This document shows, piece after piece, positions 1 through 64,000 of a stretch of DNA of 64,000 bases (position 1 is the first letter of the stretch; the number at the start of each line of letters is the position of its first letter). The stretch lies in IMG/VR virus record IMGVR_UViG_3300032053_000034, positions 17,376 through 81,375 of that record; one strand, given 5' to 3'. Both the position numbers and the translations under genes were made by a program. The stretch comes from a virus. Below the pieces are notes generated by a model. That model did not search any database. It had not been told where the DNA came from and worked only from the letters and a program-made list of their open reading frames with translations.

Positions 1-51
1 GATTATGGAATAGTAACTTTAAATTTTATATATAAAAAACAATAAGGAATC

Positions 52-1503
52 ATGGCAATTGATAAGATCAACAAACTGCAATGGCATAAGGTTAAAATCA
101 CTGATGGTAGCTTTACGGATAGCAACTCATTAGCAACTAACCTGCTAACAAAACCAGAGATTTACAATACTCTTGCTTACGCAATGGGTGATAAATTCTT
201 TACATCATTCCTTACTGCTGGTACAGGTAGAATTGCAAAGAATTACAAATCTCTTGGCAATGCCGAGTATATGTGGCCTTTAATGGGTGACATTACTAAA
301 CCAATCCAAATATCCGATGACCCAACACCAGGTAATAAGGGAGCTGGCTTTGTGCCTTTCCAAATTGTCTTGGCTGAAAAATACTTCTTTGAAGGTTGTA
401 TTGTCAGATTTGAATCTGGTATTCAAGCAAGGGTACAATTAGAGCCTGTACAATTAGGTTCTGGATGGTTACACACTTGTGTAATTGTTGATAATGACCC
501 AGCAGTTTTTATTCCTGCAGCTGATACAGTTGTTGGTAAGTTGGTAGCAATGTTCTACACAGCTTATGAAGAAGGGTCTAAAGGCGGTGGATCATTTGAA
601 GCTTACCCAATGTGGTTCCAAAACCAAATGACTACTTTGCGTATGTCTTATGGTATGACTGGTTCTGCTGCAACAGATGTTATGGTGCTTGAAATGGGTA
701 AAGAGTCAGGTAAGAAATCTTACATGTGGCTTTATGCTTCTGAGTATCAGAAAATGATGTTGTGGGAACAACAAATGGAATATTACAGATTCTATGGTAA
801 GTTCAACAAATTGTCAAGTGGTGAGATTCCATTACAAGGAACTAATGGTAGACCTGTAAGAATTGGTGCTGGTATTTTAGACCAAATTGCTTCTGCAAAC
901 ACTTGGAACTACAATACACTTACCACTGACTTTTTTAATGATTTCTTGACTACTTTGCAAATTGCTTCTAGAGATGCTGAGAATAAGAAATTGATCATGG
1001 TAACTGGTGCTGCTGGTATGCAATCATTCTCAAAAGCAATTCTTCAAGAGTACAAAAACTATCAAATTGTGGATACAACTTTCACTACCAAGTCAAATGG
1101 TAAGTTGAAATTTGAAAACCAAAACTGGAGAACATACACAGGCTTGCTTGGTACTGAGCTTACAGTGGTTTACAACCCAATGTTTGATGACAAAACTAAG
1201 TTCACAACCATTGATCCACAAACAGGATATACTAAAGAGTCTTCAAGAATGGTATTCTTAGACTTCTCTGATTATGCAAATGAGCCAAACATCTCTATGG
1301 TGACTAAAGGCGCAGATGGTAGAAACAGAAGTATGTTAATGTGGTACACTGCAGGTTCTACTTCACCTGAACCTGGTCAAGATTCTGGTGTTAGTAAAAC
1401 ATTAAGATCATCTTCTTTTGATGGTTTTGAATGTCACTTCTTATCTGAACAAGGTATCAAGGTAACTAACCCATTAGCTTGTGGTCAATTGATCAGAGCA
1501 TAA
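52..1503 (+). CDS. Major capsid protein (crAss-like, HK97 fold)
   Basis: The 483-aa protein forms the icosahedral shell. Its length and its overall sequence character (N-terminal MAIDKINKLQW, Trp/Tyr/Gly-rich body, C-terminal LACGQLIRA) match the roughly 490-aa capsid proteins of Crassvirales. It has no signal peptide or membrane segment. The start at 52 is preceded by an AT-rich leader and the sequence GGAATC directly before ATG; there is no strong Shine-Dalgarno site. It is the first gene of the window and is followed by its own strong terminator, as expected for a highly expressed virion gene that needs more transcript than its neighbours. The 51 bases before it contain only the leader and possibly the last codons of an upstream gene. 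Recognition is by memory of the family, not by a search. Confidence 0.9.
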   Translation: MAIDKINKLQWHKVKITDGSFTDSNSLATNLLTKPEIYNTLAYAMGDKFFTSFLTAGTGRIAKNYKSLGNAEYMWPLMGDITKPIQISDDPTPGNKGAGFVPFQIVLAEKYFFEGCIVRFESGIQARVQLEPVQLGSGWLHTCVIVDNDPAVFIPAADTVVGKLVAMFYTAYEEGSKGGGSFEAYPMWFQNQMTTLRMSYGMTGSAATDVMVLEMGKESGKKSYMWLYASEYQKMMLWEQQMEYYRFYGKFNKLSSGEIPLQGTNGRPVRIGAGILDQIASANTWNYNTLTTDFFNDFLTTLQIASRDAENKKLIMVTGAAGMQSFSKAILQEYKNYQIVDTTFTTKSNGKLKFENQNWRTYTGLLGTELTVVYNPMFDDKTKFTTIDPQTGYTKESSRMVFLDFSDYANEPNISMVTKGADGRNRSMLMWYTAGSTSPEPGQDSGVSKTLRSSSFDGFECHFLSEQGIKVTNPLACGQLIRA

Positions 1504-1512
1504 ATTAAACTT

Positions 1513-1540
1513 AACAGAGTGTCATTAGTGACACTCTGTT
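1513..1540 (+). terminator. Rho-independent terminator after capsid gene
   Basis: A perfect 12-bp inverted repeat (AACAGAGTGTCA / TGACACTCTGTT) with a 4-nt loop begins 10 nt after the capsid stop codon and is followed by the T-rich run ATTTTATTTATTT. It probably ends or attenuates transcripts of the capsid gene. Confidence 0.85.
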
Positions 1541-1581
1541 ATTTTATTTATTTGTTAAATAGTTAGAAATTAATTAGTTAT

Positions 1582-2457
1582 ATGGGATTTACAAACAAAA
1601 AACCAGTTGCTCCTGTAGATGAAGCTCCTGTTGAAAAACTAAATGATGATACAATCCTTGCAATAGCCAATACACCGGTAAAAACAAAGATTAAACACAT
1701 TGTAAATATTAAGCCAGTAGAAACTACTGGAGGTACAGTTAAGTCAAACCTAAATGGCGGTAAGGTTAATAAGTTATTACCAAATGGAACTTTGATTCTG
1801 GCTACACAAAAAGACGAATATGACAATCCAATTGAGTTTATCTCAGAGGAAGAATTTGAATTATTGGTAAGGAAATTTAATCCTAGAGCCAATTACAGAG
1901 ATTTTCTTTTGGGCTATCAATTGAGATTTACAGATAAAGGATTAAAACTTGATGTTGCAGTTCCTGATAATATGGTTAAATACAAGTTCTGCCAAGTGCA
2001 TTCTTGGATTGCTAGTTCAAAATCAGGAGCAAACCCAGCAATTCATTTCTTCTTTATTGAAGATGAAACTGCAGAGGCAAAAATTTCTAACCTTAAAATG
2101 GAGGTAGAACTTGATTGCTTTGCAGCACTGAAAAAAATGTCATCAGTTGATAGAAGAGATTTCTTGAAATTGTATGGAATAGTTCCAGATACATTCTCTG
2201 ATGAGATTGTATTAAAAAGGCTTAGAGATTTTATTGCTGTTGATCCAGAGAAGTTTATTTTGCGTTATGATGATATTCACAAAGCAATTAAAATTCTTAT
2301 CAGCTCTTTAATATTGAAAGGAGTCTTAAGAAGAAATGGTAAGTCAATCTTCTATGAAGAAACCTGTATTGGTGGAAATGAAGAACTTGCTGTTGAGTAT
2401 TTGAATAATGGTGCAAATGATGACTTGTTAACACAGCTTTATAGGCTGAATAAATAA
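1582..2457 (+). CDS. Virion structural protein, unknown
   Basis: This 291-aa protein is not recognised by a catalytic motif. The first about 60 residues are Pro/Lys/Glu-rich and probably disordered. The middle (about residues 70-170) alternates beta-type hydrophobic strands with acidic turns, and the last 100 residues look helical. It lies directly between the capsid gene and the ring proteins and its stop overlaps the next start by one base (TAATGA), so it belongs to the head/connector operon. A role in head completion or as a minor capsid protein is inferred from position only. Confidence 0.6.
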   Translation: MGFTNKKPVAPVDEAPVEKLNDDTILAIANTPVKTKIKHIVNIKPVETTGGTVKSNLNGGKVNKLLPNGTLILATQKDEYDNPIEFISEEEFELLVRKFNPRANYRDFLLGYQLRFTDKGLKLDVAVPDNMVKYKFCQVHSWIASSKSGANPAIHFFFIEDETAEAKISNLKMEVELDCFAALKKMSSVDRRDFLKLYGIVPDTFSDEIVLKRLRDFIAVDPEKFILRYDDIHKAIKILISSLILKGVLRRNGKSIFYEETCIGGNEELAVEYLNNGANDDLLTQLYRLNK

Positions 2458-3176
2458 TGACACTAACAGAATCTCTTGATAGTACTAGATACCAACTAGA
2501 TAAATCTGGGTCTCACGCTCTGGCTGACTTTCAGCCAGAGGATTTGGCCTTTTGGATGGATGAGGCTACTAAAGAGTTTGTGAAGTTAAGGTATGGTATT
2601 AATAACAATGTTCAAAAGTCATTTGAAACTACTGAAAAAAGAGTTGATGATATTAGAACACTTGTTACAACTACTGATAATTTAACCTTTATTCCTGCAC
2701 CAGATTATAATTTTGGTGTACAACAAGGTGTCAATGTTTTACAAGCAACACTTCCAATTGATTATTGGATATTATCCAATGTAATTGGGTATGGGTATTT
2801 GGGAAATTGTTTCTCTAAGGTTTTAAGAACAAAACAAATTAGTCATGATGAAATAGCGGCTGCTCTTGCTGATCCTTTTAATAGACCAACAGGAACAAAG
2901 CTACTTTATATGTTTGAGCAAAAGACTATAATTATATTTGTAGTTCCTGGCTTAGTTACTGATAAGTTTCTTATTACGTATATAAGAAGACCAAAATCAA
3001 TATTAGCAACACTGATAGGAGATCCTGTGAATGCATATACAAATATGAACTCACAAATAGAACTTCCAGACCTTGTTCATAATGAGATAGTGAAACTTTG
3101 TGTTAGAATGATTCTTGAAAATATTGAATCAGGAAGATATAACACTATCCTTAACGAGTATAAAGACGTTGAATAG
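2457..3176 (+). CDS. Head-tail connector (ring) protein, putative
   Basis: The 239-aa protein overlaps the previous stop by one base, indicating translational coupling. It starts with helical segments (about residues 25-60), has a beta-rich centre containing an RRP turn after LITYI, and ends with a helix beginning IELPDLVHNEIVKLC. An LP..H..I helix near the end is frequent in head-completion and adaptor proteins of podovirus-like phages, including the crAss ring proteins. It presumably forms one of the rings between portal and tail tip. The assignment to a particular ring is not possible without structure prediction. Confidence 0.55.
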   Translation: MTLTESLDSTRYQLDKSGSHALADFQPEDLAFWMDEATKEFVKLRYGINNNVQKSFETTEKRVDDIRTLVTTTDNLTFIPAPDYNFGVQQGVNVLQATLPIDYWILSNVIGYGYLGNCFSKVLRTKQISHDEIAAALADPFNRPTGTKLLYMFEQKTIIIFVVPGLVTDKFLITYIRRPKSILATLIGDPVNAYTNMNSQIELPDLVHNEIVKLCVRMILENIESGRYNTILNEYKDVE

Positions 3177-3226
3177 TATGTTCTATTTAACTAACAGATA
3201 ACACAAACTTCAAATTTAAAAAAGAG

Positions 3227-4366
3227 ATGAGTACTATTGTAGGCAAAAGCGTGCTTGATGTAGAGATTGGAACTGATTATTCCGCTTTAGCATCACCTCC
3301 AACAAATCAACTTGGTGTTATAGATTTCCCAGCAGGGATTGCTACCACCAATGCTACCACATCCAATGCAATTCAGTTTATTCAGTCTTGTATTGAGAAT
3401 GGACAACCAATCAGAAGGTTGTCTAATTACATTCAAAAAGGACAAATACAGAGATACACTCAACAAAACTTTATTGCATTAAACACGCAGACTGGTATTG
3501 TTAGTTTTACTGGATTTGTTCCATTGGTAAATGTCAATTACAATTTTGCAATTGAAAGAAAAGATTCACAATCTTTTGAAGTATTCAGACACAATTATGT
3601 AATTAATGGTGGTACAACTGTTGCTTTAACTCTTGCTCAATTCTTAGCACAAGTTGTTACATTGGTTAATGCTGATTTCAATTACAATGAAATTACAGCA
3701 ACAATCAATAGTACAACTGCTGGTGAATTATTGCTTGCTGGCAAAGCTAACAAGTCTGACATTACCTTTGAGTTTATTCTTGGAACCAACTTCCCAACAA
3801 ACATTGTCCCAACATATGTTGGTGCTGATAAAGGTGTTGGAGCATATCCTACAGTTTCAGAAATGGAGCAGTATTATAAAGGATATAGGGGTCTTCAGAT
3901 AAACTGGGTTCCTGCTGATTACAATGGTGGAACTACATTCTATTATGCACAAGACAGAATCCTTGCAGGTGTTCCAACCGCAACTGGTACTTTGGGTTCA
4001 ACAACAGTAACTCTTACTGCTGATCAAGCTGGTACTTATGCCTTAAGAGCTGGACAAGCAATTGTAATCCTTGGTAATACTTATGTGATTGCTAAGAAAA
4101 CAGCACTTGTGATTGAATTGAATATTCCTGCATTGACAGCAATTCCTGCATTAACACCAGTATCAATGTATGTTGGTTATGACACCTTTACTGTTGTTCA
4201 TAGACATTATTATTCTGGATTATCTGAAGGCAACTCCAATGCTCCAATTGTGTCAACTGCTTATGTTGCTTCTTTAGTGGCAGCCCCATCTGCAGGTAGT
4301 ACAGCATTGACTACACTGTTAAGTTCTGGAACAACAAACTTAGCGGTAAGCTGGATTGGTAATTAA
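3227..4366 (+). CDS. Auxiliary capsid or tail-associated structural protein
   Basis: This 379-aa protein is Thr/Ala/Val/Gly-rich and strongly beta, without cysteines over long stretches, typical of an exposed virion protein. Residues about 245-300 form a compact Ala/Val/Leu-rich module containing NIPALTAIPALTPVSMYVG. There is no enzymatic motif. It has its own 50-nt leader and is followed by a strong terminator, so it may be made in higher amounts than the ring proteins around it, which would suit a capsid decoration protein. In crAss001 an auxiliary capsid protein gene lies in the same interval, but identity here is inference from position and composition. Confidence 0.45.
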   Translation: MSTIVGKSVLDVEIGTDYSALASPPTNQLGVIDFPAGIATTNATTSNAIQFIQSCIENGQPIRRLSNYIQKGQIQRYTQQNFIALNTQTGIVSFTGFVPLVNVNYNFAIERKDSQSFEVFRHNYVINGGTTVALTLAQFLAQVVTLVNADFNYNEITATINSTTAGELLLAGKANKSDITFEFILGTNFPTNIVPTYVGADKGVGAYPTVSEMEQYYKGYRGLQINWVPADYNGGTTFYYAQDRILAGVPTATGTLGSTTVTLTADQAGTYALRAGQAIVILGNTYVIAKKTALVIELNIPALTAIPALTPVSMYVGYDTFTVVHRHYYSGLSEGNSNAPIVSTAYVASLVAAPSAGSTALTTLLSSGTTNLAVSWIGN

Positions 4367-4388
4367 TTAATATTGGGGTGATTAAAAT

Positions 4389-4421
4389 TAAAGCCACACT
4401 CTTTGGGTGTGGCTTTTTTTA
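4389..4421 (+). terminator. Rho-independent terminator
   Basis: Inverted repeat AAGCCACAC / GTGTGGCTT (4391-4399 and 4407-4415) followed by TTTTTT. It ends the transcript of the 3227-4366 gene. The longest possible ORF of the next gene would start inside this hairpin, which argues for the later start at 4457. Confidence 0.85.
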
Positions 4422-4456
4422 TTTTAATATTCGTATATTATCTAAACATAAAGGTG

Positions 4457-5131
4457 ATGGCAACATACGCAGAAATTGTAAATAACCTTAGAAACATATA
4501 TTCTAGTGGTATCTCAAGCGATGACTATAACATTGAAGATGAGCAGCTTTTGTTTATTTTTAATACATATAGGGCATTATTTATTAGGAGAGAACTTGAT
4601 AAAGGCTCTGCAATTAATTCAAATCTGGTTCAAGATTTTTGTATTAATATGGAGTGTGGGGATTATTCTGATTGTTGCCCTGGTCTTGATACTGGAACAA
4701 GAATCATGAAAAGTGTACAGAAATTACCAACAGTTATTGACTCAAAGTTTATGAGTTTACTTATGAAGATTGGTAGTGCTGATGGCTCTGTCTCATACCA
4801 AATAGTACCAGAGACTCAGGTTAGATGGAATTATAATAAGTATACCGGAAAGTTGATTAAGGTTTGGATTAAAAACAACCATGTATTAGCAATAAACATG
4901 GATCCAGCAGTAACTACACTTTCTGTATCAGGAGTATTTGAACATCCACACTTTATAAGTGGAGCAGGAACATGTGATGGTGGATGTTTTTCTTGGGATG
5001 AGACTTACCCAATAGCTGCATCAATGATTCCGATCATTAATAGTGAAATACTTTCAAAAGAACTTAGAATCATTTCTTCAACTAATCCTGATATTCAAAA
5101 TGATACTAATAACCAAAGAGGCCAAGGATAG
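4457..5131 (+). CDS. Head-tail connector (ring) protein, putative
   Basis: The 224-aa protein (MATYAEIVNN...) is started at 4457, preceded by AAAGG, rather than at the upstream ATG at 4403, which lies within a terminator and would add a spurious hydrophobic leader. The N-terminus is helical. The centre has an unusual cysteine cluster (C..C within INMECGDYSDCC and later CDGGC), which might bind metal. The C-terminal region (PIAASMIPIINSEILSKEL) is a helix of the type seen in crAss connector proteins. It lies among ring-protein genes. Function is inferred from position and family resemblance. Confidence 0.6.
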   Translation: MATYAEIVNNLRNIYSSGISSDDYNIEDEQLLFIFNTYRALFIRRELDKGSAINSNLVQDFCINMECGDYSDCCPGLDTGTRIMKSVQKLPTVIDSKFMSLLMKIGSADGSVSYQIVPETQVRWNYNKYTGKLIKVWIKNNHVLAINMDPAVTTLSVSGVFEHPHFISGAGTCDGGCFSWDETYPIAASMIPIINSEILSKELRIISSTNPDIQNDTNNQRGQG

Positions 5132-5606
5132 GATTCTTAATGATCAGGTTAATGATCTACAAGATTTTACAGAGATTTCTTCTGGGGTCTTTGGATTACA
5201 CGGAAAGAATATATATCCCGCAGGTTTTGATTATGACAGAATGAAAATGTCCTACTCTCTTTGTAAGATGAATAACAAATCTTTAAAAATGAAGAGGGGG
5301 GAGTTTCTCGAAGTAATTAAAGTTCTTGGCGAAGTTATTATGGATTTTTTATTAGATTATGAGATAATTCATTTAAGAGGAATTGGTACAATATTCTTTG
5401 CTGGTGTAGAAAGGTTTACTTCTAAGTATACTATCAGAAAGTGCAGAAAAGATAATACCCAAGGATTGGCAAGTTTAAAGTGTAAACTTATTCCTTCATG
5501 GAGAATGAAGTATACAGTATTGCACACTAGGGAAACTAATAAAAGATTGATTGAGTTTCATAGGGGCGGTAACTCTTTCCCTTCTTACTTTGTAAACAAG
5601 AAATGA
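5100..5606 (+). CDS. IHF/HU-like structural protein
   Basis: The 168-aa product starting at 5100 (MILITKEAKD) has a central region (about residues 70-130) with the pattern of the HU/IHF fold: a helix EVIKVLGEVIMDFLLD, then EIIHLRGIGTIFF, which corresponds to the family motif of helix, 'v.l.GfGtF' and beta arms, then basic residues (RKCRKD) and a final KLIPSW. CrAss-like phages are known to carry IHF-like proteins next to tail genes, and these are thought to be virion components rather than free nucleoid proteins. The gene overlaps the end of the preceding one by 32 nt. A longer ORF from 5043 is possible but would overlap more. Confidence 0.55.
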   Translation: MILITKEAKDRILNDQVNDLQDFTEISSGVFGLHGKNIYPAGFDYDRMKMSYSLCKMNNKSLKMKRGEFLEVIKVLGEVIMDFLLDYEIIHLRGIGTIFFAGVERFTSKYTIRKCRKDNTQGLASLKCKLIPSWRMKYTVLHTRETNKRLIEFHRGGNSFPSYFVNKK

Positions 5607-5607
5607 C

Positions 5608-6489
5608 ATGGTTAATAAATACACATCCATAAAAGTTCTCATAACTAAGATTGTTAGGGACCTGAATATGACCAATGATGAAAGGATCTGGGACACTATA
5701 GAGTGGATTGCTGAGGGACTTGAACACATTGGTAGTTATAACCAGTATGTTGCAAAAGGTATTCAGTTTGAACTTTGTGACAGCTTTAAGTATCCTATTC
5801 CTTGCGACCTGGTTAAGCTTACAGCAATGAATACCGGAGGTAGACCATTATCATATTTGACCGGAACTATGGACATGCAGGATGCCAAATTCTTCAAACA
5901 GCCATATACACAGCCAGTACCTAAAATATGTGGTGAATTTACTCAGGCAGATGGAACCCCAATTTTCATAAATTGTGGGACTGGTAATATAAACAATCCA
6001 AACAATGTAAATGGAAATGAAACTATTGCTACTGCTGCTGGTAATTCTGGCTTTACCAATACTAGACCAGGATATGTTGTTAATGGTGGCTGGTTTAATT
6101 TCAATTTTTCTTCTGGCCTTGTTTCTCTTTCTTATCTTGGTCTTCTTGTGGATTGCGATGGATACCCAATGATTCCTGATATGGCATCTGTTAGAGAAGC
6201 TTTGTTCAAATATGTTGTAATGAAGTTCTATTATTCTAAGTATATTCTTGGACAAATACCCCCATCAGTATACAGGGATATGCAAGAAGATTGGCATTGG
6301 TATTGTTCTCAAGCAAGAGGAGAAATGAACATGCCTACTCTTGATAAAATGGAAAGCATTAAGAATAACTGGCTTAGACTTAAACCTCTATTGCAGCAAG
6401 AGTCTTATGGCTTTACAGATATTGGTGTTAACTCAAGAACTAATGGCCTGGGCGCTATTGGCTTGACTGGAAATAATGGTATCCTTTAA
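5608..6489 (+). CDS. Head-tail connector (ring/adaptor) protein, putative
   Basis: This 293-aa protein begins one base after the preceding stop. Residues 1-50 are helical (IKVLITKIVRDL, ERIWDTIEWIAEGLEHIG) and are followed by a beta segment with FKYPIPCDLVKL. The end is Gly/Asn-rich and probably flexible. Its helix-beta arrangement and its position directly before the giant tail-tip gene match the ring protein adjoining the tip in crAss-like virions. No enzymatic motif is seen. Confidence 0.6.
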   Translation: MVNKYTSIKVLITKIVRDLNMTNDERIWDTIEWIAEGLEHIGSYNQYVAKGIQFELCDSFKYPIPCDLVKLTAMNTGGRPLSYLTGTMDMQDAKFFKQPYTQPVPKICGEFTQADGTPIFINCGTGNINNPNNVNGNETIATAAGNSGFTNTRPGYVVNGGWFNFNFSSGLVSLSYLGLLVDCDGYPMIPDMASVREALFKYVVMKFYYSKYILGQIPPSVYRDMQEDWHWYCSQARGEMNMPTLDKMESIKNNWLRLKPLLQQESYGFTDIGVNSRTNGLGAIGLTGNNGIL

Positions 6490-6500
6490 TAGAAACTGCA

Positions 6501-9500
6501 ATGGCAACAAAACAAAAAGACGGAGGAAATATATCATATTCTAATATCCTTACTGGAGGTATGAATAAGGATGTGGACCCTTCTTTCCAACCTGAAAATA
6601 CATATACTCTTGCTGAAGGGATGACTGTCAGTAATAGAGAGCATGATGCTATGCTAGAAACTGAAGAAGGAAACTCTAGCGCCTTTGCATTACCAGACAA
6701 TACAATACCTCGAGTTACTCCTTTAGACCCTGATGCTAATGTTATTGGGTCCACAACTATTGATAATTTGGTGTTTGTATTTTCGACTAATCCACTTGGA
6801 AGGGATTATATAACAATCTGCAATAAAACTGATGGCACTTCAAAATTAATTCGCGTAAATATTGACCCAACACTTCCTCCAGATGTGGTTTATAATCTTG
6901 GGTTTGATATAAACTTTCGTGTGAAAGCTGAGGCAAAGATTCTTTTTAATGGAGACATTGGGTTATACTTTACTGATAACTTAAACCCAATCAGGTATAT
7001 CAGGGTAAAAAATAATGCCGGTGTTTATTCTGGATTCCTAGGTAAGCTTCTCTCTGGAGTATCAACTCCACTGATTGATGTATCTATGCAGGATGGTGGA
7101 GGGGCTATTGCGTGTTCTTCATATTTATTTGCCATTGGGTACACAGATGCTTCAGATACTGTTGTTGGGTATTCTACATTTACAAACCCATATCCTGTAG
7201 TGGATGATTATCTTCCTGGCCCAGGGAATATCCCAGTGTTTGATGGAGCTTATAATGATGTAAAAGCAAATAAGATATTTGAACTAACAATTAATGAGGC
7301 AGCATTTGATCCTTCTTATGTTAGCTTTAAAATTGCACTGATAACATTTATTGGTTTCTCAAATACTCCAAGTGTATTTCTTCTTGATGTTCCATACAGG
7401 GCAAGATTTATTGCTGGTAAAATGAATATTCAGATTACCGGTAATGAACCTTCAACTCAAATATCATTAGCAGAAGTTACTATTCCATTTGCTGATTATA
7501 GATATGCAAAAGAAGTCGCTCAGTTATATAACAGATTACTGTTTGCTAATCTTAGAAAAGAAGATCTTCCAATTGATTTTGAAGCTATTGCTAATGCAAT
7601 TAGTTTAACTCCTTGGCAAAAGCCAATTGATACCAATATTGTTGAATACAATGGTACTGGTGGATACAAGGATGGTGGTACTTGTGTTACCAATAAGTCA
7701 TATATGCGCGATGAAGTATATTCATTTGCCATAGTATTTATTATAGATGAAACAACAGAAACCAATGCTTATCATATTGCTGCACCAAAAGTATCTGCTT
7801 CTCCAATAATTTATGGACAGAAATATCCACCAGCTTCACCTGGAACATTTGGGACTTACTACGCTAGTCAACAACAATACAAGACTGGATCTCCATATTT
7901 TACTGGACTAGAAGATGACCATGTTAGGTATCATGTTATTCCTAAGTATGACTTAATGCAGTCTGGCTCTGATCATGTTGTTATGGCCATTGGTGTAAAT
8001 GTTACTAATGTTGCCAATGCATTATTGCTTATTCCAGACCCTCTATTAAGAGCAAGAATTACTGGATATAGATTGGTTAGAAGACAGAGAAATAATGACT
8101 CAAATAAAACCATTGTCTCTCAAGGTCTTATTCAGAAGTATATTCAGGATCTTAATTGGGGAGGCTTTAGTGGAAACCAAACAAGATGTAACACTGCATT
8201 TGGATACCCAGAGAATTCAAGCCAGTTTGAAATTGCACTTAACAATGCACAGATTGGTTTTTCATCAGTCACAATAGAAGGAAGAGTTATTCTGTATCAA
8301 ATGTCTCCTGGTACTTTAAATGCAAATTTAAGAGCAAAGCAAATTTGTGGTTTTATTTCACCAGAAACAGTGTTTGGACAAAGCACTTCATTGCAGGTTT
8401 CCAAGATTAGACCAGAAAGAGCTATTGGTACTCCGGTAATTAATTCCTATGGATATGGCCTAAATATTGATGGCTCTTGGAATTACGTCACCCAGGGCAG
8501 TACTGATAATTATAATCTTGGCACAAATACAGAGTTTACTTGGTACACTCCTGGCGTAGAGGTTGTTAACAATCTTTTTGCAAAGATTGATAAAACTGTA
8601 ACTATAGATCAGTACTGGATAAATCCAGCCAATAGTTTACTTCAACCATCTACACTGATGGATCAGTTTGGTACTCAGTTTGGGATTGGAACTGTTAGTT
8701 TAATCTCATTGCCTGTACAGACAAATCACCTTGGTATAAATTTAAGGCAAAATCCAACTGATGATATTAACAATAGATTGTTACTGTATAATGGTGGATG
8801 GGCTGACAGTTATGTTATGAATCTTGAAAATGAGAATCCAAACTGTTATACAACATTGTATTCATCTGAGTATATTAGTTGTGAGTTAATACCGACTATT
8901 GCAGATGCATATATTCTTGGAGGAGATACATTCATTTCTAGGTTTACAGCTGTTAATCAAATACCAAAATATGTTGATGATGGGGCTTCAAAAACTCTTG
9001 GAGCATGGGCTGGCGGTGTTGGTACTTATATTGAAAGCCAGTATAACTGTGACTTAAGACATAGGTTAACTAGTAATAATGGTAGTCAAAAGGCAACTCC
9101 TTATGTTGATTATATTTCCAATGACAGGTTTATTGATACATTTAGAAATACCTTTTTTAAGAGATATGGTATTCAAGACTCCACTTATAATGACGCGTAC
9201 TCTGCAGAAAACAATTTTAATATTTGGTTAACAAAGTCTGAGTTCTTTGACCAAGTATTTAACTTTGCTGATAGGATTATTTATTCTGATCAGTCAATTG
9301 AAGGTGAAGGTACTGATAGGTATTTAATATTTAGACAAAATAATTACAAGGATATTCCTAAAAATAGAGGGCCAATCTGGAATTTGTTTGCCTATGACAA
9401 TGATATTTATGCGCAATGCATAAGTTCAACTTATAAAACAAACATGCAGACAACTGCAGTAATCTCTGCTAATAATGGTGTTCAGGCAACATTAGGCGCA

Positions 9501-10514
9501 AGTGGATTATTCAGTATGCCTGAGCAGGAGCTTCTAACTATCTCCGGTGGCTATGGTGGCTCTCAAGATTCTTTTAGCGGTGTTAATACTCCAAGAGGAA
9601 GATACTTCATTGACAGGGCTCAAGGGAAGGTTTTCTTATTATCAAGAGGGCTTGAAGAAGTTTCCATTGATGGGATGTTTCACTTCTTTGCTGATAATTC
9701 AGAATTTATTGTTCCTAATAATAAGTCATATCAAGAAAATGATCAATTCCAAAATCCAAATGGACATGGTATTGGTATTGGGTATGATGCTGCGGGAAGA
9801 AGATTAATTATCTGCAGAAGAAGTAATGATGACACATCAAAAGATTTCACAGCCTCATTCTCTTTTGTAACTGGTAAATGGGCTGCCTTACATAGGTATA
9901 AACCAAACATGTTTATTAATTCTGGCATAGAGCTCTATACTTGCGTAAACACAAATGTAAATGGTGTATCTGGAATCTTATGGAAGCATAGGGGTGGAGT
10001 ACCTGGTTCTTTCTATGGACAGTCACCATATCCATCTATCTTAGAACTATCAGTTAATGAGCCAGCAATTAGGAATAAGGTTCTTGATAACTTGGTAGTA
10101 TCTGGAGAAACTAGAATTGTAAATAACTTAGGAGCTGAGTTATTGTTGCCAATAAGAGCTGTTGGTGACTTTTTAAAGATCTCCTCTAGGTTTTGTAACT
10201 CTGGATTGAGATCTTTAGAATACTCTAATGCGTTTAACTTTAAACCTACACCAGCAACATCAATAACACCTGGTTCTGTAGCTGTAGGATATTACAATAG
10301 ACAGTATCAATTATCTTGCCCAAGAAGCTTAGTACAGGATTCTGAGTATTCAAATCCTAATGGTATTAATGTCAATAATATTAAACCTGATATGCTCTTT
10401 GCTCCTAGATTAAAAGATACGTACTTTATAGTTAGGTTTGAATTTTCTAACTTGAGCTCAACTAAGATAAGTATTGATGCAGTATTGGCTTCACTAAGAT
10501 TAAACATAAGATAA
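6501..10514 (+). CDS. Large tail-tip protein (muzzle-like)
   Basis: The 1337-aa protein starts with GNISYSNILTGGMNKDVDPSFQPENTYT-type sequence (residues about 10-35), a beta-propeller-like N-terminus common in phage tail proteins; beta strands dominate the whole length (many VTN, GVN, YG.D turns). There are no transmembrane segments or coiled coils. In crAss001 a protein of similar size encoded after the last ring protein forms the 'muzzle' at the tail end. Here it follows the ring genes and its stop overlaps the next start (ATAATGA). It likely closes the tail channel and contacts the host surface. The family identity is inferred from size, order and composition. Confidence 0.65.
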   Translation: MATKQKDGGNISYSNILTGGMNKDVDPSFQPENTYTLAEGMTVSNREHDAMLETEEGNSSAFALPDNTIPRVTPLDPDANVIGSTTIDNLVFVFSTNPLGRDYITICNKTDGTSKLIRVNIDPTLPPDVVYNLGFDINFRVKAEAKILFNGDIGLYFTDNLNPIRYIRVKNNAGVYSGFLGKLLSGVSTPLIDVSMQDGGGAIACSSYLFAIGYTDASDTVVGYSTFTNPYPVVDDYLPGPGNIPVFDGAYNDVKANKIFELTINEAAFDPSYVSFKIALITFIGFSNTPSVFLLDVPYRARFIAGKMNIQITGNEPSTQISLAEVTIPFADYRYAKEVAQLYNRLLFANLRKEDLPIDFEAIANAISLTPWQKPIDTNIVEYNGTGGYKDGGTCVTNKSYMRDEVYSFAIVFIIDETTETNAYHIAAPKVSASPIIYGQKYPPASPGTFGTYYASQQQYKTGSPYFTGLEDDHVRYHVIPKYDLMQSGSDHVVMAIGVNVTNVANALLLIPDPLLRARITGYRLVRRQRNNDSNKTIVSQGLIQKYIQDLNWGGFSGNQTRCNTAFGYPENSSQFEIALNNAQIGFSSVTIEGRVILYQMSPGTLNANLRAKQICGFISPETVFGQSTSLQVSKIRPERAIGTPVINSYGYGLNIDGSWNYVTQGSTDNYNLGTNTEFTWYTPGVEVVNNLFAKIDKTVTIDQYWINPANSLLQPSTLMDQFGTQFGIGTVSLISLPVQTNHLGINLRQNPTDDINNRLLLYNGGWADSYVMNLENENPNCYTTLYSSEYISCELIPTIADAYILGGDTFISRFTAVNQIPKYVDDGASKTLGAWAGGVGTYIESQYNCDLRHRLTSNNGSQKATPYVDYISNDRFIDTFRNTFFKRYGIQDSTYNDAYSAENNFNIWLTKSEFFDQVFNFADRIIYSDQSIEGEGTDRYLIFRQNNYKDIPKNRGPIWNLFAYDNDIYAQCISSTYKTNMQTTAVISANNGVQATLGASGLFSMPEQELLTISGGYGGSQDSFSGVNTPRGRYFIDRAQGKVFLLSRGLEEVSIDGMFHFFADNSEFIVPNNKSYQENDQFQNPNGHGIGIGYDAAGRRLIICRRSNDDTSKDFTASFSFVTGKWAALHRYKPNMFINSGIELYTCVNTNVNGVSGILWKHRGGVPGSFYGQSPYPSILELSVNEPAIRNKVLDNLVVSGETRIVNNLGAELLLPIRAVGDFLKISSRFCNSGLRSLEYSNAFNFKPTPATSITPGSVAVGYYNRQYQLSCPRSLVQDSEYSNPNGINVNNIKPDMLFAPRLKDTYFIVRFEFSNLSSTKISIDAVLASLRLNIR

Positions 10515-12592
10515 TGAAAATTGATAAATCCATATACAAAAAAGACCCAAAAATCAAGAAGATGGAATGGGGTACTCAGGGTTATGACAATTCTTATGTA
10601 ATTGACCCTAACAAGTCTGATGTAAATAATCAGGCTGCCAAAAGAAATTTTGAACTTACTAATAAAAACCAAGACAACACCACTAATGTTAAAACAGGCG
10701 TTAGTGCAGTTGGTACTGGTGTTGGTGCAGTTGTTCCTTGGCTTGGTGCTGTTATTCATGGAGCAAATGCAATGGACTCTGTTGGTAGAAAAATTCCTGG
10801 AGCAACGGATGAAAGAGGTTACGCAAACAGAAAGTCATTTTCTGGGAAAGTTGGTACAGCATTTTCTCCCATAGAGCACATTAAGAATTTATCAAGCGGT
10901 AATGCTAATGATACTTTTACTGGAGCAATGGGTCTTGTTGGTGGCGGAGGGATGAGCATGGGTTATCAAATGCTTGGTGGTGATAAGCTTACTCAGAAAA
11001 TGTTTGGAAAGTCTTCTGCAGATAAAGCAAAAGATGAATATGACCAACAAATGAAAATGCAAGGTCAGCTGCAAAACTTCATGTACCAAAAGGTAGATGA
11101 TAATTATGCTATGGCTAAGAAAAATAGAGAAGAGAAACAAATTGCAACCTGGGGTAGACAGAATACTAGTAGTGGTCCAGTGATTGCAAAAACTGGAATG
11201 AAAGGGTATAAATGTAAAAATGGTTCTTCATCAATTAAACCAAAGTCATTTGGTGTTATTGAGATAGAAGGTAAGAACGGTATTGGGGAAATCCACACTG
11301 ATGAAACCATGAGACAAGTTAAGGCTATTGGTGTAGCGCCACATTATGCAGGAGGAACTAAATCTATTGCCAAAGAGGGAGATGTGGTTTTCAATACCCA
11401 AGGTAAGCCACAGAAGTATAAGAAAATTATCACTGCAATTGCAGAGGGAGATCAGGAGACGCTTGAAAGAGAAAGAAAGAAAATCCCTGGAGACTCTGGA
11501 GAGAAAATGAAAAAAGGAACTGATAAATTTGTTCTTGACAAGAAAGGGTATAGATCTACTGTAGATAAACACGGACACACTTATGTAAAAACTCCAGAAG
11601 GAAAGTATCTATACAAACCAAAAGGTGCTAATGATTTTAGAGAAGAAAAAACTTCAAAATCAATAAACAGTATTGATGCGATGGAGTCCAGGTTTAAAGG
11701 TGGGAAGATATCCTCACCAACAAGTATTCCAAGCGCTTCTGGTAATTCAGTAAAGAAGAGTGAATTTAATGTAAGTGCAAATGAAGATATTATCTATGAT
11801 AACTCTCAAGGTAAAACCAAAGATGAAATAGATGATATGAGAACCAATGATGAAAGAGCTTCTGCTAAAATGGATTTTGATGCAGATAAAGTTTCTGAAT
11901 GGAGTGATGAAAAAAGAGGAAAAGCAGTTTATCATGGTACTCAAAAAGGCGGAAAGTCAAATAAACCTGGTTATAAATTTGATAATCAAAAAATAAAAGA
12001 TTTAGTTGGTGCAGGTGCGGAAGTAGTTCCTATCTTGCATAACCTAACACAAAAGCCTGTAATGCCAAATGAGAGAGGTAAACTATATTCAAGAATGAAC
12101 AAGTTTATTTCCACTAAGCCGTTAGAGGATGCGGTTACTGCAGATACTTATGCGGCAAATAAGCATAATGCAGTTGAGATGAGTGGCGGTAATGCTTCCA
12201 ATGCTAGAGCTAATGCTATTGCTGCAAATGAAACTGCAAGAATGCAAAGAGCTGGTACTATTGCCAATGATAACCAAAGATACTCTGAAATTCAAAATGC
12301 AAACAATGCATTAAGAAATCAAGATGCAGCATTTAATTATGAACAAGACTTTCTTAATCAAAGAGAGAAGTATCAGGTTAGATCACAAAAACAAGAGCAA
12401 ATCACAAAGGCCATGTCTCAGATTGGAGAGCTTGGAGCAAGAAGCAAGGAGAGAGTTGCTCAGCAAAACTTTAATAAGGAATATTTGGATGCCGTCAAGG
12501 AGGGTTATGATGTTAAAGGGTTAAATCAAAGTTTAGCACCAAAAGAAAAAGGTGGTAATAAGTCTGTTAGATTTGGTTATAAAAAGAAATAG
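10514..12592 (+). CDS. Putative virion cargo/ejection protein
   Basis: The 692-aa protein has two Gly/Ala-rich hydrophobic patches (about residues 55-85, GTGVGAVVPWLGAVIHGA, and 130-155, GAMGLVGGGGMSMGYQMLGG) that could insert into or cross a membrane. A basic middle follows, with KTGMKGYKCKNGSSSIK (about 224-240), and then a long Lys/Asn/Gln-rich helical C-terminus. This composition is typical of podovirus internal proteins that are packaged in the capsid and ejected with DNA, and a cargo protein lies at the same place in crAss001. The short KGY...GS..IK motif recurs in the 37465-38334 protein. No enzymatic motif seen. Confidence 0.5.
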   Translation: MKIDKSIYKKDPKIKKMEWGTQGYDNSYVIDPNKSDVNNQAAKRNFELTNKNQDNTTNVKTGVSAVGTGVGAVVPWLGAVIHGANAMDSVGRKIPGATDERGYANRKSFSGKVGTAFSPIEHIKNLSSGNANDTFTGAMGLVGGGGMSMGYQMLGGDKLTQKMFGKSSADKAKDEYDQQMKMQGQLQNFMYQKVDDNYAMAKKNREEKQIATWGRQNTSSGPVIAKTGMKGYKCKNGSSSIKPKSFGVIEIEGKNGIGEIHTDETMRQVKAIGVAPHYAGGTKSIAKEGDVVFNTQGKPQKYKKIITAIAEGDQETLERERKKIPGDSGEKMKKGTDKFVLDKKGYRSTVDKHGHTYVKTPEGKYLYKPKGANDFREEKTSKSINSIDAMESRFKGGKISSPTSIPSASGNSVKKSEFNVSANEDIIYDNSQGKTKDEIDDMRTNDERASAKMDFDADKVSEWSDEKRGKAVYHGTQKGGKSNKPGYKFDNQKIKDLVGAGAEVVPILHNLTQKPVMPNERGKLYSRMNKFISTKPLEDAVTADTYAANKHNAVEMSGGNASNARANAIAANETARMQRAGTIANDNQRYSEIQNANNALRNQDAAFNYEQDFLNQREKYQVRSQKQEQITKAMSQIGELGARSKERVAQQNFNKEYLDAVKEGYDVKGLNQSLAPKEKGGNKSVRFGYKKK

Positions 12593-12595
12593 GTC

Positions 12596-14902
12596 ATGGG
12601 AGTTTATCTAAATAGTACACCTGCTGAATTAACACTAGCAAAAGATCTTGATAAAAGACCACTTGAAGCTATTGGTGAATTATATAAAAAGAAGTATGCT
12701 GAGAGGGCTGCTGAAATTGCTGAAATAAAAAAGAATGAAGAACTTCTTGGTAAGAAACTGAATAATGTTTATAACATTATGAATGTGGGTGAAAAGGCTG
12801 TCAAGAAGGAATACAATGATACTCCTGTAAATGAAAAGATCAGAGAAGCCAGAGCAAAGATTGAGGATGTAAGAGCAAGGATTGGAGAGGAACTTGGTAA
12901 AAATCCAAGTGCTAATATTGATCATCTTGTGGCAGAACTTAATGGTTATGCTCCAGAGATAAGAGCAGTCTCAAAAGAGATTGACAATCAGAATGCCTAT
13001 GTTAAAAGCCTTGACAAGTCTCTTGCTGAACATAAGGGAGAGGTTGCCGGTAACTTCATGGGTATTAATAATAATACAATAGAGCTTTTAAAAAACCCTA
13101 ACGCGTTTACCTCTGAAAATATTGCACCTCCATCAAGAGATGACATTAAGGTTAGAGAGATATTGTTCAATGCAGCAAAGAATTTCAATGACATAAAAGG
13201 AAATTCTTATGACAAAAGCATTGATTACAATACTCTTGGAGCCTTGTCAAAAGCAATAATGACAGAAAGAAACTGGGAAGGTCTTGGTCCTGATAAAACT
13301 AAAGCATATCTCAAAGAGTTTGCCAAAGTTGATCCACAGGTTAAACAGTATCTTGATGACCAAGCACAAGCACAGCATGAAGGTAATATGTGGGAGATGT
13401 CAAAAAGCCCAGAAGGAATTATGGCAATGCATGCTCCGCTTACCCATGATGACATAAAAGATTTGCCTGTAGAAGATGTTTATCAAAGAGCGCCTGATGG
13501 ATCTTTTATTGATAAAGATGGTGGTTCTTACATAAATAAGAATGACTTCTATAAAACAAATAGTAACGGCAAAAGATATTTTGATAAAGAAGCATATTGG
13601 GAAAATATAAGAAAGGAAGGTAAGGTTAAGCCTACGTTATCAAGAGAAGAAGTTATGTATAAAAAGACAAAGAAAAATGTCATGGGCATAACCAATTCTG
13701 TTGGTAGTGAATTTCAGCAAAGTCAAGAAGCAAAGAGAACACTTATTGATTTTCCAAAACCTCCAGCAACTGGAAAAGATAGTGGTTCAGATGATCCCAA
13801 CTCTGCTCTTACTTCTTTCATTCCTGGAGACATGCCCTATATTCCTGAGTCACAAAAAACTCAAGGGTTTACCATTGCAGAAGGAGGGAATCTTAGAACT
13901 ATTGGTGGATATTATGAAAATGGAAAATCACTTTCAGCTTCTGATATTGCGGCAAAGGTTGATACCGACCCAAGGATAACAGCGCTTAAGCTTAGTTCAG
14001 AAAACCTATCAATACTTAAATCTAAAATTCTTGAAAGATACAATCCTATTAGACAAAATGGAAAAGGCTCTTTCTCAAATCTAATAGCGACTAGTATTGG
14101 AAATCCATTAGGACTTATAAATGATTCTGCAAGTATGGGTAATCTTGCAGATGAATTTCTTGAAAAGCACTTGTCAAGTGGTGCAGATATGATTCCTGCT
14201 GATGCTTATAAAATATTACCTATTGAACAAAAGGATGCTGTTAATGACAGGATGTTTGAGCTAAAAGAAGCATACAAAAAACAAAAGGTCAATAAGTCAA
14301 ATGATCAACTTCTTCAAGAAGCAGTGCCTTATGTTGCTAATAAGGCAAATCAAGTTCCAGCATCTTTATATGGTAAAGCTACAAGCAAGTTGTTACCTGC
14401 AATTAAAAAATCTCTTCTTAATCAAAGGTTATATAAAACCAGAGGAGCTGATGGACAAGAATTACAAGTAGTCCCTGGAGAAAGTTTAAGCTTTGAGGAT
14501 GGTAGAATAACTGTTATTGAATCTTCAAAGCCAGACTATGTTACAATCATTACTGATGTTGTTGGTGATGATGGTAAAATAATTGAAGGCAAAGAAGGCG
14601 TTGCTGTTGATTTAAAAATACAAACAGACCCAACAGATATTAGTGGACGCGGAGCTCAACAAGCATTGAATGCCATAAATACATTATCTTTATTTTCTAA
14701 CTCAGCAAATGGGCAAAGAGTATTATATCCTGTTAACATAGGAGGGAAAATATTAATGAGAAATGTGTCTATTTCGGGTAGTAACATGTATCTTCTTAAT
14801 GATGATGGTACTAGGGTTATGGAGAATGGCAAACCAAAACTACTATTAACAAAAAATGAAGCTCTAAGAAACTACATGGATCTTCAGGATGCTGTAAAAT
14901 AA
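12596..14902 (+). CDS. Putative virion cargo protein
   Basis: The 768-aa protein begins with strong helical, charged segments (about residues 25-150, rich in Lys/Glu/Ile, likely coiled coil), has a loop-rich middle with Pro/Gly (GDMPYIPESQKTQGF), and a C-terminal beta-rich domain (about 620-768) with VTIITDVVGDDGKIIEG. No catalytic signature or signal peptide is visible. It sits three bases after the 692-aa cargo candidate and 23 bases before the giant polymerase gene, so it is probably packaged with them. Function is inferred from context. Confidence 0.45.
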   Translation: MGVYLNSTPAELTLAKDLDKRPLEAIGELYKKKYAERAAEIAEIKKNEELLGKKLNNVYNIMNVGEKAVKKEYNDTPVNEKIREARAKIEDVRARIGEELGKNPSANIDHLVAELNGYAPEIRAVSKEIDNQNAYVKSLDKSLAEHKGEVAGNFMGINNNTIELLKNPNAFTSENIAPPSRDDIKVREILFNAAKNFNDIKGNSYDKSIDYNTLGALSKAIMTERNWEGLGPDKTKAYLKEFAKVDPQVKQYLDDQAQAQHEGNMWEMSKSPEGIMAMHAPLTHDDIKDLPVEDVYQRAPDGSFIDKDGGSYINKNDFYKTNSNGKRYFDKEAYWENIRKEGKVKPTLSREEVMYKKTKKNVMGITNSVGSEFQQSQEAKRTLIDFPKPPATGKDSGSDDPNSALTSFIPGDMPYIPESQKTQGFTIAEGGNLRTIGGYYENGKSLSASDIAAKVDTDPRITALKLSSENLSILKSKILERYNPIRQNGKGSFSNLIATSIGNPLGLINDSASMGNLADEFLEKHLSSGADMIPADAYKILPIEQKDAVNDRMFELKEAYKKQKVNKSNDQLLQEAVPYVANKANQVPASLYGKATSKLLPAIKKSLLNQRLYKTRGADGQELQVVPGESLSFEDGRITVIESSKPDYVTIITDVVGDDGKIIEGKEGVAVDLKIQTDPTDISGRGAQQALNAINTLSLFSNSANGQRVLYPVNIGGKILMRNVSISGSNMYLLNDDGTRVMENGKPKLLLTKNEALRNYMDLQDAVK

Positions 14903-14925
14903 ATTAAAAGAAAAAACACAAGATC

Positions 14926-17900
14926 ATGAGTGGTAAAACTAAAGAGCAAGAAAGTAAAGAGAGAATGGAAGCAGCAAAACAAGCAGATGCTTCATATAGG
15001 CCTACTTTAGATGAAGGTACAAGTGTTTCTCTTGAAATTGACCCAGATCAAAATAAACTTAATGCACATGAAACAGATGATATGCGCCAGCAAAGACTGT
15101 TTGATGAACAGTCTACTGGTGAAGCTCTTTTGATTGGTGCTGAGAACTTTGGTATTAATGCTGTGTCTTCTTTTATTGGTAATACTGCAGGCGTTGTTGC
15201 TGGTGTTCATAATGCTATGACATCTGGTGATGCCACCATGAATCCTTTGAGTGAAGAGAATATTGATGAGTTTATAAATAACCCAATAAACAAGTATCTT
15301 GCTGAGTTTTCTGAAAACTTCAATAAGGATAATCCAGTGTATTCTGATCCAGGTAATTCAACATTGTTTGATGATGTTGCTAGTGCTAAGTTTTTCTCTG
15401 ATGTAATTGGAAGTGCTGGTTATACTGCTGGAGGAATGGCCTCTGCCCTTACTGTTGGCAAACTTGGTAGTGCCGCAAGACAAGGACTTCTTAAGAGTGC
15501 TGTTACCGGTTCTACAAAAGAATTTGATGAGTTTTTAAAGTCTGGTATTGCTGATCCATTAATTAGGGAGAATGTAAAAAAGGCTGTAATCAATAATACT
15601 TTTAAAGGAGCAACCTCTCTTACCGGGGCAGCTATGGGTAGAGCTTATGAATCTTCAATAGAAGCTTCACAAGCTGGTAAAGAAGCTAGTGCTAGAATGG
15701 CAGAATCTTTAAAAGATAGAAAGGACCTGTCTACTGAAGAAAAGTCTAGGATGACTGAACAAGCAAAAAATAGTGCTCAAGTAACATCATTTAGTTTGAA
15801 TATGATGCTTGGGTATTCTGATATGACTCAATCTGCAAAGATGTTTAATACCTTTGGTGATGGAGTTGAGAATGTTAGTAAGTGGTGGAAGGAAGGACTT
15901 AATCAATTTATTCAAGAAGGAGGAGAAGAGTATGCTCAGAATAGAATCCAAAAGATTGCTGTAGATAATGAGTTTACTTCTGGAACCTCTAACAAAATAC
16001 TTAAATCATTCTCTACACTTGTTGAGGGTGTTGGAGATAGAGAAGCGCAACTTGCTGCATTATCTGGTGGACTTTCTGGAGCCCCAATGGGGATCTATGC
16101 CGGTGCTAAGAATTATGATAAACAACAAAAGATTGAACTTGAAAACAAAGAACTCTATGCTAAGTTGTCTTCTCAGTTAAAACCAAATGAGAAAATACAG
16201 CTTGACAAGAACTTAAAGTATGCAGAGCTTGAAGAGCAAAAGAATAATGGAAGAGTTGTTCTTTCTGCATTAAACAACCTTGGTCAAGTTTCTGAAGAAC
16301 AATCTTCTGTTAAGATACCAAACTCTGAACACACTCTTGGATCACTAAAAGAACTTAGTATAGAGGACACAGTCAAATATGCTTATGAATCAGAAAAGCT
16401 TAAAAAAGAACTAGAGATTAGTATTAGAAGTGCAAGCAATGCTCAGTTATCAGAAACTGTATTTGCAGCAATTGATAGTGGCAATCTTGAAAACTTAAAA
16501 CTAGAATTGGAGGCCATCTCTAAATCTTCTAATGAGGAGATCTCTAAAGTTATTGGAGAAGAAGTGACCAATGATAATAAGGACAAAAAACTAAAAGCCA
16601 TGTCAGCCAAAATTGACAAAGCTGAAAAAATATACAACTCTATTAAGAATAATATTGCCGGTGCTTCTCCACAACAACAAAGAGAAGCTGGAATGATTGC
16701 AACAAACTTGGAGTTTCTTTCTACCATGAGAATGAAAGAACTTCATTCAAATCCATCAAGCCTGGACTTAAGTACTATTGGTATTGATACCACTCTTGCT
16801 GAATTTCAAGACAAGTTTAATGAGGACTTTCTTGCAATCAAGGATAGAAATACATTCTCAAGAAAGGATATTGAAGACTCTGAGGAGGGAAGCCCACTTG
16901 CTGCTTTCAAAAAAAGAGTAGAAAATAATCCAAATAAAGAGACCTTTAGAGACAATGTTAAGATTGCTTTAGAGCAAGATGAACTAAGTAAGAAGTCTTT
17001 CATGGCCAATGTTATTAAGGCTGTTGATAAGCACTTTGGTCCTGGAAAACAAAAAGAAAAGGCAGAGGAAGTTGCTACCTATACAGCCAATCTTTATATT
17101 CATGACAAGCTTACCAAAGAAATAAACAACCAGAGAGTTGAGTATCAGAAATCAATGAATGCTCTTGTCTGGAATAAGCAAAAGGCAGCACAGGAAAAGA
17201 AAGATGCAGCGCAGGTTAAGTCTATTAAAAAAGATATTGCCAAACAGCCAAAAACTGTTGATGAAATATTGGAAGACTATAGTTTATCTGAAGCGCCTTC
17301 TGAAGTTAAAACTCCAAGACTTGCTGCAGCATTTGAGACATTCTTCAATCTTAATAAAGACAGAACAAATTCTTTTGGTGTTAACTTTGAGACTAAAGGA
17401 ATATTATCTGCAGTAATTGATGACATAGCAAAAGCATACAAGGAAAGTGCTGGTGATAATTCAATGACTGGATCTATTCTATTGCAAAAGGTTATTGAGA
17501 AGGCAAATCTTGTTGACGGGAATAACTACTGGAAAACGCAAATATCCCCAGAAAGCACAGTAGCTGCTGAGGCAATGCTAAGTACTCTTGGTGATAGACA
17601 GCAGAGGCTTGCTAATCCAAAGCCTTCAGATGGCATAGGTGTTACTCCTATGGATTTATATATCTATGCTGAACAAAACAAGAATAATAGAAACTCTGTA
17701 CTTGGGGCCGTTGAGAAAGCAGAAAATGCTACCTATGTAGAAGTTAAAAATGCAAGAGAAAGACTTGTGCGCTTGAGAAATAAGATTTCCAAGAAGGTAA
17801 TCATCAGTGAAAAAGGATTAGTTTGGAAAGATGGACAGTATGTTCCCGCGGTAATTTCTGGATCATACCCAATCTCTCCTTCACAACTGATCACACAAGA

Positions 17901-20900
17901 TGTGAAAGATAGATATGTTCAAGAAATTAATGAAGCACTAAGAGGCCTAAAAAATATTGAATCTCCTGAAGTTATTGATGAGCAGGCAATAAAAGCAGTT
18001 CAGTTTGTTATAGAAACTTTTGATGCTCATCCAGGCACTGTAGATAATCCAAAACCTGACCAGGATGAGATTAAACTTGCCATAGCTGAGTATGAAAATA
18101 TGCTCTTAACCGGCAAGAAATCTGCAGGAGCTGGAGACTTTTTCTTTGAGAAAATTGATGGACAGAAGAAAGAGGTTAGTAAAATATCATTGCCGGTATA
18201 TAGAGATGGAAATACTGGAGTTTCTAAGGATTTATACTTTGATAAAGCTGATCCAATGGTTGCTCTTGTATATGTGAAAGATGACAAAAAACATACTTTA
18301 TCTTTTAACAGAACAAAATACTATACCTCTCCAGATAAAGGACAATCTATCACAAGTCCTGAAATGGATAGCCTGCTGGTACTTTTTAAAGATACCAATG
18401 CTATTGCTTTGGCTGATGCCATGGATCTTTCAGTTGCTAGGAATTTTAAATACAACTATGCAAATGAATCTCTTGGAAACCAAACTAAAACATTGGCAGA
18501 ACTTCCAGGTAAATTCTTTGTTGGTGGAGTGCCTACTGTAACTGCAGGGACTATTGTGCAGAATGATGGTAATGTAATCTTTGTTAATCCTATAGCGCCT
18601 CTTATTGGTAGTAATGGAAAAACATATAATATCCCAGTACAGAGTACACAGCTTGACATTTCAACTGTAAAAGAATTGTCAAAACTTGTAGCTGGAGTAA
18701 CTGGTCACTCACAGATAAATAGATTAAGAGCTATTGTAGAATCAATCTATGTGAAAGGATTGACTACTGAAAATATGAATGGTGATATTCTTGAGCAATT
18801 AAAGAATGCGGCATTTGTTGGACAAATGGTATCTCAGTTTGTAAATAAAAACTCAAAAGGATTTAGATATGATGTAGCTATTCTTAGTGCAGTCAATGAA
18901 ATGGCTGCTGAGAATCCAGACTTCTTTGTTTCTCAAGAAAGCGGAAACAAGCTTATTAAGCAATTAGAAAATGACGTAACTCAAGCTACTGATCAAATTC
19001 AAGAGCAACTTAACAAAACATTCTTCAACCCTTTCATTAAGAAAGAATATATTAATGAAATGATTAAAGAGGCCTATGGAAAAGTTAAGACCCAGATTGA
19101 TGAGATATTTCCTAATCTTGAAGGTGTGCATCTTGGTATAAATGTTGCCCAAGAAAAAGACTCTGATAATGCCACAGCAAAACTTGTTGTTATACCATAT
19201 TCTCTTGATAAAAACAGGACATTCCTTGAAGGTGAAGGAGAGCAAGAGACAAGTAATATCCAATACTACTCAAGTACTATTGACGGTCAGAAATGGATTC
19301 AGGCAGAGTACTTTCTTGATGCTACTGTGGGTGACCCAACATCTAAGAAGGTTACTGGACTTGAGGCAGAGGGAGGGGATGTTGTATCTGGAGATACTAT
19401 TCTTTCTTATCTGAACAAGAATGGTATGCTCAGAAATGCCGTCTTCCTTAATGTAGAAGCAAGTCAAAATCCAAGTAGGGACATGATTGCCAATGCAGTT
19501 TCAAAGGTAATGTCACCTGTGGACATTAATAGTCCAATTGCCGGCAAGCTTAGGGGTAAGATTAAAGTTAAATCTGACTTTAATCAACCTGTTGATAGCG
19601 CTATTGCAACTGGAGAGGTTGATAAAGAAAAATCACCAGAACAATCTGCTGCCGAGGAAGACCTTGAGGATCTTCTCTCTAGTATGATGAAAGTTGATAC
19701 TGGCTCAAATAAGCTTAGGGATAAAAAAAATCTATCCAAAGCTAGAAGATGGGTTTCAAGAAATCTTCCTGCTGGGATCACTATGAAGGACTTTGATGGC
19801 TTTACACAAAGAGCATATAGTCAAAAGGGGGTTCTTGGTCAGTACATTGATAATATGATTCTACTTAGTAATGAAGCAGGAGGTTCTGTAGTGTACCATG
19901 AGGCATTCCATGCAGTTCTTAATGCTCTTATACCACAAGCAGAGAGATCTCACTTCCTAGCCATAGCTGAGGATGAAATTGGCCCAATTAAACAAGTAGA
20001 TTTATCTGAATTTAGGAGTCAACATGAATCAAGAAAGAATTTAAGTTTTGAAAGACTTAAGGATTTATATCTTGAAGAATATATGGCAGATCAGTTTGCT
20101 GAATATAAAATGACTAATGATGCAAAACCTTGGTGGAAACAACTTTGGGACGGTATAATTGAATGGTTGGGTTTTGCAAAGGTGAGTGGGTCTCAGATTA
20201 AAAACTTGTTCTATAAAATAGATACAGGCCAATTTGCAAAGTCTTCAATTATAAGTAGTAATAGTAACGCGCTTCTATTTAAAGTAATCAATAAGGATGA
20301 TGGTTCTCAAATACCAGTATCTGAGTCTGATGATATTATTAAAGGCTTTGCATCATATTTTCAATATACAAAAGGATTAACATCGAAGACCGCCTCTAGT
20401 TTTTTTAAACCAGAAAATAGAGATGCAATCAGAGAATCTCTTGTTGAGTTTCTTGATGCACATGAAGAGGTGTTTGAGAGTGCTAAACAAAAAAGAAACA
20501 GCCTACCAGATACTGCAGCATTTGATATAAATGTGTTTAATGATTTAACATCAAGGGCTAGTACAATTGAGAATATTGATACATCTTCTGTAAATGGAAT
20601 CATTGATTTAATGATCAAAGAGAAAAGCTCAATATTTGATATTACAAGTGTTGATATTAATCCTATAGATGAAATTAATGAGGCAGAAAAAGCTACACTC
20701 AATGACTTTGATGCATCTGCAGGTGAGTTCTCTATAACACCAGAGACTATTGCTGTTAAGCGATTATTCTCAAATATGCCAATAGAGGATTCTGTCATGA
20801 AAAGCGGATTAAATTCTCTTGACATTTCTGATAATGCCAAAAAACTTATAAACAATAATATCCTGTTTGCAAGGTTTAATAATGGAGATGCCATGTATGC

Positions 20901-23900
20901 TCAGGCAATGTCTACACTATCTGACTCTAGCACATTTGAAGAGTATCTTAGCAAACTTGATGCTATGGTTAGTTATCCTGAATGGACATCAATCAAGGAT
21001 AAAATTAGAAAGGTAAATGGAGAACCAACAAACTTTGCACACTTACTTAGAAAGGCAACAAACTACTACTATGTAGATAGTTCATTTGTTAAGGAGGGTG
21101 CAAAAACATCTGTAAGCACTACAGGTTTAGGTTCTAGGGCCCTTACATCTGCAACTATAGATATTCAACAGAAAATTAATGGTGGACTTTCTGTGCAAAA
21201 ATTAATAGACTCTGTTGGTAATATTGGGAAAATACTTCCATTAATGAGAAGTGGCTCCCCAAAGGCTTCTGAATCATTTAATAACAACAGAAAAACACTA
21301 TCAAATAATATTAGGAATATAGGGATAACTATAGATCCAGGATTAATATCTTTTCTTGCGGCAAGCTATACCAATAATGAAGTTCTTGATGAAAAGAACA
21401 ATATTATTGATGCACTAGAAAGATACATAACAAGTATTACATCTAAATATGCCGAAGATCCAGAAAGCATTACCGGTAAAAAAGTTGTTTCTCAAATTAC
21501 TATTCTTCCTGGAATTAAAAAACCATTTGAAGACCTTGTTAAAATTACAGCAAGATATAATACTGCGGCACCATTAGTGTCTATTGATAGATTTGCCGGT
21601 AAGTCTATTTGGAACTATGTAAGAAATAATCACATAGTTTCAAGAGCAAAAGCCATTAACAATGCCAATGACATTTCTGATTTAACAGATACAAAAGCAA
21701 CTATTGCCTATGCTCCATATTTGAGAGATGTAGACTTGTTAAAACAAGGGAATAAAAATGAAGATGTAACTGGATCTATTGATAAGGACAGAGTTAGTTT
21801 GCATGTATTTAGAGGTTCAGAGAAAGAGGATGGCAATGATTTGGCATTTAAAGAAATGTCACCTGCAGATATTCTTGAAGCGCAGATTAATATGTTCTTC
21901 CATGCGGGAGGGACTAAAAGATTCTTCATGCCTTATGTAATTGAAAGAAAGAATACTCAATATGTGTATGGTGTTGAGTCTCCATATATTACTCTGGATG
22001 ATTTTGGTACTGCTAGTAGTACTTTATTTGAAGACACTTCAAGTGAAGATTCTGACTTTGATTATAAAGTGTCCAACACAACAATTGATATTTACTATCA
22101 AATGTTCATGGCAAATATTGACCAGGCAATAGAGAATAAGGATAACAAGGAAGAGTTTTATACTTACAGAAATGAACTTCAAAACATTATAAAATACCTA
22201 GAGCCATTTAAAGAGGACTTTATAAAAGACAAGGACAAGGCTCATAAGATGTATGAAAGTAATATTAGAGGTGTTATAAATACTAATCTAAGGAAGGCTT
22301 TCAGTGATTTCTTTGTTATGCTTCAGGATGAAGGTATTGTGAGGATTAATAACCAAACAAAACCTAGCGCTGGAGAGAATAATCCTATTCCCAGATACCT
22401 TCCAACAGAAGTAACATCTCTTAATGAAATGACTTCTTTTGATAAGAAAGGAAACCACAAGGAGGCTATTAAGGATTATTTATCATTCTTCTTAGAGTCT
22501 ATGATTGCCAATCAATCATTAGATCATATTACTATGGGTGATGATAGACAGTGGAATGAATACAATACCAAAAGAAGTGCTGAGGATAACTCAGCTGCTG
22601 CTAAAATTAACAAGTCTAAAAGGATGGCTGGTGCTGCAGCCTCATATTCTGGTATGGACATGTATGGTCAGTATAAATATTCTTTTGGTAAGAAGATAAA
22701 AATGTCTGAGTCTGAGCAAATGTCTTTTACTGCTCTTAAGATTTCAGATACTTTTTCTTATGTAAAAGGAGCAGAAACCTTTAAGGATGTTTCTGGGAAT
22801 ATGGAATTTACAGGGCCAAATCCAGAGGATAAAAAAGCTGTTGCCGCGTTTAAAGCATTCCAAGATAAAATGAGTGCTGAAGGATATTCTGAAGTGGCCA
22901 TTACTGATGGTCAAGCATATCAGGATATTAATAGACTTAGAAACTGGATGATTTCAGATAACAAGATTAGAAATGAGAAAGATGAAAAACTCATTGATAA
23001 AATTGCTATGGATAATGAAGAGCTCTCCAAGCCTGACTGGGAGTATATTCTTAAGAATACAAATGTACACCTGAATAGTATCAAAGATATTTACTATGAT
23101 GGAGATACATATCTTAAAGAGTCAACAACCTTGCTTCTTAGACAGATTACTTCAGTAAAAGAAACAGCTGGTATTATTAAAGATTCCCTTGAGGCTATGT
23201 ATGCAAAATCAGGCAACCTTCAGAGAGAGTTTAATTTTAATGGAAGAGATTATGTTAAGGATTCAGCAAATGGACACTGGTATTATAGTGCTCCTAAGGA
23301 GTTCATGGGTGCAATTCTTGATACAAGAAAATTACATGAGAGGTTAAATCAAATGCAAAGAATGGGTGCTACACACATGTTTCATGAATCTTGCGAGAAG
23401 CACAAGATGAGTAAACCTGGTGGAGTATTTGTTCTTAGTAATGATAAGCATGGTAAGCAGCAAGAAACACCATCTGGACATGACCATGTAGTTGATGGAA
23501 CACAGCTCCAGTCTCTTATTATGGCTGCAATTTCAGACACTGATATGATTGATGGCAAGTCTGCAAAACATACAAAAGCAGAGATTCTTGCAGCGCAAGT
23601 TGCTATTAGGGAGATTAGTTTTGATAAGGTGTTTTCTGACATTCTTCTTAAGTCTAAGAATAAGGAGGACAAATTAAACATAAGAAAGCTTTATGCAAAA
23701 ATTAAACAAGCAAACCTCTCTACTGGTAAGGATGTAATTGCTCAGTTATTTGATAAAGTTGGTGATGAATATGTTCCAAAATCAATGAACATAGTCTCAA
23801 GATCACTTAGAGATTCTATTATTTCTATCATAAACAATAAGGTGCTCAAGCAAAGTGTATTTGGTGATAAATTCTATTGCGTATCTGCTTATGGCTTTGA

Positions 23901-26900
23901 AGTGATAGATGAAAAAACTAATAAACCAAGACCTTTAAAAATACACACTGGAGAAAAACCATATTCTGAAGTAATTGTCCCGGTTAAGGATGCAGATTTC
24001 TACGGTCTTAAAATTGGTGATGAAATTCCAGAAGATATAATGCGCGCACTTGGAGTGAGGATTCCTACAGAATCTGCACACTCTGTTATTCCAATGAGAG
24101 TTGTTGCTTTGTTACCACCATATATGGGCTCTCAAATAATTGTGCCAAGTGAGTTTGTTCTTTATTCAGGGATGGATTTTGATATTGATGCGCTATATGT
24201 GAACATGACTGACTATGATAAAGAGTATACTCCAGAGGGTATTCTGTTTAATAAAGTTCAGTATGATAGGGGGCACAGTGGGATTAATGATGCAAGTCTA
24301 TTTATAGATTATGCTATTGAAATGCTTGAGAATGCTGGTATTAAAAACGCAAAAGAATATTACAACTCAGAAGTGCTTAAAACTGGATCTTTCAGTTTAA
24401 TGAATAACCCAACAGCCAAAAGAACTATTATGCAAGTTACTGGTCTGGGTGATGAAAGAAAGTACCCAGCAACATTTGCAGAATGGAAAGCAATGAAGAA
24501 TAAGGTAATATCATCAAGAGGGCTTAAGAATAAGCAACTTGACTTAAGACTTTCTTCATTTAATTCCATAACAAAAGATGGCACTAATCCTCAAATGGAA
24601 GCCGCCATTAAACCTGCGGATGTTGATGGCCTTACTTCTATTGGTAAACAGATTGCAAGGTTTATGGGAACTAGATTATTGTCTGGTTTAAATAATACTG
24701 TAACAGATACTTACCAACAACAGAAAGCTCAGAGAACAGGTAAGCCACTCATTGATGTGGCTATTGCTCAGGTTACAGGATTATCAATTGCATTGTCTTA
24801 CAGTAATAGTTTAACTCCTTCACAGGTGGCTAATATTGAATATGCCCCTGGGAAAAGAATCCCTACAAATGGAAAGACTATTTATGACCTTAAAATGGAT
24901 GCTGATAGTAATGGCAATATAGTATTCTATGGTAATGAATTAGGAGAAACTAGACTCAATGCTGGCTCTGCAGCTGCTGCAGCCATCCTTGATGATAGCA
25001 AGAATGCAACAAGCTTTAGTATGAATTACACCAAGAGAACATTGTCTGCTTCTTTTGGTGGATATTTACTTGGTATTGGGAGAATGATTACCGGGTTAAT
25101 GAATAATAACCCAATCATATTCTCTCTTGATTCACTTGATGATTCTGAGTTCAAAACTTATGAAGCTGACCTTGACTTTATAGCATTTGCCGCAGACACA
25201 CAACTTGGTAAGTTGTTGGTAAAAGGTGAAAATGGTGTAGAAAATCTGTATAAACTTTACAGGTCATATATGCCTATGGAGCAAAAAGCAATGATTGCTG
25301 ATCAAATAAAAGAAGCCAAAGATAAATTCCTAAGTAAGCCACTTAGCGCAGAGGCGGTGTATGCTTATATTGGGAATAACAACGGAAGAAATAACTTATC
25401 TTCTTATGGTTCTCCTTTAGATGTCCCTACATACACTCTTTCTCCAGAAGAGTTTAATGAGAGATATAATAAGCAAAAAGCTGGCTTACTTGTAAATAAT
25501 GTAGATTCTAATTTCGCAAAGAACCAATTACACATTCTTGATAACTTTAAAAAGCTTGAAAAACTTGGCGGAAATTTAACTTCTATTCAACAGGCATATA
25601 CAGTTCCTTTGAAGGGTTTTGATCAGAATAAAATAATCAACTTTGACAGAATGATTGCCAAAATTCCAAATGAATTTGGAGCTAAAGAATATCTCACAAA
25701 AGATACCTCATTGATTTCTGCTGTTAAGACTTTCTCTTCTGATTTATTTGACATGATGTCAAAAACAATCTTAAGATCTTCTGCTCTGTTTGAGCATATT
25801 GGTGATAGTTTATTTACATATTTACCAGGGATTGATGAGATTGCTGCTAAAGAAAGAGTATCAGATATTGTTGCTGAATACTTTGTATCTGAGGGTGCTA
25901 AAAATCTTGGGCTATTTGATGTAGATTTTGTTTCTTCATTAGGCTCTGAGGTTAAAAATAGAAATCACAGAAACAGAGTTGCAAGTAATGTATCAGAATT
26001 ATCTGACCATGCAATAAAAAGACTTTCTGTTGATCAGTATCTTGCCAACATGCTAAACAAAGAGGTTGAGGTTGCTTCAATGTTATTTGGGTATACTGGC
26101 TTTTCAATAGATGGAGCTATTGCTACTATCAAGGCTCAATACAACCCTGTAATTGGAAACAAATTCCTAGGCAAGCTTAAGGCAAATAAAACTGGAGAGT
26201 TATTCACAATAGATTCTAGCAGGCTTCTTTCAACAGATAAGTTTGAAGTGTCAAATGATTTTGTAAATCTTCCAGATAAATTAAAGGCGCTTGTATTCTC
26301 TCAGGCATACTATGAAGGGTTTTCTTTTGGCCCAACAAAAGTATCTAGCTTTATGCCAGCACAGGAGCTTGCTTCTCCAGATGTTGTAAAGTTGTTTAAG
26401 GATATTGATGATGCTGTTTTAAATATTAATGACCCTGAGAATTTCTCTGGCAAACTAAAAAACTTCAATGAAGAATTAAACATTGATGACTTTGCTCACA
26501 TGGTATTTAAAAGGTCAAGATGGTTATTCAAAGAGGTTAAGCCAGAAGCTATAGATAAATTCAACTTGTCTGATGATCCTAAGAAAAAGTTCTCATACAA
26601 GTATGTGTATGCAAAGCTTAATGATGAGGCTGTTCTTTATAAATTGACTGATGGAGATCCTGCAAAAGTAAATCCTGTAGTTCCAAACTATGAGAAGTCA
26701 TTATCAAAAATTCATAAAGCTAAGATTGAAAAACAGTCTTCTGATATTGTGAAAACTGATAGCTTTGCAAGTATTGCAGGAAGTAGGGATGTTGATGATA
26801 TAGCATATTTGGCTAATGACAATATTATTGTTGTTCTTGGTGTTGGAGATGGTGTTAAGCAAGAGGCATTCTTCATAAGTAAACCTAAGGTTGGCGCAAA

Positions 26901-27651
26901 AGGAAGTAGTGCTATTGTATTTTCTCATAACACAGAATTATACTCATCTGATGTTGTTACTAATGCTGATAGAGGTATATTTGACATAAACTCTATATCA
27001 AATGTTAGTGATGAATTTATTGTCATAAACAATGTGTTCAATAATAACATGGAGATAGGTGCTGGTGAATTTGTTACTGGTGTTAGTAAGGATTTTACTG
27101 CAAGAGCATCAAACAGAAAAGCAGCATCTAGTGCAGCTCTAAGAAGAGCTTCATTTAATACCATAAGTGCTGTTGACATGAAGTTAATGAAAATGCTTAA
27201 TAATGGAACATTAATTTCTGGCTATAGCAAGCTTGGCGTAATCATGTCTGATATTAGTGAGTTAAGACCTAAATTCTTTCACTCTCTTGATGAAAATATA
27301 TCAAAAATTAATGACTACTTGTCAATGATTAAAAGTAAGATAGAGGTTATTGTCAATGAAGGATCTGGCATTTCAGAGGATATTCTTAATGATATTATTA
27401 CAGATGCTAGGGAAAGTGTTTTTGATGAGGAAAGAAATATTGAATACTACTCATCAAGAATGCTGGAAGGGGTAAATAGTGCAAGATCAGAAAGAGGTCA
27501 AGATTTATTAACCCAAGATCAATTAGATGAGTATATTGAAAGTGAGTATGGCGAAGTTGGATTTACCGATATGATGAAACATAAAGATGTTTTACTTGAT
27601 AATCCATCATCAAAAGAATATAAAGATTTAACCTCCCAAATAGGCTGCTAA
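14926..27651 (+). CDS. Giant virion RNA polymerase polyprotein with zincin domain
   Basis: This 4241-aa protein is by far the largest in the window. Residues about 65-200 contain Gly/Ala-rich hydrophobic stretches (FGINAVSSFIGNTAGVVAG; SAGYTAGGMASALTVG), as in ejected core proteins. A zincin-type metalloprotease motif HEAFH lies at 1658-1662 in VVYHEAFHAVLN, with a candidate third ligand in LEEYMADQFAEY (E1717/E1718). At 3083-3088 MDFDID supplies the DxDxD triad that binds catalytic Mg in the two-barrel RNA polymerases; the flanking PSEFVLYSG...ALYVNM matches crAss-like virion polymerases (phi14:2 gp66 type, related to YonO). The protein would travel in the capsid and transcribe early genes after entry. 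Fusion of protease and polymerase suggests processing, which is inference. It overlaps the next ORF at TAATGA. Confidence 0.85.
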   Translation: MSGKTKEQESKERMEAAKQADASYRPTLDEGTSVSLEIDPDQNKLNAHETDDMRQQRLFDEQSTGEALLIGAENFGINAVSSFIGNTAGVVAGVHNAMTSGDATMNPLSEENIDEFINNPINKYLAEFSENFNKDNPVYSDPGNSTLFDDVASAKFFSDVIGSAGYTAGGMASALTVGKLGSAARQGLLKSAVTGSTKEFDEFLKSGIADPLIRENVKKAVINNTFKGATSLTGAAMGRAYESSIEASQAGKEASARMAESLKDRKDLSTEEKSRMTEQAKNSAQVTSFSLNMMLGYSDMTQSAKMFNTFGDGVENVSKWWKEGLNQFIQEGGEEYAQNRIQKIAVDNEFTSGTSNKILKSFSTLVEGVGDREAQLAALSGGLSGAPMGIYAGAKNYDKQQKIELENKELYAKLSSQLKPNEKIQLDKNLKYAELEEQKNNGRVVLSALNNLGQVSEEQSSVKIPNSEHTLGSLKELSIEDTVKYAYESEKLKKELEISIRSASNAQLSETVFAAIDSGNLENLKLELEAISKSSNEEISKVIGEEVTNDNKDKKLKAMSAKIDKAEKIYNSIKNNIAGASPQQQREAGMIATNLEFLSTMRMKELHSNPSSLDLSTIGIDTTLAEFQDKFNEDFLAIKDRNTFSRKDIEDSEEGSPLAAFKKRVENNPNKETFRDNVKIALEQDELSKKSFMANVIKAVDKHFGPGKQKEKAEEVATYTANLYIHDKLTKEINNQRVEYQKSMNALVWNKQKAAQEKKDAAQVKSIKKDIAKQPKTVDEILEDYSLSEAPSEVKTPRLAAAFETFFNLNKDRTNSFGVNFETKGILSAVIDDIAKAYKESAGDNSMTGSILLQKVIEKANLVDGNNYWKTQISPESTVAAEAMLSTLGDRQQRLANPKPSDGIGVTPMDLYIYAEQNKNNRNSVLGAVEKAENATYVEVKNARERLVRLRNKISKKVIISEKGLVWKDGQYVPAVISGSYPISPSQLITQDVKDRYVQEINEALRGLKNIESPEVIDEQAIKAVQFVIETFDAHPGTVDNPKPDQDEIKLAIAEYENMLLTGKKSAGAGDFFFEKIDGQKKEVSKISLPVYRDGNTGVSKDLYFDKADPMVALVYVKDDKKHTLSFNRTKYYTSPDKGQSITSPEMDSLLVLFKDTNAIALADAMDLSVARNFKYNYANESLGNQTKTLAELPGKFFVGGVPTVTAGTIVQNDGNVIFVNPIAPLIGSNGKTYNIPVQSTQLDISTVKELSKLVAGVTGHSQINRLRAIVESIYVKGLTTENMNGDILEQLKNAAFVGQMVSQFVNKNSKGFRYDVAILSAVNEMAAENPDFFVSQESGNKLIKQLENDVTQATDQIQEQLNKTFFNPFIKKEYINEMIKEAYGKVKTQIDEIFPNLEGVHLGINVAQEKDSDNATAKLVVIPYSLDKNRTFLEGEGEQETSNIQYYSSTIDGQKWIQAEYFLDATVGDPTSKKVTGLEAEGGDVVSGDTILSYLNKNGMLRNAVFLNVEASQNPSRDMIANAVSKVMSPVDINSPIAGKLRGKIKVKSDFNQPVDSAIATGEVDKEKSPEQSAAEEDLEDLLSSMMKVDTGSNKLRDKKNLSKARRWVSRNLPAGITMKDFDGFTQRAYSQKGVLGQYIDNMILLSNEAGGSVVYHEAFHAVLNALIPQAERSHFLAIAEDEIGPIKQVDLSEFRSQHESRKNLSFERLKDLYLEEYMADQFAEYKMTNDAKPWWKQLWDGIIEWLGFAKVSGSQIKNLFYKIDTGQFAKSSIISSNSNALLFKVINKDDGSQIPVSESDDIIKGFASYFQYTKGLTSKTASSFFKPENRDAIRESLVEFLDAHEEVFESAKQKRNSLPDTAAFDINVFNDLTSRASTIENIDTSSVNGIIDLMIKEKSSIFDITSVDINPIDEINEAEKATLNDFDASAGEFSITPETIAVKRLFSNMPIEDSVMKSGLNSLDISDNAKKLINNNILFARFNNGDAMYAQAMSTLSDSSTFEEYLSKLDAMVSYPEWTSIKDKIRKVNGEPTNFAHLLRKATNYYYVDSSFVKEGAKTSVSTTGLGSRALTSATIDIQQKINGGLSVQKLIDSVGNIGKILPLMRSGSPKASESFNNNRKTLSNNIRNIGITIDPGLISFLAASYTNNEVLDEKNNIIDALERYITSITSKYAEDPESITGKKVVSQITILPGIKKPFEDLVKITARYNTAAPLVSIDRFAGKSIWNYVRNNHIVSRAKAINNANDISDLTDTKATIAYAPYLRDVDLLKQGNKNEDVTGSIDKDRVSLHVFRGSEKEDGNDLAFKEMSPADILEAQINMFFHAGGTKRFFMPYVIERKNTQYVYGVESPYITLDDFGTASSTLFEDTSSEDSDFDYKVSNTTIDIYYQMFMANIDQAIENKDNKEEFYTYRNELQNIIKYLEPFKEDFIKDKDKAHKMYESNIRGVINTNLRKAFSDFFVMLQDEGIVRINNQTKPSAGENNPIPRYLPTEVTSLNEMTSFDKKGNHKEAIKDYLSFFLESMIANQSLDHITMGDDRQWNEYNTKRSAEDNSAAAKINKSKRMAGAAASYSGMDMYGQYKYSFGKKIKMSESEQMSFTALKISDTFSYVKGAETFKDVSGNMEFTGPNPEDKKAVAAFKAFQDKMSAEGYSEVAITDGQAYQDINRLRNWMISDNKIRNEKDEKLIDKIAMDNEELSKPDWEYILKNTNVHLNSIKDIYYDGDTYLKESTTLLLRQITSVKETAGIIKDSLEAMYAKSGNLQREFNFNGRDYVKDSANGHWYYSAPKEFMGAILDTRKLHERLNQMQRMGATHMFHESCEKHKMSKPGGVFVLSNDKHGKQQETPSGHDHVVDGTQLQSLIMAAISDTDMIDGKSAKHTKAEILAAQVAIREISFDKVFSDILLKSKNKEDKLNIRKLYAKIKQANLSTGKDVIAQLFDKVGDEYVPKSMNIVSRSLRDSIISIINNKVLKQSVFGDKFYCVSAYGFEVIDEKTNKPRPLKIHTGEKPYSEVIVPVKDADFYGLKIGDEIPEDIMRALGVRIPTESAHSVIPMRVVALLPPYMGSQIIVPSEFVLYSGMDFDIDALYVNMTDYDKEYTPEGILFNKVQYDRGHSGINDASLFIDYAIEMLENAGIKNAKEYYNSEVLKTGSFSLMNNPTAKRTIMQVTGLGDERKYPATFAEWKAMKNKVISSRGLKNKQLDLRLSSFNSITKDGTNPQMEAAIKPADVDGLTSIGKQIARFMGTRLLSGLNNTVTDTYQQQKAQRTGKPLIDVAIAQVTGLSIALSYSNSLTPSQVANIEYAPGKRIPTNGKTIYDLKMDADSNGNIVFYGNELGETRLNAGSAAAAAILDDSKNATSFSMNYTKRTLSASFGGYLLGIGRMITGLMNNNPIIFSLDSLDDSEFKTYEADLDFIAFAADTQLGKLLVKGENGVENLYKLYRSYMPMEQKAMIADQIKEAKDKFLSKPLSAEAVYAYIGNNNGRNNLSSYGSPLDVPTYTLSPEEFNERYNKQKAGLLVNNVDSNFAKNQLHILDNFKKLEKLGGNLTSIQQAYTVPLKGFDQNKIINFDRMIAKIPNEFGAKEYLTKDTSLISAVKTFSSDLFDMMSKTILRSSALFEHIGDSLFTYLPGIDEIAAKERVSDIVAEYFVSEGAKNLGLFDVDFVSSLGSEVKNRNHRNRVASNVSELSDHAIKRLSVDQYLANMLNKEVEVASMLFGYTGFSIDGAIATIKAQYNPVIGNKFLGKLKANKTGELFTIDSSRLLSTDKFEVSNDFVNLPDKLKALVFSQAYYEGFSFGPTKVSSFMPAQELASPDVVKLFKDIDDAVLNINDPENFSGKLKNFNEELNIDDFAHMVFKRSRWLFKEVKPEAIDKFNLSDDPKKKFSYKYVYAKLNDEAVLYKLTDGDPAKVNPVVPNYEKSLSKIHKAKIEKQSSDIVKTDSFASIAGSRDVDDIAYLANDNIIVVLGVGDGVKQEAFFISKPKVGAKGSSAIVFSHNTELYSSDVVTNADRGIFDINSISNVSDEFIVINNVFNNNMEIGAGEFVTGVSKDFTARASNRKAASSAALRRASFNTISAVDMKLMKMLNNGTLISGYSKLGVIMSDISELRPKFFHSLDENISKINDYLSMIKSKIEVIVNEGSGISEDILNDIITDARESVFDEERNIEYYSSRMLEGVNSARSERGQDLLTQDQLDEYIESEYGEVGFTDMMKHKDVLLDNPSSKEYKDLTSQIGC

Positions 27652-30600
27652 TGAAATGTATAGTCAAAGATGATTTATTCCGTTTTGCAGAAGCAAATGG
27701 TTTAAACTCACCAGATATTTATCAAAAGATTCTTGATAAGTATGAGGGAGTTCCTGATAATGTAGCCATTGAGGATCTCCAGAAAAAAATAAATGATCCT
27801 ATACTGAAGAATACCCTCTTCAGTATAGACTCATATATTGATAGCATTGTAAATACTAACAACCTAATTGAAGATAGTATTGAGTCATCAATATTAAAAA
27901 TACTTCCAGGTGATAATGTAGCAACTGCTTCTGCCCAAGGTATTGTAACCAAGAGTAGAAACAGTAATTCTATTGATGGCAAAACTACATTCTTTGCAAC
28001 AAAAGGTATTCCACTAAACATTCAATCTATTATTAAAATTAAGAATGGTCAAAAAACACTTACACTTAGAGACCCAAAAAAGAGTCATTATGGCTCTGAC
28101 CTTGTACAGCATATTAGTAATGGGATCATGGGTAATGGTGTTGGGACCAATTTTACAGCAAGATTTAAGTCCCCTCTTGAGAAAGAGATTGTCACAAAAA
28201 GCGGTACAAGAAAAGTACCTGTGCCAATGAATTTAAGAGAGTATTTATTATGGAGAGCATCCGTAGGCAGGCCTACAAGTGCCAATGCTATTCTTAAAGA
28301 GTTTGTTGGTAAGGCTGGTTTAAGCGAGAGTGGTGACAAAATTAATGACTCTTCAATGGAGGATATTTATGAAGAGGATATTAAGGATTGGTTTAAATAT
28401 CCAGACTCTCAGGAAAACAAAAGAATCATATATGAAGTTGAAGATGTAACTGCAGTTATTACAGAAAAGATTCTTGAGCCAAAAGAGGTGGATGCACAGA
28501 TTAAGCAGGTGCAAGAAGAATATAAAGGAAGCACTGTGCACTATCAAATCCTTGGATATGACATTCCTGGCGGTGTTCCAGAAAATCATGTGATTGCTAT
28601 TATGGAATCTTTAAAAGAGAGGTTTGGCATAGACTATGAAATTAACCCAAATCTTACTGATGAAATGGGAAATCCTTTACCTGGGATGATAAGTTATTCT
28701 GAAGGAGCTATTGGGAAAGTTTATATTAACCCAACTGTAGCAACTCTTGATACTCTGTTTCATGAGTATATTCACCCATTTGTAGATCTAATGGCTACAA
28801 ATAACCCTGCACTGTTTAATAGTTTGATTGAAGAAATTAAAACACTTTCAAATCCTCAATCAGAAAACCACAGTATTCATATGTCTAACATTGTTGATAG
28901 GGTAAAAAGAAACTATCCTAGCTATGTAAATGGTGAGGTGTTGAATATTAATGGATGGACAGAAGCGCTTGTACAGGCTCTTGGTGAGGAATCCCAAGAT
29001 GCATTCTTGGATACCAAGGAGGTAAATGAAGTTGGGCAGATTGTAAATACTGGTGATGTAAATACGCGCTTTAGAAGATTGTGTAGAGATTTTTGGGACA
29101 TGGTAAGCGCTGTGATTGACTTAATCACAACACCTTATGGCTATATGAAAAGTCTTTATGGCAACACAGAAAAGAGCATTGTAGTATCTGAGTTGCCGGT
29201 AATGACAATTAAGCAAATTGGGACCATTATTGGTGGGCTTGATAATAAAGTAAATATTATTGGAGTTGAATCACTAACAATTCCTGAAGCTGAAAAAACT
29301 AAAATTCAAATAATTGTAAATACAATTAATCAATCTCTTACTACAGTAATTGCTAGCTATAGAGCCAAAGAGAGAAGCGCAATTATGGGTGGTGGTGTTC
29401 AATCCTTGCAACATCTAAAGAGTGCGCTAATGTCAGCTGAGGCTGTCAAGGGAGCTGTTTCTTCTGTGTACTATGGCAACTCTCACTTTAAGGATATTGT
29501 AGATACATTTGAGAATAATTATAAAACAATGAATCTTAAGGATCAACTTGACTATTTAAGAGAAGTTGATATTATCATGAGAACTTTTGATCCACTCATG
29601 ACTATAGATCCAGATGTGTTTAATAAAATTGAGTTTGCTGGTAAAACAGAATTTATAAGAGCCTTGCTTTCTGTTCAAGATAAAATTGGAACAGTTAGCA
29701 GAATACTTAGAAGTAATGCACCAACAGCAATGAAGCAGTTTATTCATAACCACATGACTGCAGAAGAGCGCGCAAACTTTAATATTGATAAGGAACTTGG
29801 TAGTGGTGCAGACTTGAGTTTTCTTGAGTATGGATTGGGCTCTATGGCCTCTTCTCCTGACTTCATTATGGGCATAACTGATAGAATCAATACCCAAGCC
29901 TTACATGAGGATGGTGAGGAACTTTCTGCAGATATTGAAAGTTTTAGAGCTCTTATGAATGTGTTTTCTGACAAAGGAATTGACCCTATGTCTATACTTG
30001 CTGATGAGGATGAAAATGGAAAACAATTGCCATTTCTTGTTAGTCACATTGATAGAGCTTTCTATGACAAGAAGAATGAATTAAGTGATAAGCTTAAGGA
30101 TAATAATGGAGATAATAAGCAGTTTATTATTGCTGATACTCCAGAAGCCAAAGTATTTAACAAGCAACTAAAAGCTGATCAAGAGGAATATTTTAAATTT
30201 CTCAGGGAAAATACACACATAGATGAAAGTATAAATGTATCCATGAATATTGGAGGAGCCTACATTGATATTCCCCTTGATTCTTTTAGAGATACTGTTT
30301 TCTATTATGACCCTAATACTGGAAGTCTTCAGATTAGACCAGGATTTTCTGAGTCAGAAGTAAACAATATTATGGATGAATATTTCAATGGTAGAATTAA
30401 ATCCAAAGTGGATAATAATGGAAGATTTGCCGGAGTTACATATCCAATAATTCACAGAGAAGATGGGTCACAGGCATATATCTATGAGAACTTCTCTGTT
30501 AAAAGCAAATACACTGTTCCAAACCAAGATAAATGGCAGAACAAAAAGTTTGCTAAATTACATAGTGATCCACAGAAGCTAGAACTTTACAATAAGTATC

Positions 30601-32531
30601 AAGAGCTTCATGAGAAATATCTAAGCAAATTGCCATCAAGCATCTATGATAAAGATATGATGCCATTAATGAAGAAGGATGTTTCTTCTGCATTTTTTAG
30701 TTCTGAAGACAAAGCCGCTTTTATGGTGAATGGAACTAAGAATATGATTGAGGACTATGTTAGTAATATCTCTAAAAAGCAGATGATGATTAATGGGAAA
30801 CTTAATCCTGGTCTTCCATTAATGTTCTTGTCTAAGCCGTCTAAGAATAAACTAGAAAAGCTTGATGCTTTAAAAGAAAGATTAAGAATAGAAACAAACC
30901 CTGAAGAAATAGAAAAGATTACAAAAGTTATTGGCGAGCTAAATAATAAGATTGATTACTCAGAAATTGACTACTCATCTTTTGGCGACTCTTTCATCAA
31001 GTTTATGATGATGGCAAATAACTTTGAAGCAAAAGCCAAGATTGAATCTGCAATGATGGTAATGCAAAACCAGATACACAACAAAAAGGTATATGGCAAA
31101 ACACTTCTCAAGAATGAAGGTCTTATAACAACTGAAGGAGAGGAGAAGTATAAGTCAGCAGAAGATAGTAGGGTTGCCAAGAGGTTTGACGAATACTTGT
31201 ATGGAATATTTTATGGAGCAGCTCTATATGATGATTCCCCAGGTGCAGGTACTGTTGCAGAAACAGTAGTAAAAATTTCATCTATTACCGGGTTAGGATT
31301 AAATGCTAAGGCAGCAATTAATAACTCAATCATGGGTAATATAAATAATCTTACCGAAGCTTGTGGGGCTCTGTTTTATGGTAGAAGTGATTTGGCTAAA
31401 GCAAAAGCTGAATATACTGCGAACATATTTGATTTATTATCCACTGGTAGCGAGAGATGTGATTTGAAGATTCTTTTAGATAGTCTTGCAATATTTGAGC
31501 CTAATGGTTTAGATGGTAGATTTAAAGGAGTAAGCTCTAAAAGATTTAGTGATCTTTTAAAAACAGATTCATTATTCTTATTGGATAATACTGTTGAATA
31601 TGCAAATCAATCTCAAGTTATTATTGCAATGCTTGAGTCTCATAAGGTTGATGAATATGGCAGTGTTCTTTCTTATAATGACTATAAGAAGAAATATTCT
31701 GATGGAACAAAAGAGGACTTTAATGACCTTCCAACTCTTAGGTCTAAGATTACCATAGAGGATGGTAAAATGAAATATGATATTAGCAAGCTTGAACTTG
31801 AACTATGGAAACAAAGAACCAAAGGTGTTATTCAATTAATACATGGTAGATATAATATTGAAGATTCTGCATGGATTCAGAGATATTGGATTGGTAAAAT
31901 GCTTTTGCAATATAAGAGATGGCTTGGCGCCACTGTTGAAGAGAGATTCAAGAGAAAGTATTATGATGTAAGATTAAGAGAGGATATGGAGGGTAGGTAT
32001 AGAACATTTGGTAGATACTTGTTTCAAAAAGCACAACAAGCTATGGGGAAACAAGTAGAAGCAATGAGCTGGGATACCATGTCTGAAATGGAGAAAGGTA
32101 ATGTAATAAAATCTGCAACAGACATTATAATATATGCAGCATTAAGCACTTTGATTGGACTTGCTGGTGTTTTAATGAAAGGCGCTAAAGATGATGATGA
32201 CAAAAAGAAATATGCAGCAATAAACTTTGCAAAATATTATATGGGTAGAGCAAGACAAGAAGTAACTTCACTTGTAAATCCAGTAGAATTATACAATCTT
32301 GCGACAAATCCGTTTGCTTCTTCTAGGACTATCAAAGAGTATGGCGAAGCAATACATGCTCTTGGTGAAGCTGCAATTAGTGATGATGAAATTACTGTTA
32401 AGTCTGGTAAATATAAAGGTCAAAACAAGGCAGCAAAAGAAGTTATTGATGTTGCTCCAATATGGGGGCAGGTCAGATGGTTTGATAAACTATTTGACTA
32501 TGAAGCCAATTCTTACACAGGTAAAAGATAA
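27651..32531 (+). CDS. Giant cargo protein with zincin metalloprotease motif
   Basis: The 1626-aa protein is coupled to the polymerase gene by a one-base overlap. It has a HEYIH motif at 371-375 (TLFHEYIHPFVDLM) with a plausible third ligand E438 (NGWTEALVQAL), giving a gluzincin-like site. Long helical regions follow. Near the C-terminus a hydrophobic segment (IIIYAALSTLIGLAGVLM, about residues 1490-1510) is followed by KGAKDDDDKKK and an amphipathic tail, suggesting membrane interaction on ejection. Large multi-domain proteins with zincin domains next to the polymerase are typical of crAss-like phages. Whether it includes remaining polymerase parts cannot be judged by eye. Confidence 0.65.
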   Translation: MKCIVKDDLFRFAEANGLNSPDIYQKILDKYEGVPDNVAIEDLQKKINDPILKNTLFSIDSYIDSIVNTNNLIEDSIESSILKILPGDNVATASAQGIVTKSRNSNSIDGKTTFFATKGIPLNIQSIIKIKNGQKTLTLRDPKKSHYGSDLVQHISNGIMGNGVGTNFTARFKSPLEKEIVTKSGTRKVPVPMNLREYLLWRASVGRPTSANAILKEFVGKAGLSESGDKINDSSMEDIYEEDIKDWFKYPDSQENKRIIYEVEDVTAVITEKILEPKEVDAQIKQVQEEYKGSTVHYQILGYDIPGGVPENHVIAIMESLKERFGIDYEINPNLTDEMGNPLPGMISYSEGAIGKVYINPTVATLDTLFHEYIHPFVDLMATNNPALFNSLIEEIKTLSNPQSENHSIHMSNIVDRVKRNYPSYVNGEVLNINGWTEALVQALGEESQDAFLDTKEVNEVGQIVNTGDVNTRFRRLCRDFWDMVSAVIDLITTPYGYMKSLYGNTEKSIVVSELPVMTIKQIGTIIGGLDNKVNIIGVESLTIPEAEKTKIQIIVNTINQSLTTVIASYRAKERSAIMGGGVQSLQHLKSALMSAEAVKGAVSSVYYGNSHFKDIVDTFENNYKTMNLKDQLDYLREVDIIMRTFDPLMTIDPDVFNKIEFAGKTEFIRALLSVQDKIGTVSRILRSNAPTAMKQFIHNHMTAEERANFNIDKELGSGADLSFLEYGLGSMASSPDFIMGITDRINTQALHEDGEELSADIESFRALMNVFSDKGIDPMSILADEDENGKQLPFLVSHIDRAFYDKKNELSDKLKDNNGDNKQFIIADTPEAKVFNKQLKADQEEYFKFLRENTHIDESINVSMNIGGAYIDIPLDSFRDTVFYYDPNTGSLQIRPGFSESEVNNIMDEYFNGRIKSKVDNNGRFAGVTYPIIHREDGSQAYIYENFSVKSKYTVPNQDKWQNKKFAKLHSDPQKLELYNKYQELHEKYLSKLPSSIYDKDMMPLMKKDVSSAFFSSEDKAAFMVNGTKNMIEDYVSNISKKQMMINGKLNPGLPLMFLSKPSKNKLEKLDALKERLRIETNPEEIEKITKVIGELNNKIDYSEIDYSSFGDSFIKFMMMANNFEAKAKIESAMMVMQNQIHNKKVYGKTLLKNEGLITTEGEEKYKSAEDSRVAKRFDEYLYGIFYGAALYDDSPGAGTVAETVVKISSITGLGLNAKAAINNSIMGNINNLTEACGALFYGRSDLAKAKAEYTANIFDLLSTGSERCDLKILLDSLAIFEPNGLDGRFKGVSSKRFSDLLKTDSLFLLDNTVEYANQSQVIIAMLESHKVDEYGSVLSYNDYKKKYSDGTKEDFNDLPTLRSKITIEDGKMKYDISKLELELWKQRTKGVIQLIHGRYNIEDSAWIQRYWIGKMLLQYKRWLGATVEERFKRKYYDVRLREDMEGRYRTFGRYLFQKAQQAMGKQVEAMSWDTMSEMEKGNVIKSATDIIIYAALSTLIGLAGVLMKGAKDDDDKKKYAAINFAKYYMGRARQEVTSLVNPVELYNLATNPFASSRTIKEYGEAIHALGEAAISDDEITVKSGKYKGQNKAAKEVIDVAPIWGQVRWFDKLFDYEANSYTGKR

Positions 32532-32536
32532 AAATC

Positions 32537-33076
32537 ATGCCAGTAAACGCAACTATATCATTAACATATTGTAATAAGCTATCCATTGTAAATAATGAGC
32601 TTGTTACAATATATTACCAAATTGGTAAGGTACAAACAGATGGGAGTTTCTTGTTCCCAGACCCTGTTGTGTGGTATCCAATAGTTCCAGGATATTCAGC
32701 AGTAACAGTACTTCCTGATGGTCTTTATCAGATTATCTTTCAAGGAGATGCTCCTGAAGAAGGATATTATGTTCCTGCCTTGTGCAACATAGAGCAATGT
32801 GAAAAGAAATTCATTGTAGATTTACTGTGTAAAACAGGTGAATCATGCGGGGTGTATGACAGTTATCTTCTTAGACAACAACTAAAGTTCAGGGCTCTAT
32901 ACACAAACCTGTCATACTTTATTAAAGTAATAGTTGAGTCTCAGAGTGTATTTACATATATTACTCCAGAAGTATCTGAACTAGTTTATATTAATGACCT
33001 GTTTGGAATGCTAACAACAATGTGTGGGTGTAGTTCAGATAGTTGTCCACCTAAAGACTGCGGGTGCAGTAAATAA
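32537..33076 (+). CDS. Cysteine-rich structural protein, unknown
   Basis: The 179-aa protein starts with a beta-sandwich-like first half (LTYCNKLSIVNNELVTIYYQIG...). It has cysteines in the middle (CNIEQCEKKF, CKTGESCG) and a striking C-terminal cluster, MCGCSSDSCPPKDCGCSK, with six cysteines in the last 18 residues, suitable for a metal site or disulfides. It starts 5 nt after the giant gene, with AAAATC before ATG, and is followed two bases later by the next gene. No family is recognised. The context suggests a tail or host-contact component. Confidence 0.55.
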   Translation: MPVNATISLTYCNKLSIVNNELVTIYYQIGKVQTDGSFLFPDPVVWYPIVPGYSAVTVLPDGLYQIIFQGDAPEEGYYVPALCNIEQCEKKFIVDLLCKTGESCGVYDSYLLRQQLKFRALYTNLSYFIKVIVESQSVFTYITPEVSELVYINDLFGMLTTMCGCSSDSCPPKDCGCSK

Positions 33077-33078
33077 TT

Positions 33079-33558
33079 ATGGCAAGTATAACTAAATATC
33101 CCGTAATTATAGATAATTCAGAGTATATAAACACTCTGGATGAAGATGTTTATAATGATCTCATGGAGGTGTTTTATGATAGCGGAAGAATGGTAGCACT
33201 TACCATGAAGGGCAAGAAGTTTGACTCTATTGGCAAGGATTCTTTTTGTGTGTATGAAGAGTTGTTTGCTATTCAAGAGTTCATTAGACTTCTGGTTGTT
33301 AAGTCTTCAGATTTACAAGCAATGGAGTGTGAAATTGTTTCAGGAACTCCAGTGCCTATTCTTAAAGATGATGCTGATATTAAATGCGCAAGAGAAATGT
33401 TTCTTTGTAAATTTGGTAGTTCAAGTGATGTTGATTATTTAATTGATGAACTCATAAGAACTGCGCAATTAAATGGAAATTGGTATATTGATGAGGATGG
33501 AGATGATTACATTCTTGAAGATGGAGATGAATGTTCACGATATATATTAGAAAAATAA
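33079..33558 (+). CDS. Hypothetical protein in tail-fibre operon
   Basis: This 159-aa acidic protein has a helical middle (LFAIQEFIRLLVVKSSDLQAM) and an acidic C-terminus (DEDGDDYILEDGDEC). It lies between the cysteine-rich protein and the fibre gene with gaps of one or two bases, so it is co-translated with them. An assembly partner or small virion component is possible. No motif is recognised. Confidence 0.55.
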   Translation: MASITKYPVIIDNSEYINTLDEDVYNDLMEVFYDSGRMVALTMKGKKFDSIGKDSFCVYEELFAIQEFIRLLVVKSSDLQAMECEIVSGTPVPILKDDADIKCAREMFLCKFGSSSDVDYLIDELIRTAQLNGNWYIDEDGDDYILEDGDECSRYILEK

Positions 33559-33559
33559 G

Positions 33560-36529
33560 ATGGCACTTAAAAAATTTACACAGCTTCCTTCAAAGAATGC
33601 GAAGCTAGATTCTATTCTCCCAAAAGTTGACTTGTCTGATGTAAATGTTAAGGCCACAAAGACCACATTTAATCAGGTATTTGACATTACTAGGGAGACT
33701 ATTAATGTTGGCGAAGTAACAACAACTGATGGGGGCCAGTCTTTCTCTTTATTAGTTGCAGACTTACCTACCAATAAGTCATTAATGTATTTCTATGTTA
33801 AATTTCCAGTGGACGCATTAGCAGCCTCAACACTTGATTTAGGGTTTGGAGCAAAGCCACTGGAATTAAAGGCAAATGATGGGCAAAATTATCAATTTGT
33901 TGATAATGGAATGATAAAGGGTGGTGGTACATATTTATTAATGTATGACTCACTTGCAAGCCCAGGGTTTGTAATGATGAGACCTCCTGTGGATACAGTT
34001 ACCGTATCTGCTTCTTCAACTGTTGGCAATATTGCGACTGTAGCTTCAGTAACAACTCCTGGATCTCACTTTATAGATTATCAAATTACAGTGTTGCCTC
34101 AGAATATTCCAAATGTAAATCTTATTATAGATTTAACTGCGGATCTTGATGGTGGATTTGGATCACTAGAAACTACAAAAACCGCAGCTTCACTTAAGCC
34201 TGGGTATTGGTATAAGTTTCTTTACACCTGTATTCATAAGGTTCCAGGAACATCATATCTTAATACCAACCCATTAGTTCAGTCATTTCCTGGATGCACT
34301 GTTGTTTCTGAAGAATTTATTGTTCAAGCTATAGATGTGGATAAATTAAGCTTCACAACTGTAAGAAGCTTACAATACCCAGAGGATATTATTCACTGGA
34401 GAGATACTGACAGTACTGTTATCAATCAGAATGCTGAAGAGTTCATTCCAAGTACCTTTGTTAATGGTAAAAACAATGTTATAAATGGCAGTAATATTCA
34501 ATATTTCCTAAACCCAACCACTGTTTCAAGGGCTGGTAGGATTTACTACAGAGAGGATACTATACAAAGGACTATAGCTCCTTATGACTACAGATCTGTT
34601 GTCTACATTAGATATGCACTTAAGATAAATGCTGGAGGAAATTACAAGTTCTTTGGCGCAGTTCCACTTGCTCCTGGGCCATACTTCACAGGTGCTATAG
34701 TAGAGGTTAACTTCAGATATTATATTGTTACCGAAGCTTTCACTGCATTAACAACAAATCTTCTTGATTCTTCTGCGTTCTTAAAAGACATTACAGTTGT
34801 AGCAAGTGGGAGTAAATATTTATCAACAAGTAACTCTTTGTTTGTTCCATTTGGATATAATGGCTCTCAAAAGATTATAGAGGTTGATCCATTAGACTTT
34901 ATCTTTACTAAGACATTTCCTATTGCAATTCCAACATCTGTTTCTCAGTCATTTGCATACAATGTAGAGATCAAAGATTTTGCTGCAGCTTATGTGGAAG
35001 CTGTTACTTGGGAATTTTACCCAGATATTGTTTTCTATTTGGGGTCAAATGGGAGTCAACCAACAAATATTACTATTGATGGATTCTCTTATGACATGAC
35101 ATTTGTTGGAGCTCAAAATGCTACTATTGGTTCTTACTGTAGAAACATCACTCTTGATGGCAATATAATTGGTAGTCCAATTGTTATTGGTAAGAACTGC
35201 AGAAATATTATGATGTCAAATCTTAGAGGTCCCATTGGTATTGGTCCAGACTGTAGTGAAATTCAAGTTGTGGGATCCAATGGTATTGTTAAAATTGGCG
35301 ATAGTAATACTGGTATATCTTTTAATTCAAATCAACCAGGAGAGAGAGTTGAAGTTGGGTCAGATAATGCTAATATTCTTTTGAGCAGTTTTGATGGAAC
35401 AATTGGTAGTGGTAATACCTATATTGCTGTTAGTAATTCATTCAAGTACTCTATTGGAAACAATAATAGATCAATAAATGATAGTTACTCTAATGGGGGC
35501 GTAATTGGTGAAAGATGTGAATTTATTTATCTTAATGCACCAACAACACTTGTTGAGGGTATTACATCTCTTAGGGATGGAGATATTGTTAATGGGTCTT
35601 CCGATGTTAAGATATTTACATCTGGAAAGAATAGCATTATAAAAACAATAAACTTAAAGAATATTGCAGATCCTGGTTTAACACTAATAAACTCTATATT
35701 TAACACTACAGAGATTACCAACTTCTCATATACCGCAGGTGTAGTATTATATAATACATATCTTGTGGTTCAATTAAGACAGACATATAATATTCAGGAT
35801 ATTCTTTCTATTCCTGTTGGGCCTGGCAATTACTGGATTTGTAATTTTACAAACTGTGATACGTTAACTCTTGATAGAATTTCTCCTGATGGTGGATTCT
35901 TACAGTTTGAGTCTGTATTGAATTCTACATTTACAAATGGCTTGTTTAACACTTCTGCTTTAATACAGAATGTTAAATATGCTACATTTACAAATGTAGA
36001 TTTATTCTATTCAAACTTGATAAATATACATGGAATTACTCTTGGGAATATGACATTGTGGTACGCAAACCTGTCAAACATAAATGCTATCACAATGAGT
36101 TTGTTTACAAAGGTCACAGTGTACTATTTATCAATATTAAACTCAAGGGCTATTAGTTTTAGTGGTCTTTCTGCAACAACAAACTATGATAAATTATTCA
36201 TAGACAAGTGTGTTATAGTTGAGATAAATGGAAATATGTCTCTTAGTGATGCTGAAATTGAAGGAACTAGTTCACTAACACTTAAGGTAACTGCGCCAAC
36301 AAGTATTAGTCAATTTAGTATTGCAAATGCAAACAAAATGATAAATCCAAATACACTTGTATCTTCAATTGTTGATTTAACAGCAGCTGTTGTTACAGTA
36401 AAAGGTGTTCAATTTGGAATGCTTGTTCAAGACAGTGTAGTACTTACTAATTATTACTTCTGCGGTATTAAACAAGCAATAGCAAGTGGCGTACAAACAT
36501 CAAGTCCAGTTAAATTATTGGTAGCATAA
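33560..36529 (+). CDS. Beta-solenoid tail fibre/receptor-binding protein, putative
   Basis: The 989-aa protein has an N-terminal region (1-180) likely to attach to the virion, then a beta domain. From about residue 510 to 670 it shows repeated hexapeptide-like units such as NATIGSYCRNI, IVIGKNCRNI, IGIGPDCSEI, VKIGDSNTGI and YSIGNNNRSI, in which IG recurs every 15-25 residues. This is the signature of a left-handed or right-handed beta-solenoid, as in phage tailspikes. The C-terminus (700-989) is also Asn/Thr/Ser-rich beta. It is probably the receptor-binding fibre. The next gene encodes a glycosyltransferase. Confidence 0.65.
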   Translation: MALKKFTQLPSKNAKLDSILPKVDLSDVNVKATKTTFNQVFDITRETINVGEVTTTDGGQSFSLLVADLPTNKSLMYFYVKFPVDALAASTLDLGFGAKPLELKANDGQNYQFVDNGMIKGGGTYLLMYDSLASPGFVMMRPPVDTVTVSASSTVGNIATVASVTTPGSHFIDYQITVLPQNIPNVNLIIDLTADLDGGFGSLETTKTAASLKPGYWYKFLYTCIHKVPGTSYLNTNPLVQSFPGCTVVSEEFIVQAIDVDKLSFTTVRSLQYPEDIIHWRDTDSTVINQNAEEFIPSTFVNGKNNVINGSNIQYFLNPTTVSRAGRIYYREDTIQRTIAPYDYRSVVYIRYALKINAGGNYKFFGAVPLAPGPYFTGAIVEVNFRYYIVTEAFTALTTNLLDSSAFLKDITVVASGSKYLSTSNSLFVPFGYNGSQKIIEVDPLDFIFTKTFPIAIPTSVSQSFAYNVEIKDFAAAYVEAVTWEFYPDIVFYLGSNGSQPTNITIDGFSYDMTFVGAQNATIGSYCRNITLDGNIIGSPIVIGKNCRNIMMSNLRGPIGIGPDCSEIQVVGSNGIVKIGDSNTGISFNSNQPGERVEVGSDNANILLSSFDGTIGSGNTYIAVSNSFKYSIGNNNRSINDSYSNGGVIGERCEFIYLNAPTTLVEGITSLRDGDIVNGSSDVKIFTSGKNSIIKTINLKNIADPGLTLINSIFNTTEITNFSYTAGVVLYNTYLVVQLRQTYNIQDILSIPVGPGNYWICNFTNCDTLTLDRISPDGGFLQFESVLNSTFTNGLFNTSALIQNVKYATFTNVDLFYSNLINIHGITLGNMTLWYANLSNINAITMSLFTKVTVYYLSILNSRAISFSGLSATTNYDKLFIDKCVIVEINGNMSLSDAEIEGTSSLTLKVTAPTSISQFSIANANKMINPNTLVSSIVDLTAAVVTVKGVQFGMLVQDSVVLTNYYFCGIKQAIASGVQTSSPVKLLVA

Positions 36530-36543
36530 AAGTTAAAAAGATC

Positions 36544-37254
36544 ATGGAAATAGGACACATTTATCTCATCCATTTGGAGAGAAGAACCGACAGAAAAGAT
36601 GGTTATTTCAAAGTTGACAAAAATGGAGAGTTTATTCTTGATGACAATGGAGAAAAGATCTGGATAAAAGGATTTGTAGAAAAACTTGAAGGGGTGTTTT
36701 CTGAATATGAAGTATTCCCAGCCATTGATGGAATGGAGCTTGATGTTCAATTGCCACCACAGACAGGGCAAAATAGATGGAATAAGGGCGCGTATGCCCT
36801 TACTCTTACTACTATTAAAATTCTTGAAGACTCAATGGAAAAAGGATATGAAAATATTCTTATCCTTGAGGATGATGTTGTTATTAATCCATTATTTGAT
36901 ATAGTGATTGATAATTACCTTAGTGACATGACGTTTAAGTTTGATTTTGCATTCTTGGGTTATACAACATTTGGTAATTGTGCAAAACCTGAAACTAGAT
37001 ATTGGGATAGGATCGTTCAAATGTGTAGTTGCCATGCTTATATTGTTAATAAGCATCTTTTCCCTACATATAAAAATATTCTTAGTCAACTAAATGTACC
37101 AATTGATGTTCATGTAAACTCAATTGTTGCCGCAAGATTGAACTCTTTTTCAGCTGTTAAATGGTCTGGTCATAAACTTATTTGGCAGGAGGATGGTATT
37201 TCTGATATAGAAGCAGAGGGAGGTAAGTTTTATGCCGTTGGGTTCACAGACTAA
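36544..37254 (+). CDS. GT25-like glycosyltransferase
   Basis: The 236-aa protein matches glycosyltransferase family 25 (LPS/procollagen galactosyltransferase type). It begins IGHIYLIHLERRTDRKD, the family's N-terminal 'vinL.rr.dR' signature, has FPAIDG at 58-63, and carries ILILEDDVVI with the nucleotide-sugar/metal motif EDD at 109-111. A later PIDVHVN could be the second acidic site. Such enzymes transfer a sugar from a nucleotide donor. Being directly downstream of the fibre gene, it may modify a virion protein or the host surface glycan; the target is unknown. It overlaps the next ORF by 23 nt. Confidence 0.75.
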   Translation: MEIGHIYLIHLERRTDRKDGYFKVDKNGEFILDDNGEKIWIKGFVEKLEGVFSEYEVFPAIDGMELDVQLPPQTGQNRWNKGAYALTLTTIKILEDSMEKGYENILILEDDVVINPLFDIVIDNYLSDMTFKFDFAFLGYTTFGNCAKPETRYWDRIVQMCSCHAYIVNKHLFPTYKNILSQLNVPIDVHVNSIVAARLNSFSAVKWSGHKLIWQEDGISDIEAEGGKFYAVGFTD

Positions 37255-37477
37255 AATCATTTATATCTCTGAGTATATGGGGATACAAATTGAAGAAGAA
37301 GCTACTGTAATTGCAGTAGAGGGAAATAAAACTTATGTGAAAGATGACTATGGCAATAATCTATATTTCAATAATGAAACAGGTTATTGCTATAGTGATC
37401 ACACATTTAATGGTGCTAGGAAGTTTTTAAAGAATCCTTCTGGCATTGTAACACCAATTGAAAAATGGACAAAATGA
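37232..37477 (+). CDS. Small hypothetical protein
   Basis: An 81-aa protein with a beta-rich centre (EEEATVIAVEGNKTYVKDDYGNNLYF), overlapping the glycosyltransferase by 23 nt and the next gene by 13 nt. A GGGAGGTAAG sequence upstream of its ATG is one of the few Shine-Dalgarno-like sites in the window. No family is recognised. Confidence 0.55.
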   Translation: MPLGSQTKIIYISEYMGIQIEEEATVIAVEGNKTYVKDDYGNNLYFNNETGYCYSDHTFNGARKFLKNPSGIVTPIEKWTK

Positions 37478-38334
37478 AAAAGCCAAATCCTAGTATTCCA
37501 AATCCTAACATACAGCCTAATCAGGTCTATGCAAATAAAGAAATTTATATGGGAAATGATTTGGCTATTGGTAATTACAAGCAAAGTAGAGGTCCAATTA
37601 GGGACAAAATTGGGCCCTACAATGCACCAACTTCTTCTGGTGATGTAATTAGGCAGGTAGCCAAAAAGAATGCATTAGATTCAGCCACACAGCCTGATTA
37701 TGTAAATTCTGTTGCTCCTACTAATGGTAAAATGACAGAGGCAGATTTAAACGCGACTACTATGAGAGGATTTAGATTATATCCACCAAATATTTCAGAG
37801 ACTGGAAGTACTACTAAAACTTCTGGCGCTGGCATTAAGAAGCAACCACAGATTAAGACTGCAGCAAAAGGAATTAAATCTTATGCTGTTGGTTCCCAAG
37901 GAATATATGATCAAAATGATTTTTTACAGCAAGAAATTGGTAAGCCAATTAAAAGGCAAGAAATAACCAACCAGGGGAATATTGAAGTCCAACAGCAAAT
38001 TGAGCAAAACAAAATTAACTATCAAAACCAGTTAACCCAATCTGCAATTGAATCTGCTAGTTCTGCATTTAGTACTTATGCTGGAGGAAAAGGTGTTGGT
38101 AAAAAGCAACCAAAAAGCCTATATAATGGCGGTAATAATATTGCTGGAGAGCCTGCGCCAAGTGGCATTCAGGCTACAGCTGCTGATGGTATTAAAAGTT
38201 TTAAGCAACCTAAGTACCTAGAGAATTATCAAGCAGTAAGTACTAATCCTATTCCTGATTATGTTTATGGAGAGAAATCTTTAAAAGGCTACAGGAATGG
38301 GTCTCGGATGATAAAGAATACTAGTAAGTGCTAA
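37465..38334 (+). CDS. Cargo-like virion protein, unknown
   Basis: The 289-aa product is basic, Pro/Asn/Gln/Ser-rich and mostly disordered, with a Gln-rich helical centre (about residues 150-195). Short related motifs occur three times: KGIKSYAVGSQGI, DGIKSFKQPKYL and LKGYRNGSRMIK. The last resembles KGYKCKNGSSSIK in the putative cargo protein encoded at 10514-12592. It is the last gene of the plus-strand module and is followed by a bidirectional terminator. It may be a minor packaged protein. This is inference from composition and the shared motif. Confidence 0.5.
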   Translation: MDKMKKPNPSIPNPNIQPNQVYANKEIYMGNDLAIGNYKQSRGPIRDKIGPYNAPTSSGDVIRQVAKKNALDSATQPDYVNSVAPTNGKMTEADLNATTMRGFRLYPPNISETGSTTKTSGAGIKKQPQIKTAAKGIKSYAVGSQGIYDQNDFLQQEIGKPIKRQEITNQGNIEVQQQIEQNKINYQNQLTQSAIESASSAFSTYAGGKGVGKKQPKSLYNGGNNIAGEPAPSGIQATAADGIKSFKQPKYLENYQAVSTNPIPDYVYGEKSLKGYRNGSRMIKNTSKC

Positions 38335-38335
38335 T

Positions 38336-38376
38336 AAAAAAAAATCCCCTAACCAATTAAGGCTAGGGGATTTTTT
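38336..38376. terminator. Bidirectional terminator between convergent modules
   Basis: Stem ATCCCCTA / TAGGGGAT (38344-38351 and 38364-38371) flanked by an A-run on the left and a T-run on the right, so it functions for both the plus-strand virion module and the minus-strand lysis/early module, which converge here. Confidence 0.9.
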
Positions 38377-38905
38377 ATATAAACGATTTTATAATCTCAA
38401 ATAGTATCTTGGGGAGAATATATCCAAGCATAGCGGCAATTACGAATAAATACCAGTACTTGAATACCCACTGTATTCCTCCGACTTTATGGATTATATT
38501 GGGTTTGTACACCACTTCTTTATGTTCTGCTACTAAATAATAATGTCCATCTTTGGCTTTAAGTATTTCCACCTTTGTATTATTAGATAAATAGACACCC
38601 TCACTTAATCCGCATTCTGCTCTGATCAAATTGGTAATCTGTTTTTTTAGTACAGGATTACTAATCCTCACAGGCTTGCTATTTACGCAAGTATCTTTAT
38701 ACAGTGTGAATAAACTGTCAAATCTTTCAAACTGCTTCACAATTGATACACTGTCTTTTCCTTTTAGAAATAAAGTATCTCTTACCAGGGATGTGTCCAC
38801 TAGTTCTGGATGGTTTTTTACTAGTGTTAAAAATCTTCTTGATGCAGAGCACGAGAAGAGGTATAATGACATAAATACCAACCATAAAATAGGATAACAT
38901 TTCAT
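38375..38905 (-). CDS. Putative unimolecular spanin (lipoprotein with C-terminal TM)
   Basis: The 176-aa protein has a lipoprotein signal peptide with lipobox LFSC (Cys19) and a single hydrophobic segment near the C-terminus (about 146-168, WVFKYWYLFVIAAMLGYIL) followed by a short basic tail. An outer-membrane lipid anchor at one end and an inner-membrane anchor at the other is the architecture of unimolecular spanins (T1 gp11 type), which fuse the two membranes in the last step of lysis. It is the last gene of an operon with two small membrane proteins and an endolysin, which supports this. Two cysteines (73, 98) could form a disulfide. No database match was tested. Confidence 0.6.
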   Translation of the reverse strand: MKCYPILWLVFMSLYLFSCSASRRFLTLVKNHPELVDTSLVRDTLFLKGKDSVSIVKQFERFDSLFTLYKDTCVNSKPVRISNPVLKKQITNLIRAECGLSEGVYLSNNTKVEILKAKDGHYYLVAEHKEVVYKPNIIHKVGGIQWVFKYWYLFVIAAMLGYILPKILFEIIKSFI

Positions 38906-38906
38906 A

Positions 38907-39158
38907 TTAATTATTTATAGGTGGATCTTGAATTTCACTTTCATTCTGTACTGCAAATGTTGCAATTGCAGCCATTGTTGCACCTATTGTTGCTAAGTGT
39001 TGAAACAAAGATACAAATTCTGGATATAACTCTATTCCAGGAACAGCAATAATACTTAATGAAAATCCAGAAAGGTATAATCCAGCCTTTCTTACATTCT
39101 TAAAGAACACTGGGGTTCTTTTTTTTGCTCTTTCTATGAGCATTCTAATTCTTCTCAT
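38907..39158 (-). CDS. Small membrane protein, holin-like
   Basis: The 83-aa protein has a basic N-terminus (MRRIRMLIERAKKR) and two hydrophobic segments (about residues 26-42 and 50-70), the topology of small holins or holin-associated proteins. It lies between the spanin candidate and another small membrane protein in the lysis cassette, with overlaps and gaps of only a few bases. Sequence alone cannot tell holin from antiholin. Confidence 0.55.
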   Translation of the reverse strand: MRRIRMLIERAKKRTPVFFKNVRKAGLYLSGFSLSIIAVPGIELYPEFVSLFQHLATIGATMAAIATFAVQNESEIQDPPINN

Positions 39159-39387
39159 TTTTATTAACTTCTCCTTTATTTCTAAATAAGAAAAATATCT
39201 TCAGAAAAAGATATGTAACTCCTAATACTGCAGAGATTGAAGAGCAAATATGAATCACTTCTTCAAGAGCAAAGTCCAAAGGGCTCAATATCTTAATTAA
39301 CAAACCCTCAATTTTAAATGAAATTGAAGTCATCACTGCCACAAACAATGGAGTAATATATTCTGAAGCAATTTGCTTAATTGTCAT
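39145..39387 (-). CDS. Holin candidate
   Basis: The 80-aa product starting at 39387 (MTIKQIASEY) has hydrophobic segments at about 9-25 and 40-62 and a charged, Lys/Asn/Glu-rich tail, as in phage holins. The start at 39387 is four bases after the endolysin stop; the longer ORF from 39468 would overlap the endolysin by 77 nt and is less likely. Holins form pores that release the endolysin. Assigned by topology and context. Confidence 0.6.
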   Translation of the reverse strand: MTIKQIASEYITPLFVAVMTSISFKIEGLLIKILSPLDFALEEVIHICSSISAVLGVTYLFLKIFFLFRNKGEVNKNEKN

Positions 39388-39391
39388 GGCG

Positions 39392-39943
39392 TTAAATATT
39401 AATATTAAGAACTTGTTTTGCCCTGTCATAAAAAGCAAGCCTTTCATTATAATGTGTATAGCCTCCATTGATAGTTTTTGTAATTTTTTTATATTCTTGC
39501 TTATCCGCGAGAATATTAAGACCTTTTACGTAGAAAAACCAACATGCAGATGCTACAGTATATTCAAGTTGCTCTAATAATTCAGGGGTTTTAACGAAAT
39601 CTATACCAAAAGCTTTTGATAATTTAGTATAGTTAAATTTACCGGTAATCTGTATATATCCTCTTCCTTTAAACTTCTGTCCATCACCATCTTTTTCTGG
39701 GGTATTACCCAGATCAATTGCTTTTTGGCCTGTATCATAAGCTTCTCCAGAGGCAATTTCTTTTGTATAAAAAAAAGAACCGCTTTCATGTGCTACTTGA
39801 GCAATGAAAGCGGCAAACCTTAATTTGTTATTTATATCAAATTTTTCACAGTAAACATTCATGAATGGAGTTATGATAGCAAGAGTTTTACTGCTTGCTA
39901 AGGGAACAATCTTCTTAATATTTTCCTGTGTTATAAAGTCCAT
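39392..39943 (-). CDS. GH19-family endolysin (chitinase-like muramidase)
   Basis: The 183-aa protein shows glycoside hydrolase family 19 features: FIAQVAHESGSFFYTKE with catalytic Glu53 and a second Glu at 62, the substrate-groove signature FKGRGYIQITGKFNY (92-105), and NGGYTHYNERL near the C-terminus. GH19 endolysins cut the glycan backbone of peptidoglycan. There is no signal peptide, so release would depend on the holin. It is the first gene of the lysis operon, with TATC just before ATG, and a 109-bp AT-rich leader region upstream. Confidence 0.85.
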   Translation of the reverse strand: MDFITQENIKKIVPLASSKTLAIITPFMNVYCEKFDINNKLRFAAFIAQVAHESGSFFYTKEIASGEAYDTGQKAIDLGNTPEKDGDGQKFKGRGYIQITGKFNYTKLSKAFGIDFVKTPELLEQLEYTVASACWFFYVKGLNILADKQEYKKITKTINGGYTHYNERLAFYDRAKQVLNINI

Positions 39944-40052
39944 GATACTAATACGTTATAGAAGGTTATTTTTGTTTTTGTTATTAAGCCTATAAATATA
40001 CGTAATTATAATACAAACACATACAAGCCAGACCAAAGTAACATGACACATA
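39944..40052 (-). promoter_or_regulatory. Leader region of lysis operon with possible promoter
   Basis: The longest gap between the early genes and the lysis operon. On the minus strand a TATAAT box (40005-40010) lies about 60 nt before the endolysin ATG, and TTACTTTG upstream resembles the Bacteroidota -7 consensus TAnnTTTG. Neither has an obvious -35/-33 partner at the right spacing, so the promoter is tentative. Confidence 0.3.
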
Positions 40053-40214
40053 CTATTTTTGTTTTGAAGGGTGTTTTTGAATTGCTTTTTCGTGTCTCTG
40101 ATTTACACTACTAGCATCAAGAACAACTGAGATTCTTTTTCCTGCAGTGTAAATTTCTTCCTTGAAATTTCTTTTATTTTCTGAGATTGACTTTTTTAAA
40201 GATGCCTTAGACAT
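40053..40214 (-). CDS. Small basic hypothetical protein (53 aa)
   Basis: A 53-codon ORF starts with ATG at 40214, one base after the stop of the upstream gene (40216), which indicates co-translation. The product MSKASLKKSISENKRNFKEE... is Lys/Ser-rich and helical with the end HEKAIQKHPSKQK. It is short but its spacing and composition fit a real gene. Function unknown; a nucleic-acid-binding role is possible because of the charge. Confidence 0.6.
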   Translation of the reverse strand: MSKASLKKSISENKRNFKEEIYTAGKRISVVLDASSVNQRHEKAIQKHPSKQK

Positions 40215-40215
40215 T

Positions 40216-40539
40216 TTATTCTGAATTAGATTGTTTAGGTTTTTTTTCTGTATTAGACGCTTTTATCTGTTTCATTAAAGACTCATAAACAGTCTCTACT
40301 GCATCATCAAAAAACTCTTTTGATTCTTCTGGAATCTTATTAATAAAATAGTCGCATACTTCATTAAGTGATTCTTTGGCGCGAATATAATGATTTCTGA
40401 TTTTTGAATCAGCAAAATGACCAGCTTTTATCATCATCATACTTTCTCTTGTTGCAGCAGCAAGCATGACCATGTGATAAATTTGGTTTTCCTCTGCCCT
40501 CTCGGATTCTGGTGTTAATTTTATTTTTCTTTTTGCCAT
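40216..40539 (-). CDS. Helical hypothetical protein
   Basis: The 107-aa protein is almost entirely helical, with basic ends (MAKRKIKLTPESER; EKKPKQ). It includes a Met-rich helix (HMVMLAAATRESMMMIKAG) and an acidic one (IPEESKEFFDDAVETVY). It lies 3 bases after the preceding gene of the operon. No family recognised. Confidence 0.6.
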   Translation of the reverse strand: MAKRKIKLTPESERAEENQIYHMVMLAAATRESMMMIKAGHFADSKIRNHYIRAKESLNEVCDYFINKIPEESKEFFDDAVETVYESLMKQIKASNTEKKPKQSNSE

Positions 40540-40542
40540 AAA

Positions 40543-41301
40543 TCAATAATTGCTATTAAACAATAATTCTCTTTTCCCTTCATGTGATATTGCATAGGCT
40601 TTAATTCTAACTTCTCCTTTTTCTTTAAAAACCTTTACATTAATTCCAGAGTATCCCCATGAAAACTCTTCTGCAGAGTTATTCTTGCAGAAATCATTAA
40701 AGAAATTAATAAAACTTACTAGAGTGTTTGTGTTTCTCCAAGATGAAGAAATAAGCTTTTCTGCCATTTTATAGCCATACCTATAAGGATTTGAAATATT
40801 CTGAAATGTTGCAGATTTTTTATAGTTTAAAGAATACTCAGGATACTCACTTGAAATCTTAAAGTCCTTGATTTCTTTTACGAGATTATTAATATAGTCA
40901 TCTAAGTGTGTTGTTGGTTTTTGATATGGAATACAACATTTAAGTTCATCTCCAAAAAAACAATTACCGTCTTTAATAGCCTCTTGAATACTATATTTAT
41001 TTTCATTCATTATAGCATCATAAAAACTATAAATGCTTCTTCCGCTCCTGTATTCTCCCAATATTTCATAATAATAGAACGCAGCACCCATAGCACACAT
41101 TTCTCCACAAATATTAAAAGCATAATCACCTTTAAAATATTTATGTTTTTCTTCAAACCAATGCTCAAAGACATCATGAAAAATGCCTATGCCATTCCAG
41201 AATGCATTGAAGTTTTTATCTTCAGTTCCTTTAGGGCATAGGCCATATTCTCCACTTGAATCATCTTCAAACATTACTAAATTTACATCTAGTATTTTCA
41301 A
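40543..41301 (-). CDS. Conserved-looking hypothetical protein
   Basis: The 252-aa protein begins MKILDVNLVMFEDD. It contains GIGIFHDVFEHWFEEKH (about residues 37-53), a His/Asp/Glu-rich helix that could be a metal site, then CGEMCAMGAAFYYYE. The second half is beta/helix mixed with SWGYSGINVKVF. I recall similar His-rich proteins in phage nucleotide or early regions but no function. It sits between DUF3310 and the small helical protein genes. Confidence 0.6.
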   Translation of the reverse strand: MKILDVNLVMFEDDSSGEYGLCPKGTEDKNFNAFWNGIGIFHDVFEHWFEEKHKYFKGDYAFNICGEMCAMGAAFYYYEILGEYRSGRSIYSFYDAIMNENKYSIQEAIKDGNCFFGDELKCCIPYQKPTTHLDDYINNLVKEIKDFKISSEYPEYSLNYKKSATFQNISNPYRYGYKMAEKLISSSWRNTNTLVSFINFFNDFCKNNSAEEFSWGYSGINVKVFKEKGEVRIKAYAISHEGKRELLFNSNY

Positions 41302-41305
41302 GGTA

Positions 41306-41545
41306 TTAAGAAGATTTTTCTGTAACCCCTTTGAGATTATTAATCTCTCTGTTTAAATACCAAGCAGCTTTTTCAAGGTCTTCAACAGTTTTTGCAGGGT
41401 CTTTTTTACCTGCACGGGAAATATACTTTACAGTATTTCCAAGATTAAACCCAAGCTTCCATGATTCAATGGCATTTATGGGTTCAATAGAATTGCCAGC
41501 ATAATGCTTTGGCTTATTTACTGGGTCAAAATTATCTTCAGCCAT
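41306..41545 (-). CDS. DUF3310 protein (SaV-like)
   Basis: The 79-aa protein matches DUF3310: PVNKPKHYAG near the start, then IEPINAIESW, LGNTVKYISRAGKKD and DLEKAAWYLNREI. The family is common in phage early regions and is sometimes annotated as nucleotide kinase, but its true role is uncertain. It lies directly downstream of the thyX gene, in keeping with a link to nucleotide metabolism. Confidence 0.85.
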   Translation of the reverse strand: MAEDNFDPVNKPKHYAGNSIEPINAIESWKLGFNLGNTVKYISRAGKKDPAKTVEDLEKAAWYLNREINNLKGVTEKSS

Positions 41546-41546
41546 G

Positions 41547-42638
41547 TTATTTGTTTTCTAATTGTTCACGATACTGAATAAATCCACGGAAATTCTTGCA
41601 CCATCCAAGAGAATTACCTTCTGGCTGATATCCTTCCATTGTACTTGAGTGATCAAAAAGTAAACCTTTTACATTTGTCTCGTACTCTTTGTCATCCATT
41701 GCTTTTGCACAGTGCTCAAAAGGACTCATGTGTTTTGATTTTAAAAGATTATCATGAAGAGATAAGTCTTTTGTGAAATCAATTTTTGCATCATCACCAA
41801 GAGTTTCATAACTAAGTCTTGCACACCTTGCAGATGATACCATTAGTTGTGCTGTTTGAAGATTAAGCTTTATATTAGTCTTGCTGAAGTAATCACCAGA
41901 AGCAAAGCCAAGTAAAACTATTTCAGCTTCTTCCATGGCATCAATGTTAAAATATGGAATATGCCATTCACCGGGTTCAAGAATTTTTGGAGAACTTTCT
42001 ACCATTGCATCATACATGCACTCAGCAAGTCTCATCATATGAACCTCAGCTTGGCCTTTATTTATAGAAAGCCAACCTAATTCACTATATGATTCAAATT
42101 GTTTTGACACAATAGCACTGTCAGAAAATTGTCTTATTAAATCTTTTCTTGATTTAGCTTTGTAAATTCTGTCAATTAGAAAATACTCATATTGAGGACA
42201 TCTTAAATTAAAGAAATTCTCAAACTCAGTTGCAGTAAGAAGTACTTTATGCCACATAAATGGCTCTAAATACCTATTACATATTTGTTTAGTAAGGCCT
42301 TTTTCATTTGCGTCAATAGCTCTCTCTACTGCCTGATCTCTTGCTTTAAGATGATTCATTGTCAACCAAGAAATATCTTTTTTATCAGTAAAATACTCAG
42401 TTCCTTGCATGCCTTTGTGGTCCTTTTGCCAAGCAATAGGAATGAATGGGTCTTCTTTTACTGATTTAAGCATTTTTTCAAAAGGAATAGCCCTGCTTGA
42501 TGCTGAATTTTTAGAAAATAACCGGTGAGTATTTAATTCTGCCAAAATAAATCTTGGAAAAACCAACTCCATTGTTGTTATGCGATGACCTTTTCTTGAA
42601 ATAGAGTCTGCAACTATTTTTGCGCTAATTTTTGTCAT
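41547..42638 (-). CDS. thyX: FAD-dependent thymidylate synthase (phage ThyX)
   Basis: The 363-aa protein is a phage-type ThyX, which makes dTMP from dUMP using FAD, NADPH and methylene-tetrahydrofolate. The signature RHRx7S appears as THRx7S at 37-47 (LNTHRLFSKNSASSRAIP), with the first Arg replaced by Thr, as in many phage ThyX. The C-terminal half has SARCARLSY and later KHMSPFEHCAKAM (about 268-314), which supplies the substrate-binding region. It is longer than bacterial ThyX (about 220-250 aa). It neighbours a MazG-like pyrophosphohydrolase, forming a nucleotide-pool module. Confidence 0.88.
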   Translation of the reverse strand: MTKISAKIVADSISRKGHRITTMELVFPRFILAELNTHRLFSKNSASSRAIPFEKMLKSVKEDPFIPIAWQKDHKGMQGTEYFTDKKDISWLTMNHLKARDQAVERAIDANEKGLTKQICNRYLEPFMWHKVLLTATEFENFFNLRCPQYEYFLIDRIYKAKSRKDLIRQFSDSAIVSKQFESYSELGWLSINKGQAEVHMMRLAECMYDAMVESSPKILEPGEWHIPYFNIDAMEEAEIVLLGFASGDYFSKTNIKLNLQTAQLMVSSARCARLSYETLGDDAKIDFTKDLSLHDNLLKSKHMSPFEHCAKAMDDKEYETNVKGLLFDHSSTMEGYQPEGNSLGWCKNFRGFIQYREQLENK

Positions 42639-42645
42639 ATAAATA

Positions 42646-43347
42646 TTAGAAGAATTTGGTGAGATTTGCTGGTTGATAAAGGTAAGATTTAAGAATCTTA
42701 TCAGTACCTACTTCTTTCATTACAAAACCTGTAGGTGCTTCTTGATAATTTACATCTCTTCCTGCGTCAGCATACTTTTGCTTAGAAATCTTGGCCTCCT
42801 CTTCTGTTTTACACATTTTAGAGTAATTGCTTTTCATTACTTCATTAAAAGCTGGCTCTGCAAGATTAGTTAATCCAAAAGCATTAATTGCACCATAAAG
42901 AACAACTCTTAAATCAGTAACAGCATCAAGTGCTTCTGGCATGTTAATTTCTCCAGTATTTGCAACACAATGAGAAGCCTCTGTAAGCATCAAATCACAG
43001 AACTCTTGTTCTACAGATAGAGCTGTAGCCAACTCATGAAGTTCTTCAAGTATGAGCCTTAGTCTTTTAATCGAAAGCTCTTTATTTGGATCTGTTGGGT
43101 ATTCAAAAGTTGGGTGATTAAAATCTCTATTCCAACATTCAACCAGATTTATTGGGGTTTCTGCCTTAAGGATTTCTTTAAAATTTTCCCAACCCTCATC
43201 AATTTCATATTTAGCCAATTCTAACTTGAGACTCTTAATCATTCTCTCTTTTAGTTCTAAGCCTTTTTCTGAAACATCTTCAGATTCTTCCCATTTTGCC
43301 AAGCCATTTTTAATCTCGGCTATTTCACTTTGAATATCTTTTGCCAT
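42646..43347 (-). CDS. MazG-like nucleotide pyrophosphohydrolase
   Basis: The 233-aa protein has an N-terminal coiled-coil-like region (1-55) and an all-alpha NTP-PPase domain with EELHELATAL and EALDAVTDLRVVLYGAI, the EExxE and ExxD metal motifs of MazG/PRA-PH-like enzymes. A C-terminal part AFNEVMKSNYSKMCKTEEEA...KYADAGRDVNY is typical of the phage subfamily. It probably hydrolyses NTPs or dNTPs to monophosphates, or lowers (p)ppGpp. It lies 7 bases upstream of thyX. Confidence 0.8.
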   Translation of the reverse strand: MAKDIQSEIAEIKNGLAKWEESEDVSEKGLELKERMIKSLKLELAKYEIDEGWENFKEILKAETPINLVECWNRDFNHPTFEYPTDPNKELSIKRLRLILEELHELATALSVEQEFCDLMLTEASHCVANTGEINMPEALDAVTDLRVVLYGAINAFGLTNLAEPAFNEVMKSNYSKMCKTEEEAKISKQKYADAGRDVNYQEAPTGFVMKEVGTDKILKSYLYQPANLTKFF

Positions 43348-43549
43348 AATATTTTCTTTTTACAATGTACATGTTAACATATTCACCCGACTTGCTATAT
43401 TTTTGAATTACAATATCAGAATCCAAATAAGTAAATAGCCTAATAAAATCAGAATACTCCCTTGCTTCACAATTATATCCTAACTCTTTTAGGTGATTTA
43501 ATTGCTTTACAAGTGGAGTATTCTTCATTTTTTCTAATAGATTATCCAT
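43325..43549 (-). CDS. Small hypothetical protein
   Basis: A 74-aa, basic, tyrosine-rich protein (MDNLLEKMKNTPLVKQLNHLKEL... ending KRKYYGKRYSK). It overlaps the MazG-like gene by 23 nt and the upstream gene by 8 nt, so it is part of the operon. No family recognised. Confidence 0.55.
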   Translation of the reverse strand: MDNLLEKMKNTPLVKQLNHLKELGYNCEAREYSDFIRLFTYLDSDIVIQKYSKSGEYVNMYIVKRKYYGKRYSK

Positions 43550-43898
43550 TTCCGCGAAAGGTTAGTTTTATTTTATTGAGCTTAGGAACTACATCAATTA
43601 TGTGCCTATTTTCAAGCAATATACCCTTTTTAGAAATAGATACATAACCTCTTATTTGAATTACAGAGTGTATAAACCAATACAAAACCTTAACCTCAAC
43701 ATCATAATTAATGTCTTCATAATTTTCAAAGAAAATAGGATACTTACCAATCAAATGACAATCATCTGTATTATCAAGATTAAGCTTTCTTGGTTTTTTC
43801 CCATCCTCATATAACCATACTTCAGATAAATGTAATTCTCTGTGTCCAGAAATATAGTACTTTGTTATTATGATTTTAAACTTATGCTTCTTTAGCAT
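43542..43898 (-). CDS. Hypothetical protein
   Basis: A 118-aa beta-rich, basic protein with aromatic strands (FKIIITKYYISGHRELHLSEVWLY; VKVLYWFIHSVIQIRGYVSI). The start codon overlaps the stop of the Gp157-like gene by one base (43898). Unknown function. Confidence 0.55.
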   Translation of the reverse strand: MLKKHKFKIIITKYYISGHRELHLSEVWLYEDGKKPRKLNLDNTDDCHLIGKYPIFFENYEDINYDVEVKVLYWFIHSVIQIRGYVSISKKGILLENRHIIDVVPKLNKIKLTFRGNG

Positions 43899-44494
43899 TA
43901 TTTAATATTTAGACTGTCTTTTTTAAGGACATCTGCACCAGGTACTATAGTGCCATCATTAATTGTGTTTTTAATTTTAGTCTTATCTGGAGAGCAGGAT
44001 TGTGTAAATGCAATTTTATTTGCAAGAAGAAAGTCAAGAATTTTAACCTTGTCTACTTGATTTGGTTTAATAACAATTTCATTATTCATGTATTCAACCG
44101 GAATATCTTCCTGGTTGTTAATGAATACAAAAGCTGTCTTTTTGACTGCAAAAGTTATTGTCCCACTTGATATAGACTTTGCCTTTTCTTTGCCTTTGTA
44201 ATCACCAAACTCATTTACAGCACTAAGCATTCTTGTCTCAAGACTCTCAATAAGTTTCTTTTTCTTAAAAAGCCATCTTTCAATTCTTGCAATTTCTAAT
44301 TTTGCAAGCTCTTCTTCTTGATTGATAGATTTAATAACATCAGAATAAGTGGTTAGCTTAACCGCAAGATTCTCTCTTGTAATAGCAAGTGCTATCTCTT
44401 GTTCTGGAGTTACTACCCCATCATTTTCTGCAATATTTGCAAGTGTTTCTGATAAAGAGGCCTCTATTTGATAAAGACTAAGTGAGTTTTCCAT
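43898..44494 (-). CDS. Gp157-like protein
   Basis: The 198-aa protein resembles Siphovirus Gp157 (PF05565). The first half is helical with LYQIEASLSETLANIAENDG, the region about 60-90 is a charged helix with RIERWLFKKKKLIESLE, and the second half has beta strands (SGTITFAVKKTAFVFINN; DIPVEYMNNEIVIKPN). The family is found next to recombination genes in many phages and is thought to be linked to host-resistance or recombination functions. Here it is next to a RusA-like resolvase. Confidence 0.75.
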   Translation of the reverse strand: MENSLSLYQIEASLSETLANIAENDGVVTPEQEIALAITRENLAVKLTTYSDVIKSINQEEELAKLEIARIERWLFKKKKLIESLETRMLSAVNEFGDYKGKEKAKSISSGTITFAVKKTAFVFINNQEDIPVEYMNNEIVIKPNQVDKVKILDFLLANKIAFTQSCSPDKTKIKNTINDGTIVPGADVLKKDSLNIK

Positions 44495-44517
44495 ATTAGA
44501 TTCCAGTTTTTATAATG

Positions 44518-44931
44518 TCAAAGTATAAAGCATTTAACTCCGCACTCTTTCTTATTAACCTCATAGCCAAGTGGTATCACAACCACATTATCCATATTGT
44601 CTCTTGAAAGGTAGCCATGTTCCTCCATTTCATCCAAGATAACTTGAGTTATATTATTATAATCAAATTCTCTCTTGGTATCCCTGATAAGATACATCCC
44701 AAGAAGAATAGGTTTAGAAGTAGCATTGGCTACCTCTAAAAACCTTGACTTTTGTATTGAGAACACCAAAGAAATGTTTCTTTCAAAAGCTGTTACATTC
44801 TTACTTGAAATTATATGTGTACCAGTCCAACGTTTACTATTTTTCTTTGATGGAATATTTATTCCTTGAATGTAAAAATTTGGATTTGCCAAATCTACAC
44901 TGAACAGATCTATTAATCTTTGGATTACCAT
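44518..44931 (-). CDS. RusA-like Holliday junction resolvase
   Basis: The 137-aa protein has the RusA layout: INIPSKKNSKRW near the N-terminus, then REFDYNNITQVILDEMEEHGYL and RDNMDNVVVIP. Compared with E. coli RusA, D70 is D90 and D91 is D111, while D72 is Asn92 and K76 is Gln96. This FDYxN..Q form is familiar in a phage subfamily, so activity is uncertain. RusA-type enzymes cut four-way junctions. It is followed by Gp157 and preceded by the ubiquitin-like cassette, whose last gene overlaps it by one base. Confidence 0.65.
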   Translation of the reverse strand: MVIQRLIDLFSVDLANPNFYIQGINIPSKKNSKRWTGTHIISSKNVTAFERNISLVFSIQKSRFLEVANATSKPILLGMYLIRDTKREFDYNNITQVILDEMEEHGYLSRDNMDNVVVIPLGYEVNKKECGVKCFIL

Positions 44932-45755
44932 TATAAATCAAATTCACTTAGTGGTACAAATCCCTCCCCTATACCAGTAACAACTTCTTTCCCTTGTTTA
45001 TTAAGAGGTAAAGACGGATTAATAGTTCTTAATACTCCTCTGGAATGAGATCCATAATTAACAAGTATTCCATTAATAAATCTTTGCTTAATCTCTTCAA
45101 TAATATTTTTTGGTATAGTATCAATTCTATGCCCATCTCTTTCCAGGCAAAATGTAGATTTCTGTCTGTATAACTGATCAATATTGTCTTTTGCTATTAT
45201 TGGAATGTTTTGGTTTTCTGCAATACTCCAGTAATATGAAAATTCACGTTGTGAAGGCTTAGTAATCCTAGTATAACTTGTCTTAGCCACATATACAATT
45301 CCTTCATTTGTGAAACTGCCAGTAGTAAGCATTTGATATATTATCCTTTTTGCTTCTGAAGCTCTTACAAACATATCAATATATGGATCACCACCTCTTG
45401 AAAAACATGTATATACATTTGCTCCAATAAAAGTAATTCCATATTGACTTAACCTTCCTGACATAGAATCTTCTCTTGAAGATTTCGCGTTTATCATTGC
45501 AAAAGGGATACTAGTCCCGGTGACCCTCATCCTTCCAATATTAGTAGTTTCAAGATCACTAATAAACATGTCTATATCACTTTCTGTTAAATTAATAAGG
45601 AGTTCTTCACTAGAATTAACCTCTTTTACAAACATGGCAATCATGTATAAATCTATAGCCGTAAGCCATACTTTCTTATAATCAACATGCTTTGATTCAT
45701 CAGGGTTAAAAACAATATTTTCACTACCCTTTAATATGTCTTGGAGGCTATACAT
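44931..45755 (-). CDS. Unknown protein coupled to E1-like gene
   Basis: The 274-aa product starts 8 nt inside the end of the ThiF-like gene, so the two are translated together. It contains a helix-rich first third (YKKVWLTAIDLYMIAMFVKEV) and a beta-rich middle (GRMRVTGTSIPFAMINAKSSRED; QYGITFIGANVYTCF). A basic C-terminal half ends GIGEGFVPLSEFDL. No motif of E3 ligases or proteases was found. Being the last gene of the E2-JAB-E1 operon, it may be a substrate adaptor or target-recognition subunit. That is speculation from position. Confidence 0.55.
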   Translation of the reverse strand: MYSLQDILKGSENIVFNPDESKHVDYKKVWLTAIDLYMIAMFVKEVNSSEELLINLTESDIDMFISDLETTNIGRMRVTGTSIPFAMINAKSSREDSMSGRLSQYGITFIGANVYTCFSRGGDPYIDMFVRASEAKRIIYQMLTTGSFTNEGIVYVAKTSYTRITKPSQREFSYYWSIAENQNIPIIAKDNIDQLYRQKSTFCLERDGHRIDTIPKNIIEEIKQRFINGILVNYGSHSRGVLRTINPSLPLNKQGKEVVTGIGEGFVPLSEFDL

Positions 45756-46458
45756 AAGTTTTGGCTATGTCTAATTGTTGCAAATTAACATAACAATGAA
45801 ATGGTACATCTAAGATAGTCATGCCATTAATCTTGTTGGAGATTAAATTGTTAATTGCTGCCATTCCAAGACTAGTAATCAATGTTGCATTGTGAGTGGT
45901 TGCCTTGGCATTACATGGTAATTCCTCAGCATCATCATCAGAAAACAATGATTTAGCATACTCATTTGCTTGAGCACCATTAGTAATAAGAAAGAATTCA
46001 GAATGTTGAGGCGAACTTCTAAAGTCAATAAAGAACCTATGCTTAGGAGTTGTTCCAGCAGCTTTATGTTCCATTTGCTTTTTAACCCAAAGCTCATAAT
46101 ACATCTTTCTGTACTTCATGCTATCTACTGCAGAAACAAAGCAATCACCAATATCTGCTGTAGTTGTTGGTACAAAATACCCAGCATGAGCTTGAGTTGA
46201 AACATCACTACCAGAGAATAGTTTAATATTGCTTGCTAGTGCAGTTGCTTTGTTTGCTGATAAATTATGTACACCACAGAACTGAGCTGATATATTTTGG
46301 ACCGAGTATAGGTCATTGTCCCATAACTCAAGCAGGTGTCCAATCCTGCTTAAATATAGGGACATCCATGATCCTATCATACCACATCCAATTACTTGTA
46401 TTTTGAGTTTACTTACGGACCACTCAAAAGCACTAAACCTTTTGTTTGCAGTACTCAT
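45748..46458 (-). CDS. ThiF/E1-like adenylyltransferase
   Basis: The 236-aa protein has a Rossmann nucleotide-binding start, KIQVIGCGMIGSWMSLYLSRIG (G24xG26xxG29). Asp47 and Asp49 follow in LWDNDLYSVQNISAQF, the ThiF/E1 'D.D.v...N...Q' signature, then Lys70 and a conserved-type Asp112 (SAVDSMKYR). A possible catalytic Cys182 lies in EELPCNAKATTHN, in the same place as the LPxC of PRTRC ThiF proteins. E1-like enzymes adenylate the C-terminus of a ubiquitin-like protein. The gene starts 5 nt after the JAB gene and overlaps the next by 8 nt. ATC precedes the ATG. The absence of the large E1 domains fits bacterial relatives. Confidence 0.85.
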   Translation of the reverse strand: MSTANKRFSAFEWSVSKLKIQVIGCGMIGSWMSLYLSRIGHLLELWDNDLYSVQNISAQFCGVHNLSANKATALASNIKLFSGSDVSTQAHAGYFVPTTTADIGDCFVSAVDSMKYRKMYYELWVKKQMEHKAAGTTPKHRFFIDFRSSPQHSEFFLITNGAQANEYAKSLFSDDDAEELPCNAKATTHNATLITSLGMAAINNLISNKINGMTILDVPFHCYVNLQQLDIAKTYV

Positions 46459-46463
46459 GATTT

Positions 46464-47390
46464 TTAATGTTTACGTCTATTTTCTCTTCTTTTTTCTCTG
46501 GATTCAGTCCACATTTTTACAGCACTATTACTACTGATTTTCTCATCTTTCTCATCAAAGATGTCATCAACTGGAGTGCCATTTTGAGTTGTTTCCACAA
46601 CACCAAAATCCTCGTCAAACTTTTCAGATCCATTATTAAATCCAATTTCACTTTGAACATAAGGTGCATTCCTGAATTTTCTTGAATTGGTTTCAAGATT
46701 TTCCCAGTCAGCCTCTCTTGTTCCTCCACGAAAAGAATCTGCCCTCACAGATACCTGAAAGTCATTTCCTTCTCTTGATGTAGAATCTCTAAAAAAGCTA
46801 GGCTTTGCTTTTGCCAGCTCCTTGAATCTTTCCTCACAGCAAATCATTTTTACAATTTCGCAATCATAAACTTTAATGAATTTCTGTTGTGAAATTACGT
46901 TTGCAGGAAGATTAGGGATATTTTCAAACATTTCAACAACATTTCCCTCAATTACTGTAGAAACCTTAGCCTTATAACTACCAGCACAGTTTACAATCAA
47001 TGACAGAAACTGAGGAAAGAAATCTGCATTCACATGAAGTACGCGAGAATCCTCTCCACTAAAGAAAGTGTCCATATTGTGATGAGAATGCATTAAACCC
47101 ATTGTCCACCCATTTTCTGAGACCTCAGGGTTCTCCATATAGATGTCAGGCATGTTTGTGTTAAAATCAAACTTAGTGAATCCAGAAGTCCCCAAATCCA
47201 TCAAATAGAAGCCATGAACTAGAAATGATAAATCTTCTGGTTTTGATAAGTCGCCATTTACAGAATAAAAGATAACTCCAGACCATTCAAGGCTTTTATA
47301 CTCTCTATGCATGAAATCAATATCATTAAGGACATTTGGAGAAATTACTACTTTAGGTTTACCAAAACCTGTATATTTTACTACTTCCAT
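46464..47390 (-). CDS. JAB/JAMM metallopeptidase (deubiquitinase-like)
   Basis: The 308-aa protein has the full JAMM signature: Glu35 in LEWSGVIFYS, then GLMHSHHNMDTFFSGED, which gives His101xHis103, seven residues, Ser111 and Asp114 (HxHx7SxxD). JAMM proteases remove or mature ubiquitin-like modifiers with a zinc ion. The N-terminal 150 residues form the catalytic domain; residues 200-308 are Arg/Asp/Glu/Asn-rich and likely disordered, with a basic tail (REKRRENRRKH). The start overlaps the stop of the E2-like gene by one base (TAATGG), so the two are coupled. Confidence 0.88.
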   Translation of the reverse strand: MEVVKYTGFGKPKVVISPNVLNDIDFMHREYKSLEWSGVIFYSVNGDLSKPEDLSFLVHGFYLMDLGTSGFTKFDFNTNMPDIYMENPEVSENGWTMGLMHSHHNMDTFFSGEDSRVLHVNADFFPQFLSLIVNCAGSYKAKVSTVIEGNVVEMFENIPNLPANVISQQKFIKVYDCEIVKMICCEERFKELAKAKPSFFRDSTSREGNDFQVSVRADSFRGGTREADWENLETNSRKFRNAPYVQSEIGFNNGSEKFDEDFGVVETTQNGTPVDDIFDEKDEKISSNSAVKMWTESREKRRENRRKH

Positions 47391-48451
47391 TACCTATTTT
47401 TATTTAGAAGGTGATTTAAAATTAACTTATCCGAAGTTGGATGTACTCTTTTGTAATTTTCAGTGTATCTAACAACCCTATCAGGACTTCCAAATATGTC
47501 CCTTATTTTTTCATTATAGATTTCAATAATAACCTCTTTAATAATGTTTACAGTAGTTGGGGTTGGGAAATCAACCAAAACTTCAGTAGCTCTTTTTGCT
47601 GGGTCTGTACTTAATACTGGAGGATGAATTACTATGGGTCTTTCTTCTCTTTTGAATTTTATGAATTTACCTGGAATAGTTCCATGTCTTAAAGTAATAA
47701 GATATGCATCATTATTGTCTTCATACACAAACTCATCTGCATATCCTTTTTCAGTATTATAAATACCAAGATGATGCTTACCTAATTTCTTAGCAAATTC
47801 AAACAGATAATCCTCAGAAACACATGGAGTAATTGGATTGGCTCCTTCAGCATAAGAGAAGTCTGGGAAATAACCAAGATCCATTATGATTCTTCCAGCC
47901 TCTTCTGATGTCAGTCTTGGTCTTGTTTGTGCTGCACCTCCCCTTACTGCAGTGCCTTGGGTAATATGTATAAATGGACTTGCTCCTTCACACCCCATAA
48001 ATATATCAATCATGTTTGCCATCAAAAAGAAGTCATCATAACTGAATATTCGATTTCCAGACCTATTCTTCATTAATGAAAGCTCAGAGTTTCCTAGACA
48101 GAAATCACCAAAGCCTTTATTTTCTCTACCTGATTGCAGATGAGAATGTCTATAATTGTTTTGATATTGTAATGCAGAGTATGAACCCACATCACCTTGT
48201 ATCCTTGTTATTGTAATCCCAGAATCTGCTCTTGCAGTAAAATTAAGCATAACATATAAATCAGTTATGTTAATTCTTTTTGTGTGGTCACTATTTAATA
48301 CAACTGTTTTGGTTGGAAAATGAATTAAAACTGATCGGCCTTGTAAGCAAACAAATTCTTCACCAAAATAAGCATTAAACGCTGATACCATTTCTCTTAC
48401 TTTTGGATTTATTGCCATTTGTATAAGTGATTTAAGCCGGTGTATTTCCAT
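47390..48451 (-). CDS. E2-like ubiquitin-conjugating protein
   Basis: The 353-aa protein has an N-terminal E2/RWD-like pattern: a helix (about 15-30), strands ending in VLIHFPTKTVVLN and INITDLYVMLNF, then ITITRIQGD, followed by RHSHLQS at 101-107 and GFGDFCLGNSEL with Cys118. An HxH or HPN followed some 14-16 residues later by a Cys in FCLG/ICL context is the E2 active-site arrangement. About 200 residues follow after it, with unknown fold, perhaps for substrate binding. The start at 48451 overlaps the previous gene by 20 nt; Met12 (48418) is an alternative. The coupling to JAB and E1 genes strongly supports the call. The fold is inferred, not tested. Confidence 0.7.
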   Translation of the reverse strand: MEIHRLKSLIQMAINPKVREMVSAFNAYFGEEFVCLQGRSVLIHFPTKTVVLNSDHTKRINITDLYVMLNFTARADSGITITRIQGDVGSYSALQYQNNYRHSHLQSGRENKGFGDFCLGNSELSLMKNRSGNRIFSYDDFFLMANMIDIFMGCEGASPFIHITQGTAVRGGAAQTRPRLTSEEAGRIIMDLGYFPDFSYAEGANPITPCVSEDYLFEFAKKLGKHHLGIYNTEKGYADEFVYEDNNDAYLITLRHGTIPGKFIKFKREERPIVIHPPVLSTDPAKRATEVLVDFPTPTTVNIIKEVIIEIYNEKIRDIFGSPDRVVRYTENYKRVHPTSDKLILNHLLNKNR

Positions 48452-49541
48452 TCATAATTTCCTCAAAGGTTCTAAATGGATTTACCGGTATTGCAGTGTT
48501 ATTTGGAACTTCATTAAATGGAACCATTTCAAGAGGATTTACAGGAGTTCTTCTTTCTCTATTAATCCTTTCAATTTCTTCTATTTCCCTTTCATCCTCA
48601 TCATCTGGATCCTCATAATCAACTTCCATTACAATGTCTTCATTACCATAGTCGTCAATATCATCAAGAGGAATTTCACCACCAGTAGAAGTGATGAAAA
48701 CACTTCCGGTTTGCTCCTGTAAAGGATTTGTTGATAGTAATGTTTCAGGATCTACAAATTCAAATTGGTCATTATTCCTTGGATTGCCTCTTCTTCTTCT
48801 TGGAGGAACTTCAGCTGTAATAGCACTTACAGTACCTCTTTCAGTGTTTGCTACATCTCCATTTTGAGTCATAATAACGCCAGATTGATTATCAATAATG
48901 ATTCCTTGTTCTCCCATAAAATGTGCTACATAATCACTAGGAGGTAATTCTTCATGTGGCCCAGGAACTGGTTGAGCTGGCTCAGAATTAATTAATCTTG
49001 CTGAACTTGATAATGCGCCCTCTATGTCTTGAAATGTCTGTAGAGGGGCAGGATTTGATATTCTTGGACTCCTTGTAATATTGTTTTGCCTAGTTGCCCT
49101 ATCAGATAATTCAGTATCAAGCTCTGCAAATGGTCTAAACCTATCTTGAATTGGAGTTTGACTTCCATTCAATAGTGGTTCACCATAGAATAATATTGGT
49201 GCTTCTTTGGCTAGAGTTCTAAATAAACCTTCACCTTTAACAACAGTGAATCCATCATTTTTTGCATCCTGAATCTCTTTAAACCTAAACTTCCAATAAT
49301 TTTCTCTTTCCTTTGTACTGGACTTAAGAAATTCTTTATGTTCTCTTAAGAGTCTTTTGATTCTTTTGTCATAAAGAATGGCTTCATTGCCAGACTTTAT
49401 CTCTCTCTTTTCAATGGCAATTACCCTTGACAAATCTTCTACAAGTTTTTTCCTAGTAGTTGTGTATGTCGGAGCTCCAATACCAAGATCTATGGCTAGA
49501 CATGCAAGCACATCATAGTCATAATTATTCAGGAGTACCAT
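48432..49541 (-). CDS. Unknown partner of ubiquitin-like cassette
   Basis: The 369-aa protein has a helical, basic N-terminal 110 residues (long Lys/Glu/Arg-rich helices), then a mostly disordered region rich in Pro, Asn and Glu, ending with a strongly acidic stretch (about 300-335) with DDIDDYGNEDIVMEVDYEDPDD. It overlaps the E2-like gene by 20 nt and the upstream gene by 17 nt. No zinc-ribbon or RING-type cysteines are present. The disordered acidic tail could be a substrate or scaffold. PRTRC operons also carry a protein of similar size next to E2, but similarity has not been shown. Confidence 0.55.
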   Translation of the reverse strand: MVLLNNYDYDVLACLAIDLGIGAPTYTTTRKKLVEDLSRVIAIEKREIKSGNEAILYDKRIKRLLREHKEFLKSSTKERENYWKFRFKEIQDAKNDGFTVVKGEGLFRTLAKEAPILFYGEPLLNGSQTPIQDRFRPFAELDTELSDRATRQNNITRSPRISNPAPLQTFQDIEGALSSSARLINSEPAQPVPGPHEELPPSDYVAHFMGEQGIIIDNQSGVIMTQNGDVANTERGTVSAITAEVPPRRRRGNPRNNDQFEFVDPETLLSTNPLQEQTGSVFITSTGGEIPLDDIDDYGNEDIVMEVDYEDPDDEDEREIEEIERINRERRTPVNPLEMVPFNEVPNNTAIPVNPFRTFEEIMNGNTPA

Positions 49542-49977
49542 CCTGAGAACCCATTAGGTCTTCAAAGTTCTTTCCAAAATCTTTTGGAAGATTATTTTGT
49601 CTTCCCATCCCAAATTGCTCAGGATCTAACCCTAGGCATTCCATTGGAATAAGTATAATACCAACCTCTGCTAGTGACCTTTGTGCTTTAAAATAAGATA
49701 TTGCTTCAAATGCTCCTCTTGCTGCTAGTGCTTCACCAACAGATGCAGATAATTTTTGCATTTCTGTAAGATCAGTTTTTGAGGTTAACACAAAATCATC
49801 GCCAATATTGGCATTGGTATTACTTTCGTTTACTTCAGATTTAGGAACTCTCTTTTTTAAAGATTCCTCAACCTCTACTTCAAGTTGTTCCCTGGTCTTA
49901 TTACCAACAACAATTTCTTCGCAATCCATAACTATAGCCATGAGTGCGTTTCTTGAAATTAGACTTAAAATATTCAT
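49525..49977 (-). CDS. Unknown protein in ubiquitin-like cassette
   Basis: The 150-aa protein starts with a hydrophobic helix (MNILSLISRNALMAIVMDCEEIVVG), which is short for a membrane segment. It has a Lys/Glu-rich centre, a helix (SVGEALAARGAFEAISYFKAQRS) and a C-terminal FGMGRQNNLPKDFGKNFEDLMG. It lies between the terminator of the 105-aa gene and the 369-aa gene. Unknown function. Confidence 0.5.
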   Translation of the reverse strand: MNILSLISRNALMAIVMDCEEIVVGNKTREQLEVEVEESLKKRVPKSEVNESNTNANIGDDFVLTSKTDLTEMQKLSASVGEALAARGAFEAISYFKAQRSLAEVGIILIPMECLGLDPEQFGMGRQNNLPKDFGKNFEDLMGSQDGTPE

Positions 49978-50000
49978 GCCTACTTAATTTAGTGGTAAAA

Positions 50001-50039
50001 CAAAAAAAAAACCTCTCCCTGATAACAAGAAGAGGGGTT
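50001..50039 (-). terminator. Rho-independent terminator after the 105-aa gene
   Basis: On the minus strand an 8-bp stem AACCCCTC / GAGAGGTT (50010-50017 and 50032-50039 on the plus strand, one T-G pair) is followed by nine Ts. It would end most transcripts of the 50053-50370 gene before the downstream cassette genes. Confidence 0.85.
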
Positions 50040-50052
50040 CTTTTAATTTAGA

Positions 50053-50370
50053 TTAAAGCAAAATTGCTCCTGACATTTGAGAAGGGCTCAAATATACAGT
50101 TAAGTCACCAAGAGGCAATACTTGCTCTGGAACCAATACTGAAAGAGGTGTTTTGGTTCTATTTGATTCTACAACAGTAATAGACATACCATCTTTAATT
50201 TGAGCAGCTCTCATTAAGTCTGCAGTAGTTCTGAACTCTCCTTCAAATACTGGAGGTGGCATACCTGGAGTTTGATTAGAAGAAACAATAGCAATTCTTC
50301 TTGATGTAGAGGGAATTACATTTGCAGAAGAACCTGTTTCATTATTTGAGTTTTCCGAATTTGGCAACAT
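50053..50370 (-). CDS. Small beta-grasp candidate (possible ubiquitin-like modifier)
   Basis: The 105-aa product has a disordered Asn/Ser-rich N-terminus (1-22). The strand/helix order after that is RRIAIVSS, VFEGEF, helix TTADLMRAAQ, MSITVVES, PLSVLV and DLTVYLS, ending SQMSGAILL. Strand-strand-helix-strand-strand-strand is the beta-grasp (ubiquitin) order. The C-terminus has one Gly near the end but no GG. It is next to the E1/E2/JAB genes and has its own strong terminator, so it could be made in excess, as a modifier would be. A structural prediction is needed; alternatives are a small virion or regulatory protein. The start is preceded by AAATC. Confidence 0.45.
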   Translation of the reverse strand: MLPNSENSNNETGSSANVIPSTSRRIAIVSSNQTPGMPPPVFEGEFRTTADLMRAAQIKDGMSITVVESNRTKTPLSVLVPEQVLPLGDLTVYLSPSQMSGAILL

Positions 50371-50374
50371 GATT

Positions 50375-51337
50375 TTAAAATTTAAAATGTAAACTATTGA
50401 TTAAATTAATTGTTTTTGAGACTCCATTATCACGAATATAATCAGCAATGTCCTTCCATCCAAAAGAAGCATCTATGATTGCATAGGGTATACCTTCTTC
50501 ATTGTAATATCTTTCCATTGTCTTAATTCCTGCAGCATCATTGTCAAGAATACATACTACATGTTTGAACCTAGATCTCAACTCCCTTACTAAGCCTTCT
50601 GGTAAATTAGCAGACTCACTACATAGAGAAATAGCCCAAAAACCAAGTCTTCTCCAGACTAATACGTCTTTCATTGCCTTTGATATTACAAGTATATTTC
50701 CTGTTGGTGGTAATTGCTTATAACCCTGAATATCTGTAGCCCTAGTTGTTGAAAACCATTTGTAAGTAGAGAATGGCTGGTATATTTTATACTTGCCATT
50801 TATCCTATATCTAATTATAGGATTTGTGTCCCTATAAGACACCACTAACTCATTATTAAGCCAAACCCTTCTGGCTGGCTTAATATCATATTGTTCAAGA
50901 ATTTCTTTCGTGATATAATGTGACTCCCAATAACTGTAAAAACTTTGAGGAGTTTTATCAAAAAGCTCTACTTCAAGCTTTTTTTCAACTATTGGTTTTG
51001 GCTCTGGTTTTTGATAAACATCAGATAAACCAAAGTTGTTCCTTATATATTGTACTGCTTCATAGAAGGATAAACCTCCTCTTAATTCTGCCACTAATCC
51101 TACAGCACTGCCTGATTTCCCAGTACTAAAGCACTTCCACATGAGATGTGTTGCCTTTTGTTTAAACCTTAAACTTGGCGTTGAATCTCTTGTGAAAGGG
51201 CTTCTGTATGAGATTTTATCATTTGGCAAATAGCCTAGGACCTTAAAATAAATATCCATCTCAGATATTTGAGTGTATATGTCTACACAATCAATGGATG
51301 GCTTCCAATTATCTTGAGCAATTGCAAAATTATACAT
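50375..51337 (-). CDS. DnaG-like primase
   Basis: The 320-aa protein has an N-terminal CHC2-like region (about 40-105) with SPFTRDSTPSLRF, MWKCFSTGKSGSAVGLVAEL and EAVQYI, but only one of the zinc cysteines (Cys69) remains. The toprim domain follows: ILVISKAMKDVLVW (214-228, with KD in place of the usual Glu signature, as in some phage primases), SLCSES around 237-242, and CILDNDAAGIKTM with the DxD pair (265-267) that binds metal. It makes RNA primers for replication. It lies 4 bases upstream of the 105-aa gene. Confidence 0.8.
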   Translation of the reverse strand: MYNFAIAQDNWKPSIDCVDIYTQISEMDIYFKVLGYLPNDKISYRSPFTRDSTPSLRFKQKATHLMWKCFSTGKSGSAVGLVAELRGGLSFYEAVQYIRNNFGLSDVYQKPEPKPIVEKKLEVELFDKTPQSFYSYWESHYITKEILEQYDIKPARRVWLNNELVVSYRDTNPIIRYRINGKYKIYQPFSTYKWFSTTRATDIQGYKQLPPTGNILVISKAMKDVLVWRRLGFWAISLCSESANLPEGLVRELRSRFKHVVCILDNDAAGIKTMERYYNEEGIPYAIIDASFGWKDIADYIRDNGVSKTINLINSLHFKF

Positions 51338-51351
51338 GGCTTATGGAGTTT

Positions 51352-51373
51352 AAGCCTATGTACTTATAGGCTT
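51352..51373. terminator. Intergenic hairpin between SSB-like and primase genes
   Basis: Perfect 8-bp inverted repeat AAGCCTAT / ATAGGCTT with a 6-nt loop in the 48-nt gap. There is no clear T-run on either side, so it may be an attenuator or RNA stability element rather than a full terminator. Confidence 0.5.
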
Positions 51374-51385
51374 GTTAGACCTAGA

Positions 51386-52186
51386 CTAGAATGGCAAGTC
51401 ATCTGCTCCTGCTTGAGCAAAGATATTCACTTCTCCTGATGGAGCAACTGCAGTAGCTTCAGGAGTTGTAATTGGACTTGCTGCTACTGACATTGCAACT
51501 GGAGCATTAGATGGTGCTAATGTTGTTGCAGTATTTGAAGCAAATGTTGAAGGTCTGTCATCTTCTGCAAGTTCAACACCTGATTTCTTAGCAAGACCTT
51601 CTTTTTCTTCATTGTATTTCATAACAGTAGGAACATCTACACATTCTGCAAAGCCACTATAGTAGCTTGGAATTTGTGGAAATTTACCATCCTGATCAGC
51701 AATGAATTTCAATCTTAATTTTTTGTTTGCAGCGCCTTCTCTTGGAGCAAAACCTCTCTTGATATACTCAGCAAACTCAGCAGTTGTAGAACCAGGGAAA
51801 CCCTTGATATAAGTTTCAACTCTTTCTTGAGCAACAGCAGGAGCCATTGCTCTTAAGATATGAAAAATTCTGTTTATTTGGCCTTCAAATTTCTTAGGGT
51901 CAACATGGAAGGGCTCATACAAGCTAATAACCGTAATTGCACCTCTTGACTCATTACCAGCAATTGTTTTTTCAACCTGAAGAACAATTCTTGTTTGTTC
52001 TTTTGTAAAGCTTACTAGTGGGCCATCATTCTCCCCTTTAGTAAGTTCTTTTTTTCTTTCATTCCTTACTGAATCACCTATTGGTTGATAGTAAACATCC
52101 AGCACTGTTAATTCGTGAATACCAGTATTGATATATCTTACTGCTGGAGCGTCTTTTGCGTCTTTGAAATTATATGGATTAGCCAT
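51386..52186 (-). CDS. Single-stranded DNA-binding protein (SSB-like)
   Basis: The 266-aa protein has an N-terminal beta-rich domain (1-175, e.g. IHELTVLDVYYQPI and QTRIVLQVEKTI), a disordered Thr/Ala/Pro-rich linker (215-255), and an acidic-hydrophobic tip ending AGADDLPF. That tip copies the DDDIPF end of bacterial SSB, which recruits replication proteins. It sits between the primase and recombination genes. The fold itself is not recognised as a classical SSB; the function is inferred from the tip and context. Confidence 0.7.
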   Translation of the reverse strand: MANPYNFKDAKDAPAVRYINTGIHELTVLDVYYQPIGDSVRNERKKELTKGENDGPLVSFTKEQTRIVLQVEKTIAGNESRGAITVISLYEPFHVDPKKFEGQINRIFHILRAMAPAVAQERVETYIKGFPGSTTAEFAEYIKRGFAPREGAANKKLRLKFIADQDGKFPQIPSYYSGFAECVDVPTVMKYNEEKEGLAKKSGVELAEDDRPSTFASNTATTLAPSNAPVAMSVAASPITTPEATAVAPSGEVNIFAQAGADDLPF

Positions 52187-52228
52187 TATTTGTAATTGTA
52201 ATTTAGTGAGATTATATTAATTAAAAAT

Positions 52229-52260
52229 GTCACATGACTCTGTATAGAGAGCCATGTGAC
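52229..52260 (-). terminator. Terminator between 139-aa gene and SSB-like gene
   Basis: Inverted repeat GTCACATG / CATGTGAC (52229-52236 and 52253-52260) with an inner CTCT/AGAG extension, followed on the minus strand by ATTTTTAATT. It is placed directly after the stop of the 52275-52694 gene. Confidence 0.75.
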
Positions 52261-52274
52261 TTGATTTTTTGATC

Positions 52275-52694
52275 CTAGAAATCAGCTTCAGGAAGAGCTT
52301 GTGCTTGAACAGAAGTAACTTCTTGAATAGTTGTATCAAAAACTTCAACAGCAACTTCTACAGCTTCTTGAGCATGATTAACTACGGCTTCCCCTACTGG
52401 AATTGCTTCCGAAGTTTCAAACAAATCTAATTGATTAGCTGGAACTTCATCATCTTCAAATACAAACTGAGGTTCTTGAAAGCTTCTGATCTTAAAACCA
52501 CAAGCCTTAAGGGCTTTGCGCATTTGTGCTTCACAAAGTTCATATTTATCAATAAAATACTGGATCTTTTTACCATCCTGAATTTCTTGAGCAAGAACAG
52601 CTTTAACAAGTTTTACCTTTTCTTTAACTACTTTTGGAGTTTTTACTTTAACTGCAACTGCAGCAACTTCTTGATTTTGTGCCTCTTGTGACAT
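52275..52694 (-). CDS. Putative DNA-binding or replication-associated protein
   Basis: The 139-aa protein has a basic, Ala/Val/Lys-rich start (VKVKTPKVVKEKVKLVKAV). A helix-turn-helix-like segment follows (YFIDKYELCEAQMRKALKACGFKI, about 46-69). The C-terminus is acidic and ends LPEADF, similar in style to the SSB-like tip. It lies between the annealing protein and SSB genes, which suggests a role in replication or recombination. Not recognised. TATC precedes its ATG. Confidence 0.5.
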   Translation of the reverse strand: MSQEAQNQEVAAVAVKVKTPKVVKEKVKLVKAVLAQEIQDGKKIQYFIDKYELCEAQMRKALKACGFKIRSFQEPQFVFEDDEVPANQLDLFETSEAIPVGEAVVNHAQEAVEVAVEVFDTTIQEVTSVQAQALPEADF

Positions 52695-52765
52695 GATATG
52701 TGTATTTAAAACTAGAAATGATGAATAGATTTTTACGTAAAATATTGACTACAGGAGAGTAGTGA

Positions 52766-53446
52766 TTAAGACATGACAGTTATCTGTGGTTCACCAGTGT
52801 CAGAGACTTTATATGCTACATTTTTAGCATCAGCCATCTCTGAAACTTCATAGATACCCATCATAATATCTGGTGCAACTCTTCTTGCTCCCATTGAATA
52901 GCATCTTGCATAAAGCATAGACTTCATGTATTTTTTCCAATTGTCTTTTCCAGCTAAATCTGCAGCCATAGCTTCTTTCATAGTGAAAGTACAATCTTCC
53001 TCTACCACTTGTCTAAGAGCATTACTATATCTGTAAAATCTAATTGTTGTGACATAATCACAGATAGCGCCAGCACTGTTAAGTACAGGTTCAGCATCTT
53101 TGATTGTCTTAGAAACAATACCTTTATTTCTTATCAATCCTGCAATAGCCCAAAGGCCCAAGCATGGTTTACCAGAAATAAAGTAAATATTTTGCAATGA
53201 AACCATTGCTTTTAATCCCAATTCTCTTCCTTGTAAAATCGTAGCAACAACTGCTTCAGCTGACTTAAAGGAAGGCGGGAAGAATCCAGGTGTTTTAAAA
53301 ACAACTGTAGCAAAAGCTGTAATTTTATCAAGAGTGTCTAACTTGTCAATAGTGTCTACAGAGATAGTCTCTTCACTATTTACTCTTACTATTTCATTTG
53401 GTACTGCATTACTTGATGCATGTACAATAGTCAATTCATTTTCCAT
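52766..53446 (-). CDS. RecT-like single-strand annealing protein
   Basis: The 226-aa protein resembles phage RecT-family recombinases: VVATILQGRELGLKAMVSLQNIYFISGKPCLGLWAI (about 65-105), then CTFTMKEAMAADLAGKDNWKKYMKSMLYARCYSMGARRVAPDIMMGIYEVSEM. The order of the GL..M.SLQ, the NW.KY...ML.AR and the PD...GIY motifs is familiar in many phage genomes. RecT proteins anneal complementary strands in recombination-dependent repair and replication. It lies with the DnaB-like ATPase and SSB genes. Confidence 0.7.
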   Translation of the reverse strand: MENELTIVHASSNAVPNEIVRVNSEETISVDTIDKLDTLDKITAFATVVFKTPGFFPPSFKSAEAVVATILQGRELGLKAMVSLQNIYFISGKPCLGLWAIAGLIRNKGIVSKTIKDAEPVLNSAGAICDYVTTIRFYRYSNALRQVVEEDCTFTMKEAMAADLAGKDNWKKYMKSMLYARCYSMGARRVAPDIMMGIYEVSEMADAKNVAYKVSDTGEPQITVMS

Positions 53447-53448
53447 TC

Positions 53449-54573
53449 TTAATGGTGTGTTAGGTTTAATGTTTCATCGCGCCCTATATTTGCCAATACA
53501 TTATAATGGAATGATGTCATAGCTGAGGATTCTGGTATTTCTACAAAGAAACTTGCCTCACCTATATACCCATAACCAGTCATAATATTGGCCCTGCCAT
53601 ACCTATTTTTCATTATACCAATAATTCTAAATCTATCCTTCATTTCTGCTATTTTATAACCGGCAAATTCCGGAATGCCATAATCAAATGGATTAAAGCC
53701 ATAAATAACAACATCTGAGGATTCAAATAGGTTACCAGTATCTTTCAAATCTGCTGGGCCAGGTACAAGAAGTTCATAGTTCTTCTTGTGACTAGTATGC
53801 ATCTGTCTTTCAGCTCCTTCAAGAGATCTGTTTAATTGAGAAAGAACACACCAAGATAGCATAAGTTTGTTTCTTGAATATACCATTTTTTCGCACATCA
53901 AGTCAATCTTTTCTTTATTACTTCTTGCTTCTTGTTCCTTCTTTAAACAGCCTGAGTGATCTATAATTAGTTGCCTTACTTGTCTTGGATTATTTGGAAC
54001 ATATAACCACCTATATTTAAGTGGGTCATCATGTTCACACTCACTACCATCCCTTTTGTAATAAACTTTTCTACCGCTTTCAAGAGCAAACTCCTCCGCC
54101 CTTTTAGAGATTCCTGTAGGGTTTGTTGGCTCATCAATAAATTCTATAATCTCCTCAAGCCTCTCAAAATATTCAGCATAAGACTCTATCAGAGCTAATA
54201 TATTAGAAGGCAAGGTTTGTCCAGGAGTACTAGAGAACATTATATCTGGGCTAATCAAAATCCTGTAATCAGCATATAACTTCATTGAGATGAGTTTTGC
54301 AATTACAGATACCATGTCAATTTCTAGTGTATAAAATATACACTTATAGTCAGTGGTTGAATCCCTAATATAAGCTTCATAAGGGGAAAAGATATACATG
54401 TAAATGGCAAGAGTTGTCTTGCCAACTCCACTACCAGCGCAGATTGTGGTTATCCTTTTGGGTTGAATATTTGGAATAAACCTTGAGACTTTGTTGAGTC
54501 CAAAATTTACACCCTTATTGTGACCTTGTAAACCTTGTCTTATTCTTGCAAGAGTATCCGTAAAGGCGCTCAT
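53449..54573 (-). CDS. DnaB-like replicative helicase/ATPase
   Basis: The 374-aa RecA-fold ATPase has Walker A CAGSGVGKTT (45-54, Lys52), a following CIFYTLEIDMVSVIAKLI (79-96) that matches the DnaB 'slEm' motif, Walker B LIIDHSG (202-208, Asp205) and the sensor-like VLSQLNRSLEG (243-253). It lacks the N-terminal DnaB domain, so it corresponds to the C-terminal motor only. It probably unwinds the fork with the phage primase. It lies between the RecT-like gene and the 200-aa unknown gene. Confidence 0.8.
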   Translation of the reverse strand: MSAFTDTLARIRQGLQGHNKGVNFGLNKVSRFIPNIQPKRITTICAGSGVGKTTLAIYMYIFSPYEAYIRDSTTDYKCIFYTLEIDMVSVIAKLISMKLYADYRILISPDIMFSSTPGQTLPSNILALIESYAEYFERLEEIIEFIDEPTNPTGISKRAEEFALESGRKVYYKRDGSECEHDDPLKYRWLYVPNNPRQVRQLIIDHSGCLKKEQEARSNKEKIDLMCEKMVYSRNKLMLSWCVLSQLNRSLEGAERQMHTSHKKNYELLVPGPADLKDTGNLFESSDVVIYGFNPFDYGIPEFAGYKIAEMKDRFRIIGIMKNRYGRANIMTGYGYIGEASFFVEIPESSAMTSFHYNVLANIGRDETLNLTHH

Positions 54574-54578
54574 GGTAT

Positions 54579-55181
54579 TTAGATACTTGTTTTGTTACTG
54601 ATAAATGAAGATGTATCTCCACCTATTAAATCAGGTAAAGATGTCCACATAGAATCAAGTACAAAATGTCTAAATGCAAAATTAATTAATCCTAATTCAT
54701 TGGCCTGTTTCAGGTCTGCAATAATCTTGTCGTGGACAGTTTTGGATGCATTAATCTTTTTTAGATATAATTCACAAAGCATTTGCTGGTCATAATAAAT
54801 GCCACCAATATTTTCACCTTTCATTAGTGGAGTTGTTCTTCCATTAATTACTGTGGTTTTTGGGTATGCACCCAATAATTCTCTGAACATAGTGTCAGGA
54901 TCAGATAAGAATCTTTCCTTGAATAAAGGATGAGGTAATATGTCAGCAAAGGCAACTTTGCCACTTCTGTCAATTAATCTCCCATCAATTACTTTGCAAG
55001 TAACTGCTTCATCTATTGTCTCCCTTAAAACACCAAGTTTACCTTTGTTCTTGAGAAGTGAATTTAAACATCTTAAAGAGTCTTCATCACTTCTGTTTGA
55101 ACAATATGCCAAAAAAAGAACATCTAATGAGCTTATTTTGGTTTCTTCTAGGATTTCTCTTATAGCTTCTACATCAAACAT
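54579..55181 (-). CDS. Hypothetical replication-region protein
   Basis: The 200-aa protein has a helical N-terminus (FDVEAIREILEETKISSLDVLFLAY) and a centre with LLGAYPKTTVINGRTTPLM, and ends in a helix plus DTSSFISNKTSI. It overlaps the SF2 helicase by 8 nt and starts 6 nt before the DnaB-like gene, so it is co-expressed with replication genes. It may be a helicase loader or the missing N-terminal partner of DnaB, which is speculation. Confidence 0.55.
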   Translation of the reverse strand: MFDVEAIREILEETKISSLDVLFLAYCSNRSDEDSLRCLNSLLKNKGKLGVLRETIDEAVTCKVIDGRLIDRSGKVAFADILPHPLFKERFLSDPDTMFRELLGAYPKTTVINGRTTPLMKGENIGGIYYDQQMLCELYLKKINASKTVHDKIIADLKQANELGLINFAFRHFVLDSMWTSLPDLIGGDTSSFISNKTSI

Positions 55182-56487
55182 GTAATATATTGGTTTTAAA
55201 ATCGTTTACCAATTCAGTAACCGAATTAAAATTTGTTACCCTCTTCCCTTTTTGGCAACGCTTTAACCAATCTACATCCTTGGTTCCTTGAACTATCACA
55301 TTGATAATTAAGGATTTTACATTTTCATTGAACCTAGTTCCCCTGGCTTCCCTTTGCTCTGCCTTTTCTTTTACAGAATCTCTTCCATAAATGATAGTAG
55401 TATCAACACCTGGTACATCTAACCCTAAATCTGCCATTCTCACAGTATTCATGCAGGTAAGTTCTCCAGTTCTAAGCATAGATACATAGAGTTTGCGCAA
55501 TTTTGAAACTGGACAAAGAACATATTCAAGGTCTGGATTACACCTTATTCTGTGTTGTCTAAGAACTGCTTGCCTAACCATTACAGATTGTAAATTACCA
55601 TGTAAAGCTTTAGAGCCATGTATCATAGTAGTAAGTGAATCTGCAGGTGCGGTAAGCATTCCAAAGGTAATAATTTTTCTATTTGGTAATTCATTCACCA
55701 ATTGTGCAACTGCTCTCAGTTTGGCTTTTGAAGAATGAATTAAAGCAATTCTCTTTGACATAGCATCTCTCCATACATTTGCCTTTGTGTTTAGGTTTCT
55801 TGCCAAGTCTATTTCAAGCATCCCAGGAGCCACCATATTGTTTCTCTGCACAAATTGCAAGGCTCCAGCAAGTGTAGTTGAATCCATAGCAACATTAAAT
55901 TCTGAATGAAAATGAGCAAAACAATCTTCACAAAGTTCATGTACTTTATTGTAATCTCTCATTTCTTCTTCACCCATCTCTACAAATAAATTGTATTCAG
56001 TTGGAACATTGATCCACCCATTTCTTTCTGCCTCTCTTTTTGTTATTTTAACAATCAATGGAAAGACATGCTGTAAAACTGCAGAGCAAGCAGGAGTGAT
56101 GGTTCCAGACATTCCGATAAAGTATGGAGATTTTACTAGTTCAAATATTTTGCTAAATTCTGGTCCTCTGTAAACACAATGTACCTCATCTATTATGCAG
56201 ATATGAGTTGTTACAAAATCTGTACCCTGAATGATCCCATTGATTACTCTTACTACAAAATTAGTCACCCCATTTTCTGTGAGTTTTTCTTCCCACTGAT
56301 CTTTGAGTTCATGTGTAGGCACAACAATTGTAGTTGTATAGTGAGGCCTCATTAGGAGAACAAACTTTATAAACTTTATTGCAGTTGTGGTTTTCCCAAA
56401 ACCAGGACATATATCCCAGAATCCTCTACCTCTATTTGCAACAGTTATATCTACAATCTCCTCTTGTTTTGCGTTTTTACTAATCAT
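55174..56487 (-). CDS. SF2 DNA/RNA helicase
   Basis: The 437-aa protein has motif I WDICPGFGKTTTAIKF (24-39, Lys32), motif Ia VVPTHELKDQW, a DEVH box ICIIDEVHCVYRG (100-103), motif III GMSGTITPA and a C-terminal RecA-like half with ITFGMLTAP, then VRMADLGLDVPGVDTTIIYGR. This is superfamily 2 in the DEAH/DEVH group, typical of phage helicases for fork remodelling or recombination. The gene is the first large one of the replication block and overlaps the 104-aa gene by 8 nt. Confidence 0.85.
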   Translation of the reverse strand: MISKNAKQEEIVDITVANRGRGFWDICPGFGKTTTAIKFIKFVLLMRPHYTTTIVVPTHELKDQWEEKLTENGVTNFVVRVINGIIQGTDFVTTHICIIDEVHCVYRGPEFSKIFELVKSPYFIGMSGTITPACSAVLQHVFPLIVKITKREAERNGWINVPTEYNLFVEMGEEEMRDYNKVHELCEDCFAHFHSEFNVAMDSTTLAGALQFVQRNNMVAPGMLEIDLARNLNTKANVWRDAMSKRIALIHSSKAKLRAVAQLVNELPNRKIITFGMLTAPADSLTTMIHGSKALHGNLQSVMVRQAVLRQHRIRCNPDLEYVLCPVSKLRKLYVSMLRTGELTCMNTVRMADLGLDVPGVDTTIIYGRDSVKEKAEQREARGTRFNENVKSLIINVIVQGTKDVDWLKRCQKGKRVTNFNSVTELVNDFKTNILHV

Positions 56488-56794
56488 ACCAAGGCTCTAT
56501 ATCATCTACTGTTATACCACCAAGATGTAAGCCCTTGTCATTTTCTGGATCTTCACCACCAACACCTGTTTTAATTACAACAAATGTTACTTGGCGGTGT
56601 TTTGGATCTTCATGATCAGGGTCAGATCCTATATACCCAGCTATAAAGCATTGATTGTTGGAAGATTTTAGTCTATAGTTTCCTGGGGGAAATTTAACCA
56701 TCACTTCCTGAATCTTAGGTGGAGACTTTTTATAGAAGTCAGAGTTCTTTAAGGCTTCAAGTTTTAGCTTTTCAGCTTCCATTCTACTTCCCAT
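56480..56794 (-). CDS. Hypothetical protein
   Basis: The 104-aa protein has a helical Lys/Glu start (MEAEKLKLEALKNSDFYKK) and a beta-rich remainder with NQCFIAGYIGSDPDHEDPK and GVGGEDPENDKGLHLGG. The longest start, 56794, overlaps the GroES-like gene by 11 nt; Met5 at 56782 is an alternative that avoids overlap. Unknown function. Confidence 0.5.
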   Translation of the reverse strand: MGSRMEAEKLKLEALKNSDFYKKSPPKIQEVMVKFPPGNYRLKSSNNQCFIAGYIGSDPDHEDPKHRQVTFVVIKTGVGGEDPENDKGLHLGGITVDDIEPWYD

Positions 56795-57125
56795 CTTCAG
56801 TTTCTTCTACAGGTTCTGAATCAACAGTAACTGCAATTTGATCTGCAGCCCACATAAGAATACATTTCTCACCCATGTGAATAACTTCTGAACCACAACC
56901 TTGATTAAACAAGATTTTATCTCCAGGCTTGCAATAAATTAATCTATCTGCAATTGGAGTACCGATAGCAACCACTGTTCCAGCTGTAGGCTTAACATAA
57001 TGTGCTCCTGGAGTAAATATGCCACCTGCAGTTTTATCTTGCACTGGTGCTGGTTTTACAAGGATTCTTGGTCCTACTGGAGTTACAGCAGTTTCAATTT
57101 GTTTGTAGGTTTTCGCCTTTTCCAT
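56784..57125 (-). CDS. GroES-like co-chaperonin
   Basis: The 113-aa protein matches the GroES/Cpn10 fold: PVGPRILVKPAPVQDKTAGGIF at 16-37, with the mobile-loop region VQDKTAGGIFTPGA (28-41) that docks to GroEL, then GTVVAIGTP, KPGDKILFNQGCGSEVIHMGEKCILMW and a C-terminal tail. Phage T4 gp31 and RB49 CocO show that phages replace host GroES to enlarge the folding chamber for their capsid proteins. A similar role here for the crAss-like capsid protein is inferred. It follows a terminator and an RNA-like region. Confidence 0.82.
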   Translation of the reverse strand: MEKAKTYKQIETAVTPVGPRILVKPAPVQDKTAGGIFTPGAHYVKPTAGTVVAIGTPIADRLIYCKPGDKILFNQGCGSEVIHMGEKCILMWAADQIAVTVDSEPVEETEDGK

Positions 57126-57156
57126 ATATGTATGTAATTTAGTATTGCAAGGTAAG

Positions 57157-57188
57157 AAAAAAGCTCATAACATAGTTACAAGCTTTTC
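57157..57188 (-). terminator. Terminator upstream of GroES-like gene
   Basis: Stem AAAAGCT / AGCTTTT (57159-57165 and 57181-57187) followed on the minus strand by TTTTTTCTT. It ends transcripts of the phosphatase gene and of the structured region between. Confidence 0.7.
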
Positions 57189-57220
57189 TGGTAATAATTA
57201 ACGCCCAAAATATTAATGGT

Positions 57221-57369
57221 CAGCTAATGGGTGTGCTATTACGCCAAATCTCACTACTTATTTATCCAGGCCAAATTCTACACGCTTTTACCATGTGGAA
57301 TTAAATGACGTTGGTAAGGGAGAACTCTTTAAATGGTGAGTGCTGCCAACCCTACATTCCCATTAGCTG
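57221..57369 (-). ncRNA. Candidate structured RNA
   Basis: The 249-nt gap between the phosphatase and GroES genes has no credible ORF. A perfect 11-bp closing stem CAGCTAATGGG / CCCATTAGCTG (57221-57231 and 57359-57369) encloses 127 nt. Inside are a hairpin AATTC(TA)CAC / GTGGAATT (57277-57302) and a helix GTTGG / CCAAC (57310-57314 and 57346-57350). The region lies between a coding stop and a terminator on the minus strand, so it could be a processed 3' RNA. The orientation is inferred from context. No match to a known riboswitch or tRNA is apparent. Confidence 0.5.
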
Positions 57370-57374
57370 TTATC

Positions 57375-57938
57375 TTAAGCTTTCACTTCAAGATTATGTT
57401 CCATTGTAAGAAACTCGTCTATATAGTGAAACTTCATTTCTGCATTTTTTGCCAATCCTTCATCTTCTGGTCTATCACCAACCATGATACTATTATCCCA
57501 GTCAATAATGAAACCTTCAATCCAAGCATTTTTCTCTGCTTCACAAAGCATTCCAATATTAGGCTTTCTTGCTAAAGACCTGTGGTTATATGGTTCTACA
57601 CTACCATTAGGCTCAAAAGGACATACCTGAATATTCCAGAAAGGATTTTTCTCAAATAACTCAACAGTTGCATAAAGTTCTTTTTCCATAGTTTCAAGAT
57701 TCTTGAAGCCATGAGCAATTCCACCTTGATTACTAACACCAAGAATTATCCAACCAGCATCTTCGTATTTGTGAAGTATTTCTTCAATACCTGGCATCAA
57801 CATGATGTCATTTTCATCCTTGATAAATTCTTCACCAGTTTTACTTTTTCTTACAGTACCATCAAGGTCTAAGAAAAGGGCATTTATTAGCACTGGCGTT
57901 CCAGAGCTGTAGTCACTTGCATCTCTACCTAATTCCAT
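57375..57938 (-). CDS. HAD-superfamily phosphatase (GmhB/HisB-type)
   Basis: The 187-aa protein (start at 57938, MELGRDASDY) has the HAD nucleophile motif LFLDLDGTVR (Asp24, Asp26), motif II ILGVSNQGG (Ser69), the ARKPNIGMLCEA region (KP.xGM) and motif III/IV MVGDRPEDEGLA. These match HisB/GmhB/PNKP-type phosphatases. The substrate could be a sugar phosphate or a DNA/RNA 3'-phosphate. The start was moved from an upstream Met (58064) because a separate small gene with its own stop at 57943 precedes it. Confidence 0.8.
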   Translation of the reverse strand: MELGRDASDYSSGTPVLINALFLDLDGTVRKSKTGEEFIKDENDIMLMPGIEEILHKYEDAGWIILGVSNQGGIAHGFKNLETMEKELYATVELFEKNPFWNIQVCPFEPNGSVEPYNHRSLARKPNIGMLCEAEKNAWIEGFIIDWDNSIMVGDRPEDEGLAKNAEMKFHYIDEFLTMEHNLEVKA

Positions 57939-57942
57939 TCTA

Positions 57943-58170
57943 TTATTTGTTTTTAAGGTTTTCAAAATATTCTTTTGGATGTGGTTTTTCACAATGAGTA
58001 CATAATTTCTTACATGGTTCATAACCATTGTATTCATTAAGACATAAGAAAACCCCATCATCACTCCCTGCTGAAGGAAAGTTCACTTTAGGTGAAGGGT
58101 TTGGGTTTATTCCTGATGGATCTTCTCCATTAGCAATAGCCCATGCTTCAATTGATGCATATATTGTCAT
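57943..58170 (-). CDS. Small CxxxxC..C protein
   Basis: The 75-aa product (start MTIYASIEAW at 58170; Met at 58215 is possible but lies in a terminator-like hairpin) has a Pro/Asn-rich middle and CKKLCTHCEKPHPKEYF near the C-terminus, a short cysteine cluster that may bind zinc. It ends 4 nt before the phosphatase start, so the two are coupled. Confidence 0.6.
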   Translation of the reverse strand: MTIYASIEAWAIANGEDPSGINPNPSPKVNFPSAGSDDGVFLCLNEYNGYEPCKKLCTHCEKPHPKEYFENLKNK

Positions 58171-58194
58171 CCTATTAGAGTTTAGAGTTAATAA

Positions 58195-58223
58195 AAAACC
58201 TTGCAACATAATCACAAGGTTTT
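58195..58223 (-). terminator. Rho-independent terminator
   Basis: Stem AAAACCTTG / CAAGGTTTT (58195-58203 and 58215-58223) followed on the minus strand by TTTTTTATT. It terminates the 58249-58605 transcript. Confidence 0.8.
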
Positions 58224-58248
58224 ATGGTAATAATCGGTTTTCAATTAA

Positions 58249-58605
58249 CTATGCAATAGACTTTAATAGTAACCACTTACTGAATGATTCTTTATTTTGA
58301 TATACATGCTTACTAGCTTTTTTTATACCAATGTTTGTCGCCAAGCCTAAACTATGAATAGCAAAATCTGTGATTAGCTGATTCACTTCTAATTGATTAG
58401 GCTTTTTAGAGAAATCTTTAAAAAGATTAGAGGCAAGGTAGTGTCTGTAATCAAGAGCAATTGGGCCCTTTTTCTTTTTAATACCCGGAACTACTATTCT
58501 TTTTTTATCAACCATTGTTCTTGGGAATCCTTGACCTTCACCAAGCCATTCACCTGTAATTCCATCAAAATCACCATTGATGATTGCATCAGCACATTCT
58601 CCCAT
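58249..58605 (-). CDS. Conserved small phage protein (GDFDxxTGE type)
   Basis: The 118-aa protein begins MGECADAIINGDFDGITGEW, continuing with a GxGFPRT-like turn, a pattern I recognise from many small phage proteins of unknown role. The rest is basic with KKKRIV..KKKKG and a helical end. It lies after the tRNA and structured region and before a terminator. Function unknown. Confidence 0.65.
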   Translation of the reverse strand: MGECADAIINGDFDGITGEWLGEGQGFPRTMVDKKRIVVPGIKKKKGPIALDYRHYLASNLFKDFSKKPNQLEVNQLITDFAIHSLGLATNIGIKKASKHVYQNKESFSKWLLLKSIA

Positions 58606-58638
58606 TTTATAATATTTAATGATTTAAAATCTTAACTG

Positions 58639-58799
58639 TGTGGGCAATGCACTCCGGCATGCCCACAACTATCCTACCAGTATTGGCAATGCCATCTTAG
58701 GATTAGATAGTACTTTTCAGTCAGTTTATCTTTGCTGTGCACATAAACCACTGGCTATATGCAATTATCATTCAGGAAGGGCTATTAATAGCGTCCCTT
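58639..58799 (-). ncRNA. Hairpin-rich non-coding segment next to tRNA
   Basis: Four consecutive stem-loops lie between the 118-aa gene and the tRNA. (a) 58639-58667, TGTGGGC / GCCCACA with inner ATGC/GCAT. (b) 58671-58703, ATCCTA / TAGGAT with inner TGGCA/TGCCA. (c) 58718-58753, CAGT + GTTTAT / ATAAAC + ACTG. (d) 58777-58799, AAGG + GCTAT / ATAGC + CCTT. No ORF with a start is seen. It may be one structured RNA or a set of processing hairpins; the strand is assumed from the flanking genes. Confidence 0.45.
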
Positions 58800-58828
58800 T
58801 ATTGATAATACCCTTGGGTCAGCCTTGT

Positions 58829-58898
58829 AAGGAGAGTGGGATTCGAACCCACAACCAAGGTGTCTTTATACCTCGCTCTACCCTTGAGCTATCTCCTT
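58829..58898 (-). tRNA. tRNA or tRNA-like RNA with atypical anticodon arm
   Basis: Minus-strand acceptor AAGGAGA / TCTCCTT (7 bp), D-arm GCTC-AAGGGTA-GAGC, T-arm GTGGG-TTCGAAT-CCCAC with the invariant T loop. Between the D-stem and T-stem are only 22 nt: GAGGT and ACCTT pair as a 5-bp stem and leave an 8-nt loop ATAAAGAC, with no base 26 and a 4-nt variable region. Total length is 70 nt, with no encoded CCA. With T as position 33 the anticodon would be AAA, which is unusual for bacteria. The identity is therefore left open. Confidence 0.75.
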
Positions 58899-58929
58899 AA
58901 CCACTTATTACTTCTTAATAGCCTCTTGA

Positions 58930-59070
58930 TTAATCAGAAACACACTCTTCACAATGTTTTAAAGATTTAAAATCTATCCAGTAGCCCTGACTAGCTGTAA
59001 TAGGACGGTAATATTCCTTACATTTCTTAACCGGGTCAGTGTCACTGAAGTTTGGGCTACTGGGGTTTCT
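58930..59070 (-). other. In-phase open frame or structured RNA after the lipoprotein stop
   Basis: Directly after the TAA of the 187-aa lipoprotein the same frame stays open for 46 codons to another TAA. The predicted tail is SDTDPVKKCKEYYRP followed by ITASQGYWIDFKSLK and HCEECVSD, with a C...HCxxC pattern that looks protein-like. There is no in-frame ATG, GTG or TTG. A 10-bp inverted repeat CCAGTAGCCC / GGGCTACTGG (around 58979-58988 and 59053-59062) covers much of it. It may be readthrough, a decayed gene, or an RNA. Confidence 0.3.
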
Positions 59071-59634
59071 TTATTTGAAATTATCAATACTTACAACATA
59101 CTGAATACTATAATATGATGTCTTATTATTTACTATAGTGTAAACCATAGCTTGTCCTGTCACTAATTTTAATCCATTGATGGTTTCTATCTTGTTGATT
59201 GAGAAACTACTTTTAAGGGCAGGATTTACAGTAACACCATTTGGATTTACAGTTACTGAGTCAACATTTTTGAAAGAATTGGAATAAGGTTTAAGATGAA
59301 CAGCTCCGTAGCTTTTTAAAGATTCTACTGGATAATACCCATTTACTATATTATTCTGTATTTTATCAAATTCAACCTTATTGGCTGGAAGATAAATAAT
59401 TACAGGGTTATCAAAAACTCCAATAATCTCAACAGAATCACCAACAATTGTGTATGATTTTGTTAGGTATTTAGTTGGAGATACACCTGGAGGAAGAGTT
59501 ACATTGTAATCTTGTTTCCAAATTTTACCATAATCAACTTTATCTATTGATGGCTTTACTTCTTCTTTCTTGCCAGAGCAAGAAAATAGTAATGAGCCCC
59601 CAATAAGGAGACTCATTGTTAATAATCTTTTCAT
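59071..59634 (-). CDS. Lipoprotein, unknown
   Basis: The 187-aa protein has a lipoprotein signal (MKRLLTMSLLIGGSLLFSC, lipobox LFSC with Cys19) followed by SGKKEE, an acidic/basic run like Bacteroidota surface-export signals. The mature part is beta-rich (e.g. YTIVGDSVEIIGVFDNPVIIYLP). A phage-encoded lipoprotein made early could alter the cell surface, for instance to block superinfection, but this is inference. It starts 1 base before the stop of the 170-aa gene upstream ends. Confidence 0.6.
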   Translation of the reverse strand: MKRLLTMSLLIGGSLLFSCSGKKEEVKPSIDKVDYGKIWKQDYNVTLPPGVSPTKYLTKSYTIVGDSVEIIGVFDNPVIIYLPANKVEFDKIQNNIVNGYYPVESLKSYGAVHLKPYSNSFKNVDSVTVNPNGVTVNPALKSSFSINKIETINGLKLVTGQAMVYTIVNNKTSYYSIQYVVSIDNFK

Positions 59635-60147
59635 TTAGTCTTGTTTATTAAATTTGACATCACAAGCATCTAATATAACATATTGATGCTCTCCAAGTAT
59701 TCTTTTTTCTAAAAACTTAACTAAGTCAGAGGTTTTCATTTTTAGCATAAATGACTCAACTTCTTGTAGAAATTCATCACTGCTATTACTAACTACAATT
59801 GGTCTTTGATTTGGCCCAAGCAAACACAAATGATTATGTGATCTTGTGGTAGCCATGTGGTCAAGCCATTTGTGAGGATAGAAAATATCTTCATCATTAT
59901 CAATACCAGCATTGATAATTTCCTTCATGTCATAGATTCCCTGGTTAATTGCCTTGTACAATTTCTCAGCCTCTATTTGCTCCATGAAGATTTCATTTCT
60001 TTTGAAAGAGATGTATTTGTTTCTCATTTCAATCTGAAAGTTTGAGATAGTATTCATGTATGATACTAGCTTCTTCTTTTCCATTTCAGTGATATTAATG
60101 GTTCTTCCATTAACATTAATTCTACGTAGTGTTTTATTAGTGTTCAT
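59635..60147 (-). CDS. Hypothetical early protein
   Basis: The 170-aa protein has basic and helical parts: RRINVNGRTINITEMEKKK at the start, a helix-rich centre (about 25-85) and DHMATTRSHNHLCLLGPNQ with His residues in the second half. The leader has two ATCATG copies; the first would give only a 3-codon peptide, so the second at 60147 is used. No family recognised. Confidence 0.55.
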   Translation of the reverse strand: MNTNKTLRRINVNGRTINITEMEKKKLVSYMNTISNFQIEMRNKYISFKRNEIFMEQIEAEKLYKAINQGIYDMKEIINAGIDNDEDIFYPHKWLDHMATTRSHNHLCLLGPNQRPIVVSNSSDEFLQEVESFMLKMKTSDLVKFLEKRILGEHQYVILDACDVKFNKQD

Positions 60148-60159
60148 GATTTCATGATT

Positions 60160-60504
60160 TTAAATGTTCCTGCAATTAAGATTACTCACAATAAACTCAG
60201 CAAATGTATTTTGAACATTTACAGCTTCTTTTTCTGATAGATTAAGTGTACCAGCTAAGTGTCCCCAGCCTCTAATCAAAATTACATTCTGATTTTTGTT
60301 GGTCTTAATAATTCCACCTTCATTTATGAATGATAATTCTGGATTTGTAAGGCAACGATTTCCGTTAATGGCCATTATTAATTTTTCTTTGTTTTCTTTA
60401 CTAACATCTAGAAACTGAAACACAAATACTCCATTAGCATCATATACCCAATTAAAAGAACTATCTCTCAAAGGTAGTTTATACACTTCTTTCCAGTCTT
60501 TCAT
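60160..60504 (-). CDS. Hypothetical early protein
   Basis: The 114-aa protein contains WKEVYKLPLRDSSFNWVYDANGVFVFQF at the start, a Gly-rich IRGWGHLAGTLNLSEKEA in the middle and a helix at the end. Some phage proteins of unknown role have a similar 'WVYDANGxFVFQF' start. It overlaps the upstream gene by one base. Confidence 0.6.
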   Translation of the reverse strand: MKDWKEVYKLPLRDSSFNWVYDANGVFVFQFLDVSKENKEKLIMAINGNRCLTNPELSFINEGGIIKTNKNQNVILIRGWGHLAGTLNLSEKEAVNVQNTFAEFIVSNLNCRNI

Positions 60505-60986
60505 TATTCCTTAATTACATCTACAATGGATAATCCTACACTCCAAAGAGACTGCTCAGTAATATCTATTACATCCTCATAATTAAGGGTTGGTAATAGT
60601 TTTTTAACAAACAGTTTAAACTCCGCTGGATTGTGATTATATATTTCCTGAAGTATATTTGCTTCTGAATTTGAAACAATTATCTCTTGCTTTCTCCTTA
60701 CACTTATAAGCTCCTTGCGCTCATAAATTGGCGGTTGCTTATCAATTGTAATAGATTCTTGGATCTTATCACAATTCAATAATAGCCTTTCATTGGTGAG
60801 TCTTAATTGCTCTGCCAGAGCTATATCATTAGATAACTCAGCATTTATAGCGCTAATCTCATTCTCCATAATCCAGCGTTGGATTTCTTTGAATAAGAAT
60901 ACTTTATATTTATGCTCTAGTCCTGTAATGATAGTTGGCTTACCTTTATGTGTGATTACTACCATTTTAAATTTCTCCTTTTTCAA
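60504..60986 (-). CDS. Hypothetical early protein
   Basis: The 160-aa protein is Lys/Glu/Ile-rich, with MVVITHKGKPTIITGLEH at the start, a long helix (EIQRWIMENEISAINAELSND) and a C-terminal YEDVIDITEQSLW. The start overlaps the end of the upstream gene by 20 nt. No motif recognised. Confidence 0.5.
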   Translation of the reverse strand: MKKEKFKMVVITHKGKPTIITGLEHKYKVFLFKEIQRWIMENEISAINAELSNDIALAEQLRLTNERLLLNCDKIQESITIDKQPPIYERKELISVRRKQEIIVSNSEANILQEIYNHNPAEFKLFVKKLLPTLNYEDVIDITEQSLWSVGLSIVDVIKE

Positions 60987-61212
60987 TTAAACCCCCAAGA
61001 ATATCAAACATTCTTTCAATAGATATTACATACTCTACATTATAAAGAATGCTACCATCTTCTGCCATACAGATTAAACCATCTTCTTCATCAATGGTAA
61101 AATCTCCAAACATAACCTCTCCTTCATCATTGATACACAGAGTGGGAGATTCACCTACAAAATGTTCTTTTTCAACATTAATAAACAGGTGTCTGTATTC
61201 TAATATGTCCAT
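60967..61212 (-). CDS. Hypothetical early protein
   Basis: An 81-aa acidic protein (SPTLCINDEGEVMFGDFTIDEEDGL) with a helical end (ERMFDILGGLIEKGEI). Its start overlaps the stop of the next upstream gene at 61212 by one base. Unknown. Confidence 0.5.
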   Translation of the reverse strand: MDILEYRHLFINVEKEHFVGESPTLCINDEGEVMFGDFTIDEEDGLICMAEDGSILYNVEYVISIERMFDILGGLIEKGEI

Positions 61213-61442
61213 TACACTTGAGAATTTGGAAATACTTTTGGCCCTCTACCAATTGTTATTGGATTTGCTTCTTTAGCCAGGTCTTCAACATTATGATCAA
61301 TTCTGTGAAATTGATGACCACCAAGCCAAATTGTACATGTATTATCTGAATTTGGAATTGCAGATATAATGTCACTTTCATTAATCATAATTCTACTTTC
61401 TGAACCAGCAAGTTTTACTAATAACTTCTTCTTGGCACTCAT
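61212..61442 (-). CDS. Hypothetical early protein
   Basis: A 76-aa beta-rich protein (KKLLVKLAGSESRIMINESDI; TCTIWLGGHQFHRIDHNV). It follows a terminator hairpin and a leader with AATCTTTAAATC. Unknown. Confidence 0.5.
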   Translation of the reverse strand: MSAKKKLLVKLAGSESRIMINESDIISAIPNSDNTCTIWLGGHQFHRIDHNVEDLAKEANPITIGRGPKVFPNSQV

Positions 61443-61469
61443 AACTTAAGGATTTAAAGATTGAAAATA

Positions 61470-61489
61470 GGGACCATATTTCAGGCCCC
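61470..61489 (-). terminator. Terminator-like hairpin
   Basis: On the minus strand GGGGCC / GGTCCC (one G-T pair) with an 8-nt loop, followed by TATTTTC. It is placed just after the stop codon of the 61495-61983 gene. Confidence 0.5.
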
Positions 61490-61494
61490 ATGTA

Positions 61495-61983
61495 TTATTC
61501 TGCAGGATTTGTGATGTTTTCTGCAGTTTGCTCAGTTAATAATGCATTTGAAAGCGCATTATATCCAGATGGTTTCTCTGGAGTTATTATTGGGTTTGAC
61601 GCACTAATAGCTGGCTTTGGCTCAGGCATTCTTGATACAATAGGAGAGTGAATAATGATTTTCCCATCTCTCAAGAACTTAGTTTCTACTAATTCATTGA
61701 AGAAGAATTGTTCTGATGTATCACCAATAACAACTGCAGTGTATTTAGACTGAAGGCGAACAGCACCATCTTCATCAACTAATTCATAAAGCTGAACATC
61801 TTTTGTAACAATAGCACCTGGGAATACAGAACTAATTGCGCAATTAAAGATTGATGGATAATCCATTAACCAAATGTTTGCATTAGTTTCTCTGATTGTT
61901 CTTGTGTCCATAAATCTAATGGTCACATATTCCTTTGCGTACTTGTCTATTTTTATTTCTGATTTTACTAATACTTGTAACAT
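61495..61983 (-). CDS. Hypothetical early protein
   Basis: The 162-aa protein has a beta-rich first 110 residues (IKIDKYAKEYVTIRFMDTRTI; DVQLYELVDEDGAVRLQSKYTAVVIG) and a flexible Pro-rich C-terminus with EPKPAISASNPIITPEKPSG. Unknown function. Confidence 0.5.
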   Translation of the reverse strand: MLQVLVKSEIKIDKYAKEYVTIRFMDTRTIRETNANIWLMDYPSIFNCAISSVFPGAIVTKDVQLYELVDEDGAVRLQSKYTAVVIGDTSEQFFFNELVETKFLRDGKIIIHSPIVSRMPEPKPAISASNPIITPEKPSGYNALSNALLTEQTAENITNPAE

Positions 61984-62016
61984 CCGATTATTATTTAAAG
62001 GGTTTAATTAAAGAGA

Positions 62017-62223
62017 CTACTCAGTCTCTTCTGGGCTTTGATATAAAAAGTAATTTTTCTTCCAATACTTATATGTTCTGTTTTCCCAAAACACATCTTC
62101 AGGCACTAACACACCATTACTCAATACAATATTATTTCCACTCATTGTTATTGGCCTTGGTAAAAATTTATGAACAATGAAGTATCCTTTTTTCATTGCC
62201 CTAATTGCTTGGCCTTTTGTCAT
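62017..62223 (-). CDS. Small hypothetical protein
   Basis: A 68-aa protein resembling the common small phage sequence with an N-terminal QAIRAMKKGYFIVHKFLP, which is typical of a family annotated as DUF2829 or similar (MxGxAIxAMxxGxxV). The start overlaps the upstream stop by one base. The family assignment is from memory. Confidence 0.5.
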   Translation of the reverse strand: MTKGQAIRAMKKGYFIVHKFLPRPITMSGNNIVLSNGVLVPEDVFWENRTYKYWKKNYFLYQSPEETE

Positions 62224-62423
62224 TATTGCTCTCTTTGGCCTGGAGGGATTGGACCTCTTTTATTTTTGGAAACATCAATATTCATTGCATCTTCAAGAAT
62301 TGAATTTTTAGCTAATTCAAGATAACCAAGTCCTTCTGCAATTGATATTCCTCCTTTTTCAATTGATAATGAATATCCTAATTCATCATCTTCAACTATT
62401 AACTTAAGAAACTTTTTTGCCAT
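62223..62423 (-). CDS. Small hypothetical protein
   Basis: A 66-aa protein (LIVEDDELGYSLSIEKGGISIAEGLGYLELAKNS) ending with basic PGQREQ. Its leader has AATCTTTAAATC 12-20 nt before the start. Unknown function. Confidence 0.5.
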   Translation of the reverse strand: MAKKFLKLIVEDDELGYSLSIEKGGISIAEGLGYLELAKNSILEDAMNIDVSKNKRGPIPPGQREQ

Positions 62424-62510
62424 TGTGTTTTAGATTTAAAGATTACATGATTTAACCCTCTGCATTCTCACTTGAGGCCATCCTTGGGAAATGACAATGA
62501 TGCATTAAAA

Positions 62511-62538
62511 AAGGGTCTACAATTTAATGCAGGCCCTT
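62511..62538 (-). terminator. Rho-independent terminator
   Basis: Plus-strand stem AAGGGTC / GGCCCTT (62511-62517 and 62532-62538, one T-G pair) followed on the minus strand by TTTTTTAAT. It ends the 62563-62985 transcript. The remaining 80 nt to 62424 hold no gene, only AT-rich leader sequence. Confidence 0.7.
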
Positions 62539-62562
62539 CTTTTAGTATGTTTTATTGTTTGT

Positions 62563-62985
62563 TTATTTTAATAACACTGCTTCCATCTGTGAAGCCTCTT
62601 TCTCTTGCTTATCAGTCTTTTGTTTTGTTTTAGCCGTTGATGACTTGACTTTGCGCGCATTATTTCCAGTGTAGACAACTATTGTACCACTTGGATTGAT
62701 CCATGAGACTTTAATTCTTGCTCCAAGTTTAACAGCTTTACCATTAGTGAGCACCATACCATTAGCGGAAATAATACCATTTTTGATTTCTATTTTAGTA
62801 AGCTTTTTTGTCATAAGCTTAAGGGTGTCTCTCTGCGCATACATGACAACATTCTTTGTCATAAATACAGTATCTTTTGTGAATGGTTGTGGCTCTTTAC
62901 CTTTTGCTTGTGCAATAGAAACAGAGAATACAACTGACATTAAAATGAATGCCAAAGTGAATAGTGATTTGAATAGATTTTTCAT
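62563..62985 (-). CDS. Secreted/periplasmic protein, DUF6799-like
   Basis: The 140-aa protein has a signal peptide (MKNLFKSLFTLAFILMSVV..., AQA at 25-27 as a signal-peptidase I site) and a mature part with repeating 'M.K..V.MYA..DTLKLM..' and IKNGIISANGMVLTNGKAV, which resembles DUF6799 repeats. The C-terminus is Lys/Thr-rich. Phage early secreted proteins may act on the cell envelope. The family call is tentative. Confidence 0.5.
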   Translation of the reverse strand: MKNLFKSLFTLAFILMSVVFSVSIAQAKGKEPQPFTKDTVFMTKNVVMYAQRDTLKLMTKKLTKIEIKNGIISANGMVLTNGKAVKLGARIKVSWINPSGTIVVYTGNNARKVKSSTAKTKQKTDKQEKEASQMEAVLLK

Positions 62986-63024
62986 TTGTTCTTTTTTAAA
63001 GATTACTTACTAACAAACTTTTTG

Positions 63025-63288
63025 TTAGTCATTATTAAGCCTAAAATCTTTGATTTCAGGAAATACACTCTTAATTAATACAGGAAGAGAAGGGAAGGCT
63101 TTTTCTTCTAGTACCGATTCAAACATAGCAGTGTGATACTCAATACTCAACTCTCCAACAGGAGTTTGCTTCTCGCTAGTAGAGTTATAAGTAACACCTT
63201 GATATGTAGCAATTCCTTTTATAATTGCTGATTTTGGCACATTATCCTTCATGAAGAATATTGTGTCTCCTAATTTAAACTTGCTCAT
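63025..63288 (-). CDS. Small hypothetical protein
   Basis: An 87-aa protein with the start MSKFKLGDTIFFMKDNVPKSAIIKG, which resembles small KOW/SH3-like or phage 'GDxVFxM' proteins with a beta-barrel-type beginning, and a helical end. The start overlaps the next upstream gene by 14 nt. Confidence 0.5.
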   Translation of the reverse strand: MSKFKLGDTIFFMKDNVPKSAIIKGIATYQGVTYNSTSEKQTPVGELSIEYHTAMFESVLEEKAFPSLPVLIKSVFPEIKDFRLNND

Positions 63289-63517
63289 TTGGATTTAACA
63301 GGTAAGACTTAAGCTCTATGATTATATTATTCCAGTATACAATTTGAGGAGCCAAGAGATATTCTTCTCTTATTAAATTACAGGATACAATAGCCGATGA
63401 TATAGCCATTATTCTTAACTCTTCATACTCCTCTTTACTATACACATAATCAATATTTCTTAGTGCATCATGATGCATTTTAAATATTGAATATGCTTTG
63501 TCTTTTGGTCTATTCAT
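63275..63517 (-). CDS. Small hypothetical protein
   Basis: An 80-aa helical, Tyr/Ile-rich protein (MNRPKDKAYSIFKMHHDALRN). Stop and start of neighbours overlap by one to 14 nt. Unknown. Confidence 0.45.
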   Translation of the reverse strand: MNRPKDKAYSIFKMHHDALRNIDYVYSKEEYEELRIMAISSAIVSCNLIREEYLLAPQIVYWNNIIIELKSYLLNPNEQV

Positions 63518-63732
63518 TATTCAACTGTTAAAATTTGACCAGTTTTTAACTTAAGAAACCTTTCATCTTTATCTGGAATGTGAAATCTTCCAGTCCTAAG
63601 ATTCATTGTGTTTTCATCAATAGTTTTAATACATATTAATGATGATTTATCAGATATAAGAATATCTCCAACATTAAATCTCGATAACTCTTTTGTTTCT
63701 TCTTGCTCTTTAATTTTCAAATATAAACCCAT
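63517..63732 (-). CDS. Small hypothetical protein
   Basis: A 71-aa beta-rich protein (LSRFNVGDILISDKSSLICIKTIDENTMNLRTG). AATC precedes its ATG. Unknown. Confidence 0.45.
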   Translation of the reverse strand: MGLYLKIKEQEETKELSRFNVGDILISDKSSLICIKTIDENTMNLRTGRFHIPDKDERFLKLKTGQILTVE

Positions 63733-63734
63733 GA

Positions 63735-64000
63735 TTATTTATTTAAAAGTTCCTCAACCTTAATTGCAATAGATATTGGCAAGCGGTATCTTCTTTTGTC
63801 ACCATCAGACTCTTTGTAAACTGAGTTAGCATGAAATTCGCAGATAAGGTTCTTTAAAAGAGTAATGAGCTGGTCTTTTTCAACAACTACTGCACTTAAC
63901 TCCTCAATTTTATCAGATAATTCATGTTCTTGAGGTGTCAATAGTGTTCCAGGCTCACCTATTGATTGAAATGTTTGCTCTTGAACTGCATTAAAATATT
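63735..64000 (-). CDS. Partial hypothetical protein (5' end cut by window)
   Basis: The reading frame is open from the stop at 63735 through the right window edge (NAVQEQTFQSIGEPG, then TLLTPQEHEL and SDKIEEL), and the apparent TTG start at 63941 is only an artefact of the first in-frame alternative codon. The tail has a helical coiled-coil-like centre (KIEELSAVVVEKDQLITLLKNLICEFH) and a basic end (DKRRYRLPISIAIKVEELLNK). Unknown function. The real start lies outside the window. Confidence 0.6.
   Translation of the reverse strand, partial: YFNAVQEQTFQSIGEPGTLLTPQEHELSDKIEELSAVVVEKDQLITLLKNLICEFHANSVYKESDGDKRRYRLPISIAIKVEELLNK

Follow-up and report, generated by a model that had tools for sequence, protein, structure and literature searches.

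To our knowledge, the bacterial systems that bring together an E1, an E2, a JAB protease and a ubiquitin-like modifier (UBL) have so far been found in plasmid (PRTRC) or defence-type (CBASS, Bil and Bub) operons. The PRTRC cassette, operon type 6d of Iyer et al. 2006 (PMC1779556), encodes proteins C, B, A and ThiF. Type II CBASS Cap2/Cap3 (and 6A-MBL) combines an E1 Rossmann domain, E2 function and a JAB, with Cap2 being an E2-E1 fusion that acts on a CD-NTase. The Bil (ISG15-like) and Bub operons, which have complete UBL-E1-E2-JAMM logic, are bacterial (putative) immune operons. In the tail operon of Lambda/T1, a phage UBL (the tail assembly protein TAPI) adjoins a JAB-NlpC protein (TAPK), and neither an E1 nor an E2 accompanies them (PMC1779556).

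The cassette described here lies in a window of 64,000 nucleotides, positions 17,376 to 81,375 of the IMG/VR virus record IMGVR_UViG_3300032053_000034. A major capsid protein that is 31-35% identical to Crassvirales capsids supports the view of the first-pass annotation that the source phage is crAss-like, and the three coupled E1-E2-JAB genes with a candidate beta-grasp partner reported there are confirmed. All cassette genes are on the minus strand in the standard code, and every ORF named in Table 1 is present at those coordinates in the ORF listing of the window. The core genes had been described as overlapping or at most 5 nt apart; E2 and JAB indeed share 1 nt (TAATG), and the gap between JAB and E1 is 5 nt. 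V369 overlaps E2 by 20 nt, and E1 overlaps the following 274-aa gene by 8 nt. The cassette is flanked by a DnaG-type primase gene on one side and minus-strand RusA/Gp157 recombination genes on the other, inside a primase-helicase-RecT-RusA-Gam operon, and the structural genes are on the opposite strand.

Table 1. Features of the cassette, in the order in which they are read on the minus strand
Feature	Coordinates	Strand	Basis or position
UBL (modifier candidate), 105 aa	50053..50370	-	AF2/Foldseek, hhalign, position after primase
Terminator-like hairpin with T10 tail, candidate attenuator	50012..50035	-	directly 3' of UBL gene
150-aa protein (W150), between UBL and E2	49525..49977	-	ORF listing
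369-aa protein (V369), C-terminal half acidic/low-complexity	48432..49541	-	ORF listing
E2-like protein, 353 aa, H102-S-H104 ... C118-L-G	47390..48451	-	alignments, AF2
JAMM/JAB isopeptidase candidate, 308 aa	46464..47390	-	E35, H101xH103, S111, D114; profiles
E1/ThiF-like activating enzyme, 236 aa, candidate catalytic Cys182	45748..46458	-	PF00899, profiles, conserved residues
274-aa protein, after E1	44931..45755	-	ORF listing

W150 is without a noteworthy Pfam or NCBIfam match, and no homology could be detected between the 274-aa protein and the gene in the same place of crAss001-like phages. V369 occupies the place taken by F in PRTRC cassettes. When the window E2, V369 and capsid were each used in a single-protein scan for near relatives, hardly any loci or none at all were returned; V369 has no relative in IMG/VR. 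We also considered whether W150 and V369 could represent the C-terminal extension (SAP-like by eye) of the crAss UBL gene, split off from it, and rejected this, as neither hhalign nor Pfam gave support.

The gene content and order, the catalytic residues, the beta-grasp prediction, an SG motif and a conserved hairpin make it likely that the cassette is a phage-encoded, PRTRC-like ubiquitin-like conjugation system, for which we infer the enzymatic steps, the cleavage site and the targets. The active-site residues of E2, JAMM and E1 are all where they had been placed. In the E1, the features of the E1/ThiF superfamily are present: a GxGxxG Rossmann site (GCGMIGS), a DxD (D47/D49), K70, D112 and a catalytic-type Cys, C182. 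In the alignment, C182, K70 and D112 are kept in 66/66 homologues. The protein exceeds the cut-off of Pfam ThiF PF00899 (38.2 bits vs 28.1), matches phrog_15670, and its profile matches are to UBA5/MccB/Cap2/ThiF, which bears out the earlier reading of the 236-aa protein as E1-like. The JAB candidate carries the full JAMM signature, with H101-S-H103 as its HxH. The HxH..S..D is found in 93/93 homologues and E35 is near-invariant. Prok-JAB, the family proposed for it, is matched weakly, and there are matches to PfuJAMM1/CSN5. Profiles made from 11 further phages, without the window, recovered all three proteins among the 332 window ORFs (E=2e-43 for JAB, 3e-33 for E1 and 3e-13 for E2), and the assignments are therefore not a matter of chance.

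The 353-aa protein had been proposed to have an E2/RWD fold, a proposal that agrees with its motif and with the order of its predicted elements but that fold matching did not recover. C118 lies within FCLG, and H104, C118 and G120 are invariant in the E2 alignments. The HxH..CxG pattern is present in 78/83 copies; of the five without it, four are gene fragments. The AF2 model (residues about 15-150, pLDDT 78-98) runs H16-29 E34-37 E40-51 E59-74 E78-88 [HSH..C] H123-130 H138-153, a UBC-like element order in which the Cys falls past strand 4 and ahead of two helices. No UBC fold was matched when the model was compared with the PDB by Foldseek, no Pfam E2 family, PF14460 included, was matched by the sequence, and hhalign to PRTRC_B was not significant. 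This leaves room for a reading that accepts JAB, E1 and UBL but denies the 353-aa protein an E2 role: E1 alone would attach the UBL or pass it straight to a substrate. We regard this as unlikely, given the predicted element order, the position of the gene, which is that of E2 in the PRTRC order, and the canonical HPHx7CL that relatives have in place of the HSH..CLG of the window copy. In the six-frame ORFs of the fetched loci (575,000 aa), HP[HN]x6-7C[LMIV] occurs 10 times, each time in the gene that immediately precedes JAB; around the active site, the HPH group of the family weakly matches UBE2W.

The 105-aa protein is likely the modifier, an assignment that for the window member draws on structure prediction and profile comparison. 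Its AF2 model (mean pLDDT 75, core about 85) has the order E24-30 E41-44 H49-56 E62-68 E90-96 and is predicted to be a beta-grasp fold; Foldseek against the PDB returned the ubiquitin-like folds DIX, ubiquitin, Caldiarchaeum ubiquitin and Citrobacter multi-ubiquitin. In hhalign, the protein aligns with the phage UBL family (P=6e-5, prob 64.5) as far as the SG, and members of that family match Pfam DIX and OTU1_UBXL. These methods agree with the earlier call of a beta-grasp candidate; hmmsearch of the 332 window ORFs with the family profile missed the window UBL, and matches of the UBL and E2 profiles to PDB sequences were no better than chance. The window UBL ends in ...LTVYLSPSQMSGAILL. Members of the family have an S-G motif towards the C-terminus, and behind it come 1-4 residues or a longer extension. 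The motif is K-x-[KR]-S-G (KAG replaces KSG in seven homologues), and in several lineages the proteins end 1-4 aa past the G. What follows S-G is AILL in the source phage and a domain of more than 100 aa in crAss001. The presence of residues beyond S-G suggests that the extension is processed by the neighbouring JAB, and cleavage of the window UBL is predicted after S100-G101.

A UBL, an E1 and a JAB are also joined in sulfur-carrier operons (Iyer 2006, PMC1779556), and the E1 here is single-domain and ThiF-like, with a GenBank name of 'ThiF'/thiamine biosynthesis protein (the JAB is called 'metalloprotease'). The UBL could then resemble ThiS/MoaD, with the JAB trimming it, the E1 making an acyl-adenylate/thiocarboxylate, and the sulfur delivered to a nucleotide, cofactor or tRNA; the acceptor enzyme would be the 353-aa protein, which would then not be an E2. 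This appears improbable: the annotations of the listed neighbourhoods contain no rhodanese, SirA or sulfur-metabolism gene, and the HPHx7CL motif and PRTRC-like order fit conjugation.

Behind the UBL gene lies a hairpin of 10 pairs, TTTTTTTTTT. An equivalent hairpin is present in 50/61 distinct UBL-E2 gaps, and a terminator-like hairpin was found in 46/51 post-UBL gaps vs 12/75 control gaps. Because such a hairpin follows the modifier gene, the UBL is probably produced in excess.

By gene order, E1 and JAB, the closest relative of the cassette is PRTRC and not CBASS or Bil. The two share separate UBL, E2, JAB and E1 genes in the same order, C-(F)-B-A-ThiF. PRTRC_ThiF is homologous to the phage E1 (hhalign 99.1%, P=1.6e-18) and PRTRC_A to the phage JAB (93.9%), whereas homology could not be detected between PRTRC_B and E2 (0.8%) or PRTRC_C and UBL (0.2%). 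TIGR03736 reaches only E=3e-6 on the phage E1, far under its curated cut-off, and TIGR03735 only E=0.05 on the JAB. The active-site strings are similar (FPNISSNGQVCLG vs HPHSSREGVMCLG). A mobile-element setting is common to both, but the phage cassette lies in a phage replication operon and its UBL differs by ending in SG plus an extension. No ParB-family, PRTRC E or PRTRC F gene was matched among the cassette proteins scanned. Membership of CBASS or Bil was rejected on the basis of gene content. The phage E1 and E2 are separate genes, unlike Cap2, and PADLOC found no CD-NTase or other CBASS gene among the ten operon proteins scanned; the Bil and Bub operons, for which the comparison draws in part on PMC13373217, are (putative) bacterial immune systems. 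The Lambda/T1 pair shares only the adjoining UBL and JAB, while the cassette here is a full cascade with replication genes.

Related E1/E2/JAB sets are host anti-phage systems (PMC13373217), PRTRC is found on Parabacteroides and Tunicatimonas plasmids, and the window E1 matches PADLOC E1-E2 models (E2, JAB and UBL had no PADLOC match among the same ten proteins). The cassette might accordingly disturb host CBASS/Bil/PRTRC conjugation, with E1/E2/UBL serving as decoys and the JAB stripping off the UBL tags of the host. JAB alone would do for this, yet all four genes are kept with conserved catalytic residues, and their place is in a core replication operon rather than with accessory genes; we consider such a role very improbable.

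The relatives' loci were gathered by an alignment-based JAB scan. In 69/69 loci in which all four genes were found, the order is UBL-E2-JAB-E1 on one strand, so that the gene order sought in other Crassvirales is in place. The carriers include crAss001, other Asinivirinae, Flavobacterium phages and environmental phages; crAss001, DAC15/17 and FpV4 are among those in culture, and their genes have been annotated as 'thiamine biosynthesis' and 'metalloprotease'. In crAss001 the cassette comprises gp79 (UBL), gp78 (E2), gp77 (JAB) and gp76 (E1). The four-gene module, as read from these genomes, is conserved across many such phages and is not confined to the source phage. A DNA-level search in phages gave no match. 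A scan of a genome collection found the JAB family in two short MAG contigs only, so the family looks essentially viral. Xanthomonas/Erwinia jumbo phages have an E1, an HPH..CLG protein and a 141-aa protein ending ASGG; no JAB was seen in these sets, as would follow if trimming were unnecessary for a tag whose last residues are already GG. The earlier statement that no such cassette was known in Crassvirales agrees with our literature search, which found neither a description nor a name.

In the conjugation pathway that we propose, UBL would be made in excess via the hairpin behind its gene, and the JAB metalloprotease would remove the residues past S-G, baring the C-terminal glycine. E1 would adenylate this glycine and keep it as a thioester on Cys182, from which the UBL would move to Cys118 of E2. 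E2 would attach the UBL to target proteins through their amino groups, and JAB may also take it off them. No E3-like or proteasome-like partner was seen. Judging from its location in the primase-helicase-RecT-RusA-Gam operon, the cassette may act on the replication/recombination machinery of the phage or of the host; modification of virion proteins, proposed earlier, is less supported by a cassette that accompanies such genes on the strand opposite the structural genes. More tentatively, and at somewhat less than even odds, this would be a virus-specific pro-UBL (UBL-SG-extension) system in the core replication module of Crassvirales and other phages, JAMM-processed and conjugated to replication/recombination proteins. 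If true, it would be the phage counterpart of eukaryotic SUMO/ubiquitin control of DNA replication.

The crAss-like phages are among the most abundant human gut phages, and a eukaryote-like protein-tagging pathway may therefore operate inside some of the commonest of them. The ubiquitin-type gene logic is conserved in genomes of some of the most abundant gut phages, cultured ones included, and the cultured carriers open a direct test of ubiquitin-like tagging of phage or host proteins. The phage cassette may also hint at the role of PRTRC cassettes, and the history of ubiquitin systems would come to include viruses among the carriers.

On the minus strand of the window, a run of tightly packed genes has the order helicase, RecT-like, primase, UBL (the ubiquitin-like modifier), 150 aa, 369 aa, E2, JAB, E1, 274 aa, RusA-like and Gp157/Gam-like. 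The plus strand carries the structural genes; in that half, two ORFs of 4241 and 1626 aa, without a PHROG match, are perhaps candidates for giant virion proteins. An odd tRNA whose anticodon has four bases (aaag) was called by ARAGORN. The window covers most of the 81,375 bases of the virus record. With 31-35% identity between its capsid protein and those of Crassvirales, the phage is crAss-like in the broad sense, as the first-pass annotation had it. No near relative was found among the GenBank phages searched; one IMG/VR contig has an identical capsid gene.

Coordinates of cassette genes and other features (window positions unless a phage is named)
Feature	Position	Strand	Product
UBL	50053-50370	-	105 aa
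Neighbour	49525-49977	-	150 aa
Neighbour	48432-49541	-	369 aa
E2-like	47390-48451	-	353 aa
JAB	46464-47390	-	308 aa
E1	45748-46458	-	236 aa
Neighbour	44931-45755	-	274 aa
ORF	14926-27651		4241 aa
ORF	27651-32531		1626 aa
tRNA (aaag)	58827-58898
crAss001-like UBL (L005)	6929-7606
cr106_1 split UBL (L012)	6426-7629
DAC17 JAB (L002)	7608-8705
PhiXhv-15/Ep032 set (L104)	2817-6696
PhiXhv-15/Ep032 set (L114)	1817-5696

By tblastn, E1 is found in 45 to 85 GenBank phage records, according to query, and JAB in 74. Carriers in Steigviridae/Asinivirinae are crAss001, DAC15/17, cr85, cr106, cr111, cr112, cr126 and cr128; further carriers are Flavobacterium FpV phages and Dulem and bajarodcaudo viruses. 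A Crassvirales-type capsid occurs in 132 records, and many other capsid-bearing Crassvirales gave no E1 match at the tblastn sensitivity used. The genome collection yielded a match in two short MAG contigs only. JAB is present at 175 IMG/VR loci. Iterative profiles applied to 80 IMG/VR loci that were kept, plus the named phages, placed all four genes in 69 loci, and the survey of gene order proposed earlier gave UBL-E2-JAB-E1 in every one; median overlaps are 62 nt (E2/JAB) and 4 nt (JAB/E1). No description of the cassette was found in the non-subscription literature searched for crAss or Crassvirales with ubiquitin, ThiF or JAB, though an earlier mention may exist; neither the crAss001 paper (PMC6235969) nor a 2021 crAss-like analysis (PMC7886860) brings it up in the main text.

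The proposed ThiF/E1 is borne out by PF00899 (38.2 bits, above cut-off). The JAB scores weakly against Prok-JAB (16.7 bits only), but a profile from named phages recovers it at 2e-43. The motif residues singled out in the first-pass annotation are conserved in homologues: across 12 aligned phages, the JAMM residues, the E1 site and the HSH/C/G of E2 are invariant or nearly so. The single JAB without E35, that of DAC17, has a late annotated start in GenBank, which seems too late; a longer open frame, from 7467, extends upstream.

The 353-aa protein is quite likely an E2. A profile made in the same way as that for JAB recovers it at 3e-13, and an AF2 model built from 51 sequences (pLDDT 78-98 for residues 15-150) places a helix and four strands before the active-site loop and two helices after it. 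The fold search went less well for the claim: UBC was not found among the best 50 of 335 Foldseek PDB matches, and viral models returned orthologues only. Ubc enzymes have the active-site string HPNxxxxGxxCL. The E2 loops of distant cassettes (HPHSSREGVMCLG, HPHVSGDNKPCMG, HPHLSNGVPCLG) are close to this string and to PRTRC_B FPNISSNGQVCLG, and HP[HN]x6-7C[LMIV] is confined to the E2 gene in the fetched loci (10/10). An HPH-group E2 profile matches UBE2W weakly over the active-site region (E about 1; 2/3 hits).

The beta-grasp candidate also has support: hhalign aligns the 105-aa protein with the phage UBL family (P=6e-5, prob 64.5), the protein has a predicted beta-grasp fold and lies where a UBL gene is expected, and its 150-aa and 369-aa neighbours gave no hhalign match to that family. 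crAss001 gp79 and relatives start with a domain of which the conserved core extends as far as a K-[IVT]-[KR]-S-G motif (KAG for KSG in seven sequences). Past the motif Gly, some UBLs have one residue (KVKSGE, EVKSGI, KVKSGI, KVTSGA), others two to four (KIKSGKF, KNKSGNE, KVTSGLSQ; QMSGAILL in the window), and others again are extended by about 20 to 217 aa. This arrangement is as expected of a pro-modifier that would be trimmed beside Gly, for which the JAB encoded next door would be a suitable protease. In crAss001-like UBLs, the extension has a conserved segment (YxxIKxxGLQ...FGKNFTQCKTxDL) and C-terminal end (SxxEIxxMF); it looks SAP/HeH-like by eye, and a Pfam search gave no match. In cr106_1, an HNH endonuclease gene splits the UBL gene directly behind the SG motif, so that a 92-aa UBL with the end KKIKSGKF is parted from a second piece downstream.

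Directly 3' of the window UBL stop codon is a 10-pair hairpin with T10. Among 51 distinct UBL-E2 gaps of 35-130 nt, 46 have such a hairpin and T-run; 75 further same-strand gaps from these loci served for comparison, and 12 of them have one. The hairpin may be a leaky terminator, which would yield more tag than enzyme.

PRTRC plasmid cassettes have the order E-C(UBL)-F-B(E2)-A(JAB)-ThiF. Hhalign relates the E1 and JAB of the phages to their PRTRC counterparts (99.1% and 93.9%); UBL and E2 are too distant to judge. The phage cassette would work like PRTRC and is probably related to it, but is not classed as PRTRC. Gene content excludes membership of CBASS and Bil. Iyer 2006 (PMC1779556) gave a description of TAPI/JAB tail pairs in phages and of cassettes in bacteria.

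A second kind of phage UBL cassette is a candidate in Xanthomonas PhiXhv-15 and Erwinia Ep032, which are near-identical and ~227 kb long: a 141-aa protein ending ASGG, an 892-aa protein with HPHMAVPSSQESHGSLCLG (HPH...CLG) and cysteine-rich, possibly RING-like ends, and an E1. No JAB was seen in this cassette stretch; a tag already ending in GG would need no trimming.
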